Assembly (NCBI RefSeq): GCF_947496985.1
Contig: NZ_CANMEZ010000001.1
Location: 62,001 to 126,000, forward strand
Reading direction: 5' to 3'
DNA: 64,000 nt
Source: an uncultured Kordia sp.
GTDB taxonomy: Bacteria > Bacteroidota > Bacteroidia > Flavobacteriales > Flavobacteriaceae
Each line of letters starts with the position of its first letter. Within the stretch, counting starts at the first letter, position 1. The position numbers and the translations under genes were made by a program. Shown piece after piece: positions 1 to 64,000 of this stretch. Under the pieces are notes generated by a model, which had not been told where the DNA came from, searched no databases, and saw only the letters and a list, made by a program, of their open reading frames with translations.

Positions 1-1
1 A

Positions 2-385
2 ACAGATTTACAGATTTCCCATGACTTGGATAGTATCGCTTTCGCGAAGAATTATATCGTACAACAACAACGTTCACAACGTTTTTTGACAACTACAATG
101 GTTGATACACTTCAAAATGTGTATCGTTTACAGAATGATTATTTATTACGAATAGACAGTTTAGGCGTATATGAATCATTAAGTTTTGAACCAAAATATG
201 TTTTGTTGACACAATCACCAAAGATTAACTTTGAACGCATGATAGAAACCTTAAAACCTGAATTGATTATTGCAGATGGAAGTAACTATAAGAGTTACGT
301 AGCACGTTGGAAGGTTGCTGCTGCAAAACAAAAAATCCCTTTTCATGTTACGCATGAAAAAGGATTCTTTGTTATTAAATTTTAA
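2..385 (+). CDS. ComEC/Rec2-family competence protein, C-terminal fragment
   Basis: The reading frame is open from the left edge and stops at 385, so only the last ~127 residues are present. The end of the protein has the ADGSNYKSYVARWK and HVTHEKGFFVI stretches that I associate with the C-terminus of flavobacterial ComEC/Rec2 proteins, which form the inner-membrane channel for single-stranded DNA during transformation. No membrane segment is visible in this part, as expected for the C-terminal metallo-beta-lactamase-like region. The call rests on recall of the family C-terminus; the membrane and catalytic regions are outside the window. Confidence 0.65.
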   Translation, partial: TDLQISHDLDSIAFAKNYIVQQQRSQRFLTTTMVDTLQNVYRLQNDYLLRIDSLGVYESLSFEPKYVLLTQSPKINFERMIETLKPELIIADGSNYKSYVARWKVAAAKQKIPFHVTHEKGFFVIKF

Positions 386-416
386 TATACAACTGAAAGG
401 ATTTATGAAAATCATC

Positions 417-974
417 CTAGCTTTTGAACTCATATACTAATTCTTTTTGATATTTTTCCCAAGCTTCTTTTGTCTTTACTTCTTTGTATTTATCAGTTTT
501 AAATAATTTCAAATATATTTCTATTTGTTTTGGCAATAGATATCCTGAAATTGGCGCAATCAATTTAAAGTCTTCATCAAAGAATACCATTGTTGGATAT
601 GCACGAACACTTAAGTATCGTGCAAATTGATGTTGTGCATTTCGTCTTTTTTTCTTTGCAGGATCATAATTAGGATTCGTAAATGTATTCCCTTCATAGG
701 TTACACTTGTATCGCCTTCTGCATTGAATTTGATTGCATAATAATTCTCATTGATATATTTTGCTACATCAGGATTTCCAAATGTGTTTTTATCTAGCAT
801 TTTACATGGACCACACCAAGTTGTATACACATCCATAATGACTTTTCTTGGTTCTTTTTTCATTAATTCTTGCGCTTCTTCCATCGTTACCCAATTGATT
901 TTTTGCGCGTTCATTGTTGTAATACTTACTAAAAGTAAACTTACAATTGCTATTATATTTTTCATGTTTTTCAA
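417..974 (-). CDS. Secreted thioredoxin-family protein
   Basis: A 185-aa protein with an N-terminal signal peptide (hydrophobic residues ~6-22, ending MNAQ) and a thioredoxin fold with the redox motif WCGPCK at about residues 53-58. It probably acts as a periplasmic thiol oxidoreductase. A conserved proline region (YPTMVFFD, ~127-134) matches the cis-Pro loop of thioredoxins. It is convergent with the comEC fragment and separated from the downstream transporters by a strong hairpin terminator. The substrate cannot be read from sequence. Confidence 0.85.
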   Translation of the reverse strand: MKNMKNIIAIVSLLLVSITTMNAQKINWVTMEEAQELMKKEPRKVIMDVYTTWCGPCKMLDKNTFGNPDVAKYINENYYAIKFNAEGDTSVTYEGNTFTNPNYDPAKKKRRNAQHQFARYLSVRAYPTMVFFDEDFKLIAPISGYLLPKQIEIYLKLFKTDKYKEVKTKEAWEKYQKELVYEFKS

Positions 975-1050
975 TCTTTATACAGTGTGAGTCGCAAAGA
1001 CTATGCCTTCTTTACGAAAGATCATTATTTACAAATATACGACGTTATTA

Positions 1051-1082
1051 AAAAAGCGCTTTTTGGAAGAAAAGCGCTTTTT
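1051..1082. terminator. Bidirectional intrinsic terminator
   Basis: Near-perfect 13-bp inverted repeat (AAAAAGCGCTTTT / AAAAGCGCTTTTT) with a 6-nt loop. A-runs and T-runs on both sides let it work in either direction. It lies upstream of the thioredoxin gene and downstream of the POT transporter on the minus strand, so it ends the transporter transcript. Confidence 0.8.
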
Positions 1083-1104
1083 AATTTATTATATTTTCTT
1101 GATG

Positions 1105-2886
1105 TTATTTTACACCATGCATGAGTTTTTTCAACACTTTATTTAACGCCATTGAAAGAACTCCTATACCTATTGGTAGTAATGTAAATATTAAAAAGAA
1201 CGTACTTAATGAGTATTGTTCTGTAATCTTATCAATCATTCCTCCCATTGTACCTGCAGCTTTTTGCCCAATAGCAATTGCTAAATACCAGATACCGAAC
1301 ATAAATCCAATCATTCTCCCTGGTACTAATTTACTTAAATATGATAATCCTACCGGTGAGATACATAATTCTCCCATTGTATGGAATAAATATGCTAGAA
1401 TTAAGAATATCATACTTACAGATGCTGTTTTTGCTCCTTGAGGAATTCCTAATGTTCCGAATACTAAAATTCCGAATCCAGCACCTAGAAGAATCAACCC
1501 AATACCATATTTCATGGCTGCACTTGGATTGTATTTACTTTCCCACCATTTAGAGAATAAAGGTGCTAATGTGATGATAAAGAATGAATTTAAAATTCCA
1601 AACCAACTTGCACCAACTTCTGTAGTTTCTTTACTAAATTCTGCATTTACTTTGTAAAAAACCACATACCATAAAAAGGCAAATGTTAACGCTAAAACGA
1701 TATTAGAATACGGAATTTTACTGTATGTTTTCTTAAATAACAAGTATAAAACCCAGGTAATTATTGCCAATGGAACAACCGTTAATATTAAATCAATAAT
1801 TTTAAAAATCATTGCAGAATTCCCAGTGAGTGAACGTTGTGTAAAATCTCTAGCAAATAAAGTCATAGACCCTAACGCTTGCTCAAAAGCCGCAAAGAAT
1901 ACAACTGTAAATAAACCAAAAATGGAAACCGCTATAATTTTATCCCGTACAACTGATGAATATCTAATGGTTCGTGTTGTAATTAAGAATAGAAATAACA
2001 CCAATGATAATAATACTACGACATAAGGCCCTGAAATCCCTCCTAGCTGGAAATCGAATAGATTATAACCACCAATTTTAGATATCGGATCATTTAAGAG
2101 GTATGACAACCCTCCTATAGCCGCTAAAGTCATTAAAACTTTATCTACTGTTGTAAATGGATTTAACTTTTCTGGCACATTTTCTTCTTGTACAACTGGA
2201 CTTTCCTCATTAATGTTTTGAGGTAATTCTACTTCATATACTTTTGATGGTTTCCCTCCAATTTCTCCAAATAAATCTTTCGCTAACCAGAATTGAATTA
2301 AACCAAGCAGCATAAATATTCCTGCTAATCCAAATCCATAACTCCAACCAACATTTTCTGCAAGATATCCACATAACATCATTCCAAAGAAAGCACCTGC
2401 ATTTACACCCATGTAATAGATTGTATAAGCTCCATCTTTTTTAGATTCTTTCCCTTTGTACATTTCGGAAATCATCGAAGTCATATTTGGTTTAAAAAAT
2501 CCAGTTCCTATAATTAATAATGCTAATCCTAGGTATAATGACCATTGTGTTTCAAAAACCATGGAAACATGTCCCAGCATCATAATAAAACATCCAATCA
2601 CTACTGCAACTCTATATCCTGTAAATTTATCTGCAATCCAACCTCCAACAATTGGTGTTAGATATAGCAGTGATCCATACGTACCAATCAATGAAAGTGC
2701 ATTTTCAGAACTCCATCCCCAACCTGGATTTTCACCAAACAAAGGAGCCGTTAAGAATATTACTAATAAAATACGCATTCCATAGAATGAGAATCGCTCC
2801 CACATTTCTGTAAAAAAGATTACAAACAATCCTGCAGGATGCCCAATTACTTTGTCCTTAAATAAATTTTCTACATCTGTATTCAT
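1105..2886 (-). CDS. POT/PTR2 proton-dependent oligopeptide transporter
   Basis: A 593-aa polytopic membrane protein of the POT (PTR2) branch of the major facilitator superfamily, importing di- and tripeptides with protons. The family signature TEMWERFSFYGMR is at residues ~27-39, and FFKPNMTSMISEMY and the late FHTMGELCISPVGLSYL segments are also typical. A charged cytoplasmic insertion (residues ~210-250, VEEN-rich) separates the two halves. It lies 11 nt downstream of a second POT gene and a DPP4 peptidase on the same strand, so the three probably form one unit for using peptides. It is longer than its neighbour (593 versus 516 aa), mainly through the central insertion. Confidence 0.92.
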   Translation of the reverse strand: MNTDVENLFKDKVIGHPAGLFVIFFTEMWERFSFYGMRILLVIFLTAPLFGENPGWGWSSENALSLIGTYGSLLYLTPIVGGWIADKFTGYRVAVVIGCFIMMLGHVSMVFETQWSLYLGLALLIIGTGFFKPNMTSMISEMYKGKESKKDGAYTIYYMGVNAGAFFGMMLCGYLAENVGWSYGFGLAGIFMLLGLIQFWLAKDLFGEIGGKPSKVYEVELPQNINEESPVVQEENVPEKLNPFTTVDKVLMTLAAIGGLSYLLNDPISKIGGYNLFDFQLGGISGPYVVVLLSLVLFLFLITTRTIRYSSVVRDKIIAVSIFGLFTVVFFAAFEQALGSMTLFARDFTQRSLTGNSAMIFKIIDLILTVVPLAIITWVLYLLFKKTYSKIPYSNIVLALTFAFLWYVVFYKVNAEFSKETTEVGASWFGILNSFFIITLAPLFSKWWESKYNPSAAMKYGIGLILLGAGFGILVFGTLGIPQGAKTASVSMIFLILAYLFHTMGELCISPVGLSYLSKLVPGRMIGFMFGIWYLAIAIGQKAAGTMGGMIDKITEQYSLSTFFLIFTLLPIGIGVLSMALNKVLKKLMHGVK

Positions 2887-2897
2887 AAAAGTATATT

Positions 2898-4448
2898 TTA
2901 GTTATCTGCTAATTCAAATCCTTCAGCTTCTTCATTCATTGTTCTTTCATTATCCTCTGCTCCATGTGTCAATCTTTTCAAAGGCTTTAATATCACAATA
3001 AATAACAATCCTACTACTACAGTAAATACTAATATTCCTAAAAATATAGCATACTCTCCGAAATCACTAGCAGACTCACCTACTATACCTGCCACTTTAT
3101 TCCCTAATCCTGTTGCCGCAAAATATACACCCATCATTAATGATGCATACTTTACTGGCGCTAATTTTGTTATAAAAGAGAGTGCTACTGGAGAAATACA
3201 AAGTTCTCCTATTGTATGAAACAAGTATGCTAATACTAACCATATCATACTTGATGCTCCTGATTTTTCAAATTCCATTACAGCAAAAACCATAAATAGG
3301 AAACCAAATCCCATAATGATAATACCCAAAGCCATTTTAAATAATGAAGAGGCTTCTTTTCCTTTTAATTTTCTTTTTGCCCAATATCCTGCAATAATTG
3401 TCGCAAATATGATAATAAATCCTGCATTTAAACTTTGAAACATTACTGTTGGCACTTCCCAACCAAATAGATCTCTATTTGTATTTGTTTCCGTATATAA
3501 GTTCATTAAACCTCCTGCTTGTTCAAAAGCTCCCCAAAAAATAATTACCATGATAAATGATAGTAATAATACAAGGAATCTGTCTTTATATATTTGCGTA
3601 TCTAATTCTTTATAAATCATCATTAACAATGCAGTAATTGCAGTTAAGAAAGCAAAAAGTAAACCGTAACCCCATCCCAAAGTATACCATCCATATGCTG
3701 ATAATGCTAATAAAATTAGTGTAACCGTTAATTGAACTGGCGAACTAGGTAGTTTTCCATATAACTGTCCATAAGAAATTTCATTTTCCCCTCCAGTACT
3801 TGGTTCAAAATTACCTACATGTTTCAAGTATTTTTGACCATATAGATAGTTTATTAATCCTAATACCATTACAATTCCTGCTAGTCCAAATCCTGCATGC
3901 CATCCCCATTCTGCAACTACCAATCCTACGATTAATGTTGCTAATAAAGATCCTAAGTTAATTCCGATATAAAAGATGCTAAACCCTTTATCTCTTCGAA
4001 TATCTCCTTCTCTGTAGAGTCCTCCTACCATTGTAGAAATGTTAGGCTTTAATAATCCTACACCTAATATTACAAGTCCTAAACCTGTATAGAATGCCCA
4101 AATATCAGTAAGTACTAAAACACCATGTCCTATACACAAAACAATAGCTCCCCATAAAACAGCTTTTTTCTGTCCTATTAATTTATCAGCTATCATTCCT
4201 CCTGGAATAGACATTACATATACTAGCATTGTATACCAACCGTAAAGTGCCAACGCTTCTTTACTTGTCCAACCTAAACCTGCTCCTCTGTCATCTCCGA
4301 TTGTTGCGGTAGTCATATATAAAACTAGTAATGCGCGCATTCCATAATATGAAAAACGTTCCCACATTTCAGTTAAAAATAAAATGTAAAGTCCTATTGG
4401 TTGCCCAAATAGTTCTTTTTGGTGTTCTTGTTTTACTGAGTCTGTCAT
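2898..4448 (-). CDS. POT/PTR2 proton-dependent oligopeptide transporter
   Basis: A 516-aa MFS protein paralogous to the downstream gene, with the same signature (TEMWERFSYYGMRALLVLYMT, residues ~27-47), LLKPNISTMVGGLY and FHTIGELCISPVALSF. About 12-14 membrane helices are predictable from the hydrophobic blocks. It sits between the DPP4-type peptidase (36 nt upstream) and the other POT gene (11 nt downstream). This suggests the peptidase releases dipeptides in the periplasm and the two transporters carry them into the cytoplasm, possibly with different preferences. Confidence 0.92.
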   Translation of the reverse strand: MTDSVKQEHQKELFGQPIGLYILFLTEMWERFSYYGMRALLVLYMTTATIGDDRGAGLGWTSKEALALYGWYTMLVYVMSIPGGMIADKLIGQKKAVLWGAIVLCIGHGVLVLTDIWAFYTGLGLVILGVGLLKPNISTMVGGLYREGDIRRDKGFSIFYIGINLGSLLATLIVGLVVAEWGWHAGFGLAGIVMVLGLINYLYGQKYLKHVGNFEPSTGGENEISYGQLYGKLPSSPVQLTVTLILLALSAYGWYTLGWGYGLLFAFLTAITALLMMIYKELDTQIYKDRFLVLLLSFIMVIIFWGAFEQAGGLMNLYTETNTNRDLFGWEVPTVMFQSLNAGFIIIFATIIAGYWAKRKLKGKEASSLFKMALGIIIMGFGFLFMVFAVMEFEKSGASSMIWLVLAYLFHTIGELCISPVALSFITKLAPVKYASLMMGVYFAATGLGNKVAGIVGESASDFGEYAIFLGILVFTVVVGLLFIVILKPLKRLTHGAEDNERTMNEEAEGFELADN

Positions 4449-4484
4449 TATTTTAAATAGTTTGGGTTAGTATCTTTTTTGAAA

Positions 4485-6656
4485 TTATTTTTTTAGTAAT
4501 GTATTTTCGATGAAATCTGTCATTTTGGTATATAAATGCAAACGAGTGTAACCTCCATAAATTCCATGATTTTTATCTGGATAAATCATCCAATCGAATT
4601 GTTTGTTTGCTTTTATTAATGCGTCAATCATACGCATTGTATTTTGAACATGCACGTTATCATCTCCTGTTCCGTGAACCACTAAATAATCACCTTTTAG
4701 TTTTTCTACATGGTTTATTGGCGAATTATCATCATATCCACTTGCATTTTCTTGTGGAGTTTGCATATAGCGCTCCGTATAAATGGTATCATAAAAACGC
4801 CAGCTTGTTACAGGTGCAACTGCAATTGCCATACTAAATACATCATTACCTTTTAAGATACAGTTACTCGACATGAATCCTCCGTAACTCCATCCCCAAA
4901 TTCCGATACGATCTTTGTCAACATATGAACGTTTCCCTAGTTCTATTGCCGCATCTATTTGATCTTCTACTTCGTATTTCCCTAATTCTTTATAGGTTAC
5001 TTTTTTAAAGTCTGCTCCTTTGAAACCTGTTCCACGTCCGTCAACACACACAATAATCATTCCTTTTTGTGCTAACATTTGATACCAATAGTCATTACTA
5101 CTATTCCATCTATTAGAAACTGTTTGTGAACCAGGACCAGAATATTGATACATAAATACTGGATATTTTTTTGAAGCATCAAAGTCTACTGGTTTTATCA
5201 TCCAAGCGTTTAATTCATGTCCTTTTGCTGTTGTTAACGTAAAGAATTCTTTCTGAGACATTTTGTAGCCATCTAATTTTTCTTTTACGTTCGCATTGTT
5301 TTTGATTTCTTTGACTAACTTACCATTCTTAGCTAAGTGCAATGCGTATTCATTTGGAGTTGTCGCACTAGAGAAAGAGCTAATATAGTATGTGAAGTTA
5401 GCACTAAAGTTTGCGCCGTTTGTACCGTTCTTTGTAGAAAGTCGTTTCTTTTTCTTCCCGTTTATTTTGATGGAATATACATCTCTGTTTACAGAACCAT
5501 TTTCAACTGATTGATAATAAATGATATCATCTTTTTCATTGTATCCATAATACGCAGTTACTTCCCACGGCCCTTTTGTTACTTGATTGATTAACGTTCC
5601 ATCTTTCTTATAATGGTAAATATGATTAAATCCATCTTTTTCACTTGTCCAAATGAAACTGTTATCTGCTAAAAACGTTAAGTTATCTGTAATATCAACA
5701 TACGCTTTATCTTTTTCTTTAACTACAATTGATGTTTGATTTGTAGCAGCATTGTACATAATCAAATCCAATTCGTTTTGATGTCTATTAATAACTTGTA
5801 TACTCAATACTAACGGATCATTTGTCCAGTTGATTCTTGGAATATAAAAATCATTGTAGTTTCCTAAGTTGATTTCAGACGTTTTATTAGCATTCAAACT
5901 ATATAAATGTAAAGATACATCTGCATTTTTTTCTCCTGCTTTTGGATATTTAAACACATGTTGTTGTGGATATAATTGACTTCCATAAACATCCATTGAA
6001 AATTCAGGAACATTTGTTTCATCAAAACGAATGAATGCAATATGATCACTTGCTGCATTCCACTGAAATGCTCTTACAATTGAAAATTCTTCTTCATATA
6101 CCCAATCCGTTACACCGTTAATGATTTTGTTTTTCACACCATCCGTTGTAATTTGTGTTTCATTTCCAGATTGTAAATCCTTTACATAGATATTATTTTC
6201 ATAAACGTAAGCAACCTTTTTTCCGTTAGGAGAAAAGGTTGGCTCTTGTATTTTTTTATCTGAAATTTTTGTCGCTTTTTTTGAAGCTATATCATATACA
6301 TAATAGATTCCTAATCTAGATCTTCTAAATACAGGCTCTACCTCTGTAGCTAAAATTAATTTACTTTCATCATCACTAAAGCTATATGAAGAAAATGAAG
6401 CAATTTCTGAAAGATCGCCAGCACTTACAATGGTTTCCACTTTTTCAAGTGTTTTGTAATCGTATTTGTCTACTGAACCTGACCTTCTATTTAATACAGT
6501 ATATTGTTTCCCATTGTTCATGGAACGCAATACGTCCATTCCACGAGTTCTAAAAGAACCATTCCATATTTCTTCTAGCGTAATTTCTTTTTGCTGTGCA
6601 ATTGTAAAACTTGTAAGTCCTAAAAAGAGAAAAAGAAAAACATATTTTAATTTCAT
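4485..6656 (-). CDS. S9-family dipeptidyl peptidase IV-like protein
   Basis: A 723-aa secreted serine peptidase: signal peptide (residues 1-20, ending TIAQ), DPPIV-type beta-propeller (~90-470) and C-terminal alpha/beta-hydrolase domain. The catalytic Ser is in GWSYGGF (~594-600), the Asp region is GTGDDNVH, and the His is in KNHGIYGG near the end. The double-glutamate motif in DWVYEEEF (~185-192) that binds the free N-terminus in DPP4 is intact. The family removes Xaa-Pro or Xaa-Ala dipeptides from peptide N-termini. It is first in a co-directional cluster with two dipeptide transporters. Confidence 0.93.
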   Translation of the reverse strand: MKLKYVFLFLFLGLTSFTIAQQKEITLEEIWNGSFRTRGMDVLRSMNNGKQYTVLNRRSGSVDKYDYKTLEKVETIVSAGDLSEIASFSSYSFSDDESKLILATEVEPVFRRSRLGIYYVYDIASKKATKISDKKIQEPTFSPNGKKVAYVYENNIYVKDLQSGNETQITTDGVKNKIINGVTDWVYEEEFSIVRAFQWNAASDHIAFIRFDETNVPEFSMDVYGSQLYPQQHVFKYPKAGEKNADVSLHLYSLNANKTSEINLGNYNDFYIPRINWTNDPLVLSIQVINRHQNELDLIMYNAATNQTSIVVKEKDKAYVDITDNLTFLADNSFIWTSEKDGFNHIYHYKKDGTLINQVTKGPWEVTAYYGYNEKDDIIYYQSVENGSVNRDVYSIKINGKKKKRLSTKNGTNGANFSANFTYYISSFSSATTPNEYALHLAKNGKLVKEIKNNANVKEKLDGYKMSQKEFFTLTTAKGHELNAWMIKPVDFDASKKYPVFMYQYSGPGSQTVSNRWNSSNDYWYQMLAQKGMIIVCVDGRGTGFKGADFKKVTYKELGKYEVEDQIDAAIELGKRSYVDKDRIGIWGWSYGGFMSSNCILKGNDVFSMAIAVAPVTSWRFYDTIYTERYMQTPQENASGYDDNSPINHVEKLKGDYLVVHGTGDDNVHVQNTMRMIDALIKANKQFDWMIYPDKNHGIYGGYTRLHLYTKMTDFIENTLLKK

Positions 6657-6913
6657 TCGTGTTAAGTTTTTAAGAATATGCTTGGTAAAAGCCTATTATT
6701 TTGAGTAATTTTAAATTATAAGGTTGACAATATACAAATATCAAGCAAGTACCACAAAAATCAAACCTTAAATTATATCAGGAGAAATTTGATTCTTTTT
6801 AGCTCTATTTTATGACATTTCCACACTAAATGCATTGTAAAATATCCCCTTTTGACCTTTTTTACTCCAAAAAGCTTTCGTTTCAAACTATATTTTAGCC
6901 CATTCGAAGTAAA

Positions 6914-6940
6914 ATTGTACTTTTTCATTGCGTATCTTTG
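6914..6940 (+). promoter_or_regulatory. Bacteroidota promoter for the HMG-CoA reductase operon
   Basis: A perfect -7 element TATCTTTG (6933-6940) is preceded by an ATTG at 6914-6917. The spacing is shorter than the ideal, so the upstream box is uncertain. The expected start of transcription, near 6947, lies inside the TTG-initiated extension of the downstream frame, which supports the ATG at 6973 as the real start codon. The rest of the 316-nt gap from 6657 shows nothing clear. Confidence 0.55.
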
Positions 6941-6972
6941 CCGCAAACGTAACGGATATTAAACCCTATTTT

Positions 6973-8298
6973 ATGATTACTCCTATTGCTGGATTTTCAA
7001 AACTTTCCAAGAACGAAAAAATTGAATGGCTTGCTAGCACGTATTTTCAAAACAATACAACTGTTGTTGATACATTACAGAAATATTGGAATTCAGATGA
7101 AACGCTACAAAAGCTACATGATGAATTTATTGAGAATACGATTTCAAACTTTTATCTTCCGTTAGGAATTGCTCCTAATTTTTTGATTAATGATGAATTG
7201 TATGCCATTCCAATGGCGATTGAAGAAAGCTCGGTTGTTGCAGCGGCTAGTAAGGCTGCAAAGTTTTGGATAGATCGTGGTGGATTTAAAGCCACAGTAA
7301 TTAATACCGAAAAAGTTGGACAAGTACATTTTATGTATTTCGGCTCGACCGAAAAATTACACACTTATTTTAGTTCGATTAAAGCTGAATTAATTGCTTC
7401 CACAAAGCATATTACTCAGAATATGGAAAAACGTGGTGGCGGAATTACTGATATAGAACTTCGTGATAAAACGGCAGCACTAGACGGATATTTTCAACTA
7501 CACTGCACGTTTGAAACTGTCGATTCTATGGGAGCAAACTTTATCAACTCCTGTTTAGAACAGTTTGCAAAAACATTTAAAGAAAATGCACAAACGTTTG
7601 ATATTTTTTCTGAACAAGAGAAAGACATTCAAATTGTAATGAGTATTCTTTCTAATTATGTTCCTAATTGCTTGGTAAAAGCTGAAGTAAGTTGCCCTGT
7701 AAGTTCGTTAACCGAAAGTGAAACCATGGACGCTAATGAATTTGCAGCAAAGTTTGTTCGTGCTATTCAAATTGCAAAAACAGAACCATATCGCGCTGTA
7801 ACGCATAATAAAGGAATTATGAACGGAATTGATGCCGTTGTGTTAGCTACAGGAAATGATTTTAGAGCTGTAGAAGCTGGAATTCATGCCTATGCTGCAA
7901 AAGATGGACGTTATTCTAGTTTAACGCATGCCGAATTAAACGATGGCATATTTAAGTTTTGGATAGAGATTCCACTGTCATTAGGAACCGTTGGCGGATT
8001 GACCTCATTACACCCATTGGTAAAATTAGCCCTAGAAATGCTTGGAAAGCCAAATGCCAAAGAATTGATGCAGATTGTTGCTGTTGCAGGATTAGCACAA
8101 AATTTTGCTGCCGTCCGTTCATTGACAACGACAGGAATTCAAAAAGGACATATGAAGATGCATTTGGTTAACATTTTAAACCAATTAAAAGCTACAGAAG
8201 CTGAGAAGAAACATTTTATCGCTTTCTTTAAAGATAAAACAGTAACGCATAGCGCTGTTGTGAATGCTTTTAACACATATAAAATAGGACAAGCTTAA
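6973..8298 (+). CDS. Hydroxymethylglutaryl-CoA reductase, class II type
   Basis: A 441-aa soluble enzyme that reduces HMG-CoA to mevalonate for isoprenoid synthesis. Visible signatures are an ENTISNFYLPLGIAPNF substrate loop near the N-terminus, DSMGANF (cofactor/substrate region), GTVGG near residue ~335 and the late GHMKMH with the catalytic His. The lack of membrane helices fits the bacterial class II enzymes. The ATG at 6973 is chosen because the longer TTG-started frame would begin at or before the promoter. The next gene, a GHMP kinase, overlaps by one base (TAATG), so the two are translationally coupled in a mevalonate unit. Confidence 0.92.
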   Translation: MITPIAGFSKLSKNEKIEWLASTYFQNNTTVVDTLQKYWNSDETLQKLHDEFIENTISNFYLPLGIAPNFLINDELYAIPMAIEESSVVAAASKAAKFWIDRGGFKATVINTEKVGQVHFMYFGSTEKLHTYFSSIKAELIASTKHITQNMEKRGGGITDIELRDKTAALDGYFQLHCTFETVDSMGANFINSCLEQFAKTFKENAQTFDIFSEQEKDIQIVMSILSNYVPNCLVKAEVSCPVSSLTESETMDANEFAAKFVRAIQIAKTEPYRAVTHNKGIMNGIDAVVLATGNDFRAVEAGIHAYAAKDGRYSSLTHAELNDGIFKFWIEIPLSLGTVGGLTSLHPLVKLALEMLGKPNAKELMQIVAVAGLAQNFAAVRSLTTTGIQKGHMKMHLVNILNQLKATEAEKKHFIAFFKDKTVTHSAVVNAFNTYKIGQA

Positions 8299-9224
8299 TG
8301 AATTTCTACAGTAACGGAAAATTATTATTAACAGGTGAATATGTCGTTTTAGATGGCGCAAAAGCATTGGCTATTCCAACCACGTATGGACAATCTATGA
8401 CGGTAGTTCCGATTGAACTACCAAATTCGATTGAGCCACCAAAATTGGTTTGGAAAAGTTATGACGCACAAGATTTGATTTGGTTCCAACGCTCGTTTGA
8501 ATTGAAAGCATTCGATTGTGAAGTTTCTTATATTGATCCTGAAAGCCAAGTATTACATAACATTTTATCAGAAGCTAAACGTTTGAATCCTTCATTTTTA
8601 AATGGAGAGACTAGTTTTGAAGTGCAAACCAGCTTAACTTTTCCTCAAAATTGGGGATTGGGCTCTTCGTCTACGCTGATTCATAATATTGCACTTTGGG
8701 CAAATGTGAATCCGTTTACACTACTTTGGAATGCTTTTAAAGGAAGTGGTTATGATATTGCATGCGCGAAACACCATACACCTATTATTTACGAGATTAA
8801 TCAGAGAAAGCCAAAAGTAACTCCAATTGAATTTTCCCTTTCGTTTAGCGATCAATTGTACTTTGTACATTTAAACAAAAAACAAAACAGCAGAAACGCT
8901 ATTACGAATTACAACAGTAAAAAAGGCACTATTACAAACGAAATAAAAGTGATTAATGCCATTACTACTGAAATGGCGACTAGCAACTCTATTGCTGATT
9001 TTAATTTGTTACTGAGCGAACACGAAGCCATTATTGCTGATATTATTCAAGAAACACCTGTGCAAAAACGTTTGTTCGCTGATTATTTTGGACAAACTAA
9101 AAGTTTAGGTGCTTGGGGCGGCGATTTCATCTTAGCAACAGGAAATGACGACACTCTAACTTATTTTAAATCAAAAGGATATGAAACGGTAATTCATTTT
9201 GATGAAATGATACTTTCCATATAA
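8298..9224 (+). CDS. GHMP-family kinase (mevalonate pathway, GYDIA type)
   Basis: A 308-aa GHMP-superfamily small-molecule kinase. It opens with a strand-loop GKLLLTGEYVVLDGAKALAIP (read here as GKLLLTGEY and VLDGAKALAIP) typical of mevalonate and phosphomevalonate kinases. The ATP-binding motif NWGLGSSSTL is at ~115-124, followed by GSGYDIACA. The start overlaps the HMG-CoA reductase stop by one base. Position and motifs point to phosphorylation of mevalonate or a derivative, but which substrate in the pathway is used cannot be told from this sequence. Confidence 0.85.
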   Translation: MNFYSNGKLLLTGEYVVLDGAKALAIPTTYGQSMTVVPIELPNSIEPPKLVWKSYDAQDLIWFQRSFELKAFDCEVSYIDPESQVLHNILSEAKRLNPSFLNGETSFEVQTSLTFPQNWGLGSSSTLIHNIALWANVNPFTLLWNAFKGSGYDIACAKHHTPIIYEINQRKPKVTPIEFSLSFSDQLYFVHLNKKQNSRNAITNYNSKKGTITNEIKVINAITTEMATSNSIADFNLLLSEHEAIIADIIQETPVQKRLFADYFGQTKSLGAWGGDFILATGNDDTLTYFKSKGYETVIHFDEMILSI

Positions 9225-9233
9225 GTCGACTTT

Positions 9234-9848
9234 TTAAATTTTAATCTTATTACTTTGATACCAAGTTCTTGATTCTGGTTTGAATAGTAAAAATATAGCA
9301 AATCCTTGCAAAGCAACTTGAACTAAAGATAAAAAACCAATCACTAAGCCCAGCTGAAAGGTTTCGAATATCACTGCAGGAGACATCATTAATCCCAAAC
9401 CTGCCAAAACTGTGTACACATTTCTCGCCCAGTTTTCTCCTAAATTTATTTGATATGCCAATAATGCTAAAACACCTGTACTTATTAAGGTAATTACTAA
9501 ACTTTTGGGATCAGAGAAAGATTGAAACCCTAAAAACAGCTCTATAATGATTGGGTTTATAACTCCTAATCCCATTGATATGTAGATCAATTTTACTGCG
9601 TTAGCAATAGATTTTGGCAAACTAGATCGTTTCTTTTGAGAATTCAATTGTATTTTACTTATTAATTCCTCTTGTTGTTTATATGTGTTTTTGACATCAA
9701 CAATTGTTTCATTTACTATTCCTCTTGACTCTAATTCATAACTTGCAGTAAGCACGGCTTCTTTTTGATATGCCTCAGGATTTTCAATTATATAAAGTAA
9801 ATCTGTATTACTCTTTTCTTTAAACTTCTCAGAAAATTTTGTTATCAT
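9234..9848 (-). CDS. Hypothetical membrane protein (four helices)
   Basis: A 204-aa protein with a charged N-terminal region (residues 1-75, including TDLLYIIENPEAYQKEAV, a short motif seen in several flavobacterial membrane proteins) and about four transmembrane helices between ~80 and 195. I recognise no catalytic motif. It is transcribed alone toward the HMG-CoA reductase/kinase pair, and its promoter side faces the terminator at 9885-9913. Function unknown. Confidence 0.7.
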   Translation of the reverse strand: MITKFSEKFKEKSNTDLLYIIENPEAYQKEAVLTASYELESRGIVNETIVDVKNTYKQQEELISKIQLNSQKKRSSLPKSIANAVKLIYISMGLGVINPIIIELFLGFQSFSDPKSLVITLISTGVLALLAYQINLGENWARNVYTVLAGLGLMMSPAVIFETFQLGLVIGFLSLVQVALQGFAIFLLFKPESRTWYQSNKIKI

Positions 9849-9884
9849 TTTTCAAGGATTATATAGTTTTTACAAACTACAAAA

Positions 9885-9913
9885 AAAGCCTGTAAAATTA
9901 ATTACAGGCTTTT
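9885..9913. terminator. Intrinsic terminator downstream of ppiD-like gene
   Basis: Inverted repeat AAAGCCTGTAA / TTACAGGCTTT with a short AT loop and flanking A and T tracts. It is placed 3' of the PpiD-like gene on the minus strand. Confidence 0.8.
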
Positions 9914-9953
9914 CACATTCTACATAATTAGAATGTTATTTCATATGTGAATC

Positions 9954-12062
9954 TTAGTAGAATTTAGATCTGTTATCTTCAATTTCAGAAGCACTTTTCA
10001 ATGCATTGAATACTGAATTTGTAGCCGTTGAAGATCTTTGTGTTCTTAGAGAGTTCATTTCTGTAAGATAGCTATCTTTTGCAGCAGCTGGTGTTTTTGT
10101 TGTAACTTCAATCATGAATACACCTTTTTTACCTGCAATTAATTTTGAAGTTGTTCCTTCTGCTAATGCAAATGCTGCTCCAACTACTTTTTTCTCTTCT
10201 CCAGCTCCTGGAATCACAGGTGAGCTCATTGATAAAGAAGTTGCTGTTTGCACTTGCACATTGTTAGCTGCAGCTAAGTCAGCTAATGTAGTTGCTGTGT
10301 TTTTAGATTTGATGATTTCAGCTTTTTTCTCATCTCTTAGTAATTGAATTACACGCGCAGAAGCGTCTTCTACAGACGATAATCCTTCAGCGTGTTTTTG
10401 AGTTAATTGAACAACTACAAATCCACTTCCTACAGGGAAACGCTTAATATCTCCAACTTTTACATCATCTTCAAATGTCCAACGTACAATTTGGCGTTGA
10501 TCTCCTAAACCTAAGATTCTAGAATCTAAGATTTTCATCTTGTTTACAGGCTTAACTTCGTATGAGTTTGTTTTAGCAATATCAACAAAAGCATTGTCTC
10601 CTTTTCCTGCATCTGCTTCAAATTTTGAAGAAGTTGTAAATAAGTCGCTTAATGTTTTTTCAGAAGACTCAACTAATTTTGTAATTGTTGCCAACTTGAT
10701 TGTTTTTTGAAGATTCTTTTGTTCTTGAATTTCAATTACGTGGAATCCGAAAGGAGACTCTACAACATCCATATCTCCAGTTTTGTTTCCAAAAATGTAT
10801 TCTTTGTAAGTTGGCGTTAATCCTGTTGTACTAGAATACCATCCTAAATCACCACCTTTATCTTTTGAAGTATCGTCAGACATTGTTTTAGCAATATCAG
10901 CAAATTTAGATTTGTTTCTTTTTACAATTGCTAAGATGCTATCAGCTGTTTTTCTTGCCTCTTCTTTTGTTGTTTTCAAGCTTGGATCAGCTCCATTTGA
11001 ACCTGCAAAACGAATTAAGATATGTCTGTTTCTTACAGAATCAGGCTTTTGCATTGTTTCAACAACTCTTGAAATTTTGTATATGTCTCCAACTTTGTAT
11101 GGCCCGAATACTTTTCCAACTTCAGTTGCATACAAACCTTCTGCTACATCTTTTGGCAATTGATTCTTGTATAAGAATGTACTATTTTCGTTTGTATCAG
11201 TGTTTTCGTTTGCATACCCTTCAGCATCTTCTGCTGCTTCAAAAGCACTCATTAATCCAGTAACATCAGTTTTTGCTGAATCTTCATCTGCCTTTGAAGG
11301 TTTTTCTTCGAAATACACATATTGAATATCTCTTGAAGCATCTTCTTCAAACATTGATTTATGATTATTGATATAGTTTTTTATATCACTTTTCTTGATC
11401 TCTACTTCTTCATTCGTTACTGTGTTGTAAGGAATTTGAACATATTTAAAAGTTACTTTGTCATTTTCTAAACGATATGCTAACTCTCCTTCTTTTACCG
11501 TCGCAATTGAACCTGATCTTACTAAGTTATAGTATAAGTTTTGCTTAGCTTGATTGATAAAGAATTCTTCCGTTGATAACCAGCTTTGATATTGTGCTGC
11601 TTTTGTAGGATCTTTTTTGTCGTTTTTTGTAGCTTCTAAAGAGTTGATATATTCTCTTAATTTTCCTTCTACAAAAACACCAGCTTCATCTTGGAATTGA
11701 GGGTTTCCAGTGAAATATGAATTGGTGATCATTAAGTTCCAGATTTCATCTTTCTCTATAGTGATTCCTAATTCGTCTAATTGTTGAGATATTAATTCAC
11801 TTCGAAGTTGTTGATCCCAAACATTGTTTACTACTTGGATTGTAGATTGACTACCTCTAGATTGGTTTAATATATTTTCTACATTATTACTAAAACCTCT
11901 GTATGGAATGCTTTCGCCATTTACCATTCCTATTTCGTTTGGTTGTTTTGCTCCATTGTCTGAGTTGTTGAATACGTCAGAGATTACAAAAGCAAATAGT
12001 GCTAATCCAATGATTAGGATTAAAACTAATGTACGCTGTCTAATTTTTGCAAGAATTGCCAT
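9954..12062 (-). CDS. PpiD/SurA-like periplasmic peptidyl-prolyl isomerase
   Basis: A 702-aa membrane-anchored chaperone. One N-terminal transmembrane helix (residues ~10-28) is followed by a SurA_N-like helical region (~35-200) and a parvulin rotamase domain (~345-450) with the hallmark RNRHILIRF start and GGDLGWYS and FGFHVIEI segments, then a further C-terminal chaperone region. It would assist folding of outer-membrane and secreted proteins at the periplasmic face. It lies downstream of the CNNM-type gene in the envelope block. Confidence 0.9.
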   Translation of the reverse strand: MAILAKIRQRTLVLILIIGLALFAFVISDVFNNSDNGAKQPNEIGMVNGESIPYRGFSNNVENILNQSRGSQSTIQVVNNVWDQQLRSELISQQLDELGITIEKDEIWNLMITNSYFTGNPQFQDEAGVFVEGKLREYINSLEATKNDKKDPTKAAQYQSWLSTEEFFINQAKQNLYYNLVRSGSIATVKEGELAYRLENDKVTFKYVQIPYNTVTNEEVEIKKSDIKNYINNHKSMFEEDASRDIQYVYFEEKPSKADEDSAKTDVTGLMSAFEAAEDAEGYANENTDTNENSTFLYKNQLPKDVAEGLYATEVGKVFGPYKVGDIYKISRVVETMQKPDSVRNRHILIRFAGSNGADPSLKTTKEEARKTADSILAIVKRNKSKFADIAKTMSDDTSKDKGGDLGWYSSTTGLTPTYKEYIFGNKTGDMDVVESPFGFHVIEIQEQKNLQKTIKLATITKLVESSEKTLSDLFTTSSKFEADAGKGDNAFVDIAKTNSYEVKPVNKMKILDSRILGLGDQRQIVRWTFEDDVKVGDIKRFPVGSGFVVVQLTQKHAEGLSSVEDASARVIQLLRDEKKAEIIKSKNTATTLADLAAANNVQVQTATSLSMSSPVIPGAGEEKKVVGAAFALAEGTTSKLIAGKKGVFMIEVTTKTPAAAKDSYLTEMNSLRTQRSSTATNSVFNALKSASEIEDNRSKFY

Positions 12063-12158
12063 TTATCTTCAATTTTATGAAATTCAGTGGGCGAAAATAC
12101 AATTTCCTACTAAATAATAAAAGAAGAACCACGTATTAATTCGTTTATTTTAGGGATT

Positions 12159-13436
12159 TTAATCTTCTGAAAGTATTTGAAGCTGAATTGTATCAATTTT
12201 TGTATTGGAAACTTCTAGAATTGTGAACTTTACATTGTTGATTATGATGACTTCATCTTTTTGTGGAATTTCCTCAGTTTCACTTACAATAAGTCCGCCT
12301 AATGTTTCATAATTTTCATTTTCTGGAAGGTTCAGTTTGTGCATTTCGTTGATATAATCAACTTCTAATCGGGCAGAAAAAATGTATTCGTATTCACCTA
12401 TTCGTTTTTCAAGTAATTCGGTAACATCATGTTCATCTTCTATTTCACCAAACAACTCTTCTACAATATCTTCTACTGTAATTATTCCAGAAGTTCCGCC
12501 ATATTCATCTAATACAACTGCGATACTTTTACGTTTTTTAGTCAATACATTTAAAACATCATTTGCCAACATTGCTTCCGGAACAAATATCACTGGCATT
12601 ACGATGCTTCGTATCGTTTTTGGCTTTTTGAATAGTTCAAAAGAGTGCACATATCCAATAATGTCATCAATACTATTTTTATAGACTAGAATTTTTGAAT
12701 AGCCTGTTTCTGAGAAGAGTTTTGCCAGGTTTTTAGTGCTTTCATGCAATTCTATTGCCACAATTTCCGTTCTTGGAATCATAACTTCCCTAGATTTTAC
12801 TTCTGAAAATTCTAAGGCATTTTGAAATATTTGGATTTCGGAATCTATATCTTCATCATGATGTGTTGCTTCCATTTGCTCCGTAATATAGTCCCCAAGT
12901 TCAACTTTACTAAATTCTAGTTGTACTTCGTCTCCTTCAGTTTTGAAGAATTTTTTTAAGACTACATTCGATATCCACATTACAAATTCTGAGACTAACC
13001 AAAATAGTTGATAAAAAATGTATGCAGGAATTGCTAATATTTTCAAGAGTCTGTTTGAATACACTTGAAAGAACACTTTCGGAAGAAATTCTGCTGTAAA
13101 TAAGATAACTAATGTAGATACTATTGTTTGAAATAACAGCTCATATTTTATACTTATGTATTGATTGAGCCAAGGTGTTTCATGAACCCAAGCTACTAAC
13201 AATTCCCCCATAAAAAAACCATAAATCACTAATGCTATATTGTTCCCAACTAGCATTGTCGCAATAAATTTAGAAGGTTTTAAGGTAAGTCTCGTTAATA
13301 TTTTCGCAAGAATTCCCTCTTGCTTTTTTTCGAGTTCTATATGGATTTTATTCGCTGAAACATATGCGATTTCCATTCCGGAAAAGAAAGCTGAAAACAG
13401 TAATGCCGTTATGATAATGAGCAACTGTAGTTCCAT
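12159..13436 (-). CDS. CNNM/CBS/CorC-HlyC transporter-like protein
   Basis: A 425-aa inner-membrane protein. A DUF21/CNNM domain with three to four helices covers residues ~1-185 (FSGMEIAYVSANK near the start). A CBS pair follows (~210-330, with VMIPRTEIVAIE and VVLDEYGGTSGIITVEDIVEELFGEI, here abbreviated), then a CorC_HlyC domain (~345-420). Members are linked to Mg2+/Co2+ efflux; many are annotated as haemolysins without evidence. GldE of gliding bacteria is a relative, but this gene lacks the gldE neighbours, so I do not use that name. The start abuts the stop of the small upstream gene. Confidence 0.88.
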   Translation of the reverse strand: MELQLLIIITALLFSAFFSGMEIAYVSANKIHIELEKKQEGILAKILTRLTLKPSKFIATMLVGNNIALVIYGFFMGELLVAWVHETPWLNQYISIKYELLFQTIVSTLVILFTAEFLPKVFFQVYSNRLLKILAIPAYIFYQLFWLVSEFVMWISNVVLKKFFKTEGDEVQLEFSKVELGDYITEQMEATHHDEDIDSEIQIFQNALEFSEVKSREVMIPRTEIVAIELHESTKNLAKLFSETGYSKILVYKNSIDDIIGYVHSFELFKKPKTIRSIVMPVIFVPEAMLANDVLNVLTKKRKSIAVVLDEYGGTSGIITVEDIVEELFGEIEDEHDVTELLEKRIGEYEYIFSARLEVDYINEMHKLNLPENENYETLGGLIVSETEEIPQKDEVIIINNVKFTILEVSNTKIDTIQLQILSED

Positions 13437-13628
13437 TTATTCTTGTTTTTTTCGCTCTTCAAATTTTTTCCCGTAATGTCTCCTAAAAAGAAACATTAAA
13501 AGCGAAACTACCGCAAATGCTATGAATATGTACGATTCTGTTCCTACATTCCACAATTCTATTGCTTTATAGGTAGCTAAGACGGCTACCACAAGATACA
13601 AGTATTTTGTATAACTTAATATTTTCAC
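13437..13628 (-). CDS. Small two-helix membrane protein
   Basis: A 63-aa protein with two hydrophobic segments (residues ~7-22 and ~30-46) and a basic C-terminal tail (RRHYGKKFEERKKQE). It lies between lptC and the CNNM gene on the same strand and ends exactly where the CNNM start codon begins, which supports it as a real, co-translated gene. No known function; possibly a small partner of the CNNM protein. Confidence 0.65.
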   Translation of the reverse strand: MKILSYTKYLYLVVAVLATYKAIELWNVGTESYIFIAFAVVSLLMFLFRRHYGKKFEERKKQE

Positions 13629-13658
13629 GGCTTTTAGGTTTTGTTAGTTTGTAGTGTT

Positions 13659-14234
13659 CTATTTGTCTTTTTCGTCAATTGGGATTGTACTATCATAGAT
13701 TTCATGGGCTTCCATGATACTTAGATCTCTATTGAAATCGATTCCATTAGTTCCCTGCAGCAACACACCATATTCATTACTGATTTTGAATTCTCCTTCT
13801 GTAAAAATCCATTCTCTGTCTTGATCCCAAAATAATTGAGGTGCCGCTAAGACATCTCCTTTATGCGTTGTTAAGGTTACATTTCCTTGTAAATCTACTA
13901 ATCTTGTGTCACTATACAAAATTGCATAGTCAGCAGTAATCGTATTTTCATTGTTTTGGTCATCAAAAAACTTGACGATAACTCCTTTAGGGAATTCTGA
14001 AAAAGGAAATTTTTGATTGGAAAAATCTTTGTTATAAGGGCTTCTTAGCGTCGATTTTACTTTTCCTGAATCTGTATACACTAAAAATATATTTTCGGCT
14101 TCTCCAACAGGAAAACGTTTTGAATACGATAGTTTTTGCATTTCACTATTGTAATCGCCCTGACATGAAAAAAGCATTGTCACAGCGAGTGCTGTGACAA
14201 TGCAATGTAATATATATTTTGTGTGTATGCTCAT
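13659..14234 (-). CDS. lptC: LPS export periplasmic protein LptC
   Basis: A ~191-aa lipoprotein-like LptC. The signal sequence ends in LFSC (lipobox-like). The following beta-rich domain carries SKRFPVGEAENIFLVYTDSG, DYAILYSDTRLVDLQGNVTL and GDVLAAPQLFWDQDREWIFTEG, typical of the LptC/OstA jellyroll that passes lipopolysaccharide across the periplasm. The ATG at 14234 is chosen because it begins the signal sequence; an in-frame start at 14276 would overlap the upstream TPR gene and prefix non-signal residues. It sits in the conserved flavobacterial envelope block. Confidence 0.8.
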   Translation of the reverse strand: MSIHTKYILHCIVTALAVTMLFSCQGDYNSEMQKLSYSKRFPVGEAENIFLVYTDSGKVKSTLRSPYNKDFSNQKFPFSEFPKGVIVKFFDDQNNENTITADYAILYSDTRLVDLQGNVTLTTHKGDVLAAPQLFWDQDREWIFTEGEFKISNEYGVLLQGTNGIDFNRDLSIMEAHEIYDSTIPIDEKDK

Positions 14235-14239
14235 TTGTA

Positions 14240-15613
14240 TTATAAACTTGGAACTCTTACACTTCCACCAATCCAACAGTTTAATGGAACTGATTCTCCT
14301 CCTTTATATCCTTTACTAAAGATATCTGATTTACTTGGAGCTGACTTCATGTATGAGTTTACAGTTCTTGAAGCGATACTTTTTAATGATGGATCTACTT
14401 GACCAGCTTTTCTTGCCATTTCAGCAGCTTTCCAGTATCCAGCTCTTTTTGTGAACTCATCATTTCCACATTGGTTTACACTTGAAGCGTATAGTTGTGC
14501 AATTTTTAAGTAAGCACTTCCTAAAGATGGGTTACTTTTTACAGCATCTAGGTAATACTTTCTAGCTTTTGATTTTTGACCTTTTTTCTTAGCCTTGTCA
14601 GCAATTTTGTATAATAACTTTCCTTTTCTAATTGGATCAGTCTCCATACTTAATGACTGCTTTAAGTACTCTTCTGCTCTTGTAGCGTTTCCTTTTCTTT
14701 CATAGATTCCTGACAAGTATCTTTTAGAATTTGCAGATGGCTCTAAAGCATCTACTGCTTCTACTAATTCTACGAATAATGGATCTTCATCACATCCTTT
14801 AGCATCTAATCTTCCAGCAGCTCTTTTTAACCAAAGTGCATTACTTCTGTTTGCGTCAAAGTTTTTTCTAAATAATGGAATTAACGTTTCACAAGTAGAT
14901 ACTTTTTCTATTAATGACTCCATATTTCCAGAGAAAATTGCGATTGCTTTCACATTGGTATCTGCAATTCTTTCTGCTCTTGCTTCTTTAGATGTTAACT
15001 CTTGTCCTCCATCTTTTTTAGCGATCAACTCATTTTTAGTTTTTGCTAATCTTTCACTTTCAGATTCAAACTTTTCGTTTAATTCTTCATACTTCTGAAT
15101 TAGGTTTTCCAAAGCAATACCTTGATTTCCATCAGTATACATATTATAGTACAATTCGAAGTATTGATATAATGATTTTGGGTTTTTGAAGTTTTTCAAA
15201 TCTGTTTTGAAAGCTTCATCAAATATATCGTACTGACTTTTAGCAGTTCCAATTTTATGGTCTACCATTAGTGTTCCTATTTTCCCAAGGATGTCTCCTT
15301 TTTTAGTTTTTGCAGGAACGTTAGCCATTCTATCTTTATACAACTGAATTAATTCTTCAGCAGCGGCTCTTTTGTCCGTCCCAGTTTTCATTTTATTTTT
15401 ATAAATTCTCTCACCGTAAGCATACAATGCAGAACTTATAGTTGGGCATTCTTTTCTTAATTCGTTTAGTTGCGTTTCAGCTTCCGCATAGTTTTTAGCT
15501 TTAGCGTTTTCGGCAAATAGGGATAATTTTGTCTTACAATCTTGAGCATTTAAAGTTGTGAAGCTTGTTATTGTAAACAATCCTGTTACTAATAATGTAA
15601 AAATATTCTTCAT
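14240..15613 (-). CDS. Secreted tetratricopeptide-repeat protein
   Basis: A 457-aa protein with a signal peptide (residues 1-23, ending LNAQ) and helical hairpins consistent with TPR repeats, clearest at ~285-395 (KRYLSGIYERKGNATRAEEYLKQS and GKLLYKIADKAKKKGQKSKARKYYLDA, abbreviated). It likely acts as a periplasmic scaffold. It sits between the outer-membrane protein and lptC on one strand with short spacing, so it probably belongs to the same envelope operon. Confidence 0.8.
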   Translation of the reverse strand: MKNIFTLLVTGLFTITSFTTLNAQDCKTKLSLFAENAKAKNYAEAETQLNELRKECPTISSALYAYGERIYKNKMKTGTDKRAAAEELIQLYKDRMANVPAKTKKGDILGKIGTLMVDHKIGTAKSQYDIFDEAFKTDLKNFKNPKSLYQYFELYYNMYTDGNQGIALENLIQKYEELNEKFESESERLAKTKNELIAKKDGGQELTSKEARAERIADTNVKAIAIFSGNMESLIEKVSTCETLIPLFRKNFDANRSNALWLKRAAGRLDAKGCDEDPLFVELVEAVDALEPSANSKRYLSGIYERKGNATRAEEYLKQSLSMETDPIRKGKLLYKIADKAKKKGQKSKARKYYLDAVKSNPSLGSAYLKIAQLYASSVNQCGNDEFTKRAGYWKAAEMARKAGQVDPSLKSIASRTVNSYMKSAPSKSDIFSKGYKGGESVPLNCWIGGSVRVPSL

Positions 15614-15631
15614 TTCTCTAATTTTATTCGG

Positions 15632-16945
15632 TTAATTATACTTTCTTTTTATGAACCACACATCGTTTAATGATAAACTTAAGTGGAAATTGACATAGTT
15701 TTCTTTGATTAATCCAGCATTCGTTGTTCCTCTTTGTCCAAACTCAACACCAAGGTTCAAGTTTGATATTGTGCGTCCCACTGGTAGTCCTACTCCAAAA
15801 GATATGCCAAAATCATTTAGATTTTCATTTCGAATTGCAATTCCTGTATGCTCATAACGAATTCCAGCCCTATAAGTCACTCTCTCCCAATAACTTGTAA
15901 ATGAATTAAATTTTGGAATATAAAATCCTCCAACTGCAATTTTTGAAGAATTTTCATAGGTTACGTTTTCAATAGTTGTTAAACTATTTCCAAAGTTACT
16001 ACTATTTAAAAATGTATACTCTACACCTGTAAACCACTTATTTTTTTCACCTAAACCAACACCAAGAGATGTTTTTGTAGGCAATTTTAATTCTGTTGTT
16101 TTCTTATCTCCTAAATCAATATCGTCTAATTGACCAGAACTTACAATTTCTGAGCCATTACCTGATAAATTTAATGCTAATAATTGACGTGTATTATCTG
16201 AGTTGATATTTGATTGTGGAGAAAATGTTAACGAAGTTGTTAAAGATAACTTTTCGTTGAATTTTGTTTGGTAATATGCTCCCAAATTATAGCTCAATCC
16301 ACTTAATTTAGATTCATCTTTAGAACGAGTTCCATAGTTTAGGGTTCGTACAAAACTACCATCGTCATTAAGTTCTCCTAAAAATTCTGTGTTTTGATTT
16401 TTTATATTTCCGAAATTATAGTTTACAGTCGCTCCGACAGAAAAGCTTTTTGAAACTTTATATCCTAATGATAGGAATACAGAGTTTAATCCGCCTTCAC
16501 CTTCATATTGTGCAAATTTGTTTGGTGCGGAAGCAATTCCTGTTTCTCCAATTCCTTCAAAGTTATAACCAACCGAGCTGTAAGGTAAAATTCCGAATCC
16601 TACTCCCATCTTTTTACTCAACGGAAATCCTACTGCTAAGTAGTCTAATGCTGTAGACGAACCTTTATCAGTCCCTGAAGGGCTTTCAAGCTTTAATTGT
16701 CCATAGCTAGCTCCTAATGTATATGTTGTGAATTTTAAACTTCCAAATGCCGCTGGATTTTGCAAGTTTAAATGTAGACTATCTGAATAGACACTCATTC
16801 CTCCCATACTTCTGTTTTCTGTTGTTCCTTTAAACTTCAAATCTCCAATTCCTAAGAATGAATATGGTGAAGCTGTTCCTTGCTGTGCAATACTTACTTG
16901 GCAGATAAACAACAAAATTGATAATCCTAAAAACTTTCTAATCAT
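15632..16945 (-). CDS. Outer-membrane beta-barrel protein
   Basis: A 437-aa protein with a signal peptide (residues 1-20, ending VSIAQ) and alternating amphipathic strands throughout. The early segment ASPYSFLGIGDLKF and the final strand ending DVWFIKRKYN suggest a FadL/OmpP1-like barrel of flavobacteria. Its start overlaps the end of coaX by 8 nt, indicating one transcript. The transported substrate is unknown. Confidence 0.75.
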   Translation of the reverse strand: MIRKFLGLSILLFICQVSIAQQGTASPYSFLGIGDLKFKGTTENRSMGGMSVYSDSLHLNLQNPAAFGSLKFTTYTLGASYGQLKLESPSGTDKGSSTALDYLAVGFPLSKKMGVGFGILPYSSVGYNFEGIGETGIASAPNKFAQYEGEGGLNSVFLSLGYKVSKSFSVGATVNYNFGNIKNQNTEFLGELNDDGSFVRTLNYGTRSKDESKLSGLSYNLGAYYQTKFNEKLSLTTSLTFSPQSNINSDNTRQLLALNLSGNGSEIVSSGQLDDIDLGDKKTTELKLPTKTSLGVGLGEKNKWFTGVEYTFLNSSNFGNSLTTIENVTYENSSKIAVGGFYIPKFNSFTSYWERVTYRAGIRYEHTGIAIRNENLNDFGISFGVGLPVGRTISNLNLGVEFGQRGTTNAGLIKENYVNFHLSLSLNDVWFIKRKYN

Positions 16946-17675
16946 TATATCTATTATATTCTAAAACATTGTTCAATCCTTGTAACAAGAATTTTGAATT
17001 CGCAAATATGGTATTTTTTAACCTTTTAGCCAAGAAATTAGTGTCACCGCCTGTTAAAATAACTGTTAAATGTTGAAATTGTGCTTTATAACGCTCAATT
17101 ATCCCATCAATTTCGGTGATTACTCCTACGGTTACTCCTGAGTGAATTGCATTTTCTGTGGAATCACCTATATAATTTTCAGGCATTTTGGGTTTAAGTA
17201 ATGGAAGGTTTGCGGTTAGTAGGTTTAATGTTTTGTATCGAAGTTGTATTCCTGGTGAAATGCCTCCACCAAGATACACTTCATTATGTGTTTTAAAATC
17301 GTAGGTAATACAGGTTCCTGCATCAATAACTAATACGTTTTGTTTTGGATATTGTATTACAGCAGCAACTATTAATGCAATACGATCGACCCCTAATGTT
17401 TTTGGAGTGGTATACTTATTTTGAAAAGGCACATTGGTTTCGTGAGTTAATTTCAACACATTTATAGATAATTTGGATAAAAATGTTTTTGTCTCCTCGC
17501 GTAGTTTTGTTACCGAAGAAGTGATCATTTGATCTATCTCTGGAAACTTTTTCAAAATTTTTTCAATTTTTTTTTGAAACACCTCTTTTTTGAAGCTCTC
17601 ATGAGACAACATTTTATCTTCCTGAAAGACAGCAACTTTTACAAACGTATTTCCTGCATCTACAATTAAATTCAT
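16938..17675 (-). CDS. coaX: Type III pantothenate kinase
   Basis: A 245-aa ASKHA-fold kinase that phosphorylates pantothenate in the first step of coenzyme A synthesis. Motifs in order: DAGNTFVKVAVF (residues 6-17, phosphate 1), GVDRIALIVAA (~96-106), VIDAGTCITYDF (~118-129, phosphate 2) and GGGISPGI (~137-144). These are the CoaX signatures, and the length is normal. First gene of the minus-strand envelope block. Confidence 0.93.
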   Translation of the reverse strand: MNLIVDAGNTFVKVAVFQEDKMLSHESFKKEVFQKKIEKILKKFPEIDQMITSSVTKLREETKTFLSKLSINVLKLTHETNVPFQNKYTTPKTLGVDRIALIVAAVIQYPKQNVLVIDAGTCITYDFKTHNEVYLGGGISPGIQLRYKTLNLLTANLPLLKPKMPENYIGDSTENAIHSGVTVGVITEIDGIIERYKAQFQHLTVILTGGDTNFLAKRLKNTIFANSKFLLQGLNNVLEYNRYND

Positions 17676-17726
17676 AATATTTTTTCAATGCTGCTAATTT
17701 AAGAAACGTTTTTTTTTCAAAATAGT

Positions 17727-17756
17727 TTTGTCAAGTATAAAAAACTCTTATATTTG
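17727..17756 (+). promoter_or_regulatory. Consensus promoter of tRNA-Phe
   Basis: TTTG (17727-17730), 18-nt spacer, then a perfect TATATTTG (17749-17756). This is the best unregulated Bacteroidota promoter in the window. It is a useful reference for the WYL-linked promoters, which lack a -33 box at this spacing. Confidence 0.85.
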
Positions 17757-17775
17757 CATCCGCATTTAAGGCGAT

Positions 17776-17851
17776 GGTGCCTTAGCTCAGTTGGTAGAGC
17801 AAAGGACTGAAAATCCTTGTGTCCCTGGTTCGATTCCTGGAGGCACCACCA
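17776..17851 (+). tRNA. tRNA-Phe (GAA) with encoded CCA
   Basis: Complete cloverleaf: acceptor GGTGCCT/AGGCACC, D-arm GCTCAGTTGGTAGAGC, anticodon arm AAGGA-CTGAAAA-TCCTT with GAA, T-arm CCTGG-TTCGATT-CCTGG, discriminator A and a genomic CCA. The strong promoter and terminator around it make a single-gene unit. It is the only tRNA here with an encoded CCA. Confidence 0.97.
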
Positions 17852-17853
17852 TA

Positions 17854-17883
17854 AAAACCCGATCATACGATCGGGTTTTTTGT
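17854..17883 (+). terminator. Terminator of tRNA-Phe
   Basis: CCCGATC-ATAC-GATCGGG hairpin followed by a run of T, directly after the CCA end. Confidence 0.9.
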
Positions 17884-18330
17884 TTTTATACTAGTAAGTG
17901 CGTTCGGGAAATAGATTACTTTAACAAAACAGGAATATTATCAATAGGTGCTTGTTAGAATGATTATTAAAGGCACCTTTCTCAATGTTCAAATATACCG
18001 TATTCACGCTCACTACTTAGTGAAATTTTTTGAACGATCAATGATGGGTAATCTGGAATAATATGCCTTAATTCTTGGGGAACACTTTTTGGATCTGTTA
18101 TGTTTGCAATACCTTATTTTAGTAATACAATTGTATAGTTTACTATTAAATTTCTATTTGAAGAAAGGGAAAAGGCAAAGAGCATAGAAAAATGTCCATT
18201 TTTTGTAATTTCATTTTTTATTTCTTCTAGAAGATTCAATATTATTCTCTAATCTAATTTTAAAGCTATTTAACAACGTTTAATTCTAAACTAACCGAAT
18301 TTCCCTCTGATAAAAAAATAACGCAAAAAA
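17884..18330. other. Intergenic stretch without recognisable feature
   Basis: About 450 nt of AT-rich sequence between the tRNA-Phe terminator and the terminator of the T9SS cargo gene. I see no credible ORF, repeat or RNA structure here. Confidence 0.5.
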
Positions 18331-18360
18331 AAGCACCATTCAAATGAATGGTGCTTTTTA
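18331..18360. terminator. Terminator of the T9SS cargo gene
   Basis: AAGCACCATTC-AAAT-GAATGGTGCTT hairpin with flanking A and T tracts, placed 3' of the minus-strand gene that stops at 18384. Confidence 0.85.
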
Positions 18361-18383
18361 TAAAGTATTGAATATAATTTCAA

Positions 18384-19208
18384 TTATTCTTTGATTAACT
18401 TCACTGTTTTTGATCCTGAAGTTGCTTTTATTTTTGCAAAGTAAATCCCTGATGGTAATCCACTCATATCAATTGTTTCAAGGTTAGTTGTATTGTACAA
18501 TACACGTTGTCCTGTAATATTTGTAATTTCAACAGTTTCAATATCTGAAACTCCTGTAATTGTTGCAGTACTCTTTACTGGATTAGGAAATACATTTACT
18601 CCAGTAAGTTCTACTTCAGAAGTACTCAATGTAGAGAAGTCAAATAATGATGGTGATGTTACTGCAGGAGCATTTGGATCTACTACATTTACAAATTCTG
18701 CCATTCCATTGTCAATCATGTCAGCTTGCATAAAAGATTTTAAAGGTGTAATAGCAGTAGCTAGAGATGAGTTATTTTCTAAAATATAAATCAATCCTGA
18801 TTCAGGATTTCCTTGTACTGTAAAGCTGTATACAATTGTGTTCATTCCTGCAGATGGCGCAGTAAGAGACACTGGACTTCCTAAAGTTTCTGTAACTAAA
18901 TATCCATCAAGAGTAGGCTGTGAAAAATTGTTTCCGTCAAAAAAGGAAGCGCTAACTGCTCCTCCTAAAGAAGTATCTCCAGATATATCAATTGTTACAC
19001 CATCCGGTAAAATAATTGTAAATCCATAACTCTGTACAGAAGTAGCAAAGTTATTAGAACTTGCATTCGGTACTGCTTGTACTGTAAAGTCATATACATT
19101 CATAGGGTCTTGTATTAATGTATATGTATAACCATCTTGCGCATTGACTTTATTTGCAAATAATGCAAAAGTTGCACATAGTAAAAAGATAAAAGTAGTT
19201 TTTTTCAT
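18384..19208 (-). CDS. Secreted protein with T9SS type A sorting domain
   Basis: A 274-aa protein: signal peptide (residues 1-23, ending KVNAQ), a cohesin-like or adhesive beta domain (~25-170) and a C-terminal type IX secretion sorting domain (~198-274). The last domain carries VNVFPNPVKSTATI, ITGQRV and a KTVKLIKE end, the standard Por/T9SS type A signals. It would be exported across the outer membrane and anchored or released. Function of the passenger is unknown. Confidence 0.85.
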   Translation of the reverse strand: MKKTTFIFLLCATFALFANKVNAQDGYTYTLIQDPMNVYDFTVQAVPNASSNNFATSVQSYGFTIILPDGVTIDISGDTSLGGAVSASFFDGNNFSQPTLDGYLVTETLGSPVSLTAPSAGMNTIVYSFTVQGNPESGLIYILENNSSLATAITPLKSFMQADMIDNGMAEFVNVVDPNAPAVTSPSLFDFSTLSTSEVELTGVNVFPNPVKSTATITGVSDIETVEITNITGQRVLYNTTNLETIDMSGLPSGIYFAKIKATSGSKTVKLIKE

Positions 19209-19380
19209 GAATAGGATGTTTTTTAAATAATAGATTTTTCTGGTAATTGTATAGTTTGATCAAGCTCCAAAGTTAAGAAAATTTATCACAACTATAAAAG
19301 ATGTTTTTTAATCTATTTTATTTCAAGAAATTCATTGGCATTAACATAGTAAACGCTGTCTCTTAGTTATTATAAATGAT

Positions 19381-21627
19381 TTAATTTTCTGGCAATTGTT
19401 CCATGATTTGGTATGTGCTAAAGTTTAAGAAATTTCCAGGATGTGATAAAACATTTTGAAGAATAAAAGGTGTGTCTGGTGTGGTTCCTGTATATTGAAT
19501 ATTTCCATCCATATTAACATCATTCACATGATAACCTGTAATCGTATAGGTTGGAAAGTTTAAAAAGTTTCCTACATCATTTAATACAGTACTCAAAATT
19601 ATTGGAGTATCAGGGGTTGTTCCTGAATATTGGATTATTGCATCATTATTCACATTTCCTGCCCACATTGCATATCGTCCAGAAGGAATTCCAGATTGTG
19701 TTTGCGGGTTGCTTCCATAGCTTATAAAGCTTGAATCTTGAGAAAAATCAATTATAACAATATTACTAGATAATTGGACTTCGCCAATAGTCATGACTCC
19801 TAAGTGATTTCGATGACGAACAGCTACATAATAATCTGCTGGTGGCACATTAAGTTTTACAGCAGTAGAAACGCCATCAACATCTACTATATCTCCATCG
19901 CGTTGCAACAAAGCAGAACGTGCATATTTTACTTGCGAATTATTTTCTACATCTCGCAATTCTATATAAACCCAATCAACGATATCATTGTTTTCTTCTC
20001 CGATAGTTGTATTGAAAACGTTTGCATCACAAGTCAATGCATCTTGATGTGGAGATATTGTTGGCACTAAGCTATTACGACGTAAATCGTCTCGCATTAA
20101 TCCTTCTTCTCCTGTATACGGATTACTTCCTGCGCCTTGCAAATATACAACTGGAGAAACCGTAGCTGTTTTAATTGAAAAATCTGTCACTACAGGGAAA
20201 TGGTCAGAAGCATTTCCTGTATCAGTTTGCTGTAAATTATAGTTAGTCAATCGTGTTGTTGACATTAATTCTGTTTGTAACACGAATGATTTTTCCGCCT
20301 TGAGCGTAAAGTCTGAAAAAATAATAAAATCTAATTTTCCTGGCGGAAAAGCTTGTGTGTCTGATCGCCAAGTATAATTCATTCGCACATCAGCTTGTAA
20401 ACAGTTTTCTTCTTTCAAATCTGTATCATCCCAATCTAAAGGCGCACCTTGTCCATAAGTTGCTGTATTTTGAATATCTCCAGTTTTTAGTGTTTCTAAT
20501 TGTTGCGCAAAGCCTACTAAGTTTAAATCACCACCATACACAAAAGGTGTATTTTTAGGAAGATCAATCAATCCGCCCGCAGTTTTTGCATCTAATATAA
20601 AAGCTGCATATTGATCCACTTGATCTTGCCGAGAAGTATCTGCTCCACAACAACTCAAATGTGCATTTGTAAATAACAAATCTGTATGATAAATTGTATC
20701 TGGAAGATCTATCAACACAGGAAATTGTCGTGTTAAGTGATTCCATTGTTGCGTGATTTCCCAACGTGAAACTGTAACTTCCCCTCCATGTTTTTTCACA
20801 TACCAACCATCAACTGTTCCTAAAGGCAACCATGCATCAAATAATGACTTAACATACGTTTCTGAAGTTGCAGCACTTTCAATGAAACCAACAATATCAG
20901 GATTCAATGACTTTATTATTCGCTCAAAATCATCCAACCGATTTACATCTAACAATCCATCTAGTAACGTATTGTATGCAACAATTCGTATGTGCTCGGA
21001 AGTACCTTTGTTAATATCTATTGGCGTATATGCAGAAACTGGCGTTTCATCAAAAGTATATGTAAAAACATCTCCAATATTTGGGACTCTATCAAAATTA
21101 CTATCATTCTTTATTAGTATTTTAATAGTTGACGAAGTAAATAACGGATTCGCTCCATCTGGTAGCACATGACGCCCAATTGCAATTTCAAATTCATCAG
21201 AAGTCACTGTTGGAGCAGCTCTTACTTTTAAATCAGACATACTTACTTGCGAATATGGTGTTACGTTGTAATGTCCATATAATCGTGTAAATAGTAATCC
21301 TAATTCAGAACCATATCCTTGTTGAATATCAAATCCTGTATTCGTGTCATTGTCAGTATCAATAAAAAGGCCTAATTCCTGTGTAATTGTATCATCAGTC
21401 AAGTCAAATTCTTGATTCGCTTTTATTTTGATAAATAGAAACTCATCATCATTTGTTACTTGAATCTCTAACAAATCAATCCCGCTAATCGTTTCATTCG
21501 TATCCACATACGTAGTTAAACTTGAATCCCAATCATCAAAAATACCATCAATGGTAATAGCTGCCGATTGTGAATTTGCCAAATGCATATTCAAAATAAA
21601 AAACGCAAAAACGTATCTTAATTTCAT
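19381..21627 (-). CDS. Secreted endonuclease/exonuclease/phosphatase-fold protein
   Basis: A 748-aa exported protein: signal peptide (1-19), an N-terminal carbohydrate-binding or DOMON-like beta domain (~20-200, from DGIFDDW), then an EEP (DNase I-like) domain (~215-490). EEP motifs are RIVAYNTLLDG, NPDIVGFIES, YGGDLN and the catalytic-like NASDHFPVV. The C-terminal ~100 residues contain two similar segments around IQYSGTTPDTP and IQYTGTTPDTP, each preceded by a D/N-rich turn like a dockerin or calcium-binding repeat. No classic T9SS tail is obvious, though the repeats may replace it. Nuclease versus phosphodiesterase activity is not resolved. Confidence 0.8.
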   Translation of the reverse strand: MKLRYVFAFFILNMHLANSQSAAITIDGIFDDWDSSLTTYVDTNETISGIDLLEIQVTNDDEFLFIKIKANQEFDLTDDTITQELGLFIDTDNDTNTGFDIQQGYGSELGLLFTRLYGHYNVTPYSQVSMSDLKVRAAPTVTSDEFEIAIGRHVLPDGANPLFTSSTIKILIKNDSNFDRVPNIGDVFTYTFDETPVSAYTPIDINKGTSEHIRIVAYNTLLDGLLDVNRLDDFERIIKSLNPDIVGFIESAATSETYVKSLFDAWLPLGTVDGWYVKKHGGEVTVSRWEITQQWNHLTRQFPVLIDLPDTIYHTDLLFTNAHLSCCGADTSRQDQVDQYAAFILDAKTAGGLIDLPKNTPFVYGGDLNLVGFAQQLETLKTGDIQNTATYGQGAPLDWDDTDLKEENCLQADVRMNYTWRSDTQAFPPGKLDFIIFSDFTLKAEKSFVLQTELMSTTRLTNYNLQQTDTGNASDHFPVVTDFSIKTATVSPVVYLQGAGSNPYTGEEGLMRDDLRRNSLVPTISPHQDALTCDANVFNTTIGEENNDIVDWVYIELRDVENNSQVKYARSALLQRDGDIVDVDGVSTAVKLNVPPADYYVAVRHRNHLGVMTIGEVQLSSNIVIIDFSQDSSFISYGSNPQTQSGIPSGRYAMWAGNVNNDAIIQYSGTTPDTPIILSTVLNDVGNFLNFPTYTITGYHVNDVNMDGNIQYTGTTPDTPFILQNVLSHPGNFLNFSTYQIMEQLPEN

Positions 21628-21690
21628 TAGAAAAATTTGTTAGATAGATTATTTTGCTAAGATAAAATTTCTTATCATTCTTAATCTTAA

Positions 21691-22704
21691 TCAATTATCA
21701 TATTTATTTACCGCAATTTGTAATTTTTTTCGAATTCGCTTTCGTAACAATCTTGGCTCTAATACTTCTATAGCATCTCCAAAACCAAGAATCAAACGTT
21801 CCAATTCAAAATTAATATGTACTAACAGTTTTATAGTGACACTTCCATTTTTGTCTGTTGAAATGATTTCTTGTGTATGATGAAAAGGTTTTGTTACTAC
21901 ATAGGGCGCGTTACTTTTATCAATTTTTAAAACAATCTCTTGTATGTGTTTTTCATCTAAAACCGTAACACCAATCGTATTTTTGTAATAATCATCTCCA
22001 TTAAAATTTTCATTTCTATATGGAATATCTAAATCATAATCTAGCTTAATAATTCTATCCAAAGCAAAAGTTGTAATCTGTGTTTTATTTCCTGTAACAC
22101 CAACTAAAAACCAACGATTATTAAACTCTTTCAAGATAAACGGATGAAAAATAATTTCAGAAGCATGACGCGCTTTGAACGATTGATACGTAAGACGCAA
22201 TACTATTTTTTTCAAAATAGATTGATACAATACATCTAAATGTTCTAATCCTTTTAGGTTTTCATTTTTGTCTAAATGTATAATAGAAGATTGATGTGTT
22301 TTTTCGGTATACACTTTATCTTCTAAACGCTGAATAATGCCGCCTAATTCAGAAAACAATGAGAAATCTTTAAACTGTTTCAGCATTTCTACAGTTTCCG
22401 ACAATACATTCATATCGTTTTCTGTCAGCGGAATATCTGTTATAGAATATTCTTCATCTTCGTATTTATAATATTTACGATCGTACACCACAATTGGCGC
22501 ATTGTAACCCAATTTATCACTACGCATCATTTGAATATCTAATTGAACCGTTCTACGACTCACATTCACTTCTCGACCTTCATATTCATGTAAAGTATCA
22601 GAACACGCTTCAATCAAATCGTTCAAAGTCCATTGACGATAGTGGTTTTGCAAGCATTTATCAATGGTTTTATAACGGATCAATGCATTTTTATTAATTG
22701 CCAT
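21691..22704 (-). CDS. WYL-domain transcriptional regulator (RNA-repair island)
   Basis: A 337-aa regulator: N-terminal winged-helix region (~1-75, RRTVQLDIQMMRSDKLGY is the recognition-helix area), a central WYL domain (~155-240, with RWFLVGVTGNKTQITTFALDRI) and a C-terminal WCX-like extension. WYL proteins of this layout (for example BrxR/CapW-type) sense nucleic-acid or nucleotide ligands and act as repressors or activators. It is divergent from the HEPN-like gene over a 100-nt gap that holds the first of six identical operators, so autoregulation is likely. It is paralogous to the WYL protein at 61368-62378 (same length, same N-terminal NKxxxIRYxTxDxC pattern). Confidence 0.9.
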   Translation of the reverse strand: MAINKNALIRYKTIDKCLQNHYRQWTLNDLIEACSDTLHEYEGREVNVSRRTVQLDIQMMRSDKLGYNAPIVVYDRKYYKYEDEEYSITDIPLTENDMNVLSETVEMLKQFKDFSLFSELGGIIQRLEDKVYTEKTHQSSIIHLDKNENLKGLEHLDVLYQSILKKIVLRLTYQSFKARHASEIIFHPFILKEFNNRWFLVGVTGNKTQITTFALDRIIKLDYDLDIPYRNENFNGDDYYKNTIGVTVLDEKHIQEIVLKIDKSNAPYVVTKPFHHTQEIISTDKNGSVTIKLLVHINFELERLILGFGDAIEVLEPRLLRKRIRKKLQIAVNKYDN

Positions 22705-22744
22705 GTGTAAAGTATTTGCTGTGAAAATAAAACTCTTTTTTTAC

Positions 22745-22780
22745 TACGCAAAATAATTGCGCAAATGAGTTGAATATTCG
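22745..22780 (+). promoter_or_regulatory. WYL-type operator/promoter, site 1
   Basis: Palindrome TACGCAA-AATAA-TTGCGCA (22745-22763). The TTGC is followed after 16 nt by a -7-like TTCG (22777-22780). It serves the HEPN-like gene and, being symmetric, may control the divergent WYL gene too. No TTTG is present at the normal -33 position; the operator occupies it. Confidence 0.8.
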
Positions 22781-22804
22781 TATATTATTTATAAATAAAA
22801 ACTT

Positions 22805-23632
22805 ATGAAGAATATTATTCCAAAAAATATGGCTCAAATTGATATTAACTTTGATGTTGATGATTTAAAAAGTATAGATGTTCCGCATGAAAGCATTGAA
22901 TATGCAAAAAATTATCTAGAGTCAAAAGAATATGCTGATGGCAACTTCATTGGTGTTACTAGTGATCGCAAAGCAATTATGGGATTTGATTATAAACATA
23001 AAAATCAAATGAAATTTGTTCCTGAATTAGACCCTTGCTTAATCTATTTTTCCAGTGCTCAAATGTTTTCCAAGATGATTTATAGCTACAAGAAAGATTT
23101 ATTGTGCAATCTATCATTTATTGAACCTTCAAAAAATATTAATGCTCAAGATTTAGGAAAAACAATGTTAGAATTTCAACACTTTTTTCAATTTGCATCA
23201 AGCTATACAATAATGTTAAATTCTTCTTTAGAAGCATTTATAAATAAGGAAATCCCAGTTACAACAACTTATATAACCAAGGAAAAAGGAGAGACTAAAG
23301 ATATTAAATGGATTTTAAAAGCAAATCTTGAATTTAAGATGTCAAAAATAATCCCTGAATGTACAAACAAAAACTTTCCTTTAGAATATTCAAAAACATA
23401 TGAATCGATAAAAGATTTTATAAAATTCAGGAATCAGTTAATTCATTTATCTCCCAGAACAGATCACAATAGTGTTAGATATAAAGAATTTTACAGGAAA
23501 ATAATTGATTTTAAATATTTAGATTCGATGTATCAAATCAAAAAATATATTAATTATCATCAACCAAACTTAATAGAAGAACGTGATTTTGGAAGTGAAC
23601 TCTATTTTGACATTATCAAAAACAATTTATAA
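22805..23632 (+). CDS. HEPN-like protein of the RNA-repair island
   Basis: A 275-aa, mostly helical, soluble protein with no family that I recognise firmly. Residues ~216-221 read RNQLIH inside a helix (IKDFIKFRNQLIHLSPR), which fits the R-x4-6-H motif of HEPN ribonuclease or RNA-binding domains. A preceding helix-rich part (~105-160) could complete the bundle. It is the first gene downstream of operator site 1. A HEPN RNase or RNA-binding role would suit the island, but catalysis is not proven by the motif alone. Confidence 0.6.
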   Translation: MKNIIPKNMAQIDINFDVDDLKSIDVPHESIEYAKNYLESKEYADGNFIGVTSDRKAIMGFDYKHKNQMKFVPELDPCLIYFSSAQMFSKMIYSYKKDLLCNLSFIEPSKNINAQDLGKTMLEFQHFFQFASSYTIMLNSSLEAFINKEIPVTTTYITKEKGETKDIKWILKANLEFKMSKIIPECTNKNFPLEYSKTYESIKDFIKFRNQLIHLSPRTDHNSVRYKEFYRKIIDFKYLDSMYQIKKYINYHQPNLIEERDFGSELYFDIIKNNL

Positions 23633-23634
23633 AG

Positions 23635-23671
23635 TGCGTAAAAAGATTGCGTACTTAAATCACATTCTTTG
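23635..23671 (+). promoter_or_regulatory. WYL-type operator/promoter, site 2
   Basis: TGCGTAA-AAAGA-TTGCGTA (23635-23653). TTGC is followed after 17 nt by TTTG (23668-23671). It begins only 3 nt after the stop of the previous gene and drives the first ERI1-like exonuclease, with a leader of ~70 nt. Confidence 0.8.
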
Positions 23672-23747
23672 CACAAGTTCTTTACATAGTAATTGTGCGT
23701 CGGCTTTCATCTGTCAACAAAAACTAATTTAAAAAAATCATTCAAAG

Positions 23748-24299
23748 ATGAAAACAACAAACAAAATCCTAGTGGTAGACTTAGAAGCTACCTGCTGGGA
23801 ACAAGATGGCGAATACCAACGAAATCATAGTGAGATTATCGAAATTGGTATTTGCGAATTGGATGTTCCTTCCGGGAAAATTTCCAATCAACAAGGAATT
23901 CTTGTAATTCCTGAACATTCCGAAATCAGTCGATTTTGCACAGAACTCACATCAATTACACCTGAAATGGTTGCGCAAGAAGGCGTTTCTTTTGAAGATG
24001 CAATTGATATACTCTTTGACGAGTATGATTCGTCTGCATATACTTGGGCAAGTTACGGTGCCTATGATCGTAACAAAGTCATGGAACAGTGTAGACAAAA
24101 GAATGTCGATTTTCCTTTTGGAGATCAGCATATAAACGTTAAAGAAGAGTTTAGACGCTGCAATCGAATGCGACGAGCTATTGGAATGGCACGTGCATTA
24201 AAACAACTCAACATTCCTTTAGAAGGAAGACATCACCGAGGAGTTGATGATGCCAACAACACCGCAAAAATCTTACATTGGTGTTTAAATAATCAGTAA
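23748..24299 (+). CDS. ERI1/3'hExo-like DEDDh 3'-5' exonuclease (copy 1)
   Basis: A 183-aa stand-alone DEDDh exonuclease. Motif Exo I is VVDLEATCW (residues ~9-17), typical of the ERI-1/3'hExo RNA exonuclease branch. Exo II lies in YTWASYGAYDRNKV, and Exo III with the catalytic His is HHRGVDDANNTAKI near the C-terminus. The family trims RNA 3' ends. It has its own operator-promoter and a terminator, and a paralogue sits at the end of the RtcB operon. In this setting it may trim broken RNA ends or remove fragments before or after ligation. Confidence 0.88.
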   Translation: MKTTNKILVVDLEATCWEQDGEYQRNHSEIIEIGICELDVPSGKISNQQGILVIPEHSEISRFCTELTSITPEMVAQEGVSFEDAIDILFDEYDSSAYTWASYGAYDRNKVMEQCRQKNVDFPFGDQHINVKEEFRRCNRMRRAIGMARALKQLNIPLEGRHHRGVDDANNTAKILHWCLNNQ

Positions 24300-24311
24300 G
24301 ATACTTTTTTG

Positions 24312-24337
24312 ATTAGCCTAATGGCTAATTTTTTTTG
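24312..24337 (+). terminator. Terminator of exonuclease copy 1
   Basis: ATTAGCC-TAAT-GGCTAAT hairpin followed by T8, 12 nt after the stop codon. Confidence 0.85.
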
Positions 24338-24352
24338 CTTAAAATTTAGAGC

Positions 24353-24388
24353 TACGTAAAAAGATTGCGCAATTCTTCTCTTCTTTTG
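24353..24388 (+). promoter_or_regulatory. WYL-type operator/promoter, site 3
   Basis: TACGTAA-AAAGA-TTGCGCA (24353-24371). TTGC is followed after exactly 16 nt by TTTG (24385-24388). It drives the S24/S26-like gene with a leader of ~80 nt. Confidence 0.8.
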
Positions 24389-24476
24389 CAAGAGTTCATT
24401 GAAATACTTTTGAAATCAGTTTCCAAAAGATATGTGTATCAATAATGATGCATATAACTTTTAAAAAACTAAAACT

Positions 24477-24773
24477 ATGAATTGGAAAATTCAAAAACTA
24501 CTCGATGGAGAAACCATCATTTCAAAAGAACCTGGTAATTCTATGTTGCCACTTTTAAAATCGAAGCAACCTGTAAAGTTGCAGCCTATTTCTTGGGAAG
24601 ATTGCGAAGTTGGAGACATCGTTTTTTGTAAAGTTCGCGGAAATGTATTTACGCATTTAGTGAAAGGCAAAAACGAAAGACGTGGATTGTTAATCGGAAA
24701 CAATCACGGCAGAATTAACGGATGGACAAAAAATGTATATGGTAAAGTAATAGAAATATTACCAATGTCATAG
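24477..24773 (+). CDS. Small S24/S26 peptidase-like protein
   Basis: A 98-aa protein matching the LexA/signal-peptidase fold: GNSMLPLLKSKQPVKL (residues ~20-35) carries the SM nucleophile motif, followed by GDIVFCKVRGNVFTHLVKG with a candidate His/Lys partner and the GNNHGRINGW loop. It has no membrane segment or DNA-binding domain, so it is neither LexA nor a signal peptidase. It is a monocistronic unit with its own WYL-type promoter and terminator. It could be a cytoplasmic protease that cleaves a partner upon induction. Confidence 0.7.
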   Translation: MNWKIQKLLDGETIISKEPGNSMLPLLKSKQPVKLQPISWEDCEVGDIVFCKVRGNVFTHLVKGKNERRGLLIGNNHGRINGWTKNVYGKVIEILPMS

Positions 24774-24822
24774 ACATTATTCACTTTACAAAATCACACA
24801 TATTTATATAACTATACATTTT

Positions 24823-24850
24823 TGACAATATATTCTATTGTCATTTTTTT
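24823..24850 (+). terminator. Terminator after the S24/S26-like gene
   Basis: TGACAATA-TATTC-TATTGTCA hairpin followed by T7, about 50 nt after the stop codon. Confidence 0.85.
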
Positions 24851-24918
24851 ATTCACAAAAAACACTAACAAACAGCATTTTACATTTTCTTTAAATTAAA
24901 AAATCAAATTAATTTTAC

Positions 24919-24954
24919 TACGTAAAATAATTGCGCACATCTGTAAAATATTTG
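24919..24954 (+). promoter_or_regulatory. WYL-type operator/promoter, site 4
   Basis: TACGTAA-AATAA-TTGCGCA (24919-24937). TTGC is followed after exactly 16 nt by TTTG (24951-24954). Transcription would start near 24961 and run through a ~280-nt structured leader into the 595-aa gene. Confidence 0.8.
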
Positions 24955-25023
24955 TCCTGTCGTTAGTAATCAAATACTTCTGACAAACGATCTAAAGTAC
25001 ATTATTGAAACCATATAAAAATA

Positions 25024-25167
25024 AAAACTGACACAGAAAGTTCCTATTATATCCAGAAAAAAATACTTTCCGTTAGTTTTCAAAAAAAAAGACACAAAAA
25101 GTTCCTATTACTGGTTCGACTCCAGTACTCGCAAGAGTATATTGGTTATATCACTTTTCGTCTTTTT
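25024..25167 (+). ncRNA. Tandem Y-RNA-like structured modules in the leader
   Basis: Two adjacent modules share the 5' strand GACACA(G/A)AAAGTTCCTATTA. Module 1 pairs AAAACTGAC (25024-25032) with GTTAGTTTT (25072-25080) and GAAAG with CTTTC. Module 2 pairs AAAAAGAC (25086-25093) and AAAAGT with ACTTTTC-GTCTTTTT (25153-25167). Inside module 2 are a tRNA T-arm mimic (ACTGG-TTCGACT-CCAGT, loop fits TTCRANY) and a GNRA hairpin (ACTC-GCAA-GAGT). Long end-pairing helix plus tRNA-like domain is the plan of bacterial Y RNAs (YrlA). No TROVE/Ro gene is present, so it may be a Y RNA for an unrecognised partner, a cis-acting leader, or an RtcB substrate. Confidence 0.6.
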
Positions 25168-25241
25168 GAAATAGGTAAAAGGTGTTCCTATAAAACATTC
25201 ATCCAAAGAAAGCATACACCTCACTTATTAATTTAATTAAA

Positions 25242-27029
25242 ATGAAAACACTAAAATTATTTAACGCCGTTGTAGCAAAAGAAAAAACGTCAAGTATTTT
25301 CGATAAAATTTCAAGTAAAAAGCCATTCATCACCGATGAAGGTTATATTATTGAAACAAAAGCGCTTTGGGCTAAAAGAAAAATCATCAAATTCTATGCT
25401 GATGAAAAGTTAAATGGTAACGATTTAAACAAAACTTTCTATAAATCGTGGAGCACGATTCAAAACTACGCTCGTGGTCAATTTTTAATCGACCAAATCA
25501 AGCATTATATTTCTACGTATGGTAGTAATTTTCAGGCTGAAATTTACATTCCGGCGGAAGTATTAAACATTCCTGACACAAAATTATCATACAAAGTCAT
25601 CAAAGCATATACAGTTGCTGAAATGCAAGAGAAATGTTTATCGTTATTACAATCTGGTATGGCGTTAAAATCGGAAACTGTTGATGATTTGATTTCAATC
25701 TTGGCAGATGAATTGCAATACACATTTACAGGTAAAGAAAACATCAAAAACAAAGAAGCGATTGTAAAATTAGCAGAGTTTTATGATATCTATCCTGAAA
25801 ATGCGGTGGAATTCTTTAGATATATTATCTACAGAAGTACAGATACCACTTTATTGATTAAAAATGATGAATTGATCGAATTGATTAAAAACAGTTCGTA
25901 CAATCCAACACAAGCATTTAACAAGTTTGGTTTAGAGAAATTAGCTGAAATCTTCAATCGTTTCAAACCTTTATTTTTAGCATATAAAAGTAAAGCTCCA
26001 AAAACGATTAATAAGATTAGTAAGCTTTCAAAAAAGCACCACAAGCCACTGGTTTCAAACCCACTAAACAGCGTAACAAATATTTTATTAACAACAAATG
26101 ATGTACGTTGGTTAGACAATGCAACTCCGTTTGCGTTATTCAAAGCGTTATCGGCTTGTTACAGTCGTATGAATGGTCAAGATGCGTTTTTATACAGAAT
26201 TCGTAATGGTAAATCGTGGGTAAAATCAAATACAGTAACTGATGTAAATGAGCAAAATTACAAGTTCATTCTCAACTATATCAAAACTCGATTTGATTTA
26301 TCTGATAAAAAAATATTCTTGCCAGAAGATATAAAATATGCATTGCCTACTTCCGAAAAAATGTATGTGGGCAACATTCCAACTGGTACACGCTTTTACG
26401 GTAAAAAAATGGCCGTTGGTATATACTGGAAAAATGCTTGGGGTGCAAATGATTTGGATTTATCTGGTTTAAATATTGGTGGTAAAATTGGTTGGAATGC
26501 AACCTACAACCAACAAAATGGTAACTTGATGTATTCGGGAGATATTACCTCAGCGCCTAATGGTGCAGCAGAATATTTGTACGCTAATAAAGGTTTAAAC
26601 ATGCCGACATTGGTAAACAACAATGTATATTCTGGTAGTGCAACCTGCGAATACAAAATCATTATTGGTAAAGGTGATGATATTAATTACGATTATATGA
26701 TGAATCCAAACAAGTTGTTTGCCGAGATAAAATGTACTTCGGTACAATGGCAAACCATTTTGGGTATCATGATTCCAAAAAAAGATAAACAATGCTTTGT
26801 ATTACTAAACTTTGGTGCTGGTCATGCGCGAATTTGTGGTAATTCGGAAATCTCCGACTTGGCTACAAAAGCATTATACCAACAATGGAACAAACCATTG
26901 TCGTTCAATAAAATCGTAAAGATTTTAGGTGCAGAAATTGTAACAGTAAAGGAACAAGCTGACTTTGATTTTTCTTTGGAAAACTTAGAAAAAGATAGTT
27001 TCTTAAAACCTTTCAAACAATCAACATAA
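25242..27029 (+). CDS. Novel 595-aa protein of the RNA-repair island, C-terminal TerD-like domain
   Basis: I cannot assign a family. The N-terminal ~350 residues are almost wholly helical (ring or HEAT-like repeats possible) and contain LYRIRNGKSW at ~310. The C-terminal ~200 residues are beta-rich: VGIYWKNAWGANDLDLSGL, GKIGW, then YSGDITSAPNGAAEYLY. This order resembles the TerD stress fold (DxDLS, then SGD/TGD and a G/E-rich turn). A helical body plus a C-terminal beta domain is loosely like Ro proteins, but the TROVE motifs and the vWA DxSGS site are absent. The codon use (many GGT) differs a little from neighbours. It is preceded by the Y-RNA-like leader and WYL site 4, so it is the likely partner of that RNA. 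Confidence 0.6.
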   Translation: MKTLKLFNAVVAKEKTSSIFDKISSKKPFITDEGYIIETKALWAKRKIIKFYADEKLNGNDLNKTFYKSWSTIQNYARGQFLIDQIKHYISTYGSNFQAEIYIPAEVLNIPDTKLSYKVIKAYTVAEMQEKCLSLLQSGMALKSETVDDLISILADELQYTFTGKENIKNKEAIVKLAEFYDIYPENAVEFFRYIIYRSTDTTLLIKNDELIELIKNSSYNPTQAFNKFGLEKLAEIFNRFKPLFLAYKSKAPKTINKISKLSKKHHKPLVSNPLNSVTNILLTTNDVRWLDNATPFALFKALSACYSRMNGQDAFLYRIRNGKSWVKSNTVTDVNEQNYKFILNYIKTRFDLSDKKIFLPEDIKYALPTSEKMYVGNIPTGTRFYGKKMAVGIYWKNAWGANDLDLSGLNIGGKIGWNATYNQQNGNLMYSGDITSAPNGAAEYLYANKGLNMPTLVNNNVYSGSATCEYKIIIGKGDDINYDYMMNPNKLFAEIKCTSVQWQTILGIMIPKKDKQCFVLLNFGAGHARICGNSEISDLATKALYQQWNKPLSFNKIVKILGAEIVTVKEQADFDFSLENLEKDSFLKPFKQST

Positions 27030-27043
27030 TACCAATTATCACT

Positions 27044-27148
27044 TGGGCGTAACCACGCGAAAAAGCGTGGTCGCGTCTTCGTTACTCGCTCTTTCAACTT
27101 TTTTGAAAGGAGCTCAAACATACCACTCACCCGCTTACGCGGAGTAAC
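27044..27148. repeat. Structured intergenic element of three hairpins
   Basis: Three successive hairpins: CCACGC-GAAAAA-GCGTGG (27053-27070), GCTCTTTCAA/TTGAAAGGAGC with a bulge, and CCGC-TTAC-GCGG. GC content is higher than the flanks. It resembles dispersed REP-like elements of flavobacteria and separates two convergent genes, so it may also act as a terminator for both. Confidence 0.5.
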
Positions 27149-27150
27149 AA

Positions 27151-27765
27151 CTACTTTCTAGAAAAACTAGTTCCTTCAAACTGAACATACGAATTATCCG
27201 TTCTTGACTTTAATACATCAATTACAGCATTCAATTCATATACATTTTTGTACCCATAACCATATAAATTTATATAAGTCGGTATATTCAATGCCAACAT
27301 CAAAGGTTGATTATTTATTGGTAAAGCAATTTTTGATGCAAAATGAATCGGATCATTTTGAATATTATTATTGCAGTAAATCAAAATTTTAGTCTCAGGA
27401 TCCGGAATTAAACGCATTAAATTTTGCTGTGTAAATTTTGTAAAAGGTAAATTAACAGCTCCTTTTATGTGACTTTTTTTATACAGATCTTCAGCTCTTG
27501 CATCAAGAATAATCACATCTTCTTCTTGACTCATTTTCACAAAAGTTGCTAAATCAACCATGCGTTCTTCTCTATGTTTTTCAACTTTGGCAACTAATCC
27601 TTTATAATCATCAAAGCTAACCAAAGGCTTGCTCTCAGAAGAATTATTAAACACTATTGTGAAATTCTCTATTCGTTCCTTTTCATCTTTTGATGTATCA
27701 GATTCTTGTGCTATCATATTACAAATGAAGACCATTGCAATAAAAATAAAAATTTTAGCTCTCAT
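27151..27765 (-). CDS. Exported rhodanese-domain protein
   Basis: A 204-aa protein with a signal peptide (residues ~1-19, ending IAQ) and one rhodanese domain (~70-170). DARAEDLYKKSHIKGAVNLP is the substrate-side loop, and the active-site Cys is in LIYCNNN. It is the only gene in the RNA-repair island on the minus strand besides the regulator, and it has no WYL-type operator. It is probably unrelated to the system. Confidence 0.8.
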   Translation of the reverse strand: MRAKIFIFIAMVFICNMIAQESDTSKDEKERIENFTIVFNNSSESKPLVSFDDYKGLVAKVEKHREERMVDLATFVKMSQEEDVIILDARAEDLYKKSHIKGAVNLPFTKFTQQNLMRLIPDPETKILIYCNNNIQNDPIHFASKIALPINNQPLMLALNIPTYINLYGYGYKNVYELNAVIDVLKSRTDNSYVQFEGTSFSRK

Positions 27766-28019
27766 AATTTCTAAATTTTATCTAATCTACATATTCAAAA
27801 TACATTATGTAACTTATAATGAGTAAACTGACCATATGAGTTAGTGAATAGCATTGATTCATTGTAAAAGATAATAATGCTTTTTATCTTTTCCATAATA
27901 TAGTAATCGTTACTCGTTGAAAAATTTTGAAGCCTTTAAAAAAATCTTAGGAAAATTATGTGGCTTTATTTATAAGAAATTTAAACCAATGATTGATTGA
28001 TTAAAAAACATATTTTTAC

Positions 28020-28055
28020 TACGCAAAATTATTGCGTAGTATCATTACATATTTG
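28020..28055 (+). promoter_or_regulatory. WYL-type operator/promoter, site 5 (rtcB operon)
   Basis: TACGCAA-AATTA-TTGCGTA (28020-28038). TTGC is followed after exactly 16 nt by TTTG (28052-28055). It lies upstream of rtcB and the co-directional genes to 33724. The ~250 nt upstream to 27766 hold nothing else that I recognise. Confidence 0.82.
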
Positions 28056-28100
28056 TATCGGAATCATAAATACGTCATAATACATGACACAGTGAAAATG

Positions 28101-30013
<1,913 letters not shown>

Positions 30014-30023
30014 AATCGAAATT

Positions 30024-30767
30024 ATGAATACACAAAAAATTATCGTTATATCTCCAAATTTCTCTGAAGATTCTATGATTATCAGCCAAGCAACGATTAA
30101 TAGTGAATTCACAGCTATGCGATTTGGAAGTTGGAATGTTCCTTTGGAATATCAAAATGATGTTGTAGCAGTTTATGGAGAAGATTTGTTCACGACAATT
30201 GTGGCTGAGCAATGCAACTTAAAACTCCTAAAACCTGCAGACGATTGGCTTGCAAGTATTCCTCTAAAATATACGCTGCGAAACATAATCTATGATCGAT
30301 TTGGGAACATATACGATGTGAAAAATAAATTTATCAAACCTGTTGATTTCAAGTTTTTCCCTGCTGGTGTATACACTTCCGTAGATAAAATTCAGGGATT
30401 TGAAACGATAGATAATAACATTGAAGTCTTCGTTTCCGATGTCGTGAATTGGTCGATTGAAGTTCGTTGTTTTGTTATTGATAGAAACATACAAACATGG
30501 TCAACATATATCTACAATAAAGAAATTCAGCTGAAAGATTCCATGTTACAAAATGAAGAAACTCAAATGCTAATCTTTCTCAATGAGTTTCTAACCGACA
30601 AAACTATCGATTTACCAAAAGCTGTCGTCATTGATGTCGGTTATATTCCAGATAAAGGTTGGGCATTGATTGAAGCAAATCCTGTTTGGAGTTCAGGTGT
30701 GTATGCTTGTAATCCCAAAAAAGTAATCGATACAATTGTGAAAAGTTGTGAAAAAATGACGTCATAA
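30024..30767 (+). CDS. ATP-grasp domain protein (R2K-like)
   Basis: A 247-aa ATP-grasp-fold protein resembling the R2K/DUF4343 clade. Residues ~99-115 carry NKFIKPVDFKFFPAGVY with the ATP-binding Lys-Pro, VNWSIEVRCFVID holds the conserved Arg, and ALIEANPVWSSGVYA (~215-229) is the metal-binding E-x-N end. Such enzymes form amide or peptide-like bonds and are known from phage and RNA-repair gene neighbourhoods. The gene follows the membrane protein by 10 nt. It may modify a peptide or protein of the system, possibly RNA-linked. Confidence 0.75.
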   Translation: MNTQKIIVISPNFSEDSMIISQATINSEFTAMRFGSWNVPLEYQNDVVAVYGEDLFTTIVAEQCNLKLLKPADDWLASIPLKYTLRNIIYDRFGNIYDVKNKFIKPVDFKFFPAGVYTSVDKIQGFETIDNNIEVFVSDVVNWSIEVRCFVIDRNIQTWSTYIYNKEIQLKDSMLQNEETQMLIFLNEFLTDKTIDLPKAVVIDVGYIPDKGWALIEANPVWSSGVYACNPKKVIDTIVKSCEKMTS

Positions 30768-30778
30768 AATACAAAATT

Positions 30779-31513
30779 ATGAATTCTATTTTTCAAGATT
30801 TAATAAACGAAGCATATTCTATTTTCCCTGCTCAAAATCCTTTATCAACTCTTGATGCTTGTCTAGCATGTTGCATGACTGAGATACAAAGCATTCGATT
30901 AATGACAGAAACAAGAGAAAACTTAACCTTTAAAGATATTTATGAATATAACAGTACAGCCAAAAGTGGATACACTATAGAAACACTTCATGAGTTAAAA
31001 CATTTTTTACCTGTAATGATTTCATTATTTCTACACGAAGAAGAAATTCATCATTCAACTGAACTATTTTTTCAACGTGTAAAAATGGTTCCAGAAGGAA
31101 GTTGGAATGAAGTAGAAATTGATTTCTTTGAAAGATTTGCAACTAACTATTGGATGTATTGTCTAACAAATAAAGAGCTACCTTTTAATGAAGATATTGG
31201 AGGAATATATTTATGTCTGTATAATTTCCCAATAGATAAAAATAGCTTACTACAAAAATGGGAAGATAATTTTTCTCCTAAAAACTTATCTCATTTAATA
31301 TACATATTAAACAATGGCGGTTATAAATTTAAAATGAATGCCTTCTTTAATGATGATAACAGCACTGAATTAATATCTTGGTTAAAAAATGACACCTTAA
31401 AAGACAATGTGAAACGAAGTTTAGAGCGTATTTTTTGGGAAGAAAATCATGAGTTTACTGATAAAGAGGTTTTACATTTAGAAAGCTTATATATTTTAAT
31501 TGATACTGTTTAA
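30779..31513 (+). CDS. Uncharacterised helical protein of the rtcB operon
   Basis: A 244-aa soluble, helical protein. Notable features are a Cys cluster CLACCM near residue 28, and a helix with HELKHFLPV and HEEEIHHSTELFFQRV (~80-105) whose spaced His/Glu could bind metal, as in zinc-dependent or diiron folds. No exact family recognised. It is 11 nt after the ATP-grasp gene and 18 nt before the next frame, firmly inside the operon. Confidence 0.6.
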   Translation: MNSIFQDLINEAYSIFPAQNPLSTLDACLACCMTEIQSIRLMTETRENLTFKDIYEYNSTAKSGYTIETLHELKHFLPVMISLFLHEEEIHHSTELFFQRVKMVPEGSWNEVEIDFFERFATNYWMYCLTNKELPFNEDIGGIYLCLYNFPIDKNSLLQKWEDNFSPKNLSHLIYILNNGGYKFKMNAFFNDDNSTELISWLKNDTLKDNVKRSLERIFWEENHEFTDKEVLHLESLYILIDTV

Positions 31514-31531
31514 AAACAAAATCATACAACA

Positions 31532-32412
31532 ATGAATCAAAAAGATCTAAAGAATAAAGTATATCAATTATTATTTGATAAAGTTTCTAAAGTAAATTTT
31601 AAAAAAGATATTCAGGTACTAAACGATGTATACAAACCTGATTCAGATTCATTGTTGCATGACTTAATACATGTAAACTATAATACGCAAGATTATAAAC
31701 AACGATTAATTAAAGTTATATCAAAATATACAGCTGAAGAAGAATTAATCAGTCTTACAATTTATCAAAACTGTATGAATATTATTGAAACAACTGATCA
31801 AAAAGTTGCCTTCAATCATATGGATAATTTAGGAAAACATATATTGATAGTGAATCAAAATATCATATTATATATGATTTTTATCGACTAAATGAAGAGT
31901 TAGCTGACATAAAAAAGAATTTAGTTAATACGAAAAAAGAAGAAGTCTATTTTAATAGTAAAAAATGTGCAAGAGCTGTTGTTGAAAAATATGATTTTTA
32001 TAAAAAAAATCAAAAATGGAGTACGTTTTTACAAATCTCCTTAACCATTATCAAACACAAAGAATCAATCAAAGACATACAGAAACAACAAGTTATTTCA
32101 CATGTAATTAAAGAGCTTTCAAATTTTGAGTCAAAACCAAAATTAAGGCGATTATTAGCAAAAAAAGGATTTAGTAAAGCTGAAATTAAAGAAGTGATGA
32201 AAACTTCTGAATACGCCTCAAAAAAAGTTATGAAAGAAAGACTCTTTCCTATGCTAGCACTAGGCACAATATTTACAGTAACGAGCATTATATTACTCAC
32301 AAATAAAAATAACACAGGCAACTACGGATTGTATACGTTTTTTGTAGGAGTTGGACTTTTAGTTTCAACTGGTATGGCGTATTGGAAGATCAAAAAGAAA
32401 ACTAAATTATAA
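31532..32412 (+). pseudogene. Membrane protein gene interrupted by a frameshift
   Basis: The first frame (from 31532) is coherent and helical to about residue 102, then gives a short hydrophobic tail and stops at 31891. From ~31828 the -1 frame becomes coherent (RKTYIDSESKYHIIYDFYRLNEE, abbreviated) and runs to 32412, where the stop overlaps the next start. This C-terminal part has two transmembrane helices. The break maps to AGGAAAACAT at ~31838. A single lost base, a sequencing error, or a -1 ribosomal shift all fit; there is no canonical slippery heptamer. Joined, the product would be ~292 aa: a helical cytoplasmic domain with two membrane helices. Confidence 0.65.
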
Positions 32413-33125
32413 TGACGACAAGAAGCAGAGGAAAAGAAGGAAGTGATGATCGACTGTTTGGCGATGAAAAAATGCAATCAAAAATGCAAGAAGCTATCAA
32501 AGATCAATCGTATTTATTAAGTAGAGGATTCTCTGAAAAATCATCATTGCAATTAGTTGGAAATCGTTACAAACTCAACAATCGTCAACAACGTGCTATA
32601 CAAGGGATGAGTGAAGCTTCTGATAAACTGATTAAACGTGAATTGAAGTGTTTACAACCAAATCAACTAACAGATCAGGAAGTAATGCTAGATGGTTTTA
32701 ATGTATTGATCATGTTAGAAAGTGCTCTATCAGGAGCTTTTCTATTCAAAGGGTTAGATGGTTGTTATCGCGATTTATCAAGCGTACACGGAACGTATAA
32801 AAAAGTAAAGCAAACAGAAAAAGCGATTCAGCTCATTGCTGATTTTTTACAAGAAAACAAGGTTAAAAAAGCAACGTGGATCTTTGACAAACCAGTTTCC
32901 AATAGTGGCCGTTTAAAAACAATTTTACGAGAGTTTGCAGATGAAAACCAACTCAATTGGGAAATCATTTTAGATAACAATCCTGATAAGTTAATTGCTG
33001 AAAGTGGAAACATTGCTATCAGTTCTGATGCATGGATTTTAGACAATGCAACATCTTGGTGCAATATGGTACGACATATTGTAGATAAATATATTCCACA
33101 AAAAAATGTGGTAGAATCTGAATAA
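32412..33125 (+). CDS. DUF434/DUF5616 protein, PIN-like
   Basis: A 237-aa soluble protein in two parts: an N-terminal DUF434 region (residues ~25-85, YLLSRGFSEKSSLQLVGNRY, abbreviated, and LNNRQQRAI) and a DUF5616 region (~90-225) starting VMLDGFNVLIMLES, with the acidic DGFN and later DNATSW. DUF5616 has a PIN-nuclease look with RNA as the likely substrate. The start overlaps the previous stop (TAATG). It fits a role in processing damaged RNA in the rtcB operon. Confidence 0.75.
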   Translation: MTTRSRGKEGSDDRLFGDEKMQSKMQEAIKDQSYLLSRGFSEKSSLQLVGNRYKLNNRQQRAIQGMSEASDKLIKRELKCLQPNQLTDQEVMLDGFNVLIMLESALSGAFLFKGLDGCYRDLSSVHGTYKKVKQTEKAIQLIADFLQENKVKKATWIFDKPVSNSGRLKTILREFADENQLNWEIILDNNPDKLIAESGNIAISSDAWILDNATSWCNMVRHIVDKYIPQKNVVESE

Positions 33126-33134
33126 AAAAATGAG

Positions 33135-33155
33135 ATCCTGAATCAAGTTCAGGAT
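33135..33155. repeat. Short intergenic palindrome (REP-like)
   Basis: ATCCTGAA-TCAAG-TTCAGGAT lies in the 44-nt gap before the second exonuclease. The same palindrome is widespread between genes in many genomes of this group. It lacks a T-run and so is not a strong terminator; the operon may read through. Confidence 0.6.
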
Positions 33156-33169
33156 GACGAAAAAATAAA

Positions 33170-33724
33170 ATGAATCATACAAAAAATATAATCATCGTTG
33201 ACTTAGAAGCAACTTGCTGGAATGGTAAAATTCCTGATGGACAAGTCAATGAAATCATAGAAATAGGAATCTGTGTTTTAAATACAGAAACTGGTAACAT
33301 TACACAAAATGAAGGAATTCTTATCAAACCTGAACGTTCGGAAGTCAGTGAGTTTTGCACAGAACTGACGACAATTACCCAAGAACTATTAGATACGGAA
33401 GGAATTTCATTTGCAGAAGCGCTCACCAAGCTTCGAGTAGAATACGATCCAAAACAATATACATGGGCTAGTTACGGTCAATACGATCTCAACATGTTAA
33501 AGCGTCAATGTAAATTAAGAAATATGGAATATCCTATGGGCGCAAATCATATCAATGTAAAAACAACTTTTACAGAAGTAAAAGGACTGCGTAAAAAAGT
33601 AGGCATGAATGGAGCGCTACAAATATTGAATATTCCATTAGAAGGAACACATCACAGAGGAATTGATGATGCAAAAAACATTGGCAAAATTTTAGATTGG
33701 TGTTTAAAAAATCAACAAGAGTAA
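33170..33724 (+). CDS. ERI1/3'hExo-like DEDDh exonuclease (copy 2)
   Basis: A 184-aa paralogue of the exonuclease at 23748. It has VDLEATCWNG (Exo I), YTWASYGQYDLNMLKRQC (Exo II) and THHRGIDDAKNIGKILDWCL (Exo III, with the catalytic His). All acidic residues are intact. It lies at the end of the rtcB run. Two diverged copies under the same operator suggest different RNA substrates or partners. Confidence 0.88.
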   Translation: MNHTKNIIIVDLEATCWNGKIPDGQVNEIIEIGICVLNTETGNITQNEGILIKPERSEVSEFCTELTTITQELLDTEGISFAEALTKLRVEYDPKQYTWASYGQYDLNMLKRQCKLRNMEYPMGANHINVKTTFTEVKGLRKKVGMNGALQILNIPLEGTHHRGIDDAKNIGKILDWCLKNQQE

Positions 33725-33739
33725 AACCTTAAAACTAAC

Positions 33740-33775
33740 TACGCAAAAATATTGCGCAATCATGATTCATCTTTG
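33740..33775 (+). promoter_or_regulatory. WYL-type operator/promoter, site 6
   Basis: TACGCAA-AAATA-TTGCGCA (33740-33758). TTGC is followed after exactly 16 nt by TTTG (33772-33775). It excludes the upstream TTG start of the next frame, since the operator covers it, and fixes the ATG at 33794 as the start. The downstream run reaches the first tRNA-like genes. Confidence 0.82.
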
Positions 33776-33793
33776 AACTCAGAAATAGAAATT

Positions 33794-34441
33794 ATGGAAT
33801 TTGCAGAAAATCAACTAGAATTACATTTGAAAAGTATAAATGAGAGACAAGAAAGGTTTTTACAAATCTCTGAGGTTGTCCTCAATTTATTAAAAACTAA
33901 GGAGAATCAAGATTTAAAATTGTGTGTTATGACAGTTTTGAAAAGAACAATTTCCACAATAGAAGGAATTAAAGCACTGATTAAAATAAAGAATTTCACA
34001 AGTGCAGCCCCATTAGCCAGAATATATCTTGATAGTTTAATAAGACTTCACGCTTTTAAACTTTATGATAACCCAAATGAAATCGCTCTTGAGGTTCTTT
34101 CTGGAAAAAAAATACGAAACTTAAAAGGTCGAAATAATAAAAAGATGACAGATCATTATCTAGTTAATTCATTATCTAAAGATTATTCATGGATAACAAA
34201 CGTTTATGATAAAACTTCTGGATATGTGCACTTCAGTTTTCAACATCATAATAATATGATAGTCAAACAAGAAGAAACAGGAAATGAAATAAGAACATTC
34301 TACTACATGTCTAAAAATGATCCTCATGTAAAAACAGGAAGCTGGTTAGAATTAACTACTCTAATTTTGGAAATTTCTAAAGCTCTATCAAAACTTATAT
34401 ATTCTTTACTAGAAAAAGACCTAAAAAGTCTTGAAGAATGA
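33794..34441 (+). CDS. Helical protein, DUF5677-like
   Basis: A 215-aa helical protein. The middle (SAAPLARIYLDSLIRLHAF, ~75-95) resembles the DUF5677/AbiV-type helical fold. A conserved-looking pair TSGYVHFSFQHH is at ~155. The ATG at 33794 is used because the longer frame would begin in the operator. First gene of the site 6 unit. No activity can be assigned; HEPN-like relatives occur in abortive infection. Confidence 0.6.
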   Translation: MEFAENQLELHLKSINERQERFLQISEVVLNLLKTKENQDLKLCVMTVLKRTISTIEGIKALIKIKNFTSAAPLARIYLDSLIRLHAFKLYDNPNEIALEVLSGKKIRNLKGRNNKKMTDHYLVNSLSKDYSWITNVYDKTSGYVHFSFQHHNNMIVKQEETGNEIRTFYYMSKNDPHVKTGSWLELTTLILEISKALSKLIYSLLEKDLKSLEE

Positions 34442-34540
34442 ATGATTAACATATAAACTTCAAAACTCAAAAATACAGAGCAACGAAAAAATATAAAATC
34501 ACTACATTAACATTAGAACTGATTTTCACAAACAACAATC

Positions 34541-35251
34541 ATGAACGCTTTACTAGACATAGCATATTCCTGCAAAAGCTTTATTTCCAATGAATGGAAA
34601 GAACAATATGGTTCGTTTTTACTGAATGAACATTTATCGTTGCTTTCGCGAAATACTTATGCGTTGTATCAAAATGATTTTACCAAAATTCATGGAAAAC
34701 CTAATTTTGAAGAAGAAATCATTCCTAATATTCAAGAAGCATTTTCCACCTTTAAAACACAATTCCATACCATTAAAAAATATAATTTTGAATGGAATGT
34801 TATCACGCGAAAGGCGTTTGCTACTGCATTGGAGCAAACGCCTTTTGCACATGTACTAATTTTGTCTGGGCAACGATTAACCTCAGCAAGTGTCCAAGAT
34901 GAATCTGCAATACCTTCACTTCGTCAAGAATTGATTAAACATAGTTTTGAAGCATATAATGATCAAATTTCAAAAGCAGTTCGTGCTTGGGAAAAACATG
35001 CGCAACGTTCTTCAGACAATTTTTGGGGAACCATCAAAGGAAGCAATCAAGAAAAAGAAGAAAATGTACAAAAACTCATAAAATACATTCTAAAACATAA
35101 AAGTTGGTGGAATGTATTTACACATTACAAGCATGAATTAGTATATGAAGCCCGAATTCCAAGTGGTCATGGAATTCGTTGGAAAAAAGACACAAATGAA
35201 CTCATTGGATTTTTAGAACCTTTTGAAAATTACGATTATGACAGAAAATGA
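34541..35251 (+). CDS. Uncharacterised protein upstream of the SDR gene
   Basis: A 236-aa soluble, largely helical protein with no family that I recognise. Conserved-looking spots are the RLTSASVQDESAIPSLRQEL stretch (~112-131) and the C-terminal SGHGIRWKKDTNELIGFLEPF (~209-229, noted in part). Its end overlaps the SDR gene by 14 nt, so the two proteins are probably made together. Confidence 0.65.
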   Translation: MNALLDIAYSCKSFISNEWKEQYGSFLLNEHLSLLSRNTYALYQNDFTKIHGKPNFEEEIIPNIQEAFSTFKTQFHTIKKYNFEWNVITRKAFATALEQTPFAHVLILSGQRLTSASVQDESAIPSLRQELIKHSFEAYNDQISKAVRAWEKHAQRSSDNFWGTIKGSNQEKEENVQKLIKYILKHKSWWNVFTHYKHELVYEARIPSGHGIRWKKDTNELIGFLEPFENYDYDRK

Positions 35252-36605
35252 TCAACTATATAATTTTTCGCAACAAGAATGGGAAACTTGCCTAAAGGTT
35301 TTGCATGAGTTGAAAGAAAATCCATTAGAAAACCCTGACAATAAACAATTTGGGACACTGATTACGAAGATTTCTAAAAAAGCGAAAAAGGCAAATCGAA
35401 AAGACGCATTTTCCTCTAAAAAACAAGAAGATTTAGAAACGATTTTGAATAGTCAAATCTCTAAAAACGCTTTACAAAACAAAACAGTATATAATGATGA
35501 AAAACAAAATCCGCAATCATATACAAAACTAAATGTTCCTAAAAATTGTTATTGCTGCAATACTTCCTTTTCATTTGCACATTCATTCTACAATAGACTA
35601 TGTCCAACATGCGCTGAACTCAATTATGCAAATCGTTTCAAAAGTATCGATTTATCAGGGCGCAATATTATCTTAACTGGTGGACGCGTAAAAATTGGCT
35701 ATGCCACAGCACTTAAAATGTTACGATCTAAAGCGCATCTGACAATTACAACACGTTTTCCAGCAATTGCATTAGATCAATTTCGTCAAGAAAAAGATTA
35801 TACAACTTGGAAAGACAACTTAGTTGTGTATGGATTGGATTTACGAAATTTAAAATCGGTTGAAAACTTTATTAATTACTACAAAAATAGACATGAAACG
35901 CTTGATATTTTGATCAACAACGCAGCGCAAACCATAAAATATACCGATCAATATTACACGCCATTAATTGCAAAAGAGCAACAATTGACATTAGAATTTT
36001 CTGGTCATCAGAATTTAATTGCAAATAAAACACCTGTAGCAAATGTAAAGCTCTTAGAAAATCATGTTGAGAAAAGTTATTTAGAATTGAATCGTTTTGG
36101 ACAACCTATTGACAATCGATCAAAAAATAGCTGGAATGCAACTCTAGAAGAAATCTCTATGCAAGAATTGATCGAAGTAAACTTAATTAATCAAATTTCT
36201 CCATATTTTCTAATTAAAGAATTATTACCATTATTGAAAAACTCAACATCTGAAAGAAAACACATTATCAACGTGACTTCTTCCGAAGGACAATTTAGTT
36301 ACAACAATAAAACCATGTTCCATCCGCATACAAATATGACCAAAGCAGCATTGAATATGATGACGCGAACTTCAGCGATGACTTTTGAAAAAAATCATAT
36401 TTATATGAATGCAGTAGATGTTGGTTGGATATCTACAGGCGCACTTGAAACCTTACGCAAACAACAATTTGAGAAAGGGTACATTCCTCCACTCGATCCA
36501 GTAGATGGCGCATCGAGAATCGTTCATCCTATCTATGAAAATGAAAAAAACAATACTATCTTTACTGGTAAGTTATTAAAAAACTACGGTATTGTAGATT
36601 GGTAA
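35238..36605 (+). CDS. Zn-ribbon/short-chain dehydrogenase fusion, catalytic Tyr missing
   Basis: A 455-aa protein. The N-terminal ~95 residues are charged and helical, followed by a four-Cys zinc ribbon (NCYCCNTSF...RLCPTCAEL). An SDR Rossmann domain covers ~140-450: NIILTGGRVKIGY (TGxxxGxG site), LDILINNAAQT (NNA) and HIINVTSSEGQF. The YxxxK catalytic position reads HTNMTKAALN, with Thr where Tyr should be, so the redox chemistry may be lost or changed and the fold may bind a nucleotide or ADP-ribose derivative. The ATG at 35238 is preferred to the TTG at 35223. Overlaps the previous gene. Confidence 0.8.
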   Translation: MTENDQLYNFSQQEWETCLKVLHELKENPLENPDNKQFGTLITKISKKAKKANRKDAFSSKKQEDLETILNSQISKNALQNKTVYNDEKQNPQSYTKLNVPKNCYCCNTSFSFAHSFYNRLCPTCAELNYANRFKSIDLSGRNIILTGGRVKIGYATALKMLRSKAHLTITTRFPAIALDQFRQEKDYTTWKDNLVVYGLDLRNLKSVENFINYYKNRHETLDILINNAAQTIKYTDQYYTPLIAKEQQLTLEFSGHQNLIANKTPVANVKLLENHVEKSYLELNRFGQPIDNRSKNSWNATLEEISMQELIEVNLINQISPYFLIKELLPLLKNSTSERKHIINVTSSEGQFSYNNKTMFHPHTNMTKAALNMMTRTSAMTFEKNHIYMNAVDVGWISTGALETLRKQQFEKGYIPPLDPVDGASRIVHPIYENEKNNTIFTGKLLKNYGIVDW

Positions 36606-36636
36606 AATACCAATAATACGAAATTTTGATACGCAA

Positions 36637-36707
36637 AGATTGATAGTTTAATTGGAAGAACACTTGGCTCATATCTAGAAGTGCGAGTTCAAATCTCGCT
36701 CAGTCTT
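36637..36707 (+). tRNA. Degenerate tRNA-like gene, CAT anticodon
   Basis: Good acceptor (AGATTGA/TCAGTCT), D-arm and T-arm (GCGAG-TTCAAAT-CTCGC), but a weak anticodon stem (CTTGG/CTAGA) around CTCATAT, giving CAT. The acceptor helix extends by three pairs beyond the canonical 7 (CAA/TTG), leaving no single-stranded 3' end in the DNA-encoded form. It starts 31 nt after the SDR stop, so it may be co-transcribed from site 6. It could be a decaying tRNA-Met or a tRNA mimic. Confidence 0.55.
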
Positions 36708-36723
36708 TGTAAAAAAAACGGCA

Positions 36724-36795
36724 ACAGTAGTAGCTCAATTGGAAGAGTGCCTGCCTGTCAAGCAGGAAGTGCGGGTTCGATTCTCGCCTACTGTT
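36724..36795 (+). tRNA. tRNA-Asp (GTC), divergent
   Basis: Cloverleaf with acceptor ACAGTAG/CTACTGT, D-arm GCTC...GAGT, anticodon arm CCTGC-CTGTCAA-GCAGG and T-arm GCGGG-TTCGATT-CTCGC. The anticodon GTC is for Asp. First pair is A-T, not the usual G-C, and two further pairs (CA/TG) extend the acceptor helix. No CCA is encoded. In tandem with the previous tRNA-like gene. Confidence 0.8.
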
Positions 36796-36823
36796 GTTTA
36801 TTTTTTTAAATTAAAGAATCATT

Positions 36824-37144
36824 ATGAGCTTAGAAATTACATATTCAATAGAACGAAACACTTTTAGCGAAGACGTTTTTGATGGAAATGAAGATATTTT
36901 TGTAAATTTTACTAACGGAGATAGATATGTTGCTACTTTCTTTACTTACAAAAACATTGAATCTTTAAGACAAAAAAATCAAAAAACGGGAGAAGAATTA
37001 TCTGGTAAATATTTTTGGGCATCAGATATGATATTAATCAATGATTTACGTACAGAAACTATCAAAAATGTAATTGATGACCTTATAAAAGATTATTCAT
37101 TTAAAAGCGTTTTTTCTGAGATTAAAAAGGAAGACTTTGATTAG
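36824..37144 (+). CDS. Small hypothetical protein between tRNA genes
   Basis: A 106-aa acidic protein with an alternating beta/alpha pattern (DIFVNFTNGDRYVATFFTY, then FWASDMILINDL). No signal peptide or membrane helix. It starts 28 nt after tRNA-Asp on the same strand. No family recognised. Confidence 0.6.
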   Translation: MSLEITYSIERNTFSEDVFDGNEDIFVNFTNGDRYVATFFTYKNIESLRQKNQKTGEELSGKYFWASDMILINDLRTETIKNVIDDLIKDYSFKSVFSEIKKEDFD

Positions 37145-37187
37145 AGAGCTCAAAATCAATTAGATTCAATATAAATAAACTATAAAA

Positions 37188-37220
37188 TTTGGAAGAAACC
37201 CTATAAAAATCACATATTTG
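37188..37220 (+). promoter_or_regulatory. Predicted promoter of small RNA unit 1
   Basis: TTTG (37188-37191), 21-nt spacer and CATATTTG (37213-37220). It lacks the WYL-type palindrome. The spacing is slightly long, so confidence is moderate. Confidence 0.45.
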
Positions 37221-37225
37221 CCACA

Positions 37226-37412
37226 CTAATGACAAGATATTATTTACATATAGCCTCTATTTGCCTGAAAAGTCAGGACAGAAATCGCGGAATGGTTGAA
37301 CCATTTTTGCGAAATAAGACGCTTTATGTACATTTTTATGAGTGAAATTTAATATGAAATAACACAAAAAATTATACAAACAGTAAGCGTCTAAGAAATT
37401 AGGCGCTTTTTT
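37226..37412 (+). ncRNA. Predicted structured small RNA 1
   Basis: No credible ORF lies between the promoter and a strong terminator. The RNA can form a closing helix TACATA/TATGTA (37245-37250 with 37325-37330, plus GC/GC). This encloses two hairpins: CCTGA-AAAG-TCAGG (37264-37277) and CGC...AATGGT-TGA-ACCATT...GCG (37286-37311). This three-way form is compatible with a tRNA-like or Y-like RNA. No known family recognised. Confidence 0.5.
37385..37412 (+). terminator. Terminator of small RNA 1
   Basis: Perfect 10-bp stem AAGCGTCTAA/TTAGGCGCTT (one G-T pair) with a GAAA tetraloop, followed by T6. Confidence 0.9.
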
Positions 37413-37485
37413 TATGAAAAAAATTTAAAAAATGTTTAGAGCATAATCAAATAGAAAAATAAAAGGTTGAAACAAAAGGCAATTG

Positions 37486-37580
37486 AGGGACAGACAGTTG
37501 GTAAAAAGTTCAATATCCGTTATCATACGGACAGGAATTCCTATGTCCAAAAATAGACACAACTAACTGATTATCAGTTA
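37486..37580 (+). other. Further structured segment, possible RNA
   Basis: Contains hairpins TCCGT-TATCAT-ACGGA, GGACA...TGTCC around GGAATTCC, and a perfect TAACTGA-TTA-TCAGTTA (37564-37580) that could end a transcript. I see no clear promoter, and no ORF. Confidence 0.3.
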
Positions 37581-37597
37581 AATAATTTCAAAAAATA

Positions 37598-37629
37598 TTT
37601 GTGTAATCAAAAAAACGTTTTCATATTTG
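37598..37629 (+). promoter_or_regulatory. Predicted promoter of small unit 2
   Basis: TTTG (37598-37601), 20-nt spacer and CATATTTG (37622-37629). Transcription would start near 37636. Confidence 0.6.
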
Positions 37630-37665
37630 CAACGTCAAAAACAAAAAGACATAATAACTAACATC

Positions 37666-37806
37666 ATGAAATTTAATATACATCACATATCTGCCATAGC
37701 AAGTAATCTCCGATCGCCGGAAAGTTGCAGACTGTTTTTATCAGAACAGAAGGAAGATATTATGTATACAAAAAAACGGGAGTATTATAAAGATATGTTA
37801 CAATGA
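37666..37806 (+). CDS. Possible 46-aa small protein
   Basis: An ATG frame of 46 codons lies neatly between a good promoter (~29-nt leader) and a strong terminator. The peptide is basic and partly helical: it begins MKFNIHHISAIASNL and ends KKREYYKDMLQ. The same DNA has inverted repeats (ATACAT...ATATCT with AGATAT...ATGTAT; CTGTT...AACAG), so the transcript could instead be a structured RNA. It directly precedes the tRNA array. Confidence 0.4.
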   Translation: MKFNIHHISAIASNLRSPESCRLFLSEQKEDIMYTKKREYYKDMLQ

Positions 37807-37829
37807 CAGTAACTATATATAAACTTTAT

Positions 37830-37863
37830 AAAAGCATCTCCCAAAAAAGAGATGCTTTTTTTA
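37830..37863 (+). terminator. Terminator just before the tRNA array
   Basis: AAGCATCTC-CCAAAAAA-GAGATGCTT with T5. It ends 14 nt before tRNA-Ser(TGA), so either the array is made by read-through, or it has a promoter that overlaps this region; none is obvious. Confidence 0.85.
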
Positions 37864-37876
37864 TGGTTTATATTTT

Positions 37877-37963
37877 GGAAGAGCAAGCCAATTGGCGGTG
37901 GCCACGGTCTTGAAAACCGTTCGGAGTTAATGACTCGTGTGGGTTCGACTCCCACTTCTTCCG
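37877..37963 (+). tRNA. tRNA-Ser (TGA)
   Basis: Acceptor GGAAGAG/TTCTTCC, anticodon arm ACGGT-CTTGAAA-ACCGT (TGA), long variable arm (CGGAGTTAATGACTCG) and T-arm GTGGG-TTCGACT-CCCAC. Discriminator G. No CCA encoded. Confidence 0.92.
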
Positions 37964-37973
37964 CAGACAAAAT

Positions 37974-38046
37974 TGATGTATAGCTTAGTTGGTAGAGCAG
38001 GGCGCTTTTAACGTCAAGGTCGTGAGTTCGAATCTCACTGTGTCAA
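37974..38046 (+). tRNA. tRNA-Lys (TTT)
   Basis: Acceptor TGATGTA/TGTGTCA with three G-T pairs and a T-A first pair, D-arm GCTTAGTTGGTAGAGC, anticodon loop CTTTTAA (TTT), T-arm GTGAG-TTCGAAT-CTCAC. The acceptor and anticodon stems are weaker than usual for tRNA-Lys. No CCA. Confidence 0.88.
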
Positions 38047-38053
38047 CAAAAAT

Positions 38054-38140
38054 GGAGTGTAGGTAAATATTGGTTCGTTACGCTTGACTGCTAATCAAGT
38101 CCACCTAACAGTGGTGAAGGTTCAATTCCTTTGCGCTCCG
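38054..38140 (+). tRNA. tRNA-Ser (GCT)
   Basis: Acceptor GGAGTGT/GCGCTCC, anticodon arm CTTGA-CTGCTAA-TCAAG (GCT), long variable arm (CCACCTAACAGTGG) and T-arm GAAGG-TTCAATT-CCTTT. Discriminator G. No CCA. Confidence 0.9.
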
Positions 38141-38149
38141 CAACATATT

Positions 38150-38222
38150 GGGGATATAGTTTACCAGGCGAAAACAGTGGGTTTGCATCTCGCAGCACGG
38201 AGTGCAAGTCTCCGTATCTCCA
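38150..38222 (+). tRNA. tRNA-Ala (TGC) with unusual T-loop
   Basis: Acceptor GGGGATA/TATCTCC, D-stem GTTT/AAAC, anticodon arm GTGGG-TTTGCAT-CTCGC (TGC) and T-arm CGGAG-TGCAAGT-CTCCG. The T-loop has TGC instead of the invariant TTC (T55 to G), and the acceptor lacks the G3-U70 pair position seen in alanine tRNAs in its usual form, although G3-T70 is present as a wobble. No CCA. Confidence 0.8.
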
Positions 38223-38228
38223 CAAAAT

Positions 38229-38300
38229 GATATTGTAGCTCAACGGTAGAGCGAAGACCTGTTAAGTCTGAGGTTGAAGGTTCGAATCCTTCCAGTATCG
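38229..38300 (+). tRNA. tRNA-Asn (GTT)
   Basis: Acceptor GATATTG/CAGTATC, D-arm GCTCAACGGTAGAGC, anticodon loop CTGTTAA (GTT), T-arm GAAGG-TTCGAAT-CCTTC. Discriminator G. No CCA. Confidence 0.92.
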
Positions 38301-38304
38301 CAAA

Positions 38305-38377
38305 GACAAGGTGGCTGAATGGTGAAAGCAACAGTCTGCAAAACTGTTTTTTATGAGTTCGAATCTCATCCTTGTCT
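38305..38377 (+). tRNA. tRNA-Cys (GCA)
   Basis: Acceptor GACAAGG/CCTTGTC, anticodon arm ACAGT-CTGCAAA-ACTGT (GCA), T-arm ATGAG-TTCGAAT-CTCAT, discriminator T. No CCA. Its 3' part is duplicated 88 bp downstream. Confidence 0.92.
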
Positions 38378-38511
38378 CTAGAATCATATAGGATAAAATT
38401 CATTTTAACACTATATAATTTACATCGTGACTAGATGAGAACGCAAAGCAATCTCATCCTTGTCTCTAGAATTATATAATATCAAACTTGTTTGAACAGT
38501 ATATAATTTAC
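38363..38511. repeat. 88-bp tandem duplication carrying the tRNA-Cys 3' end
   Basis: ATCTCATCCTTGTCTCTAGA at 38363 recurs at 38451, and AACACTATATAATTTAC at 38407 recurs as AACAGTATATAATTTAC at 38495; both offsets are 88 bp. The second copy follows GATGAG..., which can pair with CTCATC like a decayed T-arm. This looks like a relic of tRNA array expansion or of an insertion at the tRNA end. Confidence 0.7.
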
Positions 38512-40164
38512 TTGGAAGTATTGAGCAATTGGTGGCTCGCCTGACTGTAAATCAGGTCTTTTAAAGCATGTAGGTTCGAATCCTACTACTTCCACTTTAA
38601 GAGAATTATCATATAAATTATGGTAATTCTCTTTTTTATTTCCACTCAAATCACCTGATATACTTACGATTGCAGAGAAAATTGAATTGATTCGAAAAGT
38701 TCGAAATCGATGATTTTTGAAGTCATACCTAATTCCTTCTGGAAATAACATATATTGAATTGCTCTTTTTACTTCAATAGTACCCGAAGCCCATAATGAC
38801 GGTAGATTGAGTGCAAATTCTAATGCCTTTTCAATTGCTTTTTTAAGGTTCGAACTATTAAATTTACTTTTTAAAGAAAGCTTCTCTAGTGCTCTTTTTT
38901 CTACTAATAGCTTTTCATTAAACTTATCATATTGAGTCTTGGTTATTTCTTCGAATACAAAACGTTCTTCTATACGATCTATTTTTCGTTCCAAAGCATT
39001 TAATTGATTTTTTGCATTTTTAGTAGCTTCTATTTTTTCAGAATTGAGTTCTATAAACTTCTCTTCTATAATTTCTTTTAGTGGCTCAATATATTTACTA
39101 TCTGACAACTGAAAGTTCCTTAAAAACTCTAAAAATGTTTGGTGCATCTTTTTAGCACTTCTATTTTCCTTGCTCCCTTTTCTTCTATTCTTGTAATAAT
39201 ATAAACCTTTTGATCTTACAATGTATCCTGTATATGGAGTATCACACTCTAAAGAGCGAACAAACGTTTTCAAAGGTAAGTTTTCATCCTCAGAATTGTA
39301 TTTTCTTATATCTTTTCTTGATTGTAAAAGGTTATTGATTTTCAAGAATACTTCTCTTGAAACAAGCGGTTCTTGTTTTCCTTCTATAATTTCATCAGGA
39401 AGTAATGGACTTACAATAATTCCACAATAAAAAGGATTACGAAGATATTTACTCAAATACTTTTCATTTATTTTTAGACCTTTTTTGCCAAGTTTAGCTA
39501 TTATTTCAACATTAGCCATATTTGTTTCGGCTTTTAATAGAAAAGCTTTGCGCAACAATTTTCCTTGTTCATTTATAACATACTCTGGAGTTTTCCCATT
39601 TCCTGGATTTAGATTTGTATAACCAAATGGTAGCGGTCCGATGTAATATCCCTTTCTAATTTTCTCTCGCATTCCAGATACACATTTATCTCGTCTCAAT
39701 TCATTATCAAACTGAGAAAACATATAATATAAATTCTGCTGAAACGATCCTGCACTTGTTGTCGTATCAACTTCTTGCGTGGCTGAAATTGTTACAATTC
39801 CCTGCTTTTTAAGTTGATCGCTGATATATGCTCCGTTAGCTCCGGTACGAGAAAATCGATCATAAGAGTATACGATAATATAACCAACATCTTTTCTACG
39901 ATTAACGTAGCTTAACATTTTTTTGAATTCCTTACGCTCATCACTTTTAGCAGATTCATAAGTTCCTCCGAAACATTCCAATACTTCAACTCCTTTCTTT
40001 TCGGCTAATTGTTTACAATATTTTAGTTGTGTTTCTAAACTTGCATTATTCTCAGCTTGCTCTTTTGATGAAACTCTAGTATAAATAACTGCTTTTCCAT
40101 CCAGTCGTAGAAGATTTTTATTTTTTACTTTTTGAAAACTCTTGAAAATGGACAAATCATTCAT
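38482..40164 (-). CDS. Large serine recombinase, read through into tRNA-Tyr
   Basis: A ~560-aa serine recombinase: resolvase domain (~25-165) with RVSSKEQ (catalytic Ser) and YSYDRFSRTG, recombinase domain (~185-300) and a C-terminal coiled coil (~375-445). The zinc-ribbon region (ECDTPYTGYIVRSKGLYYYKN) keeps only one of the usual Cys, so it is degenerate. The last ~35 residues (VEVVGFEPTCF...) are simply antisense tRNA-Tyr; the native end is probably near 38600. The ATG at 40164 follows the upstream small gene by one base; 40185 is an alternative. It could have moved the island or the tRNA array. Confidence 0.85.
   Translation of the reverse strand: MNDLSIFKSFQKVKNKNLLRLDGKAVIYTRVSSKEQAENNASLETQLKYCKQLAEKKGVEVLECFGGTYESAKSDERKEFKKMLSYVNRRKDVGYIIVYSYDRFSRTGANGAYISDQLKKQGIVTISATQEVDTTTSAGSFQQNLYYMFSQFDNELRRDKCVSGMREKIRKGYYIGPLPFGYTNLNPGNGKTPEYVINEQGKLLRKAFLLKAETNMANVEIIAKLGKKGLKINEKYLSKYLRNPFYCGIIVSPLLPDEIIEGKQEPLVSREVFLKINNLLQSRKDIRKYNSEDENLPLKTFVRSLECDTPYTGYIVRSKGLYYYKNRRKGSKENRSAKKMHQTFLEFLRNFQLSDSKYIEPLKEIIEEKFIELNSEKIEATKNAKNQLNALERKIDRIEERFVFEEITKTQYDKFNEKLLVEKRALEKLSLKSKFNSSNLKKAIEKALEFALNLPSLWASGTIEVKRAIQYMLFPEGIRYDFKNHRFRTFRINSIFSAIVSISGDLSGNKKENYHNLYDNSLKVEVVGFEPTCFKRPDLQSGEPPIAQYFQVNYILFKQV
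38514..38594 (+). tRNA. tRNA-Tyr (GTA)
   Basis: Acceptor GGAAGTA/TACTTCC, D-arm GAGC...GCTC, anticodon arm CCTGA-CTGTAAA-TCAGG (GTA), long variable arm and T-arm GTAGG-TTCGAAT-CCTAC. Discriminator A. No CCA. The minus-strand recombinase frame runs through it. Confidence 0.92.
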
Positions 40165-40165
40165 A

Positions 40166-40348
40166 CTATTTAGAATTTTGAACATGCTTACAAACTATTT
40201 TTGCAAGGTGTTCTAATTTTTTTATTACTTCTTTTGCTTCTTGATTGCTGAACTTTTCAAAACCTTTGAATTTCCGTAAACGTTCAGCAGTCATTTTTTG
40301 ATTTCTATCAAGTACTTTTTTTAAAGTACTTCCTTTAATTTTTGACAT
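40166..40348 (-). CDS. Small basic protein upstream of the recombinase
   Basis: A 60-aa basic helical protein (GFEKFSNQEAKEVIKKLEHLAKIV) encoded just before the recombinase on the same strand. Likely co-expressed with it, perhaps as a DNA-binding accessory; no family recognised. Confidence 0.55.
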   Translation of the reverse strand: MSKIKGSTLKKVLDRNQKMTAERLRKFKGFEKFSNQEAKEVIKKLEHLAKIVCKHVQNSK

Positions 40349-40911
40349 ATTGATACGATGCTGTGATTACTTATTGGAAGTTATCACGTAGATGATACAA
40401 TACAAAGACTTCATTTTTAGTGTCCTTGCTCTTTTTTCGTGCCACAACAAGATGACTATAGAATAGTACTATTAGAAGAGTCTTGCACTCTTATTCTTTT
40501 AATAATCTTCCTTTAAGCTAATTGTATCTGTAATTAGAAATCATGTTTCAATGTTACAAATATTAGAAACCAATTCAAAGGCTTCTACCGTAAATTAATA
40601 GTTAAAATCTTACAATTTCATTTTAAGGAATGTTATTATGTTTTACTTAATTATTTCTTGATGCTTTTGAGTTTTAATGTGATTACTACTTTTTTTAATT
40701 TCTGTTGGGTTCTTTGATTTTTAGATTAAACTTGATTTTACTTTTTAACTGTTACTACTGCTTTTCTCTTTAAATCTTTTCAAAATTTACCTCCATGAGA
40801 TTTGAAGACTTGAGTTACGAATGACGATCTCATGTACAGTGTTTTAAAAGACTTATGTCTGTTAGTTGCTACAAAGATTAATTGTAAAACTGGATTATCA
40901 TTTGCACACTT

Positions 40912-40927
40912 TTGTCGCGCGCGACAA
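40912..40927. promoter_or_regulatory. GC-rich perfect palindrome
   Basis: TTGTCGCGCGCGACAA, a perfect 16-bp palindrome in very AT-rich DNA. It is a candidate protein-binding or recombination site. The distance to the recombinase start (~750 bp) is large, so a link is uncertain. Confidence 0.4.
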
Positions 40928-41096
40928 TTGTATTATGATTTATATAAATTCAAACTTGCTAATAGCTTATTTGAAAACAAAGATTTAAAAGATAATTGAA
41001 GAATCATTTGTTCGGTTTTGTAACTTGAACCTAAAAGTTTTCATATGATTTTAAGAAGCTTATATCAATATATAATCAAATAAGTTTTAAATAATT

Positions 41097-41370
41097 GTGA
41101 AGTATTTGATGATGATTTACCAAAACTTAGAAAAATATTTGATGAAACTTCGTCGAACATTCATCAAACATTACTCAAAACTTTGCCGAATAATTAATAA
41201 AATTTCACCGAATATTCGCATAACATTTATTAAATATTCAATGGAAGCTTGTCAAAAAATAAATTAATATTTACAAAATACTCAACGAAATTTTGATAAC
41301 AGTTTATCTAATATTTATCAAATATTATGTGAACTTTTGTCAAATTTTTCAAAAAATTCAATCTAACATT
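41097..41370. repeat. Degenerate ~11-bp repeat array A
   Basis: About 24 loosely conserved units of 10-13 nt, roughly ATTTATCAAAT or ATTNNCCGAAT, in direct head-to-tail order. The period is near one turn of the helix, so the same face recurs. Iteron-like or protein-array site, or a decayed satellite. Confidence 0.5.
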
Positions 41371-41764
41371 AATTTTTAACTAATTGTTTTTAAGCTGATT
41401 ATATTTTTAAAAGAAAATTACCGCTTAGTGATGAGTGAAATAAAGAGTAGAATAGTAACCATTAGTTAATGAAGTTTAATTTGAAAAATCCGTAAAGCTT
41501 AGTTATGGTATTTAATTAATAAAAAAATGATCCTGTCTGAATCAAACACTAATATCTTATCCAAGTCAAATGAATATAGCACCTAAAATATTTATGAATT
41601 TTTAATAAAAATCTTAACAAAAAATTGGATCGAAAATTGAATTAAGAATTTATGGTTTTATCATAATTTAATTATGTCATGATCGAAAATTTCCATCAAT
41701 AATTCTTACAAAACATAAAGTATTTCTTACTTTAGTAGTATCCTCTTATAAAATAATTACTACT

Positions 41765-42484
41765 ATGGAGAAAAATGAAGATAATATTTCTTTTGAAAAA
41801 TTTTGGAGTATAGCAGCGTCTGTATTGACAACAATATCTGGAGTATGGGTAATAATTATTAGTAACTTAGGTATTTCTACTGATGATGAAATATTAGTTA
41901 AACTTATTTTAATAATTGCTTTAATATTAATAATATTTTTAGTGTATAATTTCCTTATTACACCATCAAAGTTTAAAACTTTACTTAGTAAAATAGTAGT
42001 GTCCGTAATTCTTGTATTTATTGTATTAGTACTATGTGATTTTATTAAGATTCCTAATAATCATAAGATAAATAATGTAATATGGTATAAAAAGAACTTA
42101 ACAATAAATTTAGATGAACTGGTTGTTACTTATAAAGAAGCTGATTCCATTTGCAAAAGTTTAGAAGGTGGTGATAAATGGAGGCTACCTATGACTAAAG
42201 ATGCTGAAGATTTAATTAATCATTTTAATGGTGAGCAAGGATTCTATAATTTGACAAATGGTATACTTGGAATTCATTTACCTTTCATAATTGGAAAGGT
42301 AGATGGTAGAGAATCTTTACCTTCAAATATTAGCTCATATTGGTTAAGTGATAGTAATCCAAACGGAAATAAGAAAGTTATTAATTTAGATAGTAAACAT
42401 CCTGGCTCTATTAAAATTGGAAGTTATAATTTAAATACAGCAGAATATAAATATGCTTGTAGGTGTGTGAAAGATGTTGATTAA
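41765..42484 (+). CDS. Membrane protein with DUF1566-like C-terminal domain
   Basis: A 239-aa protein: three predicted transmembrane helices (~15-35, 45-65, 75-95), then an extracytoplasmic domain (~105-239). The latter resembles the DUF1566/FGE (C-type-lectin-like) fold: GGDKWRLPMTKDAEDLI, then SSYWLSDSNPNGNKK and the terminal YACRCVKD. It lies alone between the two degenerate repeat arrays. Function unknown; such domains often bind ligands. Confidence 0.65.
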   Translation: MEKNEDNISFEKFWSIAASVLTTISGVWVIIISNLGISTDDEILVKLILIIALILIIFLVYNFLITPSKFKTLLSKIVVSVILVFIVLVLCDFIKIPNNHKINNVIWYKKNLTINLDELVVTYKEADSICKSLEGGDKWRLPMTKDAEDLINHFNGEQGFYNLTNGILGIHLPFIIGKVDGRESLPSNISSYWLSDSNPNGNKKVINLDSKHPGSIKIGSYNLNTAEYKYACRCVKDVD

Positions 42485-42659
42485 TTAGATTTTTTTTGAA
42501 AAAATATTATTTAGTAATAAATGAAAAACACAAGAAAATTGATCATTTCATTTGCTTAGTAATTAGTAAAAAAATAATTTTAAAATTATTTACATCATTC
42601 AAGAACTAATTGTCTTTGTTTTATTAAGAAATCTAAAGAAAGAAACTTCATGAACATAG

Positions 42660-42925
42660 ACTCACTTAAAGTATCACTTTAAGGTTTTTAATGATTTAAA
42701 ATTAACCTGTAAAGTAATTTTAGTATTAGACAGCTACCTATAAGTGATTTAAAAATGCCTTCGAATTGACCAAAAAGTTACTCGTAAGTTATCTAAAAAT
42801 GATCTAGAAGTGCCTAATTAATGACTAAAAAGTGGTTTAAATTTCACCTATGAGTTACCTAAAAATGATTCAAAAGTGACCAATATTTTATCAAAGAATG
42901 ACTTAAAAGTTACCTTAAAGTAAAG
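42660..42925. repeat. Degenerate ~11-bp repeat array B
   Basis: About 20 units of 10-12 nt, roughly AAGTGACCTAAA or AAGTTACCTAAA with AATGACTTAA variants. The consensus differs from array A but the helical period is the same. It lies downstream of the DUF1566-like gene. Confidence 0.5.
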
Positions 42926-43306
42926 CGTTTTCGTTTTAGATGACCTATTTTCAGAATATTGATTGTTTTTTAATTAAAAAGCTCCAGCAATAACTGTTGA
43001 AGCTTTCAGAATACAGATAATTCTAGTTTTACGATAATTTAGGACTTTTAGGGAATTACTCTGTTTATTTTAAATAAAAACAATACGCAGCGATAGAAAA
43101 GAGAATTTCTATAGTCATTGTTTATACAAAACCAACTATAAACTATTTTAAACAGTCTAAATTTTATTTGTAAAAATGAAAAAGTATCGAAAATGAGTTA
43201 AAAATCTAAAAAAACCTATACAAATCAATATAAGTTTTCACAAAACGATTTGAAGAATCATTAAGGAAATGAGAAAATAAAAAAGCCAAGTAACAAGAAA
43301 AATAAA

Positions 43307-43558
43307 CTATTTCTTATTAAATATTTCTAACAAATCTAAGCCATTTTTGAAATTTTCTTTTATTTCTTCCATATCTACTACAGAACTCATGGAAGCCATA
43401 TTTAATACATAAAATTTCATAGATTGTTTTAACGCATCTTCAAGTAGAGGAATTGCTTCACTGTTTGGAGTTTCCTTTTTAATGATTTTTATTGCACGTA
43501 TAATTGAATCTATATTGTCTTGCATTAGTATGAGTTTTGAATTATACAAATATAACAT
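43307..43558 (-). CDS. Small helical hypothetical protein
   Basis: An 83-aa (or 72 aa from the Met at 43525) acidic-helical protein, with no membrane or signal segment (SEAIPLLEDALKQSMKFYVLNM). It is isolated, on the minus strand. No family recognised. The 43559-43814 stretch upstream holds nothing else evident. Confidence 0.5.
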   Translation of the reverse strand: MLYLYNSKLILMQDNIDSIIRAIKIIKKETPNSEAIPLLEDALKQSMKFYVLNMASMSSVVDMEEIKENFKNGLDLLEIFNKK

Positions 43559-43814
43559 TTTACAGAAATATTTTACAGATTTTATATTTTAGAAAAAACA
43601 ATTTACCCCACTATTTACTTAAAATGAACAAAATACTCTTGTTACTTATAATTAATATGAAATTTTCACCGAACTTATTATAACTTTTTTCTATTCAAAT
43701 TAGTCATTAATTGACTCTTTCAATATATGTATATATCAAGAAACCTCCCTAAAATTTTCTATTAATAAAACTTTAAAATGATTGTAACTCTTATTTTATA
43801 ATAATCATATTCGA

Positions 43815-43877
43815 TACGGGAAACCGTAAGTAGATGTAGCCTAAACAAACTAACTTTGTCTACTTTTTGTCAAAGTA
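43815..43877 (+). promoter_or_regulatory. Possible attenuator-like leader of the kinase-helicase gene
   Basis: TACGG-GAAA-CCGTA hairpin (43815-43828), then AGTAGA...TCTACT (43829-43864) with a following T5. The TACT overlaps a rival hairpin TACTTT-TTGTC-AAAGTA (43861-43877), so two mutually exclusive folds are possible. Interpretation as an attenuator is speculative. Confidence 0.35.
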
Positions 43878-43922
43878 TTTAAATTCATTACTATCTAATT
43901 ATCTGCTCATACATATTAAACT

Positions 43923-46900
43923 GTGAATTACATAAATAAGTTTGAAATTACTCAAGTATTAGATAAGTTCAATAATATTATTCAACTGTATCTAGCCGAA
44001 GACAATAATGGAAATCAAGTTGAAGTACTCCTCATAAAAACACCTCTAAATCATAAAAACTTTGTTGATCGCATATTAAAATATGAAATAGAACCGACTT
44101 GTAATGAAACAATACCGTTAGTCCAAAGAATAATTCAATATGGTTATGATGAAAAAAATAGCGCACACTTTATTGTTTATGAACACAAGAATACTGAGCT
44201 AATTAATGAACCAGCATTAGATGATCTAATAAAAGTACTCGAAACATTAAAGCATCTGAAAAATCAAAATAAATATGGCTTTTATATCTCTCCATTAACT
44301 ATTCCTCTATATGATGATCAACCAGAGATAAAGTTTTTAGGTCTATTAAAAATCTTTATTCTCTTTAGAGCAACAGACTCAAACTATTTTGCCCCAGAAT
44401 TTAAGAAAACAAAAACACCTTCTTTTCAATCAGACATGTATGCCATTTTCGTTCGTTTTAAAAGCATATTGGAAGTGAGTGATGACAGCAATCTTCATTC
44501 TATTTTTGATAAAGCTTTATCCCCAACTAAAATTGAGCGATTTAGTAGTTATAAAGATGCAATAGAAAAATTAAAAAAATGTCAAAATAGAGTCTATCAA
44601 AATATTTACAATTCACAAACGATTAAAATCATTGTTAAACAAGAGTATCGAGAGCATTTTGAATCTGTTATGCAGGAGATGAATGAACGATGCTTTCTAT
44701 TTTTAGACGATCAAAAATCAGAAAAAGAAAATAATGTTAAGGGACAATTTTCCACTGAAAACCATAGTGGAAATTTCTTTGTGAATTCAGACAATTCAAT
44801 CTTTATTCTGGCTGATAAAATCAAAAGTCATAAAAAAGATTATGTGATTGATAATGGTTTTTTATGTGAATATAAGTTTAGTTATGAACCACTAGATCGT
44901 TTTGATACATTTGAATATTTTGAAGATCTGTGGAATGAGACTAATGAATTTCGGACATTATATAAAAAGGAAACTGATTTTATTACCAAATGGAAAACGC
45001 TTCCTGAAAAAGAACGAGAGTTTATTGAAGAAAGAGCATTTAAAGCTACATATACAAGTTGCAAAATAGATAAAAAGAACCCTAATAATATTATTTTTCA
45101 ACTCTCTAAAAGCTATCGAGATTGGTATTCGCTTCGAGAGCTTAAAAAAAATGAAGTAAAGCTTGTTATTGATGATAACATAATAGGAATCATTAATTAT
45201 TATAATCAAAAGAGTTGTCAATTGACTATAAAAGATGCTGAAACTACTATTAATGAAATTCCCAAATCAGGTAAGTTAATTGAAGATGTACGGATAGAAA
45301 CAAGTCAATTTAAAAAGCAAATACATGCCTGTCAAAATTTTGCAAAGAGAGCTGTAGTTAACCCTGAATTATGTGCTATATTAACTACACCTGAGAACAT
45401 GATTCCTACTATCTCGTCTAATTTAGATTATATAGCTTTTGAAAATAAATTGATAAATGAATATTTAAAAACCGATGACTCACAATTTGAAGCAGTTTTA
45501 GAAGCTTTACATACAAAGCCTCTATACTTAATTCAAGGACCGCCAGGAACAGGAAAAACAACCGTTATTGTCGAATTAGTGCAACAATTGGTTCAAGAAA
45601 ACAGCAATGTGAAAATTTTAATTACGTCTCAGTCAAATTTAGCAGTAGATAATGTTTTGGAGCGTTTACCTGATTCTATTTTGTTTATGCGATTGGCTTC
45701 CGATGAAGATAGAATTACAGAATCTATTAAAATGCATTCTCTTACAAATAAGCTTTCAGATTGGGTAGAAAAAACAAAGAATACTTCTAAGGACTATCTA
45801 GATATAAAACTGAAAAATATTAAGATAGACACAGAAATTCTAAAATTTAAAACAGCAATTTCAAATAGTGGAAATAACAAAAACTTCACTGACTTTCAAA
45901 ATTATCTTCGTTTTCAAAATAATTATATCAAAAGAAAATTTGAAAAAGTAAAAAATCTACAAGAAGTCAATCAGGTTTTTGATAAGCATCTTGATCCAAA
46001 AGCTTCAAAATTGAGAGCTATTCAACGAGATTGGTTTAGCTTTTTGAGTAATGCAGACACAGACAAAGGAAAGCAAAAAGTTTCCATGTTACATACTGGA
46101 ACTACTGAAATAGATTTAAAAACCGCTTTGCTTCAATCTACAAATGTCATTGGAGCTACTTGTATTCACATTGCTAGTGGACAATATCAAAATATAGATT
46201 TTAAGTTTGATTATGTCATTATGGATGAAGGCAGCAAAGCAACTCCAGCAGAAAGTTTAGTTCCGATCAACATGGCTAAAAATGTCATCATGATTGGAGA
46301 TCATAAACAATTACCGCCCATAGTTACGAGAGAGAAAGCGATAAAAGAAAAGATTCGAGATGAACTTGATGATAATGGCTTGGATATTCAGAAAGAATTT
46401 GGAGAGAGCTTATTTGAAAAATTATTTCTTGCTTTTGAAAACAATAGTCTATCTCAATATTATAAAATGTTAGCGACTCAGTATCGAATGCCAAGGCAAT
46501 TGGGTAACTTAATTTCAACTCACTTTTACAAAGAAAATCCACTAAAAAACCCTCTTGAAGAAGTAATCCTAAATTATGATCAACAAAAATTTCACGGATT
46601 ATCATTGAAGAAACCATATACAAAGATTAAAGATGTTGTCTCTAATGAAATCATTGAAGTTCCAACATCTGTTGTAATGGTAAGTACTTCAAGTATAGAT
46701 AATCGTCACGACAATAATGATAGTATTAAAAGATCTAATGAATGTAATAAAGATACTATTCTTGAAATTTTAAGTGAGTTAGACCAACAATATCAAGGAA
46801 ATACTGAAAAAGAACATCCTTTCACTATTGGAATTATAGCAGGTTATAGAGGTCAGGTAGAATTACTCAAAAATACTATAGATACACTTCAGTATAAAAA

Positions 46901-47240
46901 TTTCAAAAAACAAAACACGAATGAAAAAGACATTTCATTAATCGATATCAATACCGTTGACAAATTTCAAGGAGCAGAACGAGATATTATTATTTATGAT
47001 ATCGTAAAAAGTAGTAAGAGTGCTTCTAACATTGGTTTTTTAGATGATTATAGGAGAATTAATGTGGCTTTTTCAAGAGCTAAAAAATTATTAATCATTG
47101 TAGGAGATCATGAATACATTTTAAAAAGAGCGCATTTACATGAAAAAAGTGAATTTAAAGATTTTAAGCTAAAAGAAATTGTACAACAACTTGAAGAACA
47201 AGGTGTAATTGTCTCCAATTTTAAAAATATCTTACAATGA
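43923..47240 (+). CDS. Pseudokinase-SF1 helicase fusion (Mokosh-like)
   Basis: A 1105-aa protein with a GTG start. Residues ~1-240 have a protein-kinase-like layout (EITQVLDKF start; YFAPEF and SDMYAIF resemble the APE and DMYSLG region; ERFSSYKDAIEKL resembles RPSAEEAL), but the HRD and DFG residues are not visible, so it is likely a pseudokinase. The C-terminal half is an SF1 (UPF1/COG1112-type) helicase: GPPGTGKTT, VIMDEGSKATPAE, GDHKQLPPI, TQYRMPRQLG, VDKFQGAERDIIIYD and NVAFSRAKKLLIIVGD. Kinase plus COG1112 helicase fusions are typical of Mokosh anti-phage proteins. Overlaps the next gene by 4 nt. Confidence 0.85.
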   Translation: MNYINKFEITQVLDKFNNIIQLYLAEDNNGNQVEVLLIKTPLNHKNFVDRILKYEIEPTCNETIPLVQRIIQYGYDEKNSAHFIVYEHKNTELINEPALDDLIKVLETLKHLKNQNKYGFYISPLTIPLYDDQPEIKFLGLLKIFILFRATDSNYFAPEFKKTKTPSFQSDMYAIFVRFKSILEVSDDSNLHSIFDKALSPTKIERFSSYKDAIEKLKKCQNRVYQNIYNSQTIKIIVKQEYREHFESVMQEMNERCFLFLDDQKSEKENNVKGQFSTENHSGNFFVNSDNSIFILADKIKSHKKDYVIDNGFLCEYKFSYEPLDRFDTFEYFEDLWNETNEFRTLYKKETDFITKWKTLPEKEREFIEERAFKATYTSCKIDKKNPNNIIFQLSKSYRDWYSLRELKKNEVKLVIDDNIIGIINYYNQKSCQLTIKDAETTINEIPKSGKLIEDVRIETSQFKKQIHACQNFAKRAVVNPELCAILTTPENMIPTISSNLDYIAFENKLINEYLKTDDSQFEAVLEALHTKPLYLIQGPPGTGKTTVIVELVQQLVQENSNVKILITSQSNLAVDNVLERLPDSILFMRLASDEDRITESIKMHSLTNKLSDWVEKTKNTSKDYLDIKLKNIKIDTEILKFKTAISNSGNNKNFTDFQNYLRFQNNYIKRKFEKVKNLQEVNQVFDKHLDPKASKLRAIQRDWFSFLSNADTDKGKQKVSMLHTGTTEIDLKTALLQSTNVIGATCIHIASGQYQNIDFKFDYVIMDEGSKATPAESLVPINMAKNVIMIGDHKQLPPIVTREKAIKEKIRDELDDNGLDIQKEFGESLFEKLFLAFENNSLSQYYKMLATQYRMPRQLGNLISTHFYKENPLKNPLEEVILNYDQQKFHGLSLKKPYTKIKDVVSNEIIEVPTSVVMVSTSSIDNRHDNNDSIKRSNECNKDTILEILSELDQQYQGNTEKEHPFTIGIIAGYRGQVELLKNTIDTLQYKNFKKQNTNEKDISLIDINTVDKFQGAERDIIIYDIVKSSKSASNIGFLDDYRRINVAFSRAKKLLIIVGDHEYILKRAHLHEKSEFKDFKLKEIVQQLEEQGVIVSNFKNILQ

Positions 47241-48052
47241 AAACAGATTTTCTAATTACATATGAAAAACAATACGATCTGTTTAAAGATCATCATGAAG
47301 ATTTTGAACTTGTAAATATTTTTGAAATTCATATTCCTTTTTGGAAATGTGTACAGAAAGTTGTTGCTGAAAAGAGCGTTGCTATTGATCGATTTAGTAA
47401 AGTCATTTTAGAAACTATAATTACTGGAATCAATACTCATACAGAAATCTGTGCTTTTTTAGGAATTGCAGAAGATGCCTTTGTAACCGTACAGTTTCAT
47501 TATTTAGTAAAAAATAGTTTATTGAAAGAGCAGTATAATGATACAGGTTTAATTTACGAAATCACACCAGAAGGTCATCTCTTTTTAAAGAAAAAATATA
47601 CTATAAAACAATTAGAAGTAGTTCCGTTTTCTTTTTTATACAATGATTTATTAGAAACATTTTTTGACGATAAAATCACAATTGATTCTATCGATGAAAA
47701 ACGACAAAAATCAGTTGATTATAAACTCATGGAAACACGTAATTTGAGAAAAGGTGTTATGGTTGAACATAAAAACAAACCTTACAAACTACCTTTTTTA
47801 GAATTTGCTACTTATTTTAATAAAAAAATGAATGGCTATCTGTTTTATGATCTTGATGATTCACGCATGAAAGCATACGAACGTAGTATCTCTTTTTTAG
47901 CATTTGAATACATTTCTAAAGATAATTCGAAACATTATGATATTCGCAGACATAAAAAATCTATGCAAAAATTTAGATCATATACACTTGAAGAAAAATT
48001 ATCATTTGCGGTAACTGCATACTTTAAAAAGTATCCGATTGAGACTAATTAG
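47237..48052 (+). CDS. Winged-helix partner of the kinase-helicase
   Basis: A 271-aa protein, the start overlapping the helicase stop by 4 nt (ATGA), so the pair is translationally coupled. Residues ~70-120 fit a winged helix (ETIITGINTHTEICAFLGIAED, noted in part, then ITPEGHLFLKKKY). The C-terminal half is mixed alpha/beta with no HxK phospholipase-D motif, which differs from the nuclease partner in Mokosh. No catalytic site visible. Convergent with the restriction operon, 6 nt apart. Confidence 0.65.
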   Translation: MKTDFLITYEKQYDLFKDHHEDFELVNIFEIHIPFWKCVQKVVAEKSVAIDRFSKVILETIITGINTHTEICAFLGIAEDAFVTVQFHYLVKNSLLKEQYNDTGLIYEITPEGHLFLKKKYTIKQLEVVPFSFLYNDLLETFFDDKITIDSIDEKRQKSVDYKLMETRNLRKGVMVEHKNKPYKLPFLEFATYFNKKMNGYLFYDLDDSRMKAYERSISFLAFEYISKDNSKHYDIRRHKKSMQKFRSYTLEEKLSFAVTAYFKKYPIETN

Positions 48053-48058
48053 TCAAAT

Positions 48059-49999
48059 TCAAGAATTATGATGTAATGTATTTCTGTTCAGTAAGTTTAT
48101 CATTTTATTTTCATGCTCAGTAAAAGCTGTTTCATCCCAGTTTTTACTATCATTCATCATTAAACGCTGTTTTAAACTTTCAATGATTGATGAATTATTG
48201 TAATGTTCTGCTTTAGCAATTGGAGAATAATTACTGAGCGCTGAATTTTTACTTCTACTAATCAAACATAAATTTCCAAATCTATCTAAATAGTCTTTAG
48301 GGAATATTTTTAGATCTGCTCCAGGTTTGGGGTTTTGAGGATAAAAATGTTCTACAGAACTTCTAAATGAAAAACTAAACGAATTGATATTATCAATAAG
48401 ATACTTGTTTTCTTTTTTTATTACTTGTGATTTCCATAATAAATAATCCAACCTATTAAATATAAAGTTCTGAACTTTTGTTCCTATATGTAAATGTTCT
48501 TCATTGATTGCTCTATGGATTGGTTTACATGAATTCTTGTAAATAATATCGAAGTAAGACAACTCGTTTTCACCAAATCGATCAAAGTAAAAAGCATCAC
48601 TCATTACTTCTAAAAACTCAATATATTCATTTTCATTTATGTCGTCATCATAACTTGTGTATAAATAATTTAATGCGCCATTCAACCAATGTTTGTATAT
48701 CATTTGAGGAAATGACACATGAAACATGGACAATAACATGATTAGTTGATCTGAGTCAAACGTCTTTTTATAATAGGGTTTCTTTTGAGAATCTAATTCG
48801 ATTCTTTGTAAGCTCCAATGTTCTTGGTTGTCTTTAAATTCTCTTTTTAGCACATATTTATCAAATAAAAATTTACACTGTAACAAACACAAGGAAAAGT
48901 CTTTGACAAATTGTTGCTTATCCTTTTCTTTATCTATAACTTCCTTAAAAGTAATTAGTAATCGTTTGTCATCTAATGGAATATCATTTTCATCTATGTG
49001 ATAGTTTACATAAACACGAAGTACGTGCAACAAGAAATTGGGAAACGTTACCACAGCGTTGAAACGTATTTCTTTTTCTCCCTTGGAAGTTTCATTCTTA
49101 TACGCTATCTCATCCTTTTGAGCTAATTCTAAAAACGAAAAGGATTCGTTTTCATTTTTTGTATTCTCTTTATCTTTTTGTTCTTTTTTTACAGCTTCAA
49201 TGACGCACTCAAAACTACTTGGTAACTTATTCCATGATTTTCCAAATACATGTTTTCTTATGTCACTTTCAAAACCATATTGCACATAACGTTCCATGTT
49301 GGCGCAAGCATCCCAAATCATAGCGAAAGCATTGGTAGCATCTACATCGTTTTGTAAAGGTTCTAGTAATTCTGCTTTTAAGATTTCATGTTTTTCTAAC
49401 TGTTCGCCGCGATTATTCATGATTTCAAAATAGTGATTCAAATCTGTATCTTCTGGTACTTCTACGCGTAGCAATTGTACTTTATCAAATAAATATTCTT
49501 TGAAATTTTGTAGTGCTATTTTTTTTCCTGCATGAAGTTCAGCAATTTTCTTTGACATGTCTAAATACGCCTGACGCATTTTTGAATTTTCTTTTTCAGA
49601 AGGTTTTTCATGATTATCAGCTAAGATTTTTAGAGTATTGGAAGAAATAGCTCTGCTGTCAAACTTTAATTTTGATTCGTATCTAGTAGTAATACTTTCC
49701 TTAAATTCATTTTTTAATACGCTTAATAAAATATTTAAAGTAGTTAATCGTTGTTGTCCATCAATTACTTCGTATGTAGGTTTTCCATGAACCTTACGTT
49801 TATGTACTACCAAGGTTCCGATGTAGTAGTTTTTAGATTTGTCAGATATTCCCGAATCCCATATATCTTGTATTAATTGTGCTACTTCTCGCTCTTGCCA
49901 AGCATAGTTTCTTTGATACAGTGGAATGATGTAGTTTTCATCAAAAATTCTCCTTAAATTAAATGCTGTAGGTTCTCTATCCATTTGTTCGTATCGCAT
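48059..49999 (-). CDS. DUF262-DUF1524 protein, GmrSD-like
   Basis: A 646-aa protein: an N-terminal DUF262 domain (~12-230; IPLYQRNYAW and IDGQQRLTTL) with an NTP-binding DGQQR motif, and a C-terminal DUF1524 HNH-like nuclease (~540-640; VEHFYPQNP with FGNLCLISRSKNSALSNYS). This is the layout of type IV GmrSD restriction proteins, which cut modified DNA. The start overlaps the upstream DUF262 gene by 23 nt. It is the last gene of the hsd operon. Confidence 0.85.
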   Translation of the reverse strand: MRYEQMDREPTAFNLRRIFDENYIIPLYQRNYAWQEREVAQLIQDIWDSGISDKSKNYYIGTLVVHKRKVHGKPTYEVIDGQQRLTTLNILLSVLKNEFKESITTRYESKLKFDSRAISSNTLKILADNHEKPSEKENSKMRQAYLDMSKKIAELHAGKKIALQNFKEYLFDKVQLLRVEVPEDTDLNHYFEIMNNRGEQLEKHEILKAELLEPLQNDVDATNAFAMIWDACANMERYVQYGFESDIRKHVFGKSWNKLPSSFECVIEAVKKEQKDKENTKNENESFSFLELAQKDEIAYKNETSKGEKEIRFNAVVTFPNFLLHVLRVYVNYHIDENDIPLDDKRLLITFKEVIDKEKDKQQFVKDFSLCLLQCKFLFDKYVLKREFKDNQEHWSLQRIELDSQKKPYYKKTFDSDQLIMLLSMFHVSFPQMIYKHWLNGALNYLYTSYDDDINENEYIEFLEVMSDAFYFDRFGENELSYFDIIYKNSCKPIHRAINEEHLHIGTKVQNFIFNRLDYLLWKSQVIKKENKYLIDNINSFSFSFRSSVEHFYPQNPKPGADLKIFPKDYLDRFGNLCLISRSKNSALSNYSPIAKAEHYNNSSIIESLKQRLMMNDSKNWDETAFTEHENKMINLLNRNTLHHNS

Positions 50000-51365
50000 T
50001 AAGTTCGATAAACATACCTACTATGCTTTCTAAATTTTTAACTGCTTTATCCTTTCCTACATAATTTACTAAATCTAATGACTTGTGTATTATGTCATTT
50101 GTGTGTACTGCTTCGCGAATAGTTCTAAAGTATCCATTGTATGCTTTTCCATGATTGTCTGCTGTCACTTCTTTAACAGCTCGTTTTTCTAATCTTGGCG
50201 CAAAAGACCAATGAAAAAATTTCACAATGGCTTCCTCTAATTTATGAGTTCCAAATTTATCTAAATAGTATAATATACAGCAATCAAAGATATTTTTCAC
50301 ATACAAATCACCTGTTCTGTTTCTACCATGATAGGTTCGTAAGAGCTCTAAAATTTTATGTGCTACATGTTCTTTATCTGGTACGTTTTTTAGAATGGAT
50401 GCATTGAATCTTTTTTCGTTATATATATTCTGAATTTTATGGATAAGATTGGCATAGTAATGTACGTACTCAAAAAATCGTTTCCCATCTAACATAACCA
50501 TATCTATTTGAAACGGATAATCACGTTGCGAAAGATCAATTTTTCTATATATGTCATTGTTGTACTTTTCTGTGAAGTAATGACTAATTCTGTATGGCTG
50601 TACAAAATTATAGTTATTGGTATCTTCAACAGAAATTCCTTTAAAAACTCCTATTTTATTTTTGTTAAAATGTAAACCTGATCGTCCTTTGCACCATTGA
50701 CGTACTTTGTATAAATAGTGATCAAAAACAGTATGTAATTCGTCTGAAACTTCTTCCCATTTGGTCACGCATTGTATTTTTTCCTCTTCAGTATTACCAA
50801 CCATTTTCCGTAAGTGATAGGCTTTTAATAAATCGTGTGGCTCTAAGTCTTTTCCTCTTGTATTTTGCGAGTCAAAAAATTGAAATGCTTCTGAAATATC
50901 CGTCAGTTTGATGTACACAAATTCACATTTTTCAAAGAAAAATAATATCGTATCTCTTGTGAATTCTTTAATACGAGATTTTATAATTGCTTGATTTCTT
51001 TTGAGGTTGTTTATAGAAACTTCATTATCAATCTTTACATTTGAGATACTTAAGTTTTCAACTGTAAATCGCTTAAGTTTTGGTGCAATTTCAGTTTGCA
51101 ATAATTCATACGCTATTAAAGATAAAGTTAGTAGACGTTGCTGACCATCTACTACATTGAGTTCATTTCCTTTCAAATCATGATGTACTACCAAAGTTCC
51201 TAAACGATACGCAATTTTATCACTGTGTAGTAAGATGTCATTTAGTAATTGATTTACGTTTTTTGCACTCCATTTGTAAGGTCGTTGGTATTTGGGAATA
51301 GTTAACTCATTTATAAAAAGTATTTCTTCCAACGATTTAATTTTTGGTTTCTCCATAGTCCCCAT
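49977..51365 (-). CDS. DUF262 protein
   Basis: A 462-aa protein with DUF262 domain (IPKYQRPYKWS; VVDGQQRLLTLSL) and helical C-terminal half, without the HNH residues of its neighbour. It could act as regulatory or targeting partner for the DUF262-DUF1524 nuclease; two DUF262 genes in tandem suggest a heterodimer. The Met at 51356 is an alternative start. It lies 15 nt downstream of hsdR. Confidence 0.8.
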   Translation of the reverse strand: MGTMEKPKIKSLEEILFINELTIPKYQRPYKWSAKNVNQLLNDILLHSDKIAYRLGTLVVHHDLKGNELNVVDGQQRLLTLSLIAYELLQTEIAPKLKRFTVENLSISNVKIDNEVSINNLKRNQAIIKSRIKEFTRDTILFFFEKCEFVYIKLTDISEAFQFFDSQNTRGKDLEPHDLLKAYHLRKMVGNTEEEKIQCVTKWEEVSDELHTVFDHYLYKVRQWCKGRSGLHFNKNKIGVFKGISVEDTNNYNFVQPYRISHYFTEKYNNDIYRKIDLSQRDYPFQIDMVMLDGKRFFEYVHYYANLIHKIQNIYNEKRFNASILKNVPDKEHVAHKILELLRTYHGRNRTGDLYVKNIFDCCILYYLDKFGTHKLEEAIVKFFHWSFAPRLEKRAVKEVTADNHGKAYNGYFRTIREAVHTNDIIHKSLDLVNYVGKDKAVKNLESIVGMFIELNAIRTNG

Positions 51366-51379
51366 AAAACTTTATGAAA

Positions 51380-54300
51380 TTAGTTTGCATTTCTATTAAT
51401 CGTATCTATGATAGAAATAATACTTCGTATGTCTTTTTCATCATCAAAAATTCCAATAATACCATCATCATGTGTTTCGTTGAAAGGTGGTTTTACCAAT
51501 AATGATTTATCTAAGGTTCCATTTACATTTAAGTAATTTATCAATGTTTGAATGAACGTAATTTGATTTGGCTGTAGGTTTTCGTTTTGAATATATTCGC
51601 TAAATAAGGTATTCACAACTCCTATATCCAAACCAACAATTGATCGTATAAAATTCCCTAACGACACTTCACCATACTCTCTTTTGTATTGCTCTTTTGA
51701 ACCTATTTCATCTTCAAAGAGTAAACTTTCTAAAAGTGCTAATTCTCGATCTGTAATTGGTATGTTTTTGTGTAATTTATCAATAACTAAGTGCGATTTA
51801 TTTTTTCGTATAAAAGATTCTACTCTGTCTTTATAACTTTGAAGTTTGGTATATGTTGGCAAAATATCAACTTCTTCTACGCCATCTTCTAAAAGAATAT
51901 CTTCCATATTTGTATACACTGGTAAAACGCCTTCTTTTTTTATTAAAAAAATCAGTTCTCGTAATTCTATTCTAATATGTTCTATTTGTGTAACATCTAT
52001 TGCTTTCCAAAAATCTTGGTCTATAATTTGTTGTATGATTTCAAGTTTGCTAGCTACCATTGGAATGTTTCGCTTTTTATATAACGTAATTCCAATATCA
52101 TATATCTGTTGAATATAGTTTTGAGGCGATTTAGCGGTTGTTACTAATGCCAATTGTAAACGCAATACCAACAAATCAAAACGTTTTGCCGATTCCGAAT
52201 CGCCATCTTTATATACAGGTAAATTTGATAAATTTGTACATATATCAGCTACATCTCCAACAGTTAAATTGTCCCATCGGGTTTTAACTTTATATTGTTT
52301 TACAAAACGCAATACTTTTCGAACTTCAAATCGAGTTTCATCTAATTCATTGATAGCTTCATACAATTGACTTGTATAGTTTTTCGCAATAGTATCTTCT
52401 TCAGCAGAAGCATTAACATTGTCTCTTATCGCAGTAATAATATTTAATTTCGTTTCAAAAACATTTTGTGATAACGATTTTGAAATTGTTGTTTTTAATC
52501 CATCTGGAAATTCATCAAAGAATTCAAAATTTCCACAGAAATCAAATAGTAAGAAGTGTTCTTTGTCCTTTCCAATTCCAAATAAATCTGGGCGCAACCG
52601 AGTTCCTCTACCTATCATTTGCCAATATTTTGCATACGATCGTACTTCTTTGAAGAAAACCAAGTTTACAACTCTTGGCGCATCTACACCAGTATCCATC
52701 ATGTCTACAGAAACGGCTATTTGTGGCAATAATTCTTCTTTGTCATCACAAAATTTTTCTAATAAATCTTGTGCCTTGCTTTCATAGTTGTCAATTACCC
52801 TTAGAAAATGACCGCCATATTGCGGATAGTTTTTATTGAATCTTTTTTCTATAAAAATGGCATGATTATGATTTTTAGCAAATATGATGGTTTTTCCTAG
52901 TTTGTCTCCGCTATCTACTTTAATTCCATTGGTCATTAAAAAATCTAAGACAATGTCTACCGTTTTTTCATTGAATAGAAATTTATTGATATCACTTTTA
53001 GAAATATCTGCTTCTTCGTTATCTGGATTTCCTTCATAGTTTCCAAATTTCTCTTCAAATTTTCGTTTGTCTTCTTCTGATAGTTCTTTGTATTTGACTC
53101 CTTCTCGGACAAACTTGACAGGTACTTTTATCGCTTTTGGCGGATTCAAATATTCATCATCTACCGCTTGTGTTAATTCATAGGCAAATGTTGGATCTTC
53201 ATCTTCAATTCCAAATAAGCTATAGGTATTGTGATCAATATCATTTTTAGGTGTTGCGGTTAATCCGATTAAAATAGCATCAAAATAATCGAATATAGCA
53301 CCGTATTTTTGATAGACAGAACGATGTGCTTCATCTATGATTACAACATCAAAATGACCAACACCAAAAAAGCGCTCATCCGTGTCATTTAGCAAATCTA
53401 TTTTATTCAGAATCGTTGGATACGTCGAAAATACCAACTTTGATTTGTTATCATCTTTTTCTTTGGTTAAATCTATCGCGCTTAAATGTGGTAAGTGTTC
53501 TTTGAAAGCATTTTTAGCTTGTGTAACCAATGCATTTCTGTCTGCTAGGAATAAGATTCGTTTTGCCCAGTTGCATTTTGTCAGCATATCTACAATAGCA
53601 GCAGAAGTTCTAGTTTTTCCACTTCCTGTTGCCATTACTAATAAGGCTTCTCTATGTTTTCCTTTTATACCTCCTTTGTGTGTGACAACTAACGTTTCAG
53701 CAACACGTTTGATCGCTTCTAGCTGATACGGTCTCTCTACAATAGCTGTATTGACTTGAAATTGTCGAATGTCTTTTCTATTATTGCGTTGTTCTATACG
53801 ATAGTTTAGTTCTTCTTTGGTGTAAAATCCATGGATTTGACGTTCTGTATAAAATGCATCATCCCAAATGTAAGTTTCAAAACCATTGGAATAGAAAATA
53901 ATTGGACGTTGTCCTGTCATTTGTTCCAAACAATCTGCATATAAAACCGCTTGTTGTTTACCTTTTCGGGCATCAACTAGGGTTTGTTTTGTTTCTATAA
54001 CTGCTAGTGGCAATCCATTGTTTCCCCAAAGTACATAATCGGCAGCACCTTTACCCGAAGGATTGGTACTTACTGGCATTCCTGTTACTTTAAACTCCAG
54101 ATCTGTTCCTTTTTTTAAGTCTTTCCAACCAGCTTCGTGTAGCAATACATCAATGTATAGTTTTCGAGTTTCCAGTTCAGGTGTTAGTGTTGGAATTTCA
54201 ACAGCGGCATTGATACTTTCTTTTCGTGCTTGCTTGCGTGTTATAAACGCTAGTCTTTGTTGTGCTAGTTGTCGTTTTAAGAGTTCATTTTCTGCAATAA

Positions 54301-54826
54301 GTGCGGCTTCTTTTTCTTTTTGGAGCTGTAATTCTTTTAATTGTTTTGCCGCTTTTTCAGCAATGCCTTTGAGTTCTTTTGCTGTATTGTCTTTTATCGT
54401 TTGTGTTGCCGTTGGAATGAACGCTTCTTCAAAAGCTGGAATTTCAGGATTGGCAACACTGTAATATTTACTGATAAATGTAGTAAACCGAAAAATACTT
54501 CGCAGGCAAATAAGTGCTTCTTGTTTTGTTGTTTTTGTGCCGTGTGCAGCTTTGTTTCCTATACGTCGCACCAAGTTTAACTCTTGAAACATGGTGGCAT
54601 TTATCGTATTTCTGAATTGGTAATGATGTAATAAACCACTTAATGTTCTGTCATACGGACGTTCCAATTCTGGGTCATTGTCATACAACCAAGCCATTGC
54701 AAATTCTAAGGTAATTCTACATTGCAAGGCAGCAAATTTTGGCTTTGAAAACGTATCGCTTTCTGCCTCCATTGCTGCTTCGTACAGTTTGGGAAACTCT
54801 TGCTGTAAGAATGTAAAATTACTCAT
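51380..54826 (-). CDS. hsdR: Type I restriction endonuclease subunit R
   Basis: A 1148-aa motor-nuclease. A DUF4145 (HEPN-like, RRIGNKAAHG at ~92-101) N-terminal domain is followed by the PD-(D/E)xK nuclease (GAADYVLWGNNG...AVIETK, ~262-282), then helicase motifs MATGSGKTRT (I), DEAHR (II), GLTATP (III) and QMIGRGTRLRP (VI). The C-terminal ~300 residues would bind HsdM/S. It translocates and cleaves unmodified DNA. Downstream of hsdS by 61 nt. Confidence 0.95.
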   Translation of the reverse strand: MSNFTFLQQEFPKLYEAAMEAESDTFSKPKFAALQCRITLEFAMAWLYDNDPELERPYDRTLSGLLHHYQFRNTINATMFQELNLVRRIGNKAAHGTKTTKQEALICLRSIFRFTTFISKYYSVANPEIPAFEEAFIPTATQTIKDNTAKELKGIAEKAAKQLKELQLQKEKEAALIAENELLKRQLAQQRLAFITRKQARKESINAAVEIPTLTPELETRKLYIDVLLHEAGWKDLKKGTDLEFKVTGMPVSTNPSGKGAADYVLWGNNGLPLAVIETKQTLVDARKGKQQAVLYADCLEQMTGQRPIIFYSNGFETYIWDDAFYTERQIHGFYTKEELNYRIEQRNNRKDIRQFQVNTAIVERPYQLEAIKRVAETLVVTHKGGIKGKHREALLVMATGSGKTRTSAAIVDMLTKCNWAKRILFLADRNALVTQAKNAFKEHLPHLSAIDLTKEKDDNKSKLVFSTYPTILNKIDLLNDTDERFFGVGHFDVVIIDEAHRSVYQKYGAIFDYFDAILIGLTATPKNDIDHNTYSLFGIEDEDPTFAYELTQAVDDEYLNPPKAIKVPVKFVREGVKYKELSEEDKRKFEEKFGNYEGNPDNEEADISKSDINKFLFNEKTVDIVLDFLMTNGIKVDSGDKLGKTIIFAKNHNHAIFIEKRFNKNYPQYGGHFLRVIDNYESKAQDLLEKFCDDKEELLPQIAVSVDMMDTGVDAPRVVNLVFFKEVRSYAKYWQMIGRGTRLRPDLFGIGKDKEHFLLFDFCGNFEFFDEFPDGLKTTISKSLSQNVFETKLNIITAIRDNVNASAEEDTIAKNYTSQLYEAINELDETRFEVRKVLRFVKQYKVKTRWDNLTVGDVADICTNLSNLPVYKDGDSESAKRFDLLVLRLQLALVTTAKSPQNYIQQIYDIGITLYKKRNIPMVASKLEIIQQIIDQDFWKAIDVTQIEHIRIELRELIFLIKKEGVLPVYTNMEDILLEDGVEEVDILPTYTKLQSYKDRVESFIRKNKSHLVIDKLHKNIPITDRELALLESLLFEDEIGSKEQYKREYGEVSLGNFIRSIVGLDIGVVNTLFSEYIQNENLQPNQITFIQTLINYLNVNGTLDKSLLVKPPFNETHDDGIIGIFDDEKDIRSIISIIDTINRNAN

Positions 54827-54887
54827 ATCATTAGTTTGTGATAAATTCTCTATAAATGTAGGAAAAAACTTTTTACCATTTTAAATT

Positions 54888-56096
54888 TTAGGCCAATTCT
54901 CCTTTAAATGCTTTTTGTAACAAACTATTGAATAAGTCTTCACTTTTTTGCAAGGCTTCTTGTGCCTGTTGTTTTTGTTTTTCTATGATTTGTATGCGCT
55001 TGGCAAATTCGTTTTGAAGTTTGATTGGTGGTGAAATTATAGGAAACTCTTCTAAATGTGTTTTATTTATTTGTCTTTTGTCAATTCCTCCAACACATAC
55101 GCTTCTTATATATTCTTTATACTTATGAGTGGTAAGTATGAATAAAACAAATTCATTAATGATATCTTCTTTAAGCCTTATTAAATATACGTGTCCATTA
55201 ATATTTGCACTATCATCCTTACCCATGAACATAGCAGCTCGTCCTAAACTACTATTTTCTGTATTGATTCGACCAGTTTTAGTTATTAATATATCTCCAT
55301 TCTTCAAACTACTTTTCTGCATATTATTGTGAATATCTTGACTTATGCAAACAACATCATCAAGCTCAATTCTATTTCTCCAAATATTCTGGCTTCTAAA
55401 AAATGTAATTCCATTTTTCACATAAACTTTACTTCCTCCTTTTGGTGTATTACCACTTAAAATTTTTATAGAAATTTCTTTTAACCTGTTTACTTTCCAG
55501 TTTTTTTGATTTTCAATGGGATCACCAAACATCTCTAAAAATAAACTCTGTGTAAGTGCATCATATTTTTCAATGATTGCTTTATTGAATTGGCGGAGTT
55601 TGTCTGCTTCGTCTAGTATGTTTGCAATGCGTTTTTGGGTTGCTAGGTTTGGTAGTGGAATCTTAAAACCCTTAACGTTTGTTACGGATAAATTTGGTTG
55701 CGAGGTACCATTGTCAGATTTAATCACTAAGTTTTTAAATATTAGGCTTGACAAATAGTGTTTCAAATAGTTTAATTCTAAATTATCTTTTGGTCGAATT
55801 ATAACCAAAGAAGATGCAATGGCACCTTTAATATTTTCTGAATTTATTCCAAACTTACCTAAAGAGCCTCTTAAGCAAAAAAGTATATCATTATCTTTTA
55901 ATTTTCCACTACTCAACTTATTATAAACTGTTTCAGAAATAAATCTCAAATTCTTTTTATTTATAGAACTATTTTTTAAATCTTTAGCACTTATAAACGG
56001 AATTCCTTCTGAAATGAAAGACTTTTGGGATGGATAATTTTTTCCTCTATCACCATTTATAAAATCACATAATTTCCCTAATTCAACTAACTCCAT
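54888..56096 (-). CDS. hsdS: Type I restriction specificity subunit S
   Basis: A 402-aa HsdS with two target-recognition domains (~1-150 and ~205-345) and the two helical spacers (IPLPNLATQKRIANILDEAD, then PPIKLQNEFAKRIQIIEKQK). It sets the methylated sequence. The start overlaps the hsdM stop by one base. Both half-sites look intact; no truncation or inverted repeat partner for phase variation was seen in this window. Confidence 0.93.
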   Translation of the reverse strand: MELVELGKLCDFINGDRGKNYPSQKSFISEGIPFISAKDLKNSSINKKNLRFISETVYNKLSSGKLKDNDILFCLRGSLGKFGINSENIKGAIASSLVIIRPKDNLELNYLKHYLSSLIFKNLVIKSDNGTSQPNLSVTNVKGFKIPLPNLATQKRIANILDEADKLRQFNKAIIEKYDALTQSLFLEMFGDPIENQKNWKVNRLKEISIKILSGNTPKGGSKVYVKNGITFFRSQNIWRNRIELDDVVCISQDIHNNMQKSSLKNGDILITKTGRINTENSSLGRAAMFMGKDDSANINGHVYLIRLKEDIINEFVLFILTTHKYKEYIRSVCVGGIDKRQINKTHLEEFPIISPPIKLQNEFAKRIQIIEKQKQQAQEALQKSEDLFNSLLQKAFKGELA

Positions 56097-57700
56097 TATC
56101 CAATCATTTTTTCCAAGTTCGCCAATGCTTCCGTACGTTGTGTATCCAAGTCTTTTATTTGTTGTATTAAAAGTTCGGGCGCATCGTATTCTATTTCTTC
56201 ATAAACAATTTCTTTGTATCTATTGATGGATAAATCCCAATCATTGTCTATAATTTCCTGTTTTGGCACCAAGAATGATTGTTGCGTACGATCTGAGAAT
56301 TGTTTAAGTAATTGTGTTTTTTCTTTTTTAGTCGCCGTTGTTGCCATGTTAATAAGTTTGGGCGCATCTAGCAATATTTGTGGAATGTCGCATTTGCCTT
56401 TTACTTCCTCCAAAATATTTGCTGGTTCTGTAAAGCATTGCTCAAAAGCATCTTCCGTTACTAGTAAATTCCGTTTGTCGTCTAAACTTAAACCATCTGC
56501 TTTCATATCATAAAACCAAACATGGTCTGTTCCGCCAGAGTTTGTTTTTGTAAAGAATAGTATAGCCGTACTTACACCTGCATAGGGTTTAAAAACACCA
56601 CTTGGCATTGAAATTACCGCTTGTAGTTGTTGCTTTTCTACCAATTGCTCTCGAATGTTTTTGTGTGCTTTGGAGCTTCCAAATAATACGCCATCAGGTA
56701 CAATAACGGCTGCTCTTCCGCCAGTTTTTAACATCCGTAACATGAGTGCTAAGAAGAGTAATTCTGTTTTTTTGGTTTTGGTCACTTTGAGCAAGCTACT
56801 TTCTACCTCATCATAGTCCAAACTACCTTTAAACGGCGGATTTGCTAAAATTAATGAATATGCTTCATTGATATTACTGTTACTTTCACTTAGTGCATCT
56901 TTTCCAATTAACGTTGGATTGTCCATACCATGCAATTGCATGTTCATGGCACCAATACGCAACATCGTAGGGTCGAATTCAATACCATTGAACATGGTAT
57001 TGTTAAAATGCTTTCTGAATTCTTGATTATTGAACCAATCTTGATGTTTTTCGTAAATATATTGTCCTGCTGCCACCATAAAACCCGCTGTTCCACAACT
57101 TGGATCACAGATAATATCGTCTTGTGTTGGTTGCGTGATTTCTACCATCATCCGAATGATATGACGCGGCGTTCTGAATTGCCCGTTGGTTCCTGCTTCC
57201 GCAATTTTACTAAGCATGTATTCGTACAAATCGCCTTTTGCATCTTTGTTTTCCAACTCCAAGCTATCTATTTGCTGTACAACTTTGTCTAATAGTTTTG
57301 GTGATTGAATCATGAAGATGGCTCCTTTCATGTATTTTGCAAATACGCCACCTTGTTGCCCAATATTTTTCATGAAATCGAAAACCGTTAAGTCATCAAT
57401 ATCTTTTTGCGGTCTGGTGAATAGGTCAAACATTTCTTCCGGATTTTTCTGTTTGAAGCTACTCCAACGTAAGGGTTGTTGTTTTTCCGTATAGATTGGA
57501 TTTTCTGAAGGAATTCCCAAAAGGTTTTCTTTTTTTTCGCTGCGTTCTTGACGTTTGTCTAGTTGGCGTAAGAAGATAAGATAGGTAAATTGTTCTATTA
57601 CCGTTAATGGATTGGAGATTCCGCCTGTCCAGAAGTCATTCCAGGTTTTATCAATCGTGCTTTTTAGCGTTCCTGCGATCATTGTTTCGTTTAGTTTCAT
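56096..57700 (-). CDS. hsdM: Type I restriction methyltransferase subunit M
   Basis: A 534-aa N6-adenine methyltransferase: HsdM N-terminal domain (~10-130), AdoMet motif I CDPSCGTAGFMV (~200-211) and catalytic NPPF in LILANPPFKGS (~285). It methylates adenines of the site chosen by HsdS. First gene of the M-S-R-DUF262-DUF262 run; operator-promoter site c lies upstream. Confidence 0.95.
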   Translation of the reverse strand: MKLNETMIAGTLKSTIDKTWNDFWTGGISNPLTVIEQFTYLIFLRQLDKRQERSEKKENLLGIPSENPIYTEKQQPLRWSSFKQKNPEEMFDLFTRPQKDIDDLTVFDFMKNIGQQGGVFAKYMKGAIFMIQSPKLLDKVVQQIDSLELENKDAKGDLYEYMLSKIAEAGTNGQFRTPRHIIRMMVEITQPTQDDIICDPSCGTAGFMVAAGQYIYEKHQDWFNNQEFRKHFNNTMFNGIEFDPTMLRIGAMNMQLHGMDNPTLIGKDALSESNSNINEAYSLILANPPFKGSLDYDEVESSLLKVTKTKKTELLFLALMLRMLKTGGRAAVIVPDGVLFGSSKAHKNIREQLVEKQQLQAVISMPSGVFKPYAGVSTAILFFTKTNSGGTDHVWFYDMKADGLSLDDKRNLLVTEDAFEQCFTEPANILEEVKGKCDIPQILLDAPKLINMATTATKKEKTQLLKQFSDRTQQSFLVPKQEIIDNDWDLSINRYKEIVYEEIEYDAPELLIQQIKDLDTQRTEALANLEKMIG

Positions 57701-57729
57701 ACTGCTTGTGCTTTTTTATTTTACTGATG

Positions 57730-57765
57730 TAAAGATATTTAGCACCTGCGCAGTGTAGTTGCATT
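57730..57765 (-). promoter_or_regulatory. WYL2-type operator/promoter, site c (hsdM)
   Basis: On the minus strand AATGCAA-CTACA-CTGCGCA (57747-57765). CTGC is followed after exactly 16 nt by TTTA in a TATCTTTA -7 box. It gives the restriction genes their own promoter inside the larger run. Confidence 0.7.
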
Positions 57766-57877
57766 CGTTAGTTTCTGTGAGCAACAAAATAGGGAATTTA
57801 TTACAGAAAAAATCGGTTGCAGGAAAAAATCCTTCAACCGATTGGTATCGTCTATTTTTAGAGAAGTATTAACTTTC

Positions 57878-58786
57878 TTAAGAGTTTTCTTGGTATGTTT
57901 TTTTAAACCATAACAAAATTTCCAACAGTCCATTTTTGAGCGCTTCTACATTATAATTACTAATCATATAATCCACTTGGTTTTCAGTATTATGAATATA
58001 CTTTCCGCATGTTTTATACAACCAACTTTGCAAGAGTTCAATTTCATGAGTTTGATATATTGTTGATGTCACTAGATACTTTCGTTGACTTCTATTCCAT
58101 GTCTCTCCAGATAGATATTTTACTTTCTCAATAAAATTTCTATGAGTATTAAGAAGTACATTGATGCCTTCTAAAGCCAAAAAACAACTTTCTTGAATAC
58201 TACGAATATTGACTAATATCGCCTTTAGTTCATTATTATTTTGAGGTAACGGTTGCAATAAAACTTCTATTAAGTTTTCTTTTACCGTATTTGGTAAATA
58301 TCCTAGTGTAAAGATTTCAAAAATAGTTGCATGCTCATTTTTTAGTTGTGTTTGTGGTAAGGCATCTACTGACTTTTTAACTTCCTTACATAATTCAGCA
58401 AAATCAGAATCTTTAGCTTTATCAAAGACTTTTCCGTTGGCAAAAGAAGTATCTGCAAAAAGATTTACCAAACTGTTTCTGTCTTTTACAAAAGAAGATT
58501 GTCCTGAATATATAAACCAAGGAATAGTAATTCCTTTTGCTTTTTGTTCTCCTAAATATTTGGCAACTTCTCCAAAAGCTTCATCATTTAATGCATTTCC
58601 AGCTTCTGCTGCTGTTTTAAAAAATAGACCATCTAAAATAACTGCATCATATTCATTGGTTTTTAATTCTATCAAGCCGTCGGCAGCATTACTACATCCA
58701 TTAAGTGTAATATCTGCAAGTAAAGCTTCTTCTTTAATTGTTTCATACTTTTGATGATCGTCATCAAACCATAATATATTGTACAT
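57878..58786 (-). CDS. Receiver-domain protein partnered with the methyltransferase-kinase
   Basis: A 302-aa protein with a response-regulator receiver domain (~1-145): acidic pocket DDD at residues 8-10, phospho-acceptor Asp52 in AVILDG, Ser in FIYSGQ and Lys in VFDKAK. The C-terminal ~155 residues are helical and have no DNA-binding motif that I know. It starts 2 nt after the stop of the upstream kinase-like protein, so the pair probably forms a phospho-relay. Output is unknown; it may act through protein contact with the Hsd complex. Confidence 0.82.
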   Translation of the reverse strand: MYNILWFDDDHQKYETIKEEALLADITLNGCSNAADGLIELKTNEYDAVILDGLFFKTAAEAGNALNDEAFGEVAKYLGEQKAKGITIPWFIYSGQSSFVKDRNSLVNLFADTSFANGKVFDKAKDSDFAELCKEVKKSVDALPQTQLKNEHATIFEIFTLGYLPNTVKENLIEVLLQPLPQNNNELKAILVNIRSIQESCFLALEGINVLLNTHRNFIEKVKYLSGETWNRSQRKYLVTSTIYQTHEIELLQSWLYKTCGKYIHNTENQVDYMISNYNVEALKNGLLEILLWFKKTYQENS

Positions 58787-58788
58787 AG

Positions 58789-61299
58789 TTATTCTTTTAA
58801 TGTTATAGGTAATTTTATTTCTATTGTTGTTGTGTCATGGGATTCTAATTCAATGGCACTTGTTTTATCAATAATTTTCAATTCTCCTTTGTGTTTTTTT
58901 ACAACTTCATTTATAAGCCAGCCGCCTAGTCCGTTACCTGCATTTTTTCCAAACATACTGCCTTTTCTTGTGTAAGCTCCTAGGGTGAAGCCTTTTGGTA
59001 GTGATTTTCCATTGTTTTTAAAGTCTATTTGCAATGTAAGATTTTCAAAATCGTATTGAAGCTCTATTTTAATCTTGTTATTTGTATTTAATTGATTTTC
59101 AAACGCGTGTTTTTCTGCATTTTCGATAATGTTATCGAAAATTCGTCTTAAATATTCTTTATCTCCATTGACATATATTTCTTTGACTTTACTTTCTTTT
59201 AATAACTCAAGATCTTTATTTAATGTAATTTCAAAAACATTATGGTCACGCCCCTGTATTTCTTCTACATAATTAGTTAGAAATTTTAGGACTTCTATTT
59301 TTGAATATTTTATTGCTGTAAGATCAATTTCTTGTCCTACAATAATAACACTGTTACTAACATCTGTAATGTCTCTCTCTAATATTTGTAAATAATCTCC
59401 AAGCGTTTGCGTTAGTTTTTCATTGCGTTTCAATGTTAACACTTCCGGCATCTCTTTGACAACCTGGTCTTTTATAATTTGTTGTACTGCACTCAAAGCT
59501 CCTCTTATATTTTTGAGTCGCCCTGCTATTAAGTGACGTAGAAAGCTATTTTCATCAGCGACATCAATTCCGTAACTTTCTCTTAATTCTTCTACTTCCG
59601 TTAGTTTATTCTTTACAATCGTTTCTTTATAGGCGTATTTTTTACTTTTTTGTTCTTCTAAACTTGGAAGTATGACATTGATAGAAAGTAGATCGTCTAT
59701 ATTTATTTTTTGTATTGCACCTGTTGATTTGTTTCGTTTTAATTGTTTTTGAACGTATTCTTTTTGTAATTCTAATGCTAAATATTCAATATCAACTTTT
59801 GAGCTATCAACTGTTACAGCAAAAATCATTGGTCTTGGGTAAAAAACCGTATATTTTCCTTTCTTGTATATTGTAGGCTTTAAACTCGCATGAAGTGTTG
59901 AAAGCAATAAACAATTATCTACTAATTTATATGCATTCACCTTTAATTCTCTTTCCTCTAGTTCATCAAAAGATTCTGCCAAATTTGTTTCTCCATCAGA
60001 TAAGTCACTTATTCTAATGTATCTTCCTTTCTTAACTTCTGGCTTCAACCTCCGTAATGACTTTGAAATATTTTTTAGAGGTACTAGATATTTCTGTTCT
60101 ACTTCAGGTATTTGCAACTCTTCAAATACATATCTATTTACTGATAAGTTATAATCATTTTCTGAAACTTCTTGAAATGATATGTCTCGAACAAGTTCAT
60201 TTTTAGCATAACTATCAATCAATGCTATTACTTTATCTGCATCTATTACATTTCTTTTTGCAGATGACTTTGTATATAAATTAGTTGCATCAATAAACCG
60301 AACACTTTTCTTTGAAGATTTCTCTTTGCTTAGGGTAATGATATTTACTGGAATTGATGAAAAGTTTAAAATATTTGAAGGCAACGCTATAATTGTTTCC
60401 AGATACTGATTCTCTACTAAAAATTTCTTGAGCGCATTTTCTCTTTTATTTTTGCTGTATAAAAAACCATTTGGCATTACAAATACCATTTTTCCTCCTT
60501 TTTTAAGCTTTTCAAAACATTCTGATATGATATACGCATTCGCATTATTTCTAATGAAATACATGTTTTCATGAGATAGGTACTCTAAATCTCTATTAAA
60601 CTTGAGATTGAATGGAGGATTGAAGGCAATAAAACTATACTTTCTATTAACGTAAAAATTTTCTAAACTATCTTTTTGTTTGAGCGTAAAATTACTGGGT
60701 TTATTATGAATCAGTAAGCGTAATTTTGCCAGTACTTGAGTTCCAAGATTCCGTTCTTCACCGATATATTCTATTGTATCAGGTAAGTTTACTGCTAAAG
60801 AAGCAAATCCTGCAAATGGATTGTAATAACTATAATTTGCTTGCTTTGGCTTAAAGTGATTCATGATTTTAGTAACTTCTTGCGGCTGTAAAGCGTCAGC
60901 ATACGGATCTCTATAGCCGCTGGTTTCTCCGAGTAAGGATTCAAATAATTCAGTTCCCTTTTCTTCTAAAAAATCATTCTGTATGTCAGTAATGATGCTA
61001 ATTAAATCTGAAAAATAATATCTTTTAACGGTACTTATAAGACTAAAAATGTAACGTTCATATAATTCCTCTAGTTCGAAATGAATAGAATTTTTTATCA
61101 ACGAACTCATAACATCTTTAATTTCTATCCTATTGGAATGATAATTAACAACCCCTTTTTGTATAATGTTTTCTTTTTTCAGTATTAGTAAGAAACATTC
61201 CAGTATCAACGCGTCAATTTTTGATAGATTACTATCTGATGTATTTTTGAGCGTTCGTAATGTTGCTATTATTTGTAAAAATCTATTGTCCTTCATCAA
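58789..61299 (-). CDS. Fusion of N6-methyltransferase, TRD-like and histidine-kinase modules
   Basis: An 836-aa protein in an order I do not know from any described system. Residues ~150-400 form an N6-adenine methyltransferase (motif I YYNPFAGFAS at ~158; catalytic AFNPPFNLKF at ~225). Residues ~400-555 resemble a type I target-recognition domain (RYIRISDLSDG; INVILPSLEEQ at the end). Residues ~585-690 look like a kinase dimerisation helix pair with candidate phospho-His589 (SFLRHLIAGRLKNIRG), and ~705-836 form a HATPase (N-box FDNIIENAEKHAF, G1 FKNNGKSLP, G2 GNGLGGWLI). It could sense DNA methylation or phage DNA and signal to the adjacent receiver protein. Confidence 0.85.
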   Translation of the reverse strand: MMKDNRFLQIIATLRTLKNTSDSNLSKIDALILECFLLILKKENIIQKGVVNYHSNRIEIKDVMSSLIKNSIHFELEELYERYIFSLISTVKRYYFSDLISIITDIQNDFLEEKGTELFESLLGETSGYRDPYADALQPQEVTKIMNHFKPKQANYSYYNPFAGFASLAVNLPDTIEYIGEERNLGTQVLAKLRLLIHNKPSNFTLKQKDSLENFYVNRKYSFIAFNPPFNLKFNRDLEYLSHENMYFIRNNANAYIISECFEKLKKGGKMVFVMPNGFLYSKNKRENALKKFLVENQYLETIIALPSNILNFSSIPVNIITLSKEKSSKKSVRFIDATNLYTKSSAKRNVIDADKVIALIDSYAKNELVRDISFQEVSENDYNLSVNRYVFEELQIPEVEQKYLVPLKNISKSLRRLKPEVKKGRYIRISDLSDGETNLAESFDELEERELKVNAYKLVDNCLLLSTLHASLKPTIYKKGKYTVFYPRPMIFAVTVDSSKVDIEYLALELQKEYVQKQLKRNKSTGAIQKINIDDLLSINVILPSLEEQKSKKYAYKETIVKNKLTEVEELRESYGIDVADENSFLRHLIAGRLKNIRGALSAVQQIIKDQVVKEMPEVLTLKRNEKLTQTLGDYLQILERDITDVSNSVIIVGQEIDLTAIKYSKIEVLKFLTNYVEEIQGRDHNVFEITLNKDLELLKESKVKEIYVNGDKEYLRRIFDNIIENAEKHAFENQLNTNNKIKIELQYDFENLTLQIDFKNNGKSLPKGFTLGAYTRKGSMFGKNAGNGLGGWLINEVVKKHKGELKIIDKTSAIELESHDTTTIEIKLPITLKE

Positions 61300-61333
61300 A
61301 TTTTATTTTTAACCTTTTTCTTGTAATGTTTCA

Positions 61334-61369
61334 CAAAGATATACTCTATGTGTGCAATGATTCTGCACT
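61334..61369 (-). promoter_or_regulatory. WYL2-type operator/promoter, site b (methyltransferase-kinase)
   Basis: On the minus strand AGTGCAG-AATCA-TTGCACA (61351-61369). TTGC is followed after exactly 16 nt by TTTG in a TATCTTTG -7 box (61341-61334). It overlaps the last two bases of the WYL gene and lies 35 nt before the fusion gene. Confidence 0.75.
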
Positions 61370-62378
61370 AGTTGTAATTTTGAATACAATCTTTTAAAAT
61401 TGTTTGTATTTCTTCTCGTAAAAAAATAGGTGCTTTTACTTCAATGTCTTTCCCGAAAGCAAGTATTTTTTTGTTTAATTCAAAGTTTGGAATTACTTCT
61501 ATTGAGAATGTAAAACTGTCATTAGTTTCTTCCACTTTCTTTTGTGAACCATGTAAAGGTTTCGTTTTTATGTACGGAGCTAATTGAGAAGATACTTTTA
61601 GAATTACTTTTTCCAACGGTTGATCTTTAGGCATGGTAACACCTATAATATCATCAAAATATTCTTCAAAATTAATCATCTTACTTATATCATACGGAAT
61701 TGAAGCATGCTCCATATTTTTTATTCTGTCTAAAGCTAGATTTGTTATATTATCGTATTCGCTATTCTTCCCAAATAGAAACCAACGATTGTTGTACTGT
61801 TTTAAATAATACGGATGAAATTGTATTGCTTGCGATTGTTTAGCTTTAAACGATTGATATGTTATAATTAAAGCTTGTTTGTTTTTAATTGCTTTGAATA
61901 GTGGAGAAATGTATTCTGTACCTATTAAGTACTCATTGTTATCAAAGCCTATGATTTCCTGACTTTCATTTGATAACTTGAAAGTTTGATCTAACTTTGG
62001 AATTAACTCATTTACCCATTCAAATTGCGGCAATCCTTTGAATCTACTCAATACTAACATTGCCGATTTTATTTGATCGGCTTCACTATCATTTAACGGT
62101 TGTTTTTTTATGGAGAATGATTGATCTTCATATCTATGATAGGTACGTCTTCCATCTTTTACTTTTTCTATCGGAGCTGAGAACCCTTGTGAAGATTCCA
62201 TAAAACGAATGTCATCGTATAGTTGTCTTTTTTTTATTCCGTCTGACTTTGGATCAAATTCAAATAACGCTTCATTACAAGCTTCTAATAAATCTTCTAT
62301 ATAATATCGCTTTCCTGCATTACTAAAACACCGATCTAATGTATTATATCTTATAATAACGTGTTTATTTGTTGCCAT
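61368..62378 (-). CDS. WYL-domain transcriptional regulator (restriction island)
   Basis: A 336-aa paralogue of the WYL protein at 21691: N-terminal winged helix (~1-80, KKRQLYDDIRFMESSQG), WYL domain (~165-245, RWFLFGKNSEYDNITNLALDRI) and C-terminal WCX-like part. It precedes the methyltransferase-kinase operon and has its own operator (site a), so it probably regulates itself and the downstream run. The recognition region differs from its paralogue, as do the operators. Confidence 0.88.
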   Translation of the reverse strand: MATNKHVIIRYNTLDRCFSNAGKRYYIEDLLEACNEALFEFDPKSDGIKKRQLYDDIRFMESSQGFSAPIEKVKDGRRTYHRYEDQSFSIKKQPLNDSEADQIKSAMLVLSRFKGLPQFEWVNELIPKLDQTFKLSNESQEIIGFDNNEYLIGTEYISPLFKAIKNKQALIITYQSFKAKQSQAIQFHPYYLKQYNNRWFLFGKNSEYDNITNLALDRIKNMEHASIPYDISKMINFEEYFDDIIGVTMPKDQPLEKVILKVSSQLAPYIKTKPLHGSQKKVEETNDSFTFSIEVIPNFELNKKILAFGKDIEVKAPIFLREEIQTILKDCIQNYN

Positions 62379-62401
62379 ATCTTTATTTTTTGATGCTTTT
62401 G

Positions 62402-62437
62402 TAAAGATATGTAAAATGTGTGCGGTAGAAGTGCGTA
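62402..62437 (-). promoter_or_regulatory. WYL2-type operator/promoter, site a (autoregulation)
   Basis: On the minus strand TACGCAC-TTCTA-CCGCACA (62419-62437). CCGC is followed after exactly 16 nt by TTTA in a TATCTTTA -7 box. It lies 24-59 nt upstream of the WYL start codon. The match is weaker than for site b. Confidence 0.65.
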
Positions 62438-62457
62438 GGTTTAATATATTGGACTAT

Positions 62458-63396
62458 TTACTCTGTAAGTAATGAATAGTGAATGTCGTAGAAGTATTGA
62501 TAGTATCTTCTATCATTGTAGGTATTTATATCATTACTACATCCTACAATTTTTATTACATCATTCCTGTACAACTCATAATTTATATCTTTTAAATCAT
62601 ACCATAAACCGGTATCCCCAACTTCTTTTAAATAGTATCTTCCTACAGTAGTGATTTTGAAGTTCAAATTTAATTTATTCCATTTTTGAGATTTATTTAA
62701 TGAGAAACTTTTAGATTCAATAAATTCGTTATCGATACTATACAACTCAATAGTTACATTTCCTTTTTTTTGTGGTCGCACATACAAGTGATGGAGCTTT
62801 ACAGGATGTTGAATATCTAAAAACATAAAATAACCATTATCATAGTTTCCTTCTTTACTCCGTCTATTTTTTCCAACTCGAAAGTTTAATCTTTCTACTG
62901 TATTTTTTATATTAGATAAATTCGATTTTAGATTAGTCAACTCAGAATTAAGTATTTTTGTTTGTTCTTTAAATTTTTCGCGATTGGTCTTTTCATTGGA
63001 AATTTCATTATTCAGAGCATCAGCTCTTCGTTGTAAGTATTCTTTCTGGCCATGCTCATTATTGTAAATATTGTACCAATATAAAACAAGACCTAAAAAC
63101 AGGAATGTGGTTAATAGAAAAAATATAAAATGATTTTTATAACTTTTTTCTATTACTGGTGGAGTTTCTTTTACGCCATACTCAATATTTGGGATGTAGG
63201 GTAATGTTTTTGTTTGTTTGCAACATTGTCCTCTTTTGGTGTTTTTCCAAACTTCTTTTAAATATACTGTTTTACATACAGCACATACACAAACTTCATC
63301 GCCTACTTTTAACAATTGTTTTGTTACTGGATCTATACGATGATCTGCAAGGATCGAAGGATGTTTTTTTCTATTAATGATGATGGAATTACTCAT
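62458..63396 (-). CDS. Zn-ribbon/membrane/coiled-coil/beta-domain protein
   Basis: A 312-aa protein: N-terminal zinc-ribbon-like region with Cys clusters (CVCAVC near 36-41 and QCC near 58), one transmembrane helix (~92-110), a coiled coil (~118-170) and a C-terminal beta domain (~180-312; HHLYVRPQKKGNVTIELYS). The beta domain is like that of the next gene. The layout suggests a membrane-tethered sensor or effector platform as in some conflict systems. Function unknown. Confidence 0.65.
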   Translation of the reverse strand: MSNSIIINRKKHPSILADHRIDPVTKQLLKVGDEVCVCAVCKTVYLKEVWKNTKRGQCCKQTKTLPYIPNIEYGVKETPPVIEKSYKNHFIFFLLTTFLFLGLVLYWYNIYNNEHGQKEYLQRRADALNNEISNEKTNREKFKEQTKILNSELTNLKSNLSNIKNTVERLNFRVGKNRRSKEGNYDNGYFMFLDIQHPVKLHHLYVRPQKKGNVTIELYSIDNEFIESKSFSLNKSQKWNKLNLNFKITTVGRYYLKEVGDTGLWYDLKDINYELYRNDVIKIVGCSNDINTYNDRRYYQYFYDIHYSLLTE

Positions 63397-63534
63397 TTTT
63401 CTATAGTCCTATTTAAGACGGTAAACATTTTAATGTATTTATACCTGACTTATACAAAAAAGCATGATTAACCTTAATTAAGGTAATAAAAAGAACACAA
63501 CCTTTGGTTAATTAGATAGTTTTTCTATTGGTAT

Positions 63535-64000
63535 TTACAACGCTTTAATTTGATACTCCCATTCATAAAAGTTCATATAATATGTACCTTCATCTTGTGG
63601 ATCCTGAATAGAAATGGTATTATCTGAAATAGGGTACTCATCATAATCACTTATAAATGTTAAGCTAACATTTCCTTGATTCGTCATATAATATTCTCCT
63701 TTATTAATCATGCAGTAAAAATTTAAGACTCCTAAACCATCTTTTATAGAACCATTATATGCTTCACAAACCAGTCTGTCATTTGTATCGTAGATTAATG
63801 CTGTCATAAAACCCGAACCTTCAGCTTCAATTTTAACAGATTTAAAATAGATTGGCCGATGAACTGTAAAACGTATTTTAGTCGGAGTTTTACTAGATTC
63901 TAAAGAGTAATTATGAATTTCTTCATATTTAACTCCAGTTATGAATTTTTTAGACGATAAAACAGTATTTGCATTTTTCACTTCAGCAGATAGCCTTTCT
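63535..64000 (-). CDS. Coiled-coil/beta-domain protein, cut by window edge
   Basis: The frame remains open to the right edge, where it reads ERLSAEVKNANTVLSSKKF, a coiled-coil style run, so the gene continues beyond 64000; the GTG at 63981 is not the likely start. The C-terminal beta domain (FTVHRPIYFKSVKIEAEG; GEYYMTNQGNVSLTF) parallels that of the 62458 gene. Probably a paralogue of that protein. Confidence 0.6.
   Translation of the reverse strand, partial: ERLSAEVKNANTVLSSKKFITGVKYEEIHNYSLESSKTPTKIRFTVHRPIYFKSVKIEAEGSGFMTALIYDTNDRLVCEAYNGSIKDGLGVLNFYCMINKGEYYMTNQGNVSLTFISDYDEYPISDNTISIQDPQDEGTYYMNFYEWEYQIKAL

Follow-up and report, generated by a model that had tools for sequence, protein, structure and literature searches.

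One WYL-domain protein appears, on the evidence of sequence comparison, to run a set of RNA-repair genes through copies of a single site, and the arrangement suggests a concerted bacterial reaction to RNA breakage. The model that we consider likely is one in which a dimer of this protein (encoded at 21691-22704) would bind a 19-bp palindrome, bring every unit of the island under its control, activate its targets, repress its own gene and respond to a nucleic-acid trigger.

The window, the whole stretch of 64,000 nt that was analysed, contains six copies of the motif TRCGYAA-N5-TTGCGYA, at 22745, 23635, 24353, 24919, 28020 and 33740, and none of 100 dinucleotide shuffles of the window contained a match. 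The same six places are the sole matches to the exact 19-bp motif in the whole 5,478,425-base genome, in which the reversed control gave none. A first-pass annotation had reported these six copies and had named as grounds for abandoning its proposal a motif that occurred randomly or mostly outside the island; the scans recovered only island sites, and the proposal stands. Allowing up to two mismatches across the genome yielded 103 forward and 90 reverse sites versus 116 and 122 for the control, which is background. The 5-nt spacers also agree with that annotation (AATAA, AAAGA, AAAGA, AATAA, AATTA and AAATA for sites 1-6), and the 16 nt (17 once) that it counted from TTGC to a TTTG-like box are equivalent to 13 nt (14 at site 2) past the palindrome. 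The six operators are as follows.

22745..22763, both sides: operator 1, separating gene 22805 from the divergent WYL gene; TTCG, resembling a -7 box, on the plus side at 22777-22780
23635..23653, plus strand: operator 2; -7 TTTG at 23668-23671
24353..24371, plus strand: operator 3; -7 TTTG at 24385-24388
24919..24937, plus strand: operator 4; -7 TTTG at 24951-24954
28020..28038, plus strand: operator 5; -7 TTTG at 28052-28055
33740..33758, plus strand: operator 6; -7 TTTG at 33772-33775

The first-pass annotation placed operator 1 upstream of an island gene, with the WYL gene divergent; the site faces the WYL gene as well, lying 40 bp upstream of that gene's ATG. The regulator and the features associated with the operators are listed below.

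21691..22704, minus strand: WYL regulator, 337 aa (wHTH, WYL and WCX), predicted operator-binding protein
22805..23632, plus strand: target protein, 275 aa, no family; one homolog, in the island of locus L105
23748..24299, plus strand: target DEDDh 3′-5′ exonuclease (RNase_T, KapD-like); Pfam RNase_T E 2.3e-15
24477..24773, plus strand: target protein, 98 aa, no family match; homologs in loci L081, L084, L085 and L107
25025..25241, plus strand: conserved leader RNA; by eye, a GUUCCUAU hairpin module is present three times
25242..27029, plus strand: target protein, 595 aa, no Pfam match; C-terminal part TerD-like by eye
28146..29534, plus strand: target RtcB-family RNA ligase; Pfam RtcB E 9.2e-38; listed ORF begins at GTG 28113
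29531..30013, plus strand: 160-aa protein with hydrophobic N-terminus, RtcB unit; homolog in locus L082
30024..30767, plus strand: R2K-clade ATP-grasp protein, RtcB unit; Pfam R2K_2 E 1e-25
30779..31513, plus strand: conserved 244-aa protein, RtcB unit; homologs in loci L085, L086, L102 and L106
32412..33125, plus strand: DUF434-DUF5616 protein, RtcB unit; Pfam DUF5616 E 4e-54, DUF434 E 5.4e-14
33170..33724, plus strand: second RNase_T exonuclease, RtcB unit; Pfam RNase_T E 2e-17
33794..34441, plus strand: target protein, 215 aa; sub-threshold DUF5677 match; listed ORF begins at TTG 33752
34541..35251, plus strand: gene without assigned family, downstream of operator 6
35223..36605, plus strand: short-chain dehydrogenase; Pfam adh_short E 1.3e-19
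36636..38595, plus strand: tRNA array (Met, Asp, Ser, Lys, Ser, one extra, Asn, Cys, Tyr)

Among the less readily classified products, the 275-aa protein carries an RNxxxH motif that we take to resemble that of HEPN RNases, and the 98-aa protein, with its GNSM motif, resembles a small S24/S26-type peptidase. The first exonuclease matches the NCBIfam KapD model at E 2.3e-23, yet its 82.8 bits fall below the cut-off of 169. The 595-aa family gives a weak profile match to a 746-aa family (E 0.003 but a probability of 10), the structure model of the 595-aa protein has a mean pLDDT of 55, and the profile of the 746-aa family found no match among solved structures. PADLOC models run on 10 proteins returned no defence system, only generic WYL and DEDDh matches and a few weak ones. 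Translation of RtcB probably starts at ATG 28146, and promoter geometry indicates that the gene after operator 6 should begin at ATG 33794 rather than TTG 33752. A serine recombinase gene lies nearby, at 38482-40185.

Two RNA features belong to the same region. In the leader RNA, the middle module encloses a hairpin resembling a tRNA T-arm. RNAalifold analysis of seven homologous leaders, on which the structural claim rests, predicted modules 2 and 3 with their inner hairpins (32 pairs); 10 of the 32 pairs are changed on both sides in at least one sequence, with a covariation term of only -0.46. A separate pattern search for the hairpin module gave 32 places, some of them isolated and probably due to chance, for which the permuted-word control is not a fair null. 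The genes at 34541-35251 and 35223-36605 are probably read from operator 6, and the tRNA array, whose first tRNA begins 30 nt downstream of the dehydrogenase gene and which comprises eight tRNAs by ARAGORN and nine by Rfam, may be part of the same unit. At locus L081 the same gene pair ends 5 nt before a tRNA gene. A weak site at 36617, before the array (three mismatches on the plus strand, two on the minus), abuts the tRNA 5′ end; it leaves no space for a promoter and was therefore treated as chance.

Among solved structures, the regulator is closest to DriD. Pfam identified WYL (E 1.2e-11, 44.8 bits, cut-off 21.8) and WCX (E 6.8e-14, 52.4 bits, cut-off 23.9) domains; no Pfam HTH family matched, and the AF2 model has the helix-helix-strand-strand order of a winged HTH (H27-42, H50-61, E71-74, E78-81). 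The top Foldseek match of the model is the DNA-bound activator DriD (8tp8, E 8.8e-16), aligned over the full length in 341 columns, followed by a second activator, PafBC, with CapW and BrxR behind both. Superposition of the whole model on DriD is poor (TM 0.48, rmsd 21.7), the domains being placed differently; identity is about 20%, and R217 (LDR) is common to both proteins while R197 is not. Paralogous WYL genes, in this window and at locus L094, have no operator upstream.

Comparison across genomes links this protein to the site. Among 249 genomes of the host's family, the exact motif is present in 31 of the 33 with a WYL ortholog versus 20 of the 216 without; since the reversed control pattern occurs in 24 of those 216 (and in 6 of the 33), the latter rate is at control level. 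This is the unbiased test, its counts tallied by hand from tables. The two WYL-clade genomes without the exact motif are counted against the proposal: G019 has sites with one mismatch, and G033, whose WYL gene shows 52% identity, has neither RtcB nor operator within the 18 kb examined. The 80 named WYL loci were selected by WYL similarity as the top 80 among at least 569, and co-occurrence there is conditional on that choice; in them 160 operators lie on the WYL-upstream side and one on the other (TRCGYAA-N5-TTRCGYA, at most one mismatch), with none for the reversed control, which was scored on the WYL-upstream side only. Loci L172 and L190, counted as operator-less since their WYL start was called too long, both contain an exact operator. 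In 59 of the 80 loci RtcB has an operator no more than 320 nt upstream, and in genome G176 (locus L117), where the WYL gene and an RtcB gene occupy different contigs (C13 and C9, respectively), that RtcB gene still has an operator 104 nt before it. This trans case, the RtcB operators and the co-occurrence of motif and WYL gene support the original suggestion that a WYL-type regulon of six promoters extends over the RNA-repair island.

RtcB is the most frequent first feature after operators in both operator sets (24/74 and 65/161, one of the 162 operators in the named set having been dropped as ambiguous). Orientation in these counts, and in the count of 229 operators below, was set by spacer asymmetry rather than by the gene; it contradicts gene direction in 5 of 57 operators for which that direction is unambiguous. 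The target units contain RtcB, RlaP, PrfH, a T4-type ligase, SPFH proteins, exonucleases, tRNAs and the structured leader RNA, and the WYL protein and its site recur jointly in many Bacteroidota.

Promoter geometry bears on how the regulator might act. At Bacteroidota sigma-A promoters a TTG -33 element precedes the -7 box by 17-23 nt. A TAnnTTT sequence with at most one mismatch to the -7 box defined as TAnnTTTG in PMC9723704 is found at 224 of 229 distinct operators (six common to both sets being counted once), and TTTG falls at offset 13 or 14 downstream in 212 of them, the mean at any other offset being 1.4. A canonically spaced -33 TTG is present at 7 of 224 target promoters, and so missing from 217, versus 55 of 68 WYL-side promoters, where the TTG belongs to the palindrome and sigma use is confounded with operator conservation; the independent part of the WYL-side evidence is a 6-nt shift of the -7 position. 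As the first-pass annotation noted, -33 TTTG is absent at all six operators here, none of which is among the 2 of 70 with TTG 17-23 nt before the -7 box, and the tRNA-Phe promoter of the window does have the element (TTTG-N18-TATATTTG). The target promoters thus share the arrangement of DriD and PafBC promoters, in which the operator overlaps the -35/-33 region at a fixed distance to the -10/-7 box and the -35 element is poor. On the WYL side, 42 of 69 loci have the operator 37-43 bp before the WYL start, and a further 16 have it at 26-28 bp. BoxA-like antitermination leaders, also considered, follow 12 of 224 operators versus 6.8% of random windows, which is no enrichment.

From this geometry we infer activation of the targets together with autorepression of the WYL gene, a direction of control that the first-pass annotation had left unspecified. 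At the targets the palindrome would extend from about -40 to -22 and so occupy the place of the -33 element that sigma-A requires; with that element missing, the activated WYL protein would be needed to recruit or place RNA polymerase, in the manner of DriD and PafBC. Reading in the opposite direction from operator 1, the WYL gene would have a promoter whose canonically spaced TTG falls within the palindrome, so that WYL binding should repress the regulator's own transcription. The signal is likely to be a nucleic acid arising from RNA damage that the WYL and WCX domains would bind. A stronger version, an SOS-like RNA-damage regulon in which the WYL protein directly senses broken-RNA ends (e.g., cleaved tRNA pieces) and activates all targets, is offered tentatively, and we lean against it; if true, ligases, end-healing enzymes, a ribosome-rescue factor, replacement tRNAs and a structured tRNA-mimicking RNA would be released jointly.

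The same operators could instead be occupied by a classical repressor of the CapW/BrxR kind, released by a damage ligand. CapW and BrxR are repressors, the WYL fold matches them too (Foldseek E about 1e-7 to 1e-6), and an operator lying over the -33 region is in a repressor's position. However, repressors of this type occlude an otherwise canonical defence-gene promoter, which the targets lacking TTG do not have; neither that lack nor the nearly invariant spacing to the -7 box is needed by a repressor, and the structural match is better to DriD and PafBC. Repression of the targets is therefore unlikely in our judgement, while the TTG of WYL-side promoters fits autorepression. Fixed spacing could also arise with a repressor if promoter and operator were copied as one cassette, a point counted against activation, and a WYL protein described in PMC4012209 as a negative regulator of a CRISPR system is counted for the repressor. 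It is more improbable still that another protein binds the palindrome and that the WYL gene is merely a regulated neighbour: the conserved protein HD204 is encoded between WYL and operator in some loci, but the presence of the WYL ortholog follows that of the motif from genome to genome (WYL being the gene for which co-occurrence was scored), the WYL protein has a DNA-binding architecture, and its start lies at a near-constant distance from the operator in most adjacent loci. Six near-identical sites in 11 kb with a recombinase gene nearby might also be mobile or tandem repeat copies with no regulatory role, a reading with almost no probability left since it is contradicted by the phasing of the -7 box and by an arrangement kept over divergent genera and families, the sites sharing only the palindrome, the phased box and A-rich bases upstream, with flanks that otherwise differ.

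For bacterial RtcB-type RNA repair, the most familiar control is that by RtcR with sigma-54, and RtcR too is a dedicated regulator. Searches for RtcR (PF06956) gave no match in any of the 249 genomes of the host's family, and none for the RtcA cyclase (PF01137) in this genome; the E. coli control was positive for each. Sigma-54 control of RtcB here was rejected: the window holds 29 pattern matches versus 21.3 expected, none from 27551 to the RtcB start. Because no genome among the 249 has RtcR, the earlier view that a WYL switch is a different solution is borne out. A CARF domain and sigma-54 dependence, as described in PMC4012209, are features of the RtcR that this family lacks, and PMC7790460 reports that RtcR-type control is governed by damaged tRNAs.

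A dedicated switch other than RtcR appears to run a larger repair set, encompassing sealing, end healing, ribosome rescue and trimming, and in some species spare tRNAs. The short, sharp operator makes the regulon readable from genomes, and any gene behind it becomes a candidate RNA-repair gene; the 595-aa family, the 746-aa family and the leader RNA are examples. The system also allows one to ask what a WYL domain senses upon RNA damage.

Among known WYL regulators, BrxR and CapW differ as repressors of BREX and CBASS and are the weaker structural match. They are described in PMC9122601 as encoded beside conflict systems. DriD of Caulobacter crescentus, the closest solved structure, is likewise a WYL-WCX protein with a winged HTH; according to PMC12340889, its 20-bp pseudo-palindromic site lies over the -35 at a constant distance to the -10 of promoters with poor -35 elements, and it mediates a DNA-damage response via ssDNA, with didA, bapE, recJ and dnaG as named targets. 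In contrast, the targets here are RNA-repair genes, the host sigma works on -33/-7 boxes, and sequence identity is low. Mycobacterial PafBC, as presented in PMC11804915, acts by sigma adaptation, inserting itself between sigma domain 4 and the promoter DNA, which makes the usual -35 contact dispensable; the predicted activity of the present protein would be similar, that of a WYL activator freeing a promoter from its usual -35 contact, whereas PafBC is a heterodimer in which only the PafB HTH touches the -26 motif and its regulon serves DNA damage. In gene content, T4-type ligase included, the system resembles known bacterial and phage RNA-repair clusters, among them PrfH-RtcB with TPR and nucleotidyltransferase genes (PMC6514570) and the RlaP and RNA ligases of jumbo phages (PMC7824862). 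The accounts in these two sources describe the clusters by their genes; a shared operator with a WYL regulator is a feature of the system presented here.

All six copies of the 19-bp palindrome TRCGYAA-N5-TTGCGYA claimed by the first-pass annotation were recovered by exact scan at their claimed positions, and the genome scan it had set as a test found the exact pattern nowhere else, either in the window or across the 5.48-Mb genome. That annotation would have abandoned the regulon had the motif occurred at random or mainly outside the island; all exact sites lie within it, and the exact pattern gave 0 matches in shuffles of the window and 0 with the reversed control. When up to two mismatches are allowed the rest of the genome yields 103/90 matches versus 116/122 for the control, and because near-matches elsewhere are at control level the regulon, if real, is limited to the RNA-repair island. 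Pfam identifies in this island a WYL-WCX regulator, two RNase_T exonucleases, an RtcB ligase, an R2K ATP-grasp protein and a DUF434-DUF5616 protein, and gene order and direction suggest the following units.

21691..22704, minus strand: WYL gene, 337 aa
22745: operator 1; 275-aa gene (the WYL gene lies on the opposite side)
23635: operator 2; exonuclease
24353: operator 3; 98-aa protein
24919: operator 4; leader RNA (25025-25241) and 595-aa protein (25242..27029, plus strand)
28020: operator 5; RtcB (28146..29534, plus strand) through the second exonuclease
33740: operator 6; three genes, perhaps also the tRNA array beginning 30 nt past them

A second RtcB gene on the same contig (685841-686920) is without the exact motif, and no RtcA was found in this genome. 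A stretch of the RtcB 5′ leader at 28099-28127, CTCCGCTGA...TCAGCGGAG, can form a hairpin directly ahead of the likely ATG. At 31532-32411, some 500 nt between a 119-aa ORF and the DUF434 gene appear to be coding in a different frame, and either gene breakage or an error in sequencing may be the cause. A second WYL paralog (61368-62378, 37% identity) has no operator nearby.

The association between operator and regulator was examined across the family. A WYL ortholog (at least 50% identity) was present in 33 of 249 genomes drawn from the family, and the exact motif occurs in 31/33 of these versus 20/216 without the ortholog (Fisher p=1e-23). Since the reversed pattern, tallied from the result table, occurs in 6/33 and 24/216, the motif is at control level outside the WYL clade; 19 of the 20 motif-bearing genomes without the ortholog have a single place, and 14 of the 20 match on one strand only. 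We inspected 32 WYL neighborhoods (L081-L112), plus 8 places where the motif occurs elsewhere (L113-L120). In 31 of the 32 neighborhoods there is an operator with at most one mismatch, the exception being L109 in genome G033, which has no exact motif genome-wide and no RtcB in the 18 kb inspected at the locus. The minimal locus consists of WYL, operator and RtcB (L091-L096, L110, L111), and in genome G176 an RtcB gene lies on a separate contig from WYL with an operator 104 nt ahead of it (L117). The exact operator-like sites at L113-L116 and L118-L120 have no island-family gene directly behind any of the seven. Either the WYL locus is distant from these sites or their genome lacks the ortholog.

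A reference-genome scan gave at least 569 named relatives, and the 80 best of them include members of Flavobacteriaceae (Kordia, Aquimarina, Flavobacterium, Maribacter, Zobellia, Cellulophaga), Saprospiraceae, Crocinitomicaceae and Flammeovirga. The nearest of these 80 WYL genes is that of Kordia algicida (89% identical), which makes Kordia the probable genus of the present genome. Operators with at most one mismatch number 160 in the 702 kb upstream of WYL versus 1 in 700 kb on the other side, and the reversed control gave 0 on the upstream side. RtcB was recognized in 68/80 loci, and in 59/80 an operator precedes it by no more than 320 nt; several loci are truncated at contig ends.

RtcB is also the most frequent first downstream feature in both sets. 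In the family set (n=74) the counts are RtcB 24, tRNA 9, SPFH 5, RlaP 4, 595-aa family 3 and others or unknown 29; in the named set (n=161) they are RtcB 65, 746-aa family 17, T4-type RNA ligase 8, RlaP 7, SPFH 5, 595-aa family 4, tRNA 3 and others or unknown 52, the names RlaP, SPFH, RF-1-type (PrfH-like), T4 RNA ligase and PNKP being Pfam assignments made for one or two members per family. At least three tRNA genes lie behind operators in 16/80 named loci, and 9/224 operators have a same-strand tRNA gene within 400 nt. Within the regulon's RNA-repair islands, tRNA arrays reach 18 genes (window 36636-38595; L084-L088, L112, L124, L134, L148), and the array of the window overlaps an opposite-strand serine recombinase gene.

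The leaders between operator and 595-aa gene, in the window and in L086, L107, L123, L124, L127 and L159, share a structured RNA containing repeated GUUCCUAU hairpin modules plus a T-arm-like hairpin; at 10/32 predicted pairs one or more sequences differ in both partners, but the alignment holds only 7 sequences and its covariation term is small. By eye, the L086 and L107 leaders also carry a sequence resembling a tRNA, with additional bases around the anticodon. For the 746-aa family, which gives a weak, sub-threshold Prok-RING match, 16/21 loci have an operator no more than 1.5 kb upstream (L129, L132, L140, L145, L183, L188, L189, L191-L195, L197-L200), and each of these 16 leaders contains one to three T-arm-like GGTTCGA.TCC sequences.

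The promoter geometry is consistent with dual use of one operator. The TTTG-like -7 box reported behind each site is present, as exact TTTG at 5/6 and TTCG at one, 13 nt past the palindrome (14 nt at site 2). Across 229 distinct operators, pooled and oriented by spacer asymmetry, TTTG stands at offset 13 or 14 in 212, whereas the 39 other offsets average 1.4 each. A flavobacterial study places a TAnnTTTG box at -12 to -5 (PMC9723704), so the palindrome would cover about -40 to -22. Target promoters have TTG 17-23 nt ahead of the box in 7/224 cases and WYL-side promoters in 55/68, and the WYL-side TAnnTTT box lies at offset 15-16 in 54/68 versus 9-10 on the target side, i.e., 6 nt farther. The 17-23 nt interval is what we take to be the Flavobacterium promoter spacing, and the tRNA-Phe gene of the window conforms to it (N18). 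Given this geometry, one operator could repress the canonical promoter of the regulator and be required at the defective target promoters.

The predicted structure of the regulator is closest to those of two WYL activators. Its AF2 model (mean pLDDT 79) matches DriD (E 8.8e-16) and then PafBC (2.5e-12) among solved structures, with CapW (1.6e-7) and BrxR (5.9e-7) far behind, and sequence matches at E 0.01 are DriD chains only. The DriD palindrome is reported to overlie the -35 element at constant distance to the -10 in promoters with poor -35 elements (PMC12340889, preprint), and PafBC to act by sigma adaptation (PMC11804915). Activation is favored chiefly because the promoter layout matches this work; the predicted WYL activator would be needed at target promoters, and binding at the same operator would repress its own gene. 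Whether targets are switched on or off, and by which signal, is inferred. One clade has longer WYL proteins (521-609 aa), and in the sole member tested, from L100, Pfam finds a PhyH-type dioxygenase domain (E 2.4e-9) at the C-terminus. C-terminal extensions occur in L100, L101 and L103-L111, those of L110 and L111 being shorter and degenerate-looking; PhyH is 2-oxoglutarate dioxygenase-like.

RtcR is a known regulator of RtcB, and it was found in 0 of the 249 family genomes. Together with the co-occurrence of motif and WYL gene, this genomic distribution favors the earlier suggestion that a WYL switch may serve as an alternative to RtcR. Clusters of PrfH and RtcB with TPR and nucleotidyltransferase genes have already been described (PMC6514570), and a search covering titles and abstract openings returned no WYL-controlled RtcB regulon. 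This kind of WYL activator and the RNA-repair genes are each known, and it is their union under one operator with such promoter logic that is new, as far as could be seen from the literature consulted.
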